From NCBI GenBank assembly GCA_902775075.1, contig CACYKX010000021.1, positions 1 to 23,710 on the forward strand: a stretch of 23,710 nucleotides of DNA. Reading direction: 5' to 3'. Shown one piece after another: positions 1-23,710 of this stretch. The notes below the pieces were generated by a model, which searched no databases, was not told the origin of the DNA, and worked only from the letters and a program-made list of their open reading frames with translations. Position 1 is the first letter of the stretch. Every line of letters begins with the position of its first letter. The position numbers and the translations under genes were made by a program. The stretch is from an uncultured Prevotellaceae bacterium (GTDB lineage Bacteria; Bacteroidota; Bacteroidia; Bacteroidales; Bacteroidaceae).

Positions 1-2
1 TG

Positions 3-158
3 ACAACGAAGCTGACCCTATCAAATAGTTTTATGAATAATCAAGAACTTAAAGATTTAAGGGACAAGACCATTGAGAATACAACCGACGAAACCACTTT
101 GGGAGGAACAGTGAAGTTGGAGGAGATTGTGGAGGCGATGAAGGAGGAGAAGGCTTAG
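3..158 (+). CDS. C-terminal end of an unrecognised gene (partial, runs off left edge)
   Basis: The frame is open from the first complete codon at base 3 to a TAG at 156-158 and gives 51 residues with no cysteine and a charged, helical tail ending in VEAMKEEKA. There is an internal ATG at 33, so a stand-alone 41-residue protein is also possible, but the absence of any upstream stop favours the end of a longer gene. No domain is recognisable. It lies 72 bp before a small ORF related to helicase-associated domains, so the parent could be a helicase or restriction-type protein; that is a guess from position only. Confidence 0.45.
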   Translation, partial: TTKLTLSNSFMNNQELKDLRDKTIENTTDETTLGGTVKLEEIVEAMKEEKA

Positions 159-230
159 GGGCTTAGAAGCTTACAGTTTGCTGTTTTTTTGTCATGAACC
201 ATTTTGATACTGAACCTAATAAGAATTAAT

Positions 231-344
231 ATGCCAAGAGAAAGTGTATTGACAGCATCGGAACTAAAGCCAGAACGAGTCGAGAAATTTCAGAAGCTGC
301 TGGAGATGGGGGAGAGGTATAAGAGGAAAAATCAGTATCGGTAG
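231..344 (+). CDS. 37-aa ORF matching the C-terminal end of a helicase-associated (HA) domain; probable remnant
   Basis: This short ORF runs from ATG at 231 to TAG at 342-344. Its last 28 residues, with the pattern E-L-x-x-x-R-x-E-K-F-x-x-L-L-x-x-G-E-x-Y-x-R-K-N-Q-Y-R, match the end of the 79-residue ORF at 14769-15008, so the two are paralogous. The longer copy looks like the helicase-associated domain that occurs as C-terminal repeats in some bacterial SF2 helicases. Here only the tail remains, so this is probably a gene remnant or a tiny free-standing derivative. The first nine residues do not match the other copy. The 92 bp from here to the next gene contain no clear Bacteroidetes promoter that I can see. 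Confidence 0.5.
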   Translation: MPRESVLTASELKPERVEKFQKLLEMGERYKRKNQYR

Positions 345-436
345 ATGTAAGAAGGAAGACCTGAATTATTATGGTTGTACAATAAAATTGTTTATTTAAC
401 GTTGAATTTTATTAATGAAAAAAGCGATATAGCAGC

Positions 437-1759
437 ATGAAGTTATCAGTAAATAGATTTAAATCCATTTTTGAGCTTGAGAACTTCGAGTTTAAACCGC
501 TGACAATGCTTACTGGCATCAATAGCAGTGGTAAGACTTCGCTTGTGCAAAGCCTGCTACTGTTGAAGCAGACTTTGGAGAGTGAATCGAAGGAGGCGCT
601 TATCCTTGATGGTAAGTACATATCGGCAAGCAGTGTGCACGAGCTAGTGTTTGGTAAAGATGAAACCGACCTTTTTGCCTTTACCATAGAACTGGATAAG
701 GCGGATTTGCAGAAACTGAGTGTATTTGACGAGAATAGAATCACATATATTAAATATAAAGTCAGTTTCCATGTGAACAGTGGCGTCTTTGTGAGGTCGG
801 TGGATGCTGACATGGTGATAAACAAGGTGGCTCTGGGGCTCTCGTTATTACTCGATGAAAGTATAAATGATGGCAGAAAGTATAAGGTTACACCTAAAAA
901 ATTTATGGTTAGACAGGGTAACTCTGAAGTGGATTTCAGCAAGCCATTTAATGTAGCTTTTTCGAACTTCTTTCCTCAGTTTGCATCAAGGCCTGACCCC
1001 AATGGTGATTTAACTATCAGTATGCCTTTCATGGACGAGGTGATGAAACTTGTTTCCGCTTATTTTGCCAACATCTATTATGTCGGTCCATTGCGCGTGA
1101 AGCCTGAACCTATCATCAGCTATACGAATGACAACTTCAAGAATGTGGGCGGCGATGGCCTTTTTACACGATTCGTTCTTCATAATCGGAAAGATGATAT
1201 GGTGAATGCCAAAGAGAATCTCCTTCAGGCCACCAGCAGGTGGATTTGCAAGGAACTTGAATTGGCAGATTCGATAGAGACTATCAAGGACGGTACGAGT
1301 TCTTATCGTGTGGTATTGAGGAATAAGGGCGTTGATGTGGACCTGTGCCATATAGGATTAGGGGTGAGTCAGATATTGCCTATTATTGTTCAGGGATTGT
1401 TAGTGCCGGAAGGTGGTACGCTGATTGTGGACTCGCCAGAAGTTCATATGCACCCATCTGTTCAGGCTGATCTGATAGATTTCTTTATTGAACTGGCCAA
1501 AAACGGCAGGAAGGTTGTGTTTGAAACACATAGCGACCACATGATTACCAGACTGAGAAGAAGAATTGCAGAGGGGCTGGATCCTAATATCGTAAATCTT
1601 TGTTTCGTGACGGGAACAGAAAGTGGCAGTACTTATGCCAGCCTCGGTATTGACAATACTGGTACATTCTTTGGAGGATTGCCTGATAAGTTTATGAACA
1701 CTCAGGACATAGACTTCCGAAAGATTGTTGAGGCCAAATTTGCTCAGCACAAGAGATGA
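437..1759 (+). CDS. AAA ATPase of the DUF3696 type (ABC/OLD-like), probable defence ATPase
   Basis: A 440-residue ATPase, normal length for this family. It opens with a beta strand and an RFKSI segment, followed by Walker A GINSSGKT at residues 27-34. The C-terminal half has an ABC-type signature GLGVSQ at 307-312, a Walker B strand LIVDSPEVHMHPS with D332, and the ETHSDHMITRLRRRIAEG block from 363, which is the hallmark of DUF3696 proteins. Such ATPases act as sensor or regulatory subunits of two-gene anti-phage modules. The next gene overlaps its last four bases (ATGA), so the two are surely co-translated. The start is the only reasonable ATG: an earlier ATG at 418 ends after five codons. 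The ATP-binding part looks intact. Confidence 0.85.
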   Translation: MKLSVNRFKSIFELENFEFKPLTMLTGINSSGKTSLVQSLLLLKQTLESESKEALILDGKYISASSVHELVFGKDETDLFAFTIELDKADLQKLSVFDENRITYIKYKVSFHVNSGVFVRSVDADMVINKVALGLSLLLDESINDGRKYKVTPKKFMVRQGNSEVDFSKPFNVAFSNFFPQFASRPDPNGDLTISMPFMDEVMKLVSAYFANIYYVGPLRVKPEPIISYTNDNFKNVGGDGLFTRFVLHNRKDDMVNAKENLLQATSRWICKELELADSIETIKDGTSSYRVVLRNKGVDVDLCHIGLGVSQILPIIVQGLLVPEGGTLIVDSPEVHMHPSVQADLIDFFIELAKNGRKVVFETHSDHMITRLRRRIAEGLDPNIVNLCFVTGTESGSTYASLGIDNTGTFFGGLPDKFMNTQDIDFRKIVEAKFAQHKR

Positions 1760-2556
1760 AACGTACCATAGCAATAGATTTACCGGTGTTGTTGCAAGGG
1801 AATATCCATCATGTGGATGTACCCTTGCTGTATGATGTGCTGGGAAAGATAAAAGGCTTGAAGAATGTGGAGGTCTTGTTCTGTAATGATGACTTGCAGA
1901 TTCTATTTGCCAATGATTATGCTTTTTCTGGAAATATCTTGAAATTTCTCTCTGATGTGAAGTTGTCAGAATACGAAGAGACTTCGAGGAAAGAAAACTT
2001 GACTTATACTCCGGACATTGTGGCTGGTCTAGAGAAAAATATGTCAAATGCTGTTTATCTTCAGCTTTGTGTGATTCATACGAATGACACTACTGGTAGC
2101 GAAATCACTTTTACGGGTTTTATACCCAGATTCTCGGAGAAGTTCAAATTAAAGACTATGAGGGATAAGAAGACAAGGCCTCATGAAACGGTAATCATCG
2201 AATCGGGGGAAGATGCAAATGACTGGATAGAATCTTGTAAACCTTCCCTGAGCGAGTTGAAACATAAGGGAACAACAGGAACTTCTGCCAGGGGAGTTGT
2301 GTCGCCTTTTACTTCATTATTTAAGATAGGCAAGGAATATGCTGAGAGTTTGCTACAGCGGGCATATCTGGAATCGGAAGATAATGCAGTATTCCCCCAC
2401 TATTTATATACGTGGGATCCTGAGGCTGGTACGTTTATAGAATTCAGGCATGAGAATCATGAGAATGACAGTGAGCACAACTATCATGGCAGGGATATGA
2501 GTGAGGCGGAGTATAAGGATGTGCCGAGTCATATTCGAGAGAAATATCATAGATAA
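1756..2556 (+). CDS. Unrecognised 266-aa partner of the DUF3696 ATPase; possible effector
   Basis: The start codon overlaps the stop of the ATPase gene (ATGA), so this is its translational partner. I do not recognise the family. The N-terminal ~130 residues look like an alpha/beta fold. After a low-complexity linker (KGTTGTSARG, about 173-182) comes a C-terminal part with the segment YTWDPEAGTFIEFRHE and, further on, YHGRD. The spacing W-D-x3-G...E...H-G-x-D is loosely like the cytotoxic domains of colicin E3-type and barnase-like RNases. That resemblance is weak but would fit an effector controlled by the ATPase. There are no membrane segments. A 67-bp gap without an obvious promoter follows. 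Confidence 0.6.
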   Translation: MKRTIAIDLPVLLQGNIHHVDVPLLYDVLGKIKGLKNVEVLFCNDDLQILFANDYAFSGNILKFLSDVKLSEYEETSRKENLTYTPDIVAGLEKNMSNAVYLQLCVIHTNDTTGSEITFTGFIPRFSEKFKLKTMRDKKTRPHETVIIESGEDANDWIESCKPSLSELKHKGTTGTSARGVVSPFTSLFKIGKEYAESLLQRAYLESEDNAVFPHYLYTWDPEAGTFIEFRHENHENDSEHNYHGRDMSEAEYKDVPSHIREKYHR

Positions 2557-2623
2557 AGATGCCGAATGATGTATGTCCAGTAGTTTTTGATAGATAGGGT
2601 GCCGATTAGAAAAAACACTAATA

Positions 2624-4753
2624 ATGATTACTGATTTTAGCAATGGTGAATTCATAAAGCAGACATTCTCCTACGAATCGCTGATGAAGAGGAGGGTGAA
2701 GAAGCATGCCTCTGTATTCCAGCCAATACTGGAGGCTATTAGCAATGCATTGGAAGCCACAGAAGGGAAGGGCGACAAAATTGTTATAAGACTAAAGGTT
2801 TCGCAATCTTTGTTTGAAAATAAGTATTCCTACAATTGTATTGAAGTGGAAGATACCGGATGTGGGTTCACCAAAGAGAACTTGCAGAGGTTTTATGATT
2901 TGTTTAATGAAACAAAAGGATATAACAATTTAGGGACGGGTAGAATCCAGTTCCTGCATTTCTTCCAACATACAGAGTTCCACAGTGTTTTTCTAGATAA
3001 AACCGATAAAACCAAGAAACAAATCGACATCTGCCTTTCAACAAAATTCATCAACAACCATAAAACTCCTATCTGGGCGAGTTATCCAAAGGAGGTTCCG
3101 GATGATACGCCAACAGGAACGACTGTCTCTTTCTATTTGCCTTGCGACGACAAGGATAAGGCAAGCTATGAGGAGATGACCACAGATGATGTGTTCGACA
3201 AGGTGTTTACACATTATCTTGGACGCTTGTGCTTGTCGAAAAACAATATGCAAAACATCGGCATAGAGTTTTATGTTAATGGTGTTCACGACACAAACAA
3301 AGACAAAACCATTTCTGAACAAAATATACCCGATGTTGATTACCATGATGAAGTTGAAGTTCACTATAAAAAGATGAACGGTACTGGTGATGGTTTTATT
3401 GAGCAGAAAGAATCGGAGGCTTTCGAGATAAATTCTTTTTTGCTTCCTTCTGCAGTCCAGAAACGGAATGAGATAAAACTCACGAGTAAGAATGAGACGG
3501 TTGAAGCCGCCAATGTAGATTTCTCTTTTGTTGGGAAGGCTCGCATAAAAGAAGGAAAGAACATTCTTTGCTTGATTTCGAGCAGTTTTCTTACCAACCA
3601 AGACACTGACCTTAGAGGTAACCTGAATATCTATACCAAAGAAGAGTTTCTCAAGGAAAAAGGCAAAATGGATTTTGAGGTCAAGCATTTGTTTATCGAT
3701 GATGTGCAAGAGAAAGTGACCGATAAAATCACCACACATTATCCCGCTATCAATAAGATAAAAGAGGAAAGTGAAGAGGATATAGACCAGGTGGTGGAGG
3801 ATTTTTCGTTGGATAGCGGCATAGTAAAGAGAATGGGGCGTAAGACGGGTGAGAAAGTATCGGATTTTCTAAGCCGTTATTATGATGCGGAGGCTGAAGT
3901 GGAGAAAGACAGCTCCAAGAAAATGAGGGAAATATTCTCTTCTTTCAGGCAGTTGGATCCTTCATCAAAAGGCTTCAGCAAGTCGTTCAAAGCCAAAGTT
4001 GGTGCAATTAACTCGCTAATTCCGGTCAAAAGCAAGTCTGGCTTGTCGCGATACATATCGAGCAGGACAGCGGCAATGAACATGCTGCAGATGATTTTGG
4101 ATAAAGACTTGGAGTGTCAGTTGGCGGAAAATAAAAGGAGAGACAATGAAAAGCTTATACATGACATGCTGTTCCCGCAGGGGTCAATGGATGCATTGGA
4201 AAGCAATTTGTGGATGCTGAATGAGGATTTCATTCATTTCAGGGGTTACTCCAATTTTAGGTTAAAAGATTTGCAAGCAGATGGCGTGCCCATCATACGT
4301 GAAGACCTAACGGATGAAGAGAAAAAGACTCTGACTGAATACAACAAGGATATGTTGGGCAACAAGCCCGACATCCTGCTATTCCCCGAGGAACACAAAT
4401 GTATCATTATTGAGCTTAAGAGTGACACAGCAGACCCTGCGAAATATCTCAGTCAAGCCGTTCAGTATGCCGGTTTGTTGAGGGCTTTTGCAAAAGATGA
4501 ATTTGTGATTGACAATTTCTATCTTTACTTGATTGCCGAGAGTTTCAATTTTGAAAGAATACGCATTGCTAATCCATCATTCAGGATAGCTCAGTATTTG
4601 GACTATGTGTTCTTGCCAAACAGCCCTGTCTATGGCGGAACCAGAGGCGAAGGTGCCCTTTATATGGAAGTTCTAAAATATTCAACCCTGATTAAGCGAG
4701 CAAAAATAAGAAACAGTATCTTCACAGAGAAGTTATTTGGGGAAGAGGAGTAA
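2624..4753 (+). CDS. GHKL-type ATPase fused to a C-terminal PD-(D/E)XK nuclease
   Basis: A 709-residue two-domain protein. The N-terminus holds a GHKL (Hsp90/MutL/MORC-like) ATPase with the N-box around LEAISNALEA (E37, N41), the G1 box DTGCGF at 77-82 and the G2 box GTGRIQF at 104-110. A charged central region (about 370-550) may be coiled. The C-terminus has a restriction-type nuclease core: KPDILLF with D583, IIIELKSD with E597 and K599, then a helix with QAVQYA, matching D-Xn-E-X-K...Q. GHKL ATPases fused to such nucleases are known in prokaryotic conflict and restriction systems related to MORC proteins. I infer an ATP-gated DNA-cutting role. It heads a tightly packed row of genes (6 bp to the next), and both sets of motifs are intact. 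Confidence 0.85.
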   Translation: MITDFSNGEFIKQTFSYESLMKRRVKKHASVFQPILEAISNALEATEGKGDKIVIRLKVSQSLFENKYSYNCIEVEDTGCGFTKENLQRFYDLFNETKGYNNLGTGRIQFLHFFQHTEFHSVFLDKTDKTKKQIDICLSTKFINNHKTPIWASYPKEVPDDTPTGTTVSFYLPCDDKDKASYEEMTTDDVFDKVFTHYLGRLCLSKNNMQNIGIEFYVNGVHDTNKDKTISEQNIPDVDYHDEVEVHYKKMNGTGDGFIEQKESEAFEINSFLLPSAVQKRNEIKLTSKNETVEAANVDFSFVGKARIKEGKNILCLISSSFLTNQDTDLRGNLNIYTKEEFLKEKGKMDFEVKHLFIDDVQEKVTDKITTHYPAINKIKEESEEDIDQVVEDFSLDSGIVKRMGRKTGEKVSDFLSRYYDAEAEVEKDSSKKMREIFSSFRQLDPSSKGFSKSFKAKVGAINSLIPVKSKSGLSRYISSRTAAMNMLQMILDKDLECQLAENKRRDNEKLIHDMLFPQGSMDALESNLWMLNEDFIHFRGYSNFRLKDLQADGVPIIREDLTDEEKKTLTEYNKDMLGNKPDILLFPEEHKCIIIELKSDTADPAKYLSQAVQYAGLLRAFAKDEFVIDNFYLYLIAESFNFERIRIANPSFRIAQYLDYVFLPNSPVYGGTRGEGALYMEVLKYSTLIKRAKIRNSIFTEKLFGEEE

Positions 4754-4759
4754 TGTATT

Positions 4760-6265
4760 ATGAAGTATTCGATTGATAATTATATAGGACAAGAGGTAAA
4801 GAGAACATCCTTTTTGCTGAAAAAATCAAATGGAGAATATCATTTTCTGTTTAGTATCATTGAGCGATTGGAAGATGATGCTGCGGAAAATGTATTGGGT
4901 CAGAAACAATCGAAAACATATTGTGATGAAAAAGCAGATGGAAAGAAAGATAAGATTTACGTTGAAACTGATTTTGTGACTTTAGACCAAACAACTGCCA
5001 ATGAACCGTGGGAATGTTATGTTGTTGATGGAAGGAATATTAAGGTTGAAGGAAATGGATATCAATGGAAGGATAATGGGGAAAGCAAGAAGATACCGTC
5101 AAATAGGGATGAGAAGACAGAATTGATGGTGATGGTGCCTGATCGTAGATGTTCTGCTTTTGTGAAGTATTGTAAACCTCAAGAACCGTCAGAGGCTGTG
5201 AAAACAGTATTGGGTAGTGATGGCTTGAAAGAACAACTGAAAAGCTTGTCTGAACGAGTGTTGGGCTATGACCTGAATATTCATAAAGGATATCTCGGCT
5301 GTTTTATGCAGGTTTGCTATAATCCCATTTTTAAGGATATCGATTTTATCGAAGATGCTCAAGAAGCTGGGGTTTATGTAAGAGTTAATTACAGAGGTGA
5401 CCAACGCCCGCCGTTACATATTTGCATTCAAGGATTGAGCAGAGAGGGCGATGTTATGGGCGTTGAAGATTGTTGGTTGCAAGGTGAATTTTTAAACCGC
5501 ATTCAGTTTAAAACAAGATATCCATTATTGGAAATTGTGGTTCTTGACAAGGATGGTGATGTCTTAGACAGCTTTAAGAATCTGACTTTCATCCATAGCA
5601 TTCAATTTGGGATGAATGTGAAGTCGAAAGATGTGGCTCTACTCGATGAGAATGGTAATGTAGTGAGAATGGTTGAGAAATTCTCGAATGAAAGGCCGTC
5701 GATTATTGGTACAAAAATCAAAAAGGAGAGTATTTGGGACAGCTCTCAAGAATTTGAATATGAAAAACTCGAACGCTCTCTTGACTTTGTGTTTTTTGAT
5801 GGTGAAAAGGAGAAAATTGACCAGAATCGTCAAAAAGCAAGGGAATGTGTTGAGCGAATTCTAAACCAAACACAAAATGTTTGCTATATCTGCGACTCCT
5901 ATTTTAATGTAAAAACACTGTGCCAATTTGTTGCGCCCATCAAGGTGGCCGCTGTTGAGGTGAGGGTAATATCGAGCAAAGAAAGACTTGGTGCCGATGA
6001 TAAAGAAAAACTGAAACAAAAAGCGGAAGAAATGAGGTTGAAAGAAATATCAAATGTGTATTGTAGGTTGTTGAAAGGTGAAAAGTCAGCATTGCATGAC
6101 CGTTTTATTGTAGCTGATGACAAAGTGTGGATGTTGGGTTGCTCGTTGAATGAGTTTGGCGAACGTGCCACTACGTTAATCCGAGTGCCATCGCGTTATA
6201 GTAAAAGGTTGATTGAATGGGCGGAGAATTATTGGAAAAATGAAGACTTGACAGAAGCATTATGA
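4760..6265 (+). CDS. Phospholipase-D-like protein with a large N-terminal domain, resembling the VPA1262 family
   Basis: A 501-residue protein starting six bases after the GHKL gene. The N-terminal ~330 residues, including HICIQGLSREGDVMGVEDCW, resemble what I recall of the VPA1262-family N-terminal domain; this part is from memory. The C-terminal ~140 residues look like one PLD-type half: a strand VCYICDSYF, a strand VEVRVISSKE, then LHDRFIVADDKVWMLG (H446) and GCSLNEFG. The usual PLD signature HxK is replaced by H-D-R, and the same variant occurs in the next gene, so the pair may form a composite active site or a non-catalytic binding surface. Its stop overlaps the next start by four bases, indicating translational coupling. 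Confidence 0.6.
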   Translation: MKYSIDNYIGQEVKRTSFLLKKSNGEYHFLFSIIERLEDDAAENVLGQKQSKTYCDEKADGKKDKIYVETDFVTLDQTTANEPWECYVVDGRNIKVEGNGYQWKDNGESKKIPSNRDEKTELMVMVPDRRCSAFVKYCKPQEPSEAVKTVLGSDGLKEQLKSLSERVLGYDLNIHKGYLGCFMQVCYNPIFKDIDFIEDAQEAGVYVRVNYRGDQRPPLHICIQGLSREGDVMGVEDCWLQGEFLNRIQFKTRYPLLEIVVLDKDGDVLDSFKNLTFIHSIQFGMNVKSKDVALLDENGNVVRMVEKFSNERPSIIGTKIKKESIWDSSQEFEYEKLERSLDFVFFDGEKEKIDQNRQKARECVERILNQTQNVCYICDSYFNVKTLCQFVAPIKVAAVEVRVISSKERLGADDKEKLKQKAEEMRLKEISNVYCRLLKGEKSALHDRFIVADDKVWMLGCSLNEFGERATTLIRVPSRYSKRLIEWAENYWKNEDLTEAL

Positions 6266-6878
6266 GTCTGGTTAATCTAACAAAAGCATCCCCATCTGAA
6301 GAGTTTACCCATAATTTTGATGAATATGGGGATTACCTCTATTTTGAACGGAACGACAAAGATAAACCTTCATACTATGAAAACATATTGGGAATAGCCA
6401 AGAAGAGAATTATCATTATAGACCCCCATCTGTCAATAAATGAAGACCCTGTTCTGTTTGAGAAAGTTAAAGCTGAGAAAGTTGATGTAAAAATAATGGC
6501 GGTTTGTAAAAAAAGTGAAAATGAAGCTTATGCAAAATCGTATTTTGATGCTATTCAAGATAAACTAAAAAAGAATCTCAATGAATACGATTTCTCATTC
6601 TGTTGTTTTAAGCAAAAGCCTTATAAAAAAATATGGATCAATAATTTCAGTTATGAAGAGGAACCTATTTATATTTGGCATGACAGATATCTTTTGATTG
6701 ATAATAGGGCCTTTTTATAGGTGCCTCGATGAATAATCAAGTATCGGGTGAAAAAAGTTTTGGCATCTTTGAAGTGAAAGACTCTGGTCAGATGGTTAAA
6801 TTTATTGATGATTTTTTTACAAACTATGAAGGACTATTGGTTCATCGGTATAACGGTTGGCATTTTCATCACAAATAA
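6262..6878 (+). pseudogene. Second PLD-like HDR-motif protein, interrupted by a one-base frameshift
   Basis: The ORF opens at 6262 and stops at 6718-6720 after 152 residues, directly after WHDRYLLIDNRAFL. The missing end is present in another frame: from about 6712 the DNA reads FIGASMNNQVSGEKSFGIFE and continues to TAA at 6876-6878. Adding one T to the T5 run at 6712-6716 joins the halves into RAFFIGASMNN and a protein of about 205 residues. The N-terminal part has the PLD-like strand IIIIDPH. The product would be a short PLD-like protein homologous in layout to the C-terminus of the preceding gene. Either the gene is broken or slipping (homopolymer), or one T was lost in sequencing or assembly. 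Confidence 0.75.
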
Positions 6879-6887
6879 TTTGGCGCT

Positions 6888-8685
6888 ATGAATTTGGAAG
6901 ATTACCGCAAACAAATATACGCTTATTGGTCGGAATCGAACCTGCAAGGTGAATTGTGCCTGTTGGATGCCATTGAGAAGCATCAGCAAAAGAAATATCT
7001 AACCGATGAGCAAAAAGAGGCTTTTGATAAATTGGTGGATTGGATTATGAAGGAAAAGCCGGGCCTGAATGATTTGTCTGATGAAATAATAGGGAAAAGG
7101 TTCCGCGTAAGAAAATACGAAAAGATAAAAAACATAAAGAACCTTGCTTTTTATGAGGTTGGAAAGCGATATAGTAAGAAATCGAGCAAAGCAACGATGA
7201 ATGATTTCGAATTCTTTTCGGAACACATGTGTCACGGCTTTGACCTGAGTTATAAGGTCAGCAAAGCTGTATTGTCGAAGATAGTGGACAGTATTGATGG
7301 CAAAAGCGAATCGTTTTTGGATAATTGCCGCTCAATGCATGATAGGAGAGGGAATTTTGCGAAATATTGCTTAAATGAATTGCAAGACGAAAAGACAGAT
7401 GCTGAGATTATTGAGATGATGAATCCATACAATGGTGGCGATTATATCGAATTGCCGTTAGGCATTTATGACTTGTCTTATTTCTTGCTTCGTGACAAGC
7501 GTTATGATTTGTATGCACGATTGCTGTCAAATCTTTATTTTTTTTCCATTGCAAGGGGCGATGATGTGTTGGATGCATGGTGTGGATGCGGCTTTTGCTA
7601 TATGGAAAGAAATCGAAAGATTGAATCCTAAGCGGATAAATGTTATACAATATTTGTTGCGAAACCGAATACTGAAATTGTTGGGCACCGAACCCAATCA
7701 GTTGGATAGAAACGCTCGAAACGAATACATTCAAGAAAAAGACAGAAAACTGGGCGAACAATTGCTGAATGATTGGATCAATCGTGCCGATAAATATGCC
7801 AATCGTCTGGTCAAATTGTCAATAAATAGGTTTGGGGCAAGTGACACATCTGTATGGTACAGCCGGAAAAAAGCGCAATTGACAGGAAGAGATCCAAAGT
7901 TTATTAAATTTGAACTTGCTGCTTTAGATAAAATAGAGAAAAGTTTGAAATCGCAATTGGATTTAACGGATGGAATGATTGCCGATAAAGACTTGGATAC
8001 GCTTATATATTATGCTAGCGTTGCGGCTGAAAATGATTCGTTGAGCAAGGATTTCTATGTTGACTTGATTAAAACTATCTGCCAGCATATCTATTGTGAC
8101 CGATATGTTCGACCGCTGAAGCTTGACAACGAGTCATTCCAAACGATGCGTAATGTATATCGGTGTGTTTTAATAGGGAAGGTTGACGGTATTCAGACAA
8201 TGTCAACTTATAGGCAAACTTCAGAAAACGGCCAAAATCATTATAGTAATATTTTCCGTAATGCGATGGGTGACTCGTGGTGGTTGTCAATCATGGTGTT
8301 GATGGCAGAGGAAACGGGAGATGTTGACTATTTTAGAAAAATAACAGGCATTCTTTTGAAATTGGCCAGTTTTGAAAAATCCTTGTTTAACGAATATTAC
8401 TTTCTTCCATTATATATAGCAGAACTTATCGTTGTTCAAGTGTTAAAAGGGGAGAAAAATGCGTTTGAGAATTGCCTGATTACGAGAGCGTGCAATTTGT
8501 ATCATGTTTTGCGCATATTATTAGCCAATAATGGAGTTTTGAGCGATGACAATATCAAACTGCTCAAAAACAGGGTTGAAGTTGAATGGCAATACGAGAA
8601 ATCTTTGGCTCAGCAGTATAAGCAGCCAACAGATTATTTGGAAGAATATTTGAAGAAAGCAATTGGAAATAACGAAATCAAGTAA
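6888..8685 (+). pseudogene. Long helical protein of about 598 aa, with an apparent frameshift near 7540-7605; unknown function
   Basis: Translation from ATG 6888 runs 247 residues to a TAA at 7629-7631, while the +1 frame carries a continuous protein from about 7575 to TAA 8683-8685. The overlap reads sensibly if GDDVLDAW in the first frame is joined to DAAFAIWKEIERLNPKR in the second, i.e. one surplus base around 7585-7595, although the T8 run at about 7538-7545 is another possible site. The combined protein is rich in predicted helices, has no recognised catalytic motif and may be a repeat-type scaffold. It starts nine bases after the PLD-like gene and is followed one base later by the next start, so it belongs to the same operon. 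Confidence 0.65.
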
Positions 8686-8686
8686 A

Positions 8687-9127
8687 ATGATTTTTCCCAA
8701 ATATAAGATGGGGAAGGACAATAGATATGGTCCTACACCACACAATCGTTTTTATCAACCTGCTTATTACCACAATCCCGTTGACGCTAAAAACGGGAAA
8801 GGCAAAAAGGCTAAGCAAAGAGAACATGAAGATAAAACACATTGGGTGTTGAAGAAACCGGAGCAATATCACGTGTTTTTAACAGGTGATATAAATGAGC
8901 TGTTTGACGACAGAGGAATATACTCTGTGTTGGATAATTGCAAAGTTGTTTTTGGAGAAGATGGTCAGCGAATTGCCATTTTTGAAACGCCAAGAAATGA
9001 TACATGGCATGGTTTCCCAATCTTTTCTTGGGAAAAACCCATTAGTGACGCCATTGTCATTAAGATGAAAGACAAAGGATTGATAAGCGAAGTAACCAAA
9101 CAAAGAATAATTGATCATAGGATATGA
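8687..9127 (+). CDS. Unrecognised 146-aa protein
   Basis: I take ATG 8687, one base after the stop of the preceding gene, as the start; the frame is open a little further up only through a TTG at 8663. The product begins MIFPKYKMGKDNRYGPTP, is rich in Lys, Tyr and His, and has a basic Gly/Lys stretch (KNGKGKKAKQ) around residue 35. The C-terminal half looks like a small alpha/beta fold with a conserved-looking WHGFPIFSW segment. No membrane segment or known motif is visible. Its end overlaps the next gene by four bases (ATGA), so it is translationally coupled and probably a subunit of the same system. Confidence 0.7.
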   Translation: MIFPKYKMGKDNRYGPTPHNRFYQPAYYHNPVDAKNGKGKKAKQREHEDKTHWVLKKPEQYHVFLTGDINELFDDRGIYSVLDNCKVVFGEDGQRIAIFETPRNDTWHGFPIFSWEKPISDAIVIKMKDKGLISEVTKQRIIDHRI

Positions 9128-10458
9128 AGCCGATAAGTTTAACAATTCAAATGGATGCATACGATTGCTACATATATGGCGGTTATGTGTTTTTCATAAT
9201 GCAAGATGGAAGAATCTTGTATGGTTCATATCCACAGATTATTTCCCGTCTTGAGCACAAATATCAAGAGTTTTCTGGCTTGATTAAAATAGCCTTCTTA
9301 CGTAATGACTATTACCATTCTAATGCTGCTAAAGCATTAATTCAGATCCCATCCGTAAAAGAATGCATACGTCAAGAATGGGAAAGAATTGCAAAAACCC
9401 AAGTGTTTTATCTTGAATTTGATGAGATAGAAGATGCCTTAGATGTATTGTGCGAACTGCCTTCTACTCCTTTGGACACTAAAATTTATGGAATGCGACT
9501 ATTTGTGGGTTGTATGAACGGAATGTATGAGGTGAGGCTTTGCCCTGATGGTCGAAATCTTAATCCGCAAAAAATAGAGCGGTGTTTTGATGGAAAAGTG
9601 ATTCATCTGAATGCGAAGTACGGTGAGATTGTATTGTCATTGGGATTTGATGGTTTGGTGGCTGAGGGTATTGATATTGATGGCAATGATGTTACAAAGG
9701 TGAGCGACAAGAATGTGTTTGCGCAACGTTCACATAGGACTTCGTGGGCTAATTCTGACATTATGAATTATAGCACACCCACTGAGTTTTCATATTTTAG
9801 AAATAATACGATAGAGCGAAGCCGAACTGGGCAGAAAAAGTTTTGGGAGAAGTATGAGTCAAAACAAATTACAAATTTTGCCACTCATGAGTATCCTATG
9901 GAGGGAATGATTTCAAGATCGGGACTTAAGAAAGAAGATATTGTAGCCTGCTTTAATAGTCAGGAAAAAAGTTTCATGCAGTTAAAAGACGGCTCTATTG
10001 TGTCAATGAACATCAAAGAAGAGGAGAGTGATGGTAATGAGACCAGCCCTGTATTATCAACAAAGAAAGTCTCTTTGGCTTCGGCAGAAATGACAAAAGC
10101 TTGTGGTAGAATGCTATCGGGTACAACAGTTCCTAAGGGATGTGCTATCGAGTTTTTTGACAAAGTGGTGCTAATCCAAAATTCACATATGCAAGTTATA
10201 GAAAATCAGGAAGTGATGAAGGTTCGCTCGTTTATGAACGCATACCGATTCCAAGACATTCTTTCTGTAACAAAACAAAAGGAAATTACACTTCATGCTT
10301 TAGACACATTGGATGTTTCGAGAGAAGTTAAAGCCAGGTATAAAACCAGTTCTTCACCCGACATTGACATTAGTATTGACCTCGATTCTGATTTTTTGAA
10401 TAAGATTTCCTCGCCAAAAGTTGATCAGAACGATGAAGATGACGAATTACCTTGGTGA
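9124..10458 (+). CDS. Unrecognised 444-aa protein, beta-rich, possible propeller-like scaffold
   Basis: The start overlaps the preceding stop. The first ~210 residues alternate short strands with Gly/Asp turns (for example MQDGRILYGSYP, GMRLFVGCMNGMYEVRL, EIVLSLGFDGLVAEG), a spacing that suggests blades of an incomplete beta-propeller or another sensor-type beta-fold. The middle is Ser/Thr/Asn rich. A later strand-rich part includes SFMQLKDGSIVSM, and the tail is very acidic (DQNDEDDELPW). I know of no named family. Its place between the PLD-like/helical genes and an OLD-like ATPase gene suggests a recognition or assembly subunit; this is inference only. Confidence 0.65.
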   Translation: MKPISLTIQMDAYDCYIYGGYVFFIMQDGRILYGSYPQIISRLEHKYQEFSGLIKIAFLRNDYYHSNAAKALIQIPSVKECIRQEWERIAKTQVFYLEFDEIEDALDVLCELPSTPLDTKIYGMRLFVGCMNGMYEVRLCPDGRNLNPQKIERCFDGKVIHLNAKYGEIVLSLGFDGLVAEGIDIDGNDVTKVSDKNVFAQRSHRTSWANSDIMNYSTPTEFSYFRNNTIERSRTGQKKFWEKYESKQITNFATHEYPMEGMISRSGLKKEDIVACFNSQEKSFMQLKDGSIVSMNIKEEESDGNETSPVLSTKKVSLASAEMTKACGRMLSGTTVPKGCAIEFFDKVVLIQNSHMQVIENQEVMKVRSFMNAYRFQDILSVTKQKEITLHALDTLDVSREVKARYKTSSSPDIDISIDLDSDFLNKISSPKVDQNDEDDELPW

Positions 10459-10481
10459 AGCGATTAAATTGATTATTCTAT

Positions 10482-10769
10482 ATGGCGAAACTTGCACATC
10501 TTAAAATATCTCACTTCAGGGGAATAGAATCCTTTGAACAGAAGTTTGTGAATGGTATAACTTGTATCATTGGCCGAGGTGATTCTGGGAAATCGACCAT
10601 TCTTGATGCCATTGCTTATTTGTTCTCTCAGTCGTGGAGTGTACATTTAAATGACAGTGACTTTTATAAGTGTAACACTAATATTCCAATAGTTATTGAA
10701 GGCGTTATTTCATCTGGGAAAACGTGCTTGACCCGGCCAGAGAGCGTCTCGGCAAGCCCATCATGGTGA
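10482..10769 (+). pseudogene. OLD/AAA_15-type ATPase, truncated after ~78 residues by a recombination junction
   Basis: The product begins MAKLAHLKISHFRGIESFEQ, followed by Walker A GRGDSGKST at residues 31-39 and LNDSDFYKCN, the standard opening of OLD-family/AAA_15 ATPase-nucleases, whose members are normally over 500 residues and carry a TOPRIM nuclease. Homology stops near VIEGVISS at about base 10716. The remaining 17 residues are an out-of-frame reading of an M15 peptidase fragment, so the signature, Walker B and TOPRIM parts are missing. It starts 23 bp after the 444-aa gene and was presumably the last gene of that operon. As it stands it cannot hydrolyse ATP in the normal way. Confidence 0.85.
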
Positions 10770-10954
10770 ACAGCGGCTACCGCTGTCCTTTGAAGAACAA
10801 GGCCGTGGGAGGCGTTCCCAATAGCCAACACCTGAAAGGCGAGGCAGCCGACATCACTTGTGCCGAAATGACAATTCCGGATGCTCCTAATAGTAAGTTG
10901 CAAAAGTATATTCTGACAGATGCAGGGAGAGAGCTTGGCAAAATCAAACATTGA
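10717..10954 (+). pseudogene. Internal fragment of an M15-type peptidase (D,D-carboxypeptidase/endolysin-like)
   Basis: In the frame of 10724, the reading ENVLDPARERLGKPIMV, NSGYRC and NSQHLKGEAADI is the typical middle of M15 peptidases, including the Zn-binding His and Asp of SxHxxGxAxD. About 48 residues match; neither the usual N-terminus nor the distal catalytic His region is present. The matching DNA (about 10717-10865) is visibly GC-richer than the neighbouring operon. The frame continues for 25 more residues of different character (LQKYILTDAGRELGKIKH) to TGA at 10952-10954, which look like a second junction. Start and end are therefore breakpoints rather than gene ends. The source could be a prophage endolysin or a chromosomal M15 gene. 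Confidence 0.8.
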
Positions 10955-10979
10955 TAGAGCATAGGAACTCGGATAAGAC

Positions 10980-11200
10980 GGGTGGGTATTATGTGAAGTG
11001 AGATAGAGGATGAGCCCCAGTGCGGGTGGCTTAGGCAAGCGGTGCTGCATGTAAGGCTGCACGGCCTGCGTGGGGAGCGGAAAGTTGACTTCGTCGACTC
11101 TCGGACGCGACTCGGCAATGCTCAAACAAGCTTGACATTGCACTCGCTGCTCCCTCGGTTCTTTGGGGCACGCCCCAATGTGCCTGGAGCAGGGAGAAAT
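10980..11200 (+). promoter_or_regulatory. GC-rich, hairpin-bearing spacer before the 94-aa/TIR/AbiH module; possible repeated promoter element
   Basis: No convincing gene lies here. The segment contains an imperfect hairpin GCAATGcTCAA/TTGACATTGC at about 11116-11142, with CAAGCTTG inside it, and a perfect GGGGC-AC-GCCCC hairpin at about 11165-11176. Just before the latter is TTCTTTG, close to the Bacteroidetes -7 box, with TTGAC 24-27 nt upstream as a possible -33 box. From memory, similar stretches with GCTCAAACAAGCTTG precede many genes in Bacteroides and Prevotella, so this may be a dispersed promoter-bearing repeat that supplies transcription to the downstream module. The promoter boxes are imperfect. 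Confidence 0.4.
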
Positions 11201-11213
11201 AACAGACAAAAAG

Positions 11214-11498
11214 ATGAGTAGCAACCAAAAATTCATAGATCTTTCAAAAGAACTCATTGCCAGCGTGGATGCTCGCGATGGCCTCCTTATGCAGCAAAAA
11301 ATGGATGCCCTAGAGCTCGCATATAAAAATGAGTTTCCCGATAGGCTTGGTTGCTATGAGGATGTATTCGCCTACGTGTTGATGAGTTTGGCAAGTGCAA
11401 GGTACTTTGCATACAACAATATGTACGGGCAGGTTAATGCAAGGTACAATGAAATGGAAGAACGGATAATCCCATCTGTGTGTACGGCTACGAAATAA
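11214..11498 (+). CDS. 94-aa helical protein paralogous to the N-terminal domain of the downstream AbiH protein
   Basis: ATG 11214 is preferred over the TTG at 11163, which lies inside a hairpin; AGGGAGA occurs some 17 bp upstream. The product is all-helical by appearance. Residues 24-65 align without gaps to residues 23-64 of the AbiH protein encoded at 12352-14094, with 14 identities in 42 by my count, including L..M.Q...AL......E.PD.L...E.V. So it is a free-standing copy of that N-terminal domain. It sits 25 bp upstream of the TIR gene and is most likely a member of the same module, perhaps an adaptor or inhibitor that pairs with the AbiH protein through the shared domain. Confidence 0.75.
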   Translation: MSSNQKFIDLSKELIASVDARDGLLMQQKMDALELAYKNEFPDRLGCYEDVFAYVLMSLASARYFAYNNMYGQVNARYNEMEERIIPSVCTATK

Positions 11499-11523
11499 CA
11501 ATCACAACCATTGAATAAAGATT

Positions 11524-12300
11524 ATGAAATTCCAGTGTTACGACCTTCATCAGTGCGAAAAGGGCGAAAGAATCCAGGTGACACTTCGGGGGAATGCTGC
11601 TAACGTAAGATTGATGGATAGTACTAATTTTAACTACTATCGTCAGGAGAGAGGCCATCGTTATATCGGTGGTTTGGCAACACAATCTCCGATGGTTCTT
11701 ACGGTTCCTCGTTCCGGACATTGGTACGTCACTGTCGATCTGGATGGTTTGAGAGGCTCTGTAAGTACATCAATCCGTAAACTCCCATCTCCGTTGCCTG
11801 TGTATAACGAACCATCTCTGGCTTCAGTCCCGTCCCTTATCCATAAAGAGGAAAGTCCGTTTGGAACTTCTGAAGATAATTGTGTGGAGTACGACGTGTT
11901 TATTTCACATACCTCTGAAGATAAAAAAAACGTAGTGCGGCCGTTGGCACAGGCTTGGGTGAATCATGGCCTGAAAGTATGGTATGATGAATTTGAGTTG
12001 AAGATTGGAGACAGCCTAAGACGCAAGATTGATAGGGGGCTGGCGAAAAGCCGTTTTGGTATAGTCGTTCTTTCCAAAGATTTCATTAAGAAGGGCTGGA
12101 CCAATTATGAATTAGATGGAATTATATCTAAGGCAAATACGGGCGAGCAGGTTTTGTTACCAATCTGGCATGGAATAACAAAACAGGAAGTCTTGGATTA
12201 TTCACCCTCTCTGGCTGACAAGGTGGCTCGTAATACGGCATCTTGTACGGTCGAGGAGATTGCAAAAGAGATTGCAGAACTGATTAGGGGAAACAGATAA
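11524..12300 (+). CDS. DUF1883-TIR protein, probable NAD-consuming defence effector
   Basis: A 258-residue protein. Residues 1-85 form a DUF1883 domain (MKFQCYDLHQCEKGERIQVT, ... SPMVLTVPRSGHWYVTVDL), a small beta-sandwich often found before TIR domains. Residues 122-258 are a bacterial TIR domain: YDVFISHTSEDK, KVWYDEFELKIGDSLRRKID, VVLSKDFIKKGWTNYEL and a final helix pair. E196 in the NYEL segment is at the position of the catalytic glutamate of NADase TIR domains. TIR effectors typically deplete NAD+ on infection and cause abortive death. It lies between the 94-aa protein and the AbiH gene on the same strand (51 bp to AbiH), which suggests one three-gene unit. Confidence 0.9.
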   Translation: MKFQCYDLHQCEKGERIQVTLRGNAANVRLMDSTNFNYYRQERGHRYIGGLATQSPMVLTVPRSGHWYVTVDLDGLRGSVSTSIRKLPSPLPVYNEPSLASVPSLIHKEESPFGTSEDNCVEYDVFISHTSEDKKNVVRPLAQAWVNHGLKVWYDEFELKIGDSLRRKIDRGLAKSRFGIVVLSKDFIKKGWTNYELDGIISKANTGEQVLLPIWHGITKQEVLDYSPSLADKVARNTASCTVEEIAKEIAELIRGNR

Positions 12301-12351
12301 TGGAAAGTTCTTCATATGGAGGAAGGGGAATAGGTACAAATCCCGGGCGCT

Positions 12352-14094
12352 ATGAATAAGGCACATCTGTTACAGGCGATAACGGCGCTTCAGGATGCCG
12401 TAAATGGCGGCAATAGGTTGCGGATGTACCAATGCGCCTATGCGTTGGATAATTTGTTTAGAATGGAGGTTCCAGACCCGCTAAACGATTGCGAGTCCGT
12501 GTTGATGCGCTTCAAGATGGCAGAGGCGATGACTGCCTTTTTCGTGGCAATAGACGACAAGTCGCAGGCCGGCACGCTCAGGAACAGGATATCAGCACAT
12601 TATCAGGCAATCAGGAAATCGAAGAATTATTCAGTTGCTGAAAAGCACGAATTGAAGGAGATTTTGGGACGAATCAAGACGATGGTGCCTCCAGTTTCCA
12701 GAAAGGCACACCAGCGAATTGACAAAAACTCGGAGAGGTATAAACGAGATGTTTTCGTTTTCAGGGCGTTCGATTGGTTCGCAGAAGTTCATGGTATGCT
12801 GCCATTGGAAGGATTGAATTATTTGAAGCCTTTCAAAATAGAGGCGCTGCTTTCAACTCTCCCAATCACTATGCCAAAACGGCAGGTGGTGGAGGAGATG
12901 ACAAAATACTGCTACGACAAAGGCGGTTCGCTTGCACCAAGAGCGATGCAGAGGCATTACGATGTGGCAGGGAAACAGGCAAAACACCTGTATGTGATAG
13001 GCAACGGCTTCGACCGCTATCATGGAGCCCAATCGGGTTATATGAGTTTCCGTCGCTATCTCTTCAAGAGGAATCCGTTGATTGTCGGCTTTTTTGACCT
13101 TTACTTCGGCCCCCGCTCGTTGGACCGGAGTTTCTCTACACCGGTGGGTTGGTGGTGGTGCGTGCAGCCTTATGCGTATAGGCACGATGAATATGGACTG
13201 CGTTATCCAGTGGCTACATGGAGCCATACCCATCTATGGCGCGACTTCGAGACCAATCTTAGCGAGCTGAATAGGGAGAAGGTGTTTGACCTGCTGGATA
13301 TGCAGTTATCTCGTGTCGATGAGGGTGAAGAGGAATTAGACTATTCAGATTATTTCGAGCCACTAGACAATATATCAGAAGCTGTTACAGCGTGTACGTT
13401 TGAAATGAAGTATCATTTCCATCGTTGGATTAACACACTTCACTATGCCAAAGGGTTTAAGAAGAAGATGCTGGATATTGACAAGGATGCTTTGTTCTTG
13501 AACTTTAACTACACTTTGTTCCTGGAGACCGAGTATGCCATTCCTGCCGAGCAAATATGCTATATTCATGGATGCAGGAGGGATAAGTTTGGGTCGTTAG
13601 TGTTAGGTCACCATACAAAGGATGAGACCGCATTTGAAGAATGGAAACATAAAAACCAGAACCGTCGCCGGTACAGAGATGTGCAGAAAGACAGCAAAGG
13701 CCGTTATTTTAAAAACGACAAGCTGGCATATCTGGCGTTCTTCCTAAAGAACGAAAAGACGGGCAACTGGCGACTCCCGATACGATACTATGCAGTTGAA
13801 GCTGCAGAGGAACGCTTGGAGAAATACTATGATGCGAATTACAAAAACACGAAAAGCATCATCGACGCACATATGGGTTTCTATGACTCACTTTGTGATA
13901 TCGAAAAGGTGACGATCATCGGATGTTCGCTTGGAGCGGTTGATATGGACTACTATAAACAACTTAAGTCTTCGGTTAAGAGTGATGCACAGTGGGAATT
14001 CAGCTATCATTCTGATGAAGACAGGAAGAGAATTGAGAAATTCTGTAAAGAACTCCATATAGAAACTGGATGTGTTCGCACATTCAAGATGTAA
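12352..14094 (+). CDS. abiH: AbiH-family abortive infection protein with an N-terminal helical extension
   Basis: A 580-residue protein. The AbiH core spans about 210-580: LYVIGNGFDRYHG at 213-225 (nucleotide-binding-like glycine loop), YMSFRRYL, an FETNL segment, LFLNFNYTLFLE, ICYIHG and IIGCSLGAVDMDYY near the end. These are the conserved blocks of the bacteriophage AbiH family, which blocks phage growth by a mechanism still unclear. The first ~90 residues are an extra helical domain related to the 94-aa protein encoded at 11214-11498, joined by a linker of about 120 residues. The shared domain links the two genes and the TIR gene between them. The gene is intact and is followed directly by a structured RNA-like segment. 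Confidence 0.88.
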   Translation: MNKAHLLQAITALQDAVNGGNRLRMYQCAYALDNLFRMEVPDPLNDCESVLMRFKMAEAMTAFFVAIDDKSQAGTLRNRISAHYQAIRKSKNYSVAEKHELKEILGRIKTMVPPVSRKAHQRIDKNSERYKRDVFVFRAFDWFAEVHGMLPLEGLNYLKPFKIEALLSTLPITMPKRQVVEEMTKYCYDKGGSLAPRAMQRHYDVAGKQAKHLYVIGNGFDRYHGAQSGYMSFRRYLFKRNPLIVGFFDLYFGPRSLDRSFSTPVGWWWCVQPYAYRHDEYGLRYPVATWSHTHLWRDFETNLSELNREKVFDLLDMQLSRVDEGEEELDYSDYFEPLDNISEAVTACTFEMKYHFHRWINTLHYAKGFKKKMLDIDKDALFLNFNYTLFLETEYAIPAEQICYIHGCRRDKFGSLVLGHHTKDETAFEEWKHKNQNRRRYRDVQKDSKGRYFKNDKLAYLAFFLKNEKTGNWRLPIRYYAVEAAEERLEKYYDANYKNTKSIIDAHMGFYDSLCDIEKVTIIGCSLGAVDMDYYKQLKSSVKSDAQWEFSYHSDEDRKRIEKFCKELHIETGCVRTFKM

Positions 14095-14408
14095 CCCTGC
14101 AGCAGAGCAGGGCCCCACTCATTCGTTTGGACAAGAGTATTGGTGAACCTCGCTGGAGGACGACCCGCCAAACGACTTGTTAATTCCAGCCTTGGCCGGG
14201 GTTCTATTGTATGAGTGGACTATTCACTCTACGGAGTGATGGCTTCCCTTTGGGATGCCGCGTTTGCCCGTATGGACAAATGCCGACTGTAGTCCTTCTG
14301 TGGCTACAGCGTTAATAAACCACTGGTGCTGGTAGGCCCGAAAGGGATTCGACCGCTCTGGGTTAATGGTTATGAGGGCAAGTCTGGGAACGGACTTGCC
14401 CTCTTTTT
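14095..14408 (+). ncRNA. Candidate structured non-coding RNA of ~310 nt, unclassified, ending in an intrinsic terminator
   Basis: There is no ORF here, but nearly every stretch pairs. Seen by eye: CCCTG/CAGGG at the very start; a long-range CCACTCAT (14115-14122) with ATGAGTGG (14211-14218); nested CGTTTGG (14124-14130) with CCAAACG (14168-14174); CCTC/GAGG (14148-14159); TCACTC-UACG-GAGTGA (14224-14239) with a cUACGg tetraloop; GGC..CCC/GGG..GCC (14241-14259); GCGTTTG/CAAATGC (14260-14283); CTGTAG/CTACAG (14287-14309); CCC-GAAA-GGG (14337-14346); then a strong terminator. It does not carry the marks of tmRNA, RNase P, 6S or SRP RNA that I know. No clear promoter separates it from abiH, so it may be cut from that transcript. 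Confidence 0.6.
14374..14408 (+). terminator. Strong intrinsic terminator
   Basis: A perfect 11-bp stem, GAGGGCAAGTC (14374-14384) with GACTTGCCCTC (14393-14403), an 8-nt loop and a TTTTT tract at 14404-14408. It ends the candidate RNA and probably the transcript of the TIR/AbiH module. Confidence 0.92.
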
Positions 14409-14476
14409 AAGAGAACACATTACAAATCAGATGACGCAGTGTGTCGTGTACAAGAGGGGAAATCGATATCAATAGT

Positions 14477-14504
14477 AAGGCTGATGCTCAAGCATTAGCC
14501 TTTT
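14477..14504 (+). terminator. Second terminator-like hairpin, member of a repeated AAGGCTG...GCCTT family
   Basis: AAGGCTGATGCT (14477-14488) pairs with AGCATTAGCCTT (14491-14502) with one G-U pair and a 2-nt loop, followed by TTTTG. Related hairpins occur at 15856-15886 and 17011-17039. It may be a backup terminator or a mobile 3'-end repeat. The 120 bases after it, up to the promoter at 14627, show nothing else. Confidence 0.7.
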
Positions 14505-14626
14505 GTGTCTTGAGAAAAACGCGGAAAACTTGGATATGTGTCATGTTTTTATCTATTTATGTCATTTATTAATTTATCCTTATAGTATGAAAAAACGGAA
14601 GTGTTACGTTCGGAAGGTTGTTTTTA

Positions 14627-14658
14627 TTTGGCTAGACCAATAAAAGTGCGTATCTTTG
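14627..14658 (+). promoter_or_regulatory. Bacteroidetes-type sigma-A promoter
   Basis: TTTG at 14627-14630 and TATCTTTG at 14651-14658 are separated by 20 nt, matching the Bacteroidetes -33/-7 consensus (TTTG, TAnnTTTG). It would drive the HA-domain ORF and the 256-aa gene downstream. Confidence 0.8.
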
Positions 14659-14677
14659 CATTTGGAAATTGAATGTG

Positions 14678-14711
14678 AAAGGAATCAGGGGGACAAAGGA
14701 ATCAGGGGGAC
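14678..14711 (+). repeat. Perfect tandem duplication of a 17-bp unit
   Basis: AAAGGAATCAGGGGGAC occurs twice head to tail (14678-14694 and 14695-14711) in the expected leader of the transcript from the 14651 promoter. Its G-rich character resembles the loosely repeated AGGGAATAGGGGGATG after the gene ending at 16863. The role is unknown; it is probably a minisatellite seed. Confidence 0.85.
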
Positions 14712-14768
14712 AGGAACTTTTATACAAGCCATTAGATACAATATATCCCCTCAGGAGTCTTTATTTAA

Positions 14769-15008
14769 GTGCAGCATAAATTGAAAAACGGTTTTCGATC
14801 ATATGTGGCATATCATGCCAAGGTGTGCAAAGAAGAATTATTCGTTCCACAATGGGGACCGAAGGTTGCATCGCAGGACCTACTCAATTGGTTAAAGAGA
14901 AACAGGAAGAAGATGAATGCTGGGGAGTTGCTGGAGCCAAGGCTGGAGAAGTTTAAGGTGTTGCTGGCATTGGGGGAAGAATACAGGAGGAAGAATCAGT
15001 ACCGATAA
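14769..15008 (+). CDS. 79-aa ORF with a helicase-associated (HA) domain-like sequence; probable helicase remnant
   Basis: The frame is open only from a GTG at 14769, directly after an in-frame TAA, so the start is poor. The content, HAKVCKEELFVPQW ... DLLNWLKRNRKKMNAGELLEPRLEKF, follows the HA-domain pattern (H-x-VP...LG-W...QR...G-L...R...L...G), a nucleic-acid-binding repeat at the C-terminus of some bacterial helicases. The last 27 residues match the 37-aa ORF at 231-344. No helicase motor is present nearby, so it is likely the tail of a deleted helicase gene. With a good promoter at 14627-14658, expression of a small protein cannot be excluded. Confidence 0.5.
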   Translation: MQHKLKNGFRSYVAYHAKVCKEELFVPQWGPKVASQDLLNWLKRNRKKMNAGELLEPRLEKFKVLLALGEEYRRKNQYR

Positions 15009-15026
15009 TGGATTTCTCTGAAGAAT

Positions 15027-15797
15027 ATGGAAGAGTTCAAAGAACTATATATGGAGGAACAGGCGCTGCTGAAAAGAATTCAGCAGTTCGGAAAGACGCG
15101 ACAGCAGGAGACCCCGGACCGGATTGAAAAGGTCACGTTGCTATTGGTATTCCGTATCTTTTCAAGCCTTTATTCTGCGTTGCTTTTAACTTTAGCCGCT
15201 CTAAAAAAAAGTAAGATGTCTTTCTTCCAGCTGCCGATCGGAATTATTTTACGTTGCTGCTTTGCAGATTGCTTGTTTGCTCTTTATGTTCAGCGGGTAG
15301 ATACGAAGCGTGCGATTGAGGAGCTTGAAATTAGGACTATTGAGTATGCCAACTCCATGCTTGAACGGAAAGAGGTCTACAGGGACCAGGTGAGAAGTAT
15401 CGCGAAGGAGTTCGACGATGACCTGATTGACCATTTCTGGGAGCTGACAATGGAAGACCATTTTCTGGGTTTGTTGACTTTTGACGAGAATATGGAAAGG
15501 TTGACTTTGGCTAAGCAATCGAAAACGCAACTGAAGGAAGCGGGATTCTCGAAGACGAGAAGCGTTGCAACCAAAGACTTGGTAGAGTTTTTGGTCGGTA
15601 TTCCTGAGTTGGAATCGGTGACAACGCGATTGTATCATTACTTTAAGTATTTCTCACAGTATGAGCATTTCTCGGAGAATGGACAAGGCGATGTATTGGC
15701 ATCGTCGAAAGAGGATGGGAATGACAATATTCACTGGCCGTCGGCTGTCAGAGCTCTGTGTGCTGGGGTGGAAGAGGTGATGAAGTATAATCGTTAA
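15027..15797 (+). CDS. 256-aa helical protein, possibly HEPN-like (DUF5677-type); unknown function
   Basis: ATG 15027 lies 18 bp after the HA-domain ORF. The protein is almost entirely helical. Residues about 42-92 (FRIFSSLYSALLLTLAAL, then IILRCCFADCLFALYVQ) are hydrophobic and could be buried helices or a hairpin near a membrane. A second helical pair follows at the end (YHYFKYFSQYEHFS and WPSAVRALCAGVEEVMKYN). This layout of an Arg-bearing helix and a late Y...S...H helix recalls DUF5677/HEPN-like proteins, which are often toxins or RNases in defence loci, but the usual catalytic R-x4-6-H is not obvious. I treat the family as unassigned. Confidence 0.65.
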   Translation: MEEFKELYMEEQALLKRIQQFGKTRQQETPDRIEKVTLLLVFRIFSSLYSALLLTLAALKKSKMSFFQLPIGIILRCCFADCLFALYVQRVDTKRAIEELEIRTIEYANSMLERKEVYRDQVRSIAKEFDDDLIDHFWELTMEDHFLGLLTFDENMERLTLAKQSKTQLKEAGFSKTRSVATKDLVEFLVGIPELESVTTRLYHYFKYFSQYEHFSENGQGDVLASSKEDGNDNIHWPSAVRALCAGVEEVMKYNR

Positions 15798-15850
15798 GTG
15801 AAAGGTTAAGTGTGAAAGGTGAAGAGTGAAGGGAGAAGGGTAAAAAATGA
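15798..15850 (+). repeat. Degenerate GTGAAAGG-type purine repeat after the 256-aa gene
   Basis: Right after the stop codon come loosely repeated GTGAAAGGT, TGTGAAAGGTGAAG and AGTGAAGGGAGAAGGG units. The same family is seen at 16901-16965 and, on the other strand, as the ordered 11-bp array at 23443-23574. Confidence 0.7.
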
Positions 15851-15855
15851 AAATG

Positions 15856-15886
15856 AAGGCTGGCGCTTTTGCATCGGCCTTTTTTG
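15856..15886 (+). terminator. Terminator hairpin of the AAGGCTG...GCCTT family
   Basis: AAGGCTGGCGC (15856-15866) pairs with GCATCGGCCTT (15871-15881) with two wobble pairs and one mismatch, followed by a T-run to 15886. It ends the transcript of the 256-aa gene. The remaining intergenic DNA to 16071 has TAACCCTAAC-like short repeats and, at 15991-16018, a GAACACGAAT...ACACGAAT stretch related to the 92-bp repeats at 18922-19158. Confidence 0.75.
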
Positions 15887-16071
15887 TGTCTCGCTGAAAA
15901 CGTGGATTTTCTAATGGTAACCATAACGCTAACTTTAACCCTAACTGAAAGGCCTTGCAGATGGCGCAGAAACCGCAGTAATATCTTTTCGAACACGAAT
16001 CTCACGAATAACACGAATTAGCAAAAAAAACATACAAAACCTTATGAAAATGAAGCTCAAATAATAATTCT

Positions 16072-16863
16072 ATGGGTAAAAGTATAAGAGAAAGATTCGC
16101 AGAGATGTCTCGCCTATATCATTTTACGAGTTTTGAATCAGCGTGCAAGATTGTCGAAAGCAAGCGGCTGAGATTCGGGAAATTGTCACAAATGAATGAT
16201 TTGGTCGAGAGTAATAAGATGGTCTTTCAGCGGGTTGTCTTCGGCGGTTTGGAAGAAGATAATCTAAATGGATTGTTTGCGGAGAAGGAAATGCATAAAT
16301 ACCAACAGATTAGTTTCGCTCAAGACAGATGTGTCGATGGTAGAATATATGAAGGGTTCAATCTTCATCCCATGTGGGGATTGTATGCGGAGAAAGGGGA
16401 AGGAGTCTGCTTGGTATTTGATAAAAAGAAAATGAAATTTGCAGACGGAGATTACGCAAGAGATGTTGAGTACATGGACTATGTGCTCCCAGATTATGGG
16501 TTTATGAATAGGAGTAAATCCGGCCTAAAAGCAGAGATATGGCGAAGGAAAGATGAAATCTTTTTCTGCAAGAGGAAGGAATGGGAGTATGAGCAAGAGT
16601 ATCGTGTAATACGAAGGGCGAAGAAGGAATGGGACGATAACTATTTGGATGTATCTGAGGCTTTGTCTTTTGTAATTCTTTGTAAAAGCGATTCCCTTTG
16701 GAAGGGTGAATCACTATGGTTCGGGCTACAATATAGTGAACTAAAGAGTATTGATAGAAGACTACCAATCCTTTCTTATGAATTCGGGATAGATGGCTAT
16801 GAACTGTGGCGTGATGTCCCGGATGACCCTATATGGACTGAATTCGGTGGATTCTATTGGTGA
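16072..16863 (+). CDS. DUF2971 family protein
   Basis: A 263-residue protein with the conserved blocks of DUF2971: LYHFTSFESA near residue 15, a strand and KLSQMNDLVES (MND...E at 41-46), ISFAQDR, HPMWGLYAEKGEGVCLVFD, a VEYMDY strand and a K-R-K-EWEYEQEYRVIRR segment. The family's biochemical role is not settled; the fold has been compared with ADP-ribosyltransferase-like proteins, which I note as a possibility only. DUF2971 genes are frequent in defence islands. It stands alone between two repeat-and-terminator blocks, so it is probably a single-gene unit. I see no clear promoter in the bases before it. Confidence 0.8.
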   Translation: MGKSIRERFAEMSRLYHFTSFESACKIVESKRLRFGKLSQMNDLVESNKMVFQRVVFGGLEEDNLNGLFAEKEMHKYQQISFAQDRCVDGRIYEGFNLHPMWGLYAEKGEGVCLVFDKKKMKFADGDYARDVEYMDYVLPDYGFMNRSKSGLKAEIWRRKDEIFFCKRKEWEYEQEYRVIRRAKKEWDDNYLDVSEALSFVILCKSDSLWKGESLWFGLQYSELKSIDRRLPILSYEFGIDGYELWRDVPDDPIWTEFGGFYW

Positions 16864-17010
16864 CAGGGAATAGGGGGATGAAGGGACAATGGATGGTTAA
16901 GAATGAAAAATGGAAAATGAAAGGTGAAAAGAGAAAGGTGAAAAATGAAAGGTGAAGAGTAGCTTACGGGTTACGGATGGGGGGCTTAGTAAGTTGAAAA
17001 TTGAAAGGTG
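16864..17010 (+). repeat. GTGAAAGG-type purine-rich degenerate repeats
   Basis: The spacer after the DUF2971 gene is almost free of pyrimidine runs and is made of AGGGAATAGGGGGATG, GGAAAATGAAAGGTGAAAAG and GAAAGGTGAAG-like units. It mirrors the spacer at 15798-15850 and also leads into an AAGGCTGG hairpin. No gene is present. Confidence 0.65.
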
Positions 17011-17039
17011 AAGGCTGGTGCTTAGCATCGGCCTATTTT
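17011..17039 (+). terminator. Terminator-like hairpin of the AAGGCTG...GCCTT family
   Basis: AAGGCTGGTGCT (17011-17022) pairs with AGCATCGGCCT (17024-17034) and is followed by ATTTTG. The T-tract is weaker than in the copies at 14477 and 15856. Confidence 0.6.
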
Positions 17040-17127
17040 GTGTGGGATGAGGGAATAGGTGAGGGAAAAGACCCCGACAGGGTCAAATAATCATGCATCT
17101 ACGGAAAAAAGTGTTAAAAAAAAGAAG

Positions 17128-17183
17128 TGGAGAAAATTTTTGCGAAGTTTTCTCCATTTTTTGTATCTTTGCCAATAATTTGG
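17128..17183 (+). promoter_or_regulatory. abiE promoter with overlapping inverted repeats (candidate AbiEi operator)
   Basis: TTTG at 17139-17142 and TATCTTTG at 17164-17171 are 21 nt apart and form a Bacteroidetes promoter 34 bp upstream of the antitoxin start. A perfect 9-bp inverted repeat, TGGAGAAAA (17128-17136) and TTTTCTCCA (17148-17156), encloses the -33 box, and CCAA-TAAT-TTGG (17172-17183) lies at the likely transcription start. AbiEi antitoxins are known to bind inverted repeats in their own promoter and repress it, so these are natural operator candidates. Confidence 0.75.
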
Positions 17184-17204
17184 TAAGGTCAAAAAGTTAG
17201 TCTT

Positions 17205-17792
17205 ATGAAACGTAGGGACTTGAAAACGAGAATAGAAGGGCTGGATGCAGGGAGCGTTTTCTTTGTATCGGACTTTCTGGATATCAGTTCTGACAAGGAG
17301 ATCAGCAAGATGCTGTCGGAACTGGAGGTGCAGGGAGTGGTGACTCGTCTGGCTAAAGGCATTTATTGTAAACCACGGATGACGCGTTTCGGACCGCAAT
17401 ATCCAGACGTGCGGACAATAGTGGAGGCTGTGGCTCTGCGTGACCATGCCCAGGTGCTGCCTTCGGGGGCTACTGCTGCGAATAGGCTGGGGCTGTCGGA
17501 ACAGGTTCCTATGAAGTATTCGTTTATCACGTCGGGCTCGTCGAGGGTGCTGACGGTAGGGAAGCGGGAGGTTAGGTTACAGAGGGCTGTGCCCCGGAAT
17601 TTTGCCTATAGGACTCAGCTGGCTGCTCTGATGGTGCAGGCTTTGAAGGCTACGGGCAAGCAGAACGTAGGTAATGAAGAACTATGGGCGTTGAAGCGGG
17701 CTATTGACGCTAACGAGAAGAAGGAAGCGTTCAGGCAGGATGTGATGCAGATGCCTATCTGGATGAAGAAAATACTTATGCCCTTGTTGTAG
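17205..17792 (+). CDS. abiEi: AbiEi-like antitoxin (DUF6088 type), type IV toxin-antitoxin system
   Basis: A 195-residue protein. Residues about 16-57 form a winged helix-turn-helix (VFFVSDFLDISSDKEISKML ... VVTRLAKGIYCKP) that should bind the operator upstream. The rest (HAQVLPSGATAANRLGLSEQ, SGSSRVLTVGKREVRLQRAV) is the typical DUF6088/AbiEi antitoxin core. In AbiE systems the antitoxin represses the operon and counters the nucleotidyltransferase toxin without forming a stable complex with it. The toxin gene starts two bases after this stop. The GC content is higher than in the defence operon to the left, so it probably came from a different source. The gene looks complete. Confidence 0.85.
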   Translation: MKRRDLKTRIEGLDAGSVFFVSDFLDISSDKEISKMLSELEVQGVVTRLAKGIYCKPRMTRFGPQYPDVRTIVEAVALRDHAQVLPSGATAANRLGLSEQVPMKYSFITSGSSRVLTVGKREVRLQRAVPRNFAYRTQLAALMVQALKATGKQNVGNEELWALKRAIDANEKKEAFRQDVMQMPIWMKKILMPLL

Positions 17793-17794
17793 AT

Positions 17795-18616
17795 ATGAGT
17801 AAATGGATTGATTTGGATGTTGCGGAACGTAGGGTGATACTGCAGACCGTGTCGGAAGGGAAGAATATCGACCCAGAATCGGTTGAGAAGGACTGGTGGG
17901 TAACGATGGTATTGAAAGCTGTGTTCGGAATGAGCATGGCGAAATATGCTTTCTTCAAGGGAGGTACGAGCCTGAGCAAGGGCTGGAATTTGATTAATCG
18001 TTTCAGTGAGGACATAGATATTGCATTGTACAGGGACTTCTTCCTGATGGAAAAGGGGCTTACCTGTGCTCGGTGTGAGAACAACAATCAGGTAAAACTG
18101 TTGCGTAAGGCATCGCGGGATTTTATTCATTGGGAGTTCAAGGAGGAGATGGAAAAACGTTTGACGGAGATGGGGCTTGACGTGAAGGTGCAGGCTGTGA
18201 CGACTTACATGACGGCTGAAGGCGAGAAGCCCATCGACCATGATGCTGACCCTACGGTGGTGCTGGTGCACTACCCGAGCATCTTTACCGGTAGTCATAC
18301 GTATGTGAAGCCGGTGGTGAAGGTGGAGATCAGCTGCCTGTCGATGAAAGAGCCGTTTGAGGTGAGGCCTATTGCATCGCTGATTTCGGAAGGGTTTGCT
18401 GACGATGACAATGAGACGGCCTGTGACATTGCCACCATATCGCCTGCGAGGACTTTCTTGGAGAAGGCGTTCCTGCTGTGTGAGGAGTATCAGCGGAGGA
18501 GTCCGAAGACGTTGCGTATGAGCAGGCATCTGTATGATCTGGAACGGTTGATGGATACGGAGTATGGCCGTGCGGCACTGGCGGATGGTGCGTTGTATCG
18601 GACCGTTGTGGCGTAA
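17795..18616 (+). CDS. abiEii: AbiEii/AbiGii-type nucleotidyltransferase toxin, apparently C-terminally shortened
   Basis: A 273-residue protein starting two bases after the antitoxin. It has the nucleotidyltransferase core FFKGGTSLSKG (54-63) and SEDIDIAL (71-78, metal-binding D73 and D75), KVEISCLS as the third strand, EKAFLLCEE and RHLYDLERLMDT. Family members modify RNA acceptor ends and halt translation. As I remember Bacteroidetes homologues, they continue for ~60 residues after LYxxVVxH with an Ile/Pro-rich segment; here the frame ends at VVA-TAA and the following DNA shows no trace of that tail in other frames. The catalytic residues are present, so activity is uncertain rather than excluded. 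Confidence 0.82.
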   Translation: MSKWIDLDVAERRVILQTVSEGKNIDPESVEKDWWVTMVLKAVFGMSMAKYAFFKGGTSLSKGWNLINRFSEDIDIALYRDFFLMEKGLTCARCENNNQVKLLRKASRDFIHWEFKEEMEKRLTEMGLDVKVQAVTTYMTAEGEKPIDHDADPTVVLVHYPSIFTGSHTYVKPVVKVEISCLSMKEPFEVRPIASLISEGFADDDNETACDIATISPARTFLEKAFLLCEEYQRRSPKTLRMSRHLYDLERLMDTEYGRAALADGALYRTVVA

Positions 18617-18626
18617 GTCACGAAGT

Positions 18627-18649
18627 CGGAAACTTTTGCAAAATTTCCG
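18627..18649. repeat. 23-bp palindrome just after the AbiEii stop
   Basis: CGGAAA and TTTCCG flank cTTTTGCAAAA, itself palindromic, ten bases after the toxin stop. There is no T-run, so it is not a classic terminator; it may mark the deletion or insertion end that removed the toxin's tail. From here to 18921 I see no gene, only AT-rich DNA with a partial AAGGCTGGTG element at about 18661. Confidence 0.55.
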
Positions 18650-18921
18650 AGTGAAAAAAGAAGGCTGGTGTCCATCTTCGACGAGCGAAGCGACAGAGGT
18701 CGAGCGAAAATGTTAATTGTTAAAATGTTAAATGAGGGCTTCGCAATGGCGGGACCTTTGTTTTGTTTTGGGTGAGGGAATAAAAATGGCGTTTGATGTG
18801 TGTAAAAGGCAGATTTTTGTGTTTTTCTCTTCTGTGTGGAATGTTTTTGGGAATTTTGCAGTATGATTTTGGTTTTATAAAACTGCGAGAATTGCAAAAA
18901 TATTAAATGAGCAGCAGCTTT

Positions 18922-19158
18922 GAACACGAATTTCTCGATTGACACGAATGGCTCGATAAAATCTCGTAGAAAAAGAACACGAATTGCCATTAATTATCCG
19001 AAAATTATTTTTTGAACACGAATTTCTCGAATAACACGAATAGCTCGATTAAATCTCGCTGGAAAAGAACACGAATTGCCATTAATTATCCGAAAATTAT
19101 TTTTTGAACACGAATTTCTCGAATAACACGAATAGCTCGATTAAATCTCGCAGAAAAA
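18922..19158. repeat. Tandem 92-bp repeats with GAACACGAAT motifs (about 2.6 copies)
   Basis: GAACACGAATTTCTCGA recurs at 18922, 19014 and 19106, a constant 92-bp step. Copies two and three are nearly identical; the first carries several substitutions. Each unit also has an internal GAACACGAATTGCC. A short relative lies at 15991-16018. Such ACACGAAT repeats are, from memory, common between genes in Prevotella-like genomes; no function is known. Behind the array, about 19165-19205, are tandem CTTTAC hexamers. No gene lies in 18617-19304. Confidence 0.88.
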
Positions 19159-19253
19159 CTCTTTAACCGTTAACCTTTACCTTTACCTTTACCTTTACCC
19201 GTTAACCATTACACCCTTACAACCCTAAAACAGAATTGCGATAAGCACACAAA

Positions 19254-19283
19254 AAAGAGGTTCATTACAAAATGAACCTCTTT
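19254..19283. terminator. Bidirectional intrinsic terminator
   Basis: A perfect 13-bp stem, AAAGAGGTTCATT (19254-19266) and AATGAACCTCTTT (19271-19283), has an ACAA loop, an A-tract before it and a T-tract after it. It ends the minus-strand adhesin gene (stop at 19305-19307) and can also stop plus-strand transcription from the abiE side. Confidence 0.93.
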
Positions 19284-19304
19284 TTTTGTATCCTCTTTTA
19301 AGTG

Positions 19305-22300
19305 TTATTTCACTATCAATTTCCTGACGGTATTGAGGCCTTGGGCTGAAACTCGGACGAAGTAGGTGCCGGCGGCGAGGCCTTTGAGGGGGAGGGTAGA
19401 GGTGGCGGCGTTGCCTTCGATAGTGTGCGTCATTACCGTCCTGCCGTTCAAGTCCACAACGCTTACCTCCGCGGTGCCGCTGATGCCGTTCAGCGTCAGC
19501 GTAGTGTTGCCGTTGGCGGGGTTGGGGTAAATCGTAACGCGGGCGTCCTCAGTCATCGCGTCGATGCCAATGCAAACCGGAGTTGTAAACGTCACAGTGT
19601 CAGACCATTCTCCCCAGACGGTGTCGTTGCACACGGCACGCACGGCTGCAATCCACTCGCCGCTATGGCCGGTAGCGTCAAAGAAGTAGGAAGTGCTTGT
19701 CGTAGTGGCGTTGAACACCAACCCAGGAGTGTTGAGGTTTTCGATATTGATTTCATAGACATCTGCCGAGTCGTTCCAGTGGAAAGTGAACTCGTATGCG
19801 TGGTCTGCCCAAGGCACTTCCTGTGTGTAGTAAAGGCCTGTTACCGTGGGGCATACAACTATGTCGTTGGTGTCAGGAGGATCCAGCGGACGGGGCAGCG
19901 TGCGGCAGCTACCCATCGTGGCTTCGCTGACGTTGTCCTCGCCGCAGACGGCAATAACCGAAAACAGATACTCGCTGTCAGCTTCAAGGTTGCGGACCAC
20001 GTAGTTGGGCTGAAGCGTTGTGACTGATGTGTCGCCGTAGGCCAGCGTCCATTGTGTCTCGTTGCTGCCTGGCGTCCAGTTGACTGCAATGGTGTCTATG
20101 CCAGGCTCAAACGACAGTGCGCCAGGCTGGTGGCAGTACTCCAGTTCGTGCAGCTCAACGTCGTCCAGATAGCTCATTGCCGAGGCGTAGCTGTCTCCGT
20201 TTACGATTCCGCGTATCGCCACAAAGCGTCCGGTGCCGCTATAGGCAAGCAGCGGTACGCTGAAGCTTGAGTAGCTGCCTGTGCCAGTGACTGTTACGGT
20301 GTCGACGGCCTCAAACGAACTCTCGTTGGTGGGGTCGGACATCACACCGATAACGAACACCGGGTCATCCATCATATTAAAATAGTCTATCTTCACGGCC
20401 TTGAATCTCAGTTCGGTATAGGTCGCGTTGATGCTCTCGTCCAATTCGGGCAGGGTAATTATGACATTGTCGAGCAGTCCGGCCGTAAGGTTCCAGTAAA
20501 GGCTCTTGCCGCCACCGGGACCGTTGCTGCTCACCTGCGGATAGAACGAGCTGTAGTTGCGCAGACGGTTCCAGCAAGGAACAAATTCCTCGCCGCTACC
20601 GATGCCCTCCACGCAGTCCTCAAAACCGTACGTGTAGGGCAGTGTCGTTATGGGCAGACAGGCGGTGCGTACGGTCAACGTTGCCGGCAGACTTGTGTCG
20701 CCGGTATAGCACAACTTCTTGACGCTGAACACGTACTCCGTATTTGGCGTAAGCCCCGTGGCTGTGTATGAGGGTATGTAGGTGACCACTGCAGTGTCGG
20801 CATATTCCACCAGCCACACCTGCGCGTCGTCGCCGGCCACCCAGGTCAGGTCAATCATCGTCTGCATCGGGTCTGCGTCAAGGCCTGTGGGGATGGGGCA
20901 GTAGACAGGCTCTATGCTGATGTTGTCAACCGCTGCGGGCGGGTTTTGGGGCGTATAGTCGTCGTTCTCCCACATAAACATCAGTGCGTAGAGACCGCTG
21001 TCGGTCACTTCGAAGGTGCCCAGATGTGTCGTCCAGTTGCTCTCGCCACTCATATAGTGGTTTTGCTGGTTCAGGTCTATCCATCCCGTCGGAACGCTGC
21101 TGTAGTGGTTGTTGTTGATGGGGTAGGAGCCGGCCTGCGGCAAAGCGTTGGCGGGCACTATGAAAGCGCGCAGGAAATGGAAGTCGTCGTCGCCCTGGCA
21201 GCGCCAGTCGAAGGTGCAGGCATAGTGTGCCGCGTCAAGGACAATGGTGCGGTAGGCATAGCTGACGTTGAAGGCTGCACCGCTATAGGTGTTGCTGGTG
21301 CCTCCGTCCTGCGACACGTAGAGGGCGTGCTGTCCCTGTGGCGTGTTGTTGGCCGCTGCGCCCACATACCAGCGGTTGGTCTGGCCGGTGCCGTTCAGTA
21401 TCCACTGGCGGCTTGCAAGCGAATCTTCAAAGTCGCAGAAGTAGGGCAGTGTCGTTACCGGACCGCCGGCCAGGGTGTTGAAGATGCCCGTGGTGACGAG
21501 GCTCGTGTCGCCTTCGCCGCAAACTGCGGCAACCTCGAATGTGTATTCTGTGTTGAAATCCAGGTCTGAAGCCAGATAGAACGTGTCTTGCACGTAAACC
21601 TCGACATTGCCATAGCGCACCACCCACAGGCTCTCCGAGCCGCCGCGATGCCAGCTGAGCAGCATCTCGTCCTCGGTTGCCGTGGCCGTAAGCTGCTGAG
21701 GCTGCGGACACACGATGCGTTCCAAGCTGATGTTGTCGATGGCTGCAGGCAGGTCGGTGCTGGCATCGTAGCCATCGGTCTCCCAGTAGAATACGAGGTG
21801 GTAGCAGCCCGAAGTGGGAACGGTTACAACCGTCGAATGGCTTGTCCAGGTGGTCTGTCCGTAGAAGGGAATGCCCTGCGGGTTAAGGTCTATCCATCCT
21901 GCCGGCACTGCCGTAGAGTGCGGCGAGGACGGGAAGTTGGGCGGTGTGGAAGAGTAGATGGTTGCCGACGAGGGTGCAAGGAAGGCACGCAGGAAATGGT
22001 AATAGCTGGTCGTGCCTCCGTTGGTCCTCCAGTCGCCGTAGGCGCGCCAATCGAAGTTCACCTGCCAGTCGCCTGCCGTGAGGTTGAAGTCGCGATAGGC
22101 GTAGGCACCAATCCAGTCGTCGCCTCCAGTGTTGGTGGCACCGCTGTCTTTCGATATGTATAAGCCGTAAAGTCCTGGCTGTGTGTTGTTGGCAGCCGTG
22201 CCGAACCACCAGTGCGGCACCTGTGTGGCGCCGGGTGTGAACCAGGCTTCGCGCTCGTCGGCACTCTCAAAATCACAGAAGTAGGGATAGTCCGACACCG

Positions 22301-23306
22301 GTGCCGCGGTCAGCGTGCTTGCGGTGATGAAGGCAGCGTTGCTCGTGTCGCCAATGTCGCACACCGAGCGCACATAGAAGTAGTATTGTGTGCCGGCCTG
22401 CAATCCGGTGACGGTGGCAAAGGTGTCGTTCACCGTCAGCATAGTGCCTGCTCCGGTGCCCGGTGCGAGTGTCGTTGTGGCATACTCTACGACAAATGTG
22501 GACGTATAGGCAGGATTGTTCCAAGACAGAGTGACCGACGATGTGTCGATGCCGGTCGAGACAAGGTTCTGCGGCGTTGGGCACACGTTCACGGGGTAAT
22601 CAAAGCGGTAGTAGCGGTTGGTGTCGGGCCAATAGCCGGCAATGAGCGTTGCAGACTGGCCTGATGTATAGTGTGTTGCGGTGTGGTTGTCGTCCACAAT
22701 CCAAAGGTCTGTCTCGCTGGCCGCAATACCCTGCTGGCGGGTCTGTCCAGGCGTCAGCGGAGGCCTGCGCGAGGGGTATACTATCTCTATGTCGCCATTC
22801 TCATAGAGGTGCACCTGATAGCGGAACAGCGCTTGGCGCGTAGAGCTGGAGTAGGTCTGCAGTGCATATTCAACCACCAGCACGCGGTCGGGTGCCGTAC
22901 CGAAGGTCTGGAAGTGCACGTACGCGCTGTCTGAGACGTAGCCCGAGCAGCCAAAAAAGACAATCTTGGGCAGGTTCTTGTTCAGGTTGCTGGGGTGGAA
23001 CGGCGAGCCTTGATAGCCACTGGTGGTGAGGGCGCGCGCGCCGCCCAGTCGCAACACACCTGCCAGAGTGACAGAGAATTGCGAATAGCTTGTGTCGGCA
23101 AAAGGAAAGTCAAAACCAATGTTTTCGATATACGAGCGGCGGTAATAGACGCTTCCGTCTACAAGTAGGTTGCGGGTACTGTCGAGCGTGTACCATAGTG
23201 AGGGGTCGTGCCCCGTACTGAATTGATAATCGGCCAGCATCTGTCCGTTGGCCGATGCCCCGAAAGCCAGCAAAAATGCCAGCAAAACATAATTTCGTGT
23301 CTTCAT
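19305..23306 (-). CDS. Large secreted multi-domain adhesin-like protein with fibronectin III and cleaved-adhesin repeats and a T9SS C-terminal signal
   Basis: I place the start at 23306 (MKTRNYVLLAFLLAFGASAN), which gives a signal peptide; the open frame extends 21 codons further up but overlaps the promoter. The 1333-aa product has, roughly: signal peptide 1-22; an N-terminal beta domain 25-235; Fn3 at 241-335; a jelly-roll domain of the cleaved-adhesin/choice-of-anchor J kind at 338-530; Fn3 533-612; a second jelly-roll 620-800 very like the first; Fn3 803-882; a third, divergent jelly-roll 889-1056; Fn3 1058-1137 and 1152-1243; and a type A T9SS sorting domain 1256-1333 (VTIYPNPANG ... GTYFVRV ... 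RKLIVK). It should be exported by type IX secretion and anchored at the surface, probably for adhesion or glycan contact. It is GC-rich and intact, likely chromosomal backbone. Confidence 0.92.
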   Translation of the reverse strand: MKTRNYVLLAFLLAFGASANGQMLADYQFSTGHDPSLWYTLDSTRNLLVDGSVYYRRSYIENIGFDFPFADTSYSQFSVTLAGVLRLGGARALTTSGYQGSPFHPSNLNKNLPKIVFFGCSGYVSDSAYVHFQTFGTAPDRVLVVEYALQTYSSSTRQALFRYQVHLYENGDIEIVYPSRRPPLTPGQTRQQGIAASETDLWIVDDNHTATHYTSGQSATLIAGYWPDTNRYYRFDYPVNVCPTPQNLVSTGIDTSSVTLSWNNPAYTSTFVVEYATTTLAPGTGAGTMLTVNDTFATVTGLQAGTQYYFYVRSVCDIGDTSNAAFITASTLTAAPVSDYPYFCDFESADEREAWFTPGATQVPHWWFGTAANNTQPGLYGLYISKDSGATNTGGDDWIGAYAYRDFNLTAGDWQVNFDWRAYGDWRTNGGTTSYYHFLRAFLAPSSATIYSSTPPNFPSSPHSTAVPAGWIDLNPQGIPFYGQTTWTSHSTVVTVPTSGCYHLVFYWETDGYDASTDLPAAIDNISLERIVCPQPQQLTATATEDEMLLSWHRGGSESLWVVRYGNVEVYVQDTFYLASDLDFNTEYTFEVAAVCGEGDTSLVTTGIFNTLAGGPVTTLPYFCDFEDSLASRQWILNGTGQTNRWYVGAAANNTPQGQHALYVSQDGGTSNTYSGAAFNVSYAYRTIVLDAAHYACTFDWRCQGDDDFHFLRAFIVPANALPQAGSYPINNNHYSSVPTGWIDLNQQNHYMSGESNWTTHLGTFEVTDSGLYALMFMWENDDYTPQNPPAAVDNISIEPVYCPIPTGLDADPMQTMIDLTWVAGDDAQVWLVEYADTAVVTYIPSYTATGLTPNTEYVFSVKKLCYTGDTSLPATLTVRTACLPITTLPYTYGFEDCVEGIGSGEEFVPCWNRLRNYSSFYPQVSSNGPGGGKSLYWNLTAGLLDNVIITLPELDESINATYTELRFKAVKIDYFNMMDDPVFVIGVMSDPTNESSFEAVDTVTVTGTGSYSSFSVPLLAYSGTGRFVAIRGIVNGDSYASAMSYLDDVELHELEYCHQPGALSFEPGIDTIAVNWTPGSNETQWTLAYGDTSVTTLQPNYVVRNLEADSEYLFSVIAVCGEDNVSEATMGSCRTLPRPLDPPDTNDIVVCPTVTGLYYTQEVPWADHAYEFTFHWNDSADVYEINIENLNTPGLVFNATTTSTSYFFDATGHSGEWIAAVRAVCNDTVWGEWSDTVTFTTPVCIGIDAMTEDARVTIYPNPANGNTTLTLNGISGTAEVSVVDLNGRTVMTHTIEGNAATSTLPLKGLAAGTYFVRVSAQGLNTVRKLIVK

Positions 23307-23326
23307 AGCGTTTAATTTACGAAGTG

Positions 23327-23356
23327 CAAAAATACACAAAAAAATCAGAATTGCAA
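23327..23356 (-). promoter_or_regulatory. Promoter of the T9SS adhesin gene
   Basis: On the minus strand, TTG (23356-23354) and TATTTTTG (23334-23327) are 19 nt apart and fit the Bacteroidetes consensus. The adhesin ATG follows 20 bp downstream. This supports the start at 23306 over the longer frame. Confidence 0.78.
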
Positions 23357-23442
23357 GTAAATCGACCAAATAAAGGTGATTTTTTCATCAAATGGCACAA
23401 ATTGTCACACAATGTCATACGCCGTTTCCCTCAACATTTGTC

Positions 23443-23574
23443 CCTTTCACTCCCCTTTCACTCCCCTTTCACTCCTCTTTCACTCCCCTTTCACTCCTCT
23501 TTCACTCCTCTTTCACTCCTCTTTCACTCCTCTTTCACTCCTCTTTCACTCCCCTTTTACTCCCCTTTCACTCC
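23443..23574. repeat. 11-bp minisatellite, 12 units of YCTTTCACTCC
   Basis: Twelve consecutive 11-bp units run from 23443 to 23574. They differ only in the first base (C or T), except the eleventh unit, which has a T for C (CCTTTTACTCC). The array lies about 90 bp upstream of the adhesin promoter. Read on the other strand (GGAGTGAAAGR) it belongs to the degenerate GTGAAAGG families at 15798 and 16864. The reading frames through it are low-complexity and not genes. Confidence 0.95.
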
Positions 23575-23585
23575 CCAGAAACGGT

Positions 23586-23624
23586 GCAGGCAGGGATGCC
23601 TGCGCTCCAGGACCAACACTGGTC
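23586..23624. repeat. Two adjacent perfect hairpins
   Basis: GCAGGCA-GGGA-TGCCTGC (23586-23603) and GACCA-ACAC-TGGTC (23611-23624) stand between the minisatellite and the terminal inverted repeat. There is no T-run, so they are not terminators. Confidence 0.7.
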
Positions 23625-23629
23625 GTTGT

Positions 23630-23710
23630 ACAATATATGTACAATAGTTGTACAATACTTGTACAATTGGTAAACGTACAAATATTGTACAACTATTGTA
23701 CATATATTGT
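23630..23710. repeat. Long inverted repeat, 35-bp arms with one mismatch, built from TTGTACAAT units
   Basis: The left arm 23630-23664 and right arm 23676-23710 are reverse complements at 34 of 35 positions, around an 11-nt centre AATTGGTAAAC. Each arm is made of TACAAT/TTGTACAA motifs. The right arm reaches the last base of the window, so the true repeat may be longer. It could be a large operator, a recombination site or the end of a small mobile element. A single TTGTACAAT also occurs at 375-383. Confidence 0.92.

What the first reader, a model, noticed from the sequence alone, without database searches (positions are those of the whole stretch)
2624..10720. Unassigned multi-gene conflict system: GHKL-PD-(D/E)XK nuclease, two HDR-type PLD-like proteins, helical and beta-rich subunits, OLD-like ATPase
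Seven genes with spacings of -4 to 23 bp combine two different ATPase classes (GHKL and OLD/AAA_15), a restriction-type nuclease and two PLD-like proteins sharing an H-D-R variant motif. The remaining three have no family I can name. I know of no named anti-phage system with this set. The fixed order and overlaps imply one complex or pathway.
Basis: partly seen in the sequence, partly recalled or inferred. Interest (0 to 1): 0.8.

Follow-up and report, generated by a model that had tools for sequence, protein, structure and literature searches.

The report
Patchwork defence island, not one system
The seven adjacent genes are most likely not one seven-part immune system but several separately travelling bacterial defence modules packed together, one of which, a three-gene set with two phospholipase-D-like proteins and a helical scaffold, recurs in distant bacteria and has no name that we could find.

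Summary
The genes at 2624-10720 are real and tightly packed, but only four of seven are intact: the small PLD gene and the ~600-aa helical gene are frame-broken at runs of T, and the 'OLD' gene is a 79-residue stub. The set was not found elsewhere. (1) The GHKL-nuclease has the paraMORC3 layout (Iyer 2008); none of 80 relatives' loci shows a VPA, small-PLD, helical, 146-aa or propeller relative, and 12 of 80 lie directly behind a type I R-M specificity gene. (2) VPA1262-type PLD protein, small HDR protein and helical protein form a three-gene module: intact without the others in another Prevotella-genus genome, in matching order on three proteobacterial plasmids; three more lack the small gene. 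(3) The 146-aa protein and the 444-aa WD40-like propeller are a separate pair in 5 of 5 loci. Best reading: a decaying defence island. The triad may be an unnamed PLD-nuclease system; recruitment of the propeller pair to it here is not excluded.

The parts
437..1759 (+). NsnB-like AAA_15/21 ATPase (Menshen-type), upstream neighbour
   Evidence: PADLOC NsnB 4.8e-60
1756..2556 (+). NsnC-like protein, weak match, upstream neighbour
   Evidence: PADLOC NsnC 2e-8, residues 187-264 only
2624..4753 (+). Module 1: paraMORC3-type GHKL ATPase with C-terminal RecB/restriction-fold nuclease, 709 aa, intact
   Evidence: HATPase_c 3.1e-9; invariant D583, E597, K599 in 25 sequences; HSDR_N in 12 of 25 members at E<=1, best 1.9e-5
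4760..6265 (+). Module 2, subunit 1: VPA1262_N-family protein with one HDRx4D PLD half-site, 501 aa, intact
   Evidence: NF040700 111.1 bits, cut-off 80; HDRFIVAD at residue 446
6262..6720 (+). Module 2, subunit 2: small HDR PLD-like protein, first piece (152 aa), frame-broken
   Evidence: HDRYLLID at residue 140; weak VPA1262_N 1.5e-4, below cut-off; intact 199-aa relative in L132, 25% over 118 positions, 5e-8
6714..6875 (+). second-frame continuation of the small PLD gene (54 residues)
6888..7631 (+). Module 2, subunit 3: helical (alpha-solenoid) protein, N-terminal piece, frame-broken
   Evidence: HEL profile 1.5e-118
7468..8685 (+). Module 2, subunit 3: C-terminal piece in another frame (coding from about 7540)
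   Evidence: HEL profile 3.1e-212
8687..9127 (+). Module 3, S146: 146-aa protein, no known family found
   Evidence: 37-51% identical to 5 relatives, each next to a propeller gene
9124..10458 (+). Module 3, B444: WD40-like beta-propeller protein, 444 aa
10482..10720 (+). stub of an OLD/GajA-type ATPase (about 79 residues)
   Evidence: PADLOC GajA PDLC04168 8.9e-30, model 1-79 of 570
10727..10945 (+). recombination scrap: peptidase M15 piece joined to a Fic-like_C piece
   Evidence: PF08291 2.7e-16; PF21247 1.2e-5, 25.5 bits, below its cut-off of 27

Best explanation
The stretch is a defence island in which independent modules have been laid down head to tail on one strand and are partly decayed. 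Module 1 is a one-gene paraMORC3-type ATPase-nuclease. Module 2 is a three-gene unit: a VPA1262-type PLD protein, a small PLD-like protein and an alpha-solenoid. Module 3 is a two-gene unit: a 146-aa protein and a WD40-like propeller. The seventh gene is an OLD stub. Shown: what recurs and what does not in the loci read, and the broken genes. Inferred for module 1: ATP-driven closure of a GHKL dimer on DNA gates the C-terminal nuclease. Inferred for module 2: PLD enzymes need two active-site motifs at a dimer interface (general knowledge), and here each protein brings only one HDRx4D motif, so the VPA1262 protein and the small protein would pair to build one nuclease site. The alpha-solenoid would be the scaffold or sensor that keeps it off until infection. 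Inferred for module 3: the propeller is the recognition part and the 146-aa protein the effector or adaptor. In this copy module 2 is probably inactive as read, because two of its three genes are frame-broken, unless the breaks are assembly errors.
For: 0 of 80 GHKL-relative loci show VPA, small-PLD, HEL, S146 or B444 relatives at E<=1e-3. 12 of 80 lie directly behind an HsdS-cluster gene, 6 of 80 directly before an HsdR-cluster gene (identity of M, S and R checked in one locus). L132: intact VPA (508 aa) - small HDR protein (199 aa) - HEL (653 aa, 3.2e-26 to the HEL profile), overlapping genes, with glycosyltransferase genes on either side and no GHKL, S146 or propeller relative. Matching order on three plasmids, and VPA directly followed by a 594-659-aa gene on three more. 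S146-B444 adjacent in 5 of 5 other genomes, behind an AlbA_2 gene in three. Truncated OLD and scraps. Precedents, passages only: paraMORC3 with C-terminal nuclease, a subset standing alone (PMC2292703); the single-gene GHKL nuclease VcSduA protects E. coli against phages (PMC12137116).
Against: HEL and B444 may be linked in a second lineage: protein clusters P0152 (HEL, 86%) and P0085 (propeller, 88%) both report a longest contig of 30,610 bases, the same source and three contigs each; that contig could not be fetched. The gaps HEL to S146 (1 bp) and S146 to B444 (-4 bp) look like one operon. The window's HEL and the proteobacterial 594-659-aa proteins show no detectable sequence relation (hhalign probability about 0.1), so the cross-phylum triad rests on VPA homology, gene order, size and, for the small gene, weak similarity. 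The controls are partly by construction, and its small-PLD profile missed the window's own small gene (which the VPA profile found, 1e-7). OLD relatives were not counted there, and ATPases of that broad class do lie within 10 kb in 16 of 80 GHKL loci. No gene here was tested for activity.
Confidence: 0.74

Rival explanations
1. A five-gene system: the VPA1262 - small PLD - solenoid triad has taken up S146 and the propeller as its sensor arm in this lineage; GHKL and OLD are only neighbours. The propeller would bind a phage protein or complex and release the PLD nuclease.
For: Gaps of 1 and -4 bp; clusters P0152 and P0085 share the 30,610-base longest contig; the pair also sits directly behind other genes, AlbA_2-type in 3 of 5 loci, which is what a plug-in part would do.
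Against: 5 of 5 other pairs lack the triad within the fetched stretch, and 2 of 5 have no AlbA_2 gene that I can see either; L132 and the six plasmid loci lack the pair.
Confidence: 0.15
2. One seven-gene system, rare and seen whole only here.
For: Spacing and same strand.
Against: 0 of 80, 0 of 5 and 0 of 7 loci outside the window combine genes of two modules; OLD is a stub; the GHKL family has its own, different neighbourhoods.
Confidence: 0.03
3. NsnB-like, NsnC-like and the GHKL gene (437-4753) form the functional unit, a Menshen relative, and the rest is separate.
For: NsnB-like 4.8e-60 and NsnC-like 2e-8 lie 67 bp upstream of GHKL; after iteration an NsnB-like ATPase profile hit 16 of the 80 loci, at gaps of 36 to 8219 bp.
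Against: Positions and strands relative to GHKL vary, and the iterated profile also took in the window's OLD stub, so it draws in AAA_15-type ATPases broadly; 64 of 80 loci have none.
Confidence: 0.07

Closest known systems
paraMORC3 family (Iyer, Abhiman, Aravind 2008, PMC2292703; passages read)
   Same: N-terminal GHKL ATPase, C-terminal RecB-type E-D-ExK nuclease, Bacteroidetes, lone genes or beside R-M systems
   Different: S5 domain not separately shown here; 12 of 80 relatives' loci have the gene directly behind a type I specificity gene
VcSduA, GHKL-type Shedu, type I-D (PMC12137116; passages read)
   Same: one-gene GHKL plus PD-(D/E)xK architecture; shown there to block phage in E. coli
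   Different: the window protein has no Pfam match to the Shedu domain DUF4263; its relatives' nuclease part resembles HSDR_N/Cas4 instead
VPA1262 families NF040700 and NF040699 (NCBIfam); PADLOC candidate PDC-S05
   Same: 501-aa protein is over the NF040700 cut-off; PDC-S05 matches its PLD part
   Different: NF040699 is a model of 1026 positions, and L129/L130 hold 1131-1140-aa proteins with the domain; here the protein is short and followed by a small PLD gene and a solenoid gene
[not shown]
   Same: predicted fold of the 444-aa protein
   Different: 7-11% identity in the best four rows; fold similarity only; gene partner S146 has no family found
Gabija GajA / OLD ATPases
   Same: first 79 residues of the seventh gene
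   Different: everything after them is missing

Membership tests
paraMORC3 | N-terminal GHKL ATPase domain | tested here: met
   PF02518 37.7 bits, cut-off 26.4; N41, D77, G79, G81 and G104 invariant in 25 sequences
paraMORC3 | S5 domain after the GHKL domain | not tested
   no model of that part was made; assumed from length and from the 2008 description
paraMORC3 | C-terminal RecB-type nuclease with E-D-ExK | tested here: met
   D583, E597, K599 and Q611 invariant; HSDR_N in 12 of 25 members at E<=1, best 1.9e-5 (not among the window protein's own 3 hits); Cas4 model PDLC01250 in 9 of 25 members at E<=0.1, best 0.0042, window protein 0.025 over 574-643
Shedu (VcSduA, type I-D) | DUF4263 nuclease domain (Pfam) | tested here: not met
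   the window protein matches 3 Pfam families at E<=1, none is DUF4263; HMMER's filters can lose very weak matches
VPA1262_N (NF040700) | score over curated cut-off of 80 bits | tested here: met
   501-aa protein 111.1 bits; the small protein's first piece only 20.7 bits, the intact L132 small protein 34.1 bits: not members
VPA1262 long family (NF040699) | score over cut-off 325, model of 1026 positions | tested here: not met
   not among the matches of the 501-aa protein at E<=0.01; the L132 relative scores 26.2 bits
PLD superfamily | HxKx4D active-site motif | tested here: inconclusive
   HDRx4D, R for K, in both proteins; PLDc_2 24 bits against cut-off 27 for the window protein, 33.1 bits, over it, for the L132 relative
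Beta-propeller, WD40-like | ring of beta blades in the predicted fold | tested here: met
   [not shown]
Gabija/OLD | complete ATPase plus TOPRIM domain (recalled definition) | tested here: not met
   95-aa ORF covering model positions 1-79 of 570
Menshen | nsnA, nsnB and nsnC together (recalled definition) | tested here: inconclusive
   NsnB strong, NsnC partial; no NsnA among the rows shown, two lists being capped at 25; the window starts 436 bases before the NsnB-like gene
   0 of 80 GHKL loci, 0 of 5 propeller loci, 0 of 7 other short-VPA loci combine genes of modules 1, 2 and 3 within the stretch read; OLD not counted

The most novel reading that the evidence does not exclude
The VPA1262 - small PLD - alpha-solenoid triad is an unnamed anti-phage system whose nuclease site is shared by two different one-motif PLD proteins, and the S146-propeller pair is a separate plug-in sensor cassette that attaches to unrelated defence cores (AlbA_2-type genes elsewhere, the triad here).
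Probability: 0.2. Interest if true: 0.68.

Novelty: new variant of a known kind. Interest (0 to 1): 0.42.

Why it matters
It replaces a striking but unsupported seven-gene hypothesis with a testable three-gene unit found in Bacteroidota and Proteobacteria, assigns the GHKL gene to an architecture with a phage-blocking precedent, gives a fold to the 444-aa unknown, and shows that tight spacing within a defence island is not by itself evidence for one system.

Tried and rejected

My first placing of the frame break in HEL (near 7600, note) was wrong: the aligned relatives put it at the T run near 7540.
Full report
WHAT IS IN THE SEQUENCE. On the plus strand there are intact ORFs of 709 aa (2624-4753), 501 aa (4760-6265), 146 aa (8687-9127) and 444 aa (9124-10458). 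The gene at 6262 stops after 152 aa; the rest of a PLD-type C-terminus lies in another frame, 6714-6875. The gene at 6888 is split over two frames (ORFs 6888-7631 and 7468-8685). The ten relatives of the second piece are single proteins of 576-598 aa, one of them 99% identical, and alignment puts the break at the T run near 7540. The last gene starts as an OLD/GajA ATPase (8.9e-30 over model positions 1-79 of 570) but breaks off near 10720 and runs into pieces of a peptidase M15 gene (2.7e-16) and a Fic-like C-terminus (1.2e-5, below cut-off). So four of seven genes are intact. Gene labels HEL (helical), S146 and B444 are mine.

MODULE 1, THE GHKL GENE. It has a GHKL ATPase domain and a nuclease end with D583, E597, K599 and Q611 invariant in 25 aligned sequences; 12 of 25 members match HSDR_N at E<=1 (best 1.9e-5) and 9 of 25 a Cas4 model at E<=0.1. 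This is the architecture that Iyer et al. called paraMORC3, of which a subset, mainly in proteobacteria and Bacteroidetes, stands alone without conserved neighbours (PMC2292703, passages). A protein of similar layout, VcSduA, protects E. coli against phages as a single gene, and variants in its ATPase and nuclease residues lose this (PMC12137116, passages). The window protein lacks a Pfam match to the Shedu domain DUF4263, so I do not file it as Shedu. Of 105 confirmed relatives in the genome collection the best 80 loci were kept. Profiles of VPA, small PLD, HEL (two profiles), S146 and B444 hit none of the 80 at E<=1e-3. Controls in the same call: the VPA profile (window plus L081-L083) also found the three plasmid proteins not in it (L120-L122, 1.7e-50 to 3.6e-44); the proteobacterial HEL profile found L122 (1.2e-6); S146 and B444 hits outside the window are the loci that went into, or were found with, those alignments; the small-PLD profile, made from the plasmid genes, missed the window's own small gene, which the VPA profile found (1e-7). 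OLD was not in this test. 56 of the 80 have at least 3 kb on both sides and 56 at least 8 kb downstream, so contig ends do not explain the absence there. In 12 of 80 the gene lies directly behind an HsdS-cluster gene on the same strand (gaps -28 to +28 bp), and in 6 of 80 an HsdR-cluster gene follows directly; 16 of 80 have some M, S or R cluster within four genes. Cluster names rest on a check of one locus, L015, where the M, S and R genes match solved type I subunits.

MODULE 2, THE TRIAD. The 501-aa protein is a VPA1262_N member (111.1 bits, cut-off 80) with one HDRx4D motif; the small protein has one too. A tblastn search found relatives on seven plasmid records, taken as six distinct loci because the two B. 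glumae genes are 99.8% identical. In L081, L082 and L083 the order is VPA, small gene, 639-658-aa gene. In L120, L121 and L122 the 594-659-aa gene follows VPA directly. In L122 a 260-aa gene comes third; it has no HDR motif. The small gene of L083 also looks frame-broken: its HDR part is in another frame, as read by eye. A search of 289 genomes of the genus of L002 (Prevotella ruminicola) with the HEL alignment gave one hit. There, L132, the window-type triad is whole: VPA 508 aa (29% identical to the window's over 502 positions), small HDR protein 199 aa, HEL 653 aa (3.2e-26 to the HEL profile), with overlapping ends and a DUF2971 gene 1 bp on. Glycosyltransferase genes lie on either side; no GHKL, S146 or B444 relative in 19.9 kb. 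In the order-wide sample HEL was in 0 of 393 genomes, and of 395 genomes of the phylum 2 passed the VPA1262_N cut-off, both with long single proteins, so the short type is rare. Annotated neighbours within the fetched stretches include Abi, TrlF, SIR2 or ubiquitin-like genes in L081, L082, L083, L120 and L122, none such in L121, and in L132 I saw none but DUF2971 (six of its genes searched). Between the Bacteroidota and proteobacterial large proteins no sequence relation was detectable.

MECHANISM OF MODULE 2 (INFERENCE). From general knowledge of the PLD superfamily, two motif copies must meet at a dimer interface. Each protein here brings one, so the two would share a site. Where the small gene is absent, VPA would pair with itself. 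The HEL model, made on the 598-aa relative P0149 (AF2 pLDDT 82.8, pTM 0.80), is a nearly all-helical solenoid without a specific match; I take it as scaffold or sensor. I give about 0.4 that the triad is a defence system with this kind of shared site; the statement of modular make-up is far firmer.

RESULTS AGAINST. Clusters P0152 (HEL) and P0085 (propeller) share a longest-contig length of 30,610 bases, source and contig count, which hints at a second lineage with triad and pair together. Three other HEL clusters, with longest contigs of 15,232, 22,424 and 301,534 bases, have no propeller cluster of equal longest contig. This is weak evidence either way. An iterated NsnB-like profile, which also took in the window's OLD stub, hit ATPases in 16 of 80 GHKL loci, the nearest 36 bp behind the GHKL gene (L070), so a link of GHKL with some ATPase of that broad class is not excluded.

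SETTING. Upstream lie NsnB-like and NsnC-like genes. Downstream are a DUF1883-TIR gene, an AbiH gene, a DUF2971 gene and an AbiEi/AbiEii pair. The stretch from 437 to about 18,616 therefore reads as a defence island with turnover.

VERDICT. Observation partly confirmed; the seven-gene interpretation fails in the loci that could be read; a smaller unnamed three-gene unit and a two-gene propeller unit remain of real but moderate interest.

Noticed in passing
L001-L080, for example L015:7241-14451: paraMORC3-type GHKL genes sit directly behind a type I R-M specificity-cluster gene in 12 of 80 loci and directly before a restriction-cluster gene in 6 of 80, as if part of the operon (names checked in L015 only).
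   Followed up: partly
window 437-2556: NsnB-like and NsnC-like genes (Menshen relatives) lie just upstream of the GHKL gene; no NsnA was seen among the rows shown.
   Followed up: partly
window 10720-10960: Junction scar: OLD stub, peptidase M15 piece and Fic-like_C piece follow one another. Two of the three AlbA_2 genes beside S146-propeller pairs (L117, L119) also end in Fic-like_C.
   Followed up: partly
L083 12564-13246: The small PLD-like gene of the Azospirillum triad looks frame-broken too, at another place than in the window; decay, assembly error or something regulated.
   Followed up: no
window 11524-18616: Further defence genes: DUF1883-TIR (PDC-S66), AbiH, DUF2971 (PDC-S31), AbiEi/AbiEii.
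   Followed up: no
L132 7965-8978 and window 16072-16863: A DUF2971 gene follows the intact triad by 1 bp in L132, and another DUF2971 gene lies in the window's island.
   Followed up: no
L089-L111: Many ~280-325-aa single proteins in Bacteroidota share the PLD part of VPA1262, all below that family's cut-off.
   Followed up: no
window 19305-23369 (-) and about 23400-23640: Large FN3-rich protein with a type IX secretion tail (Por_Secre_tail), then a short tandem-repeat stretch visible in the ORF translations.
   Followed up: no
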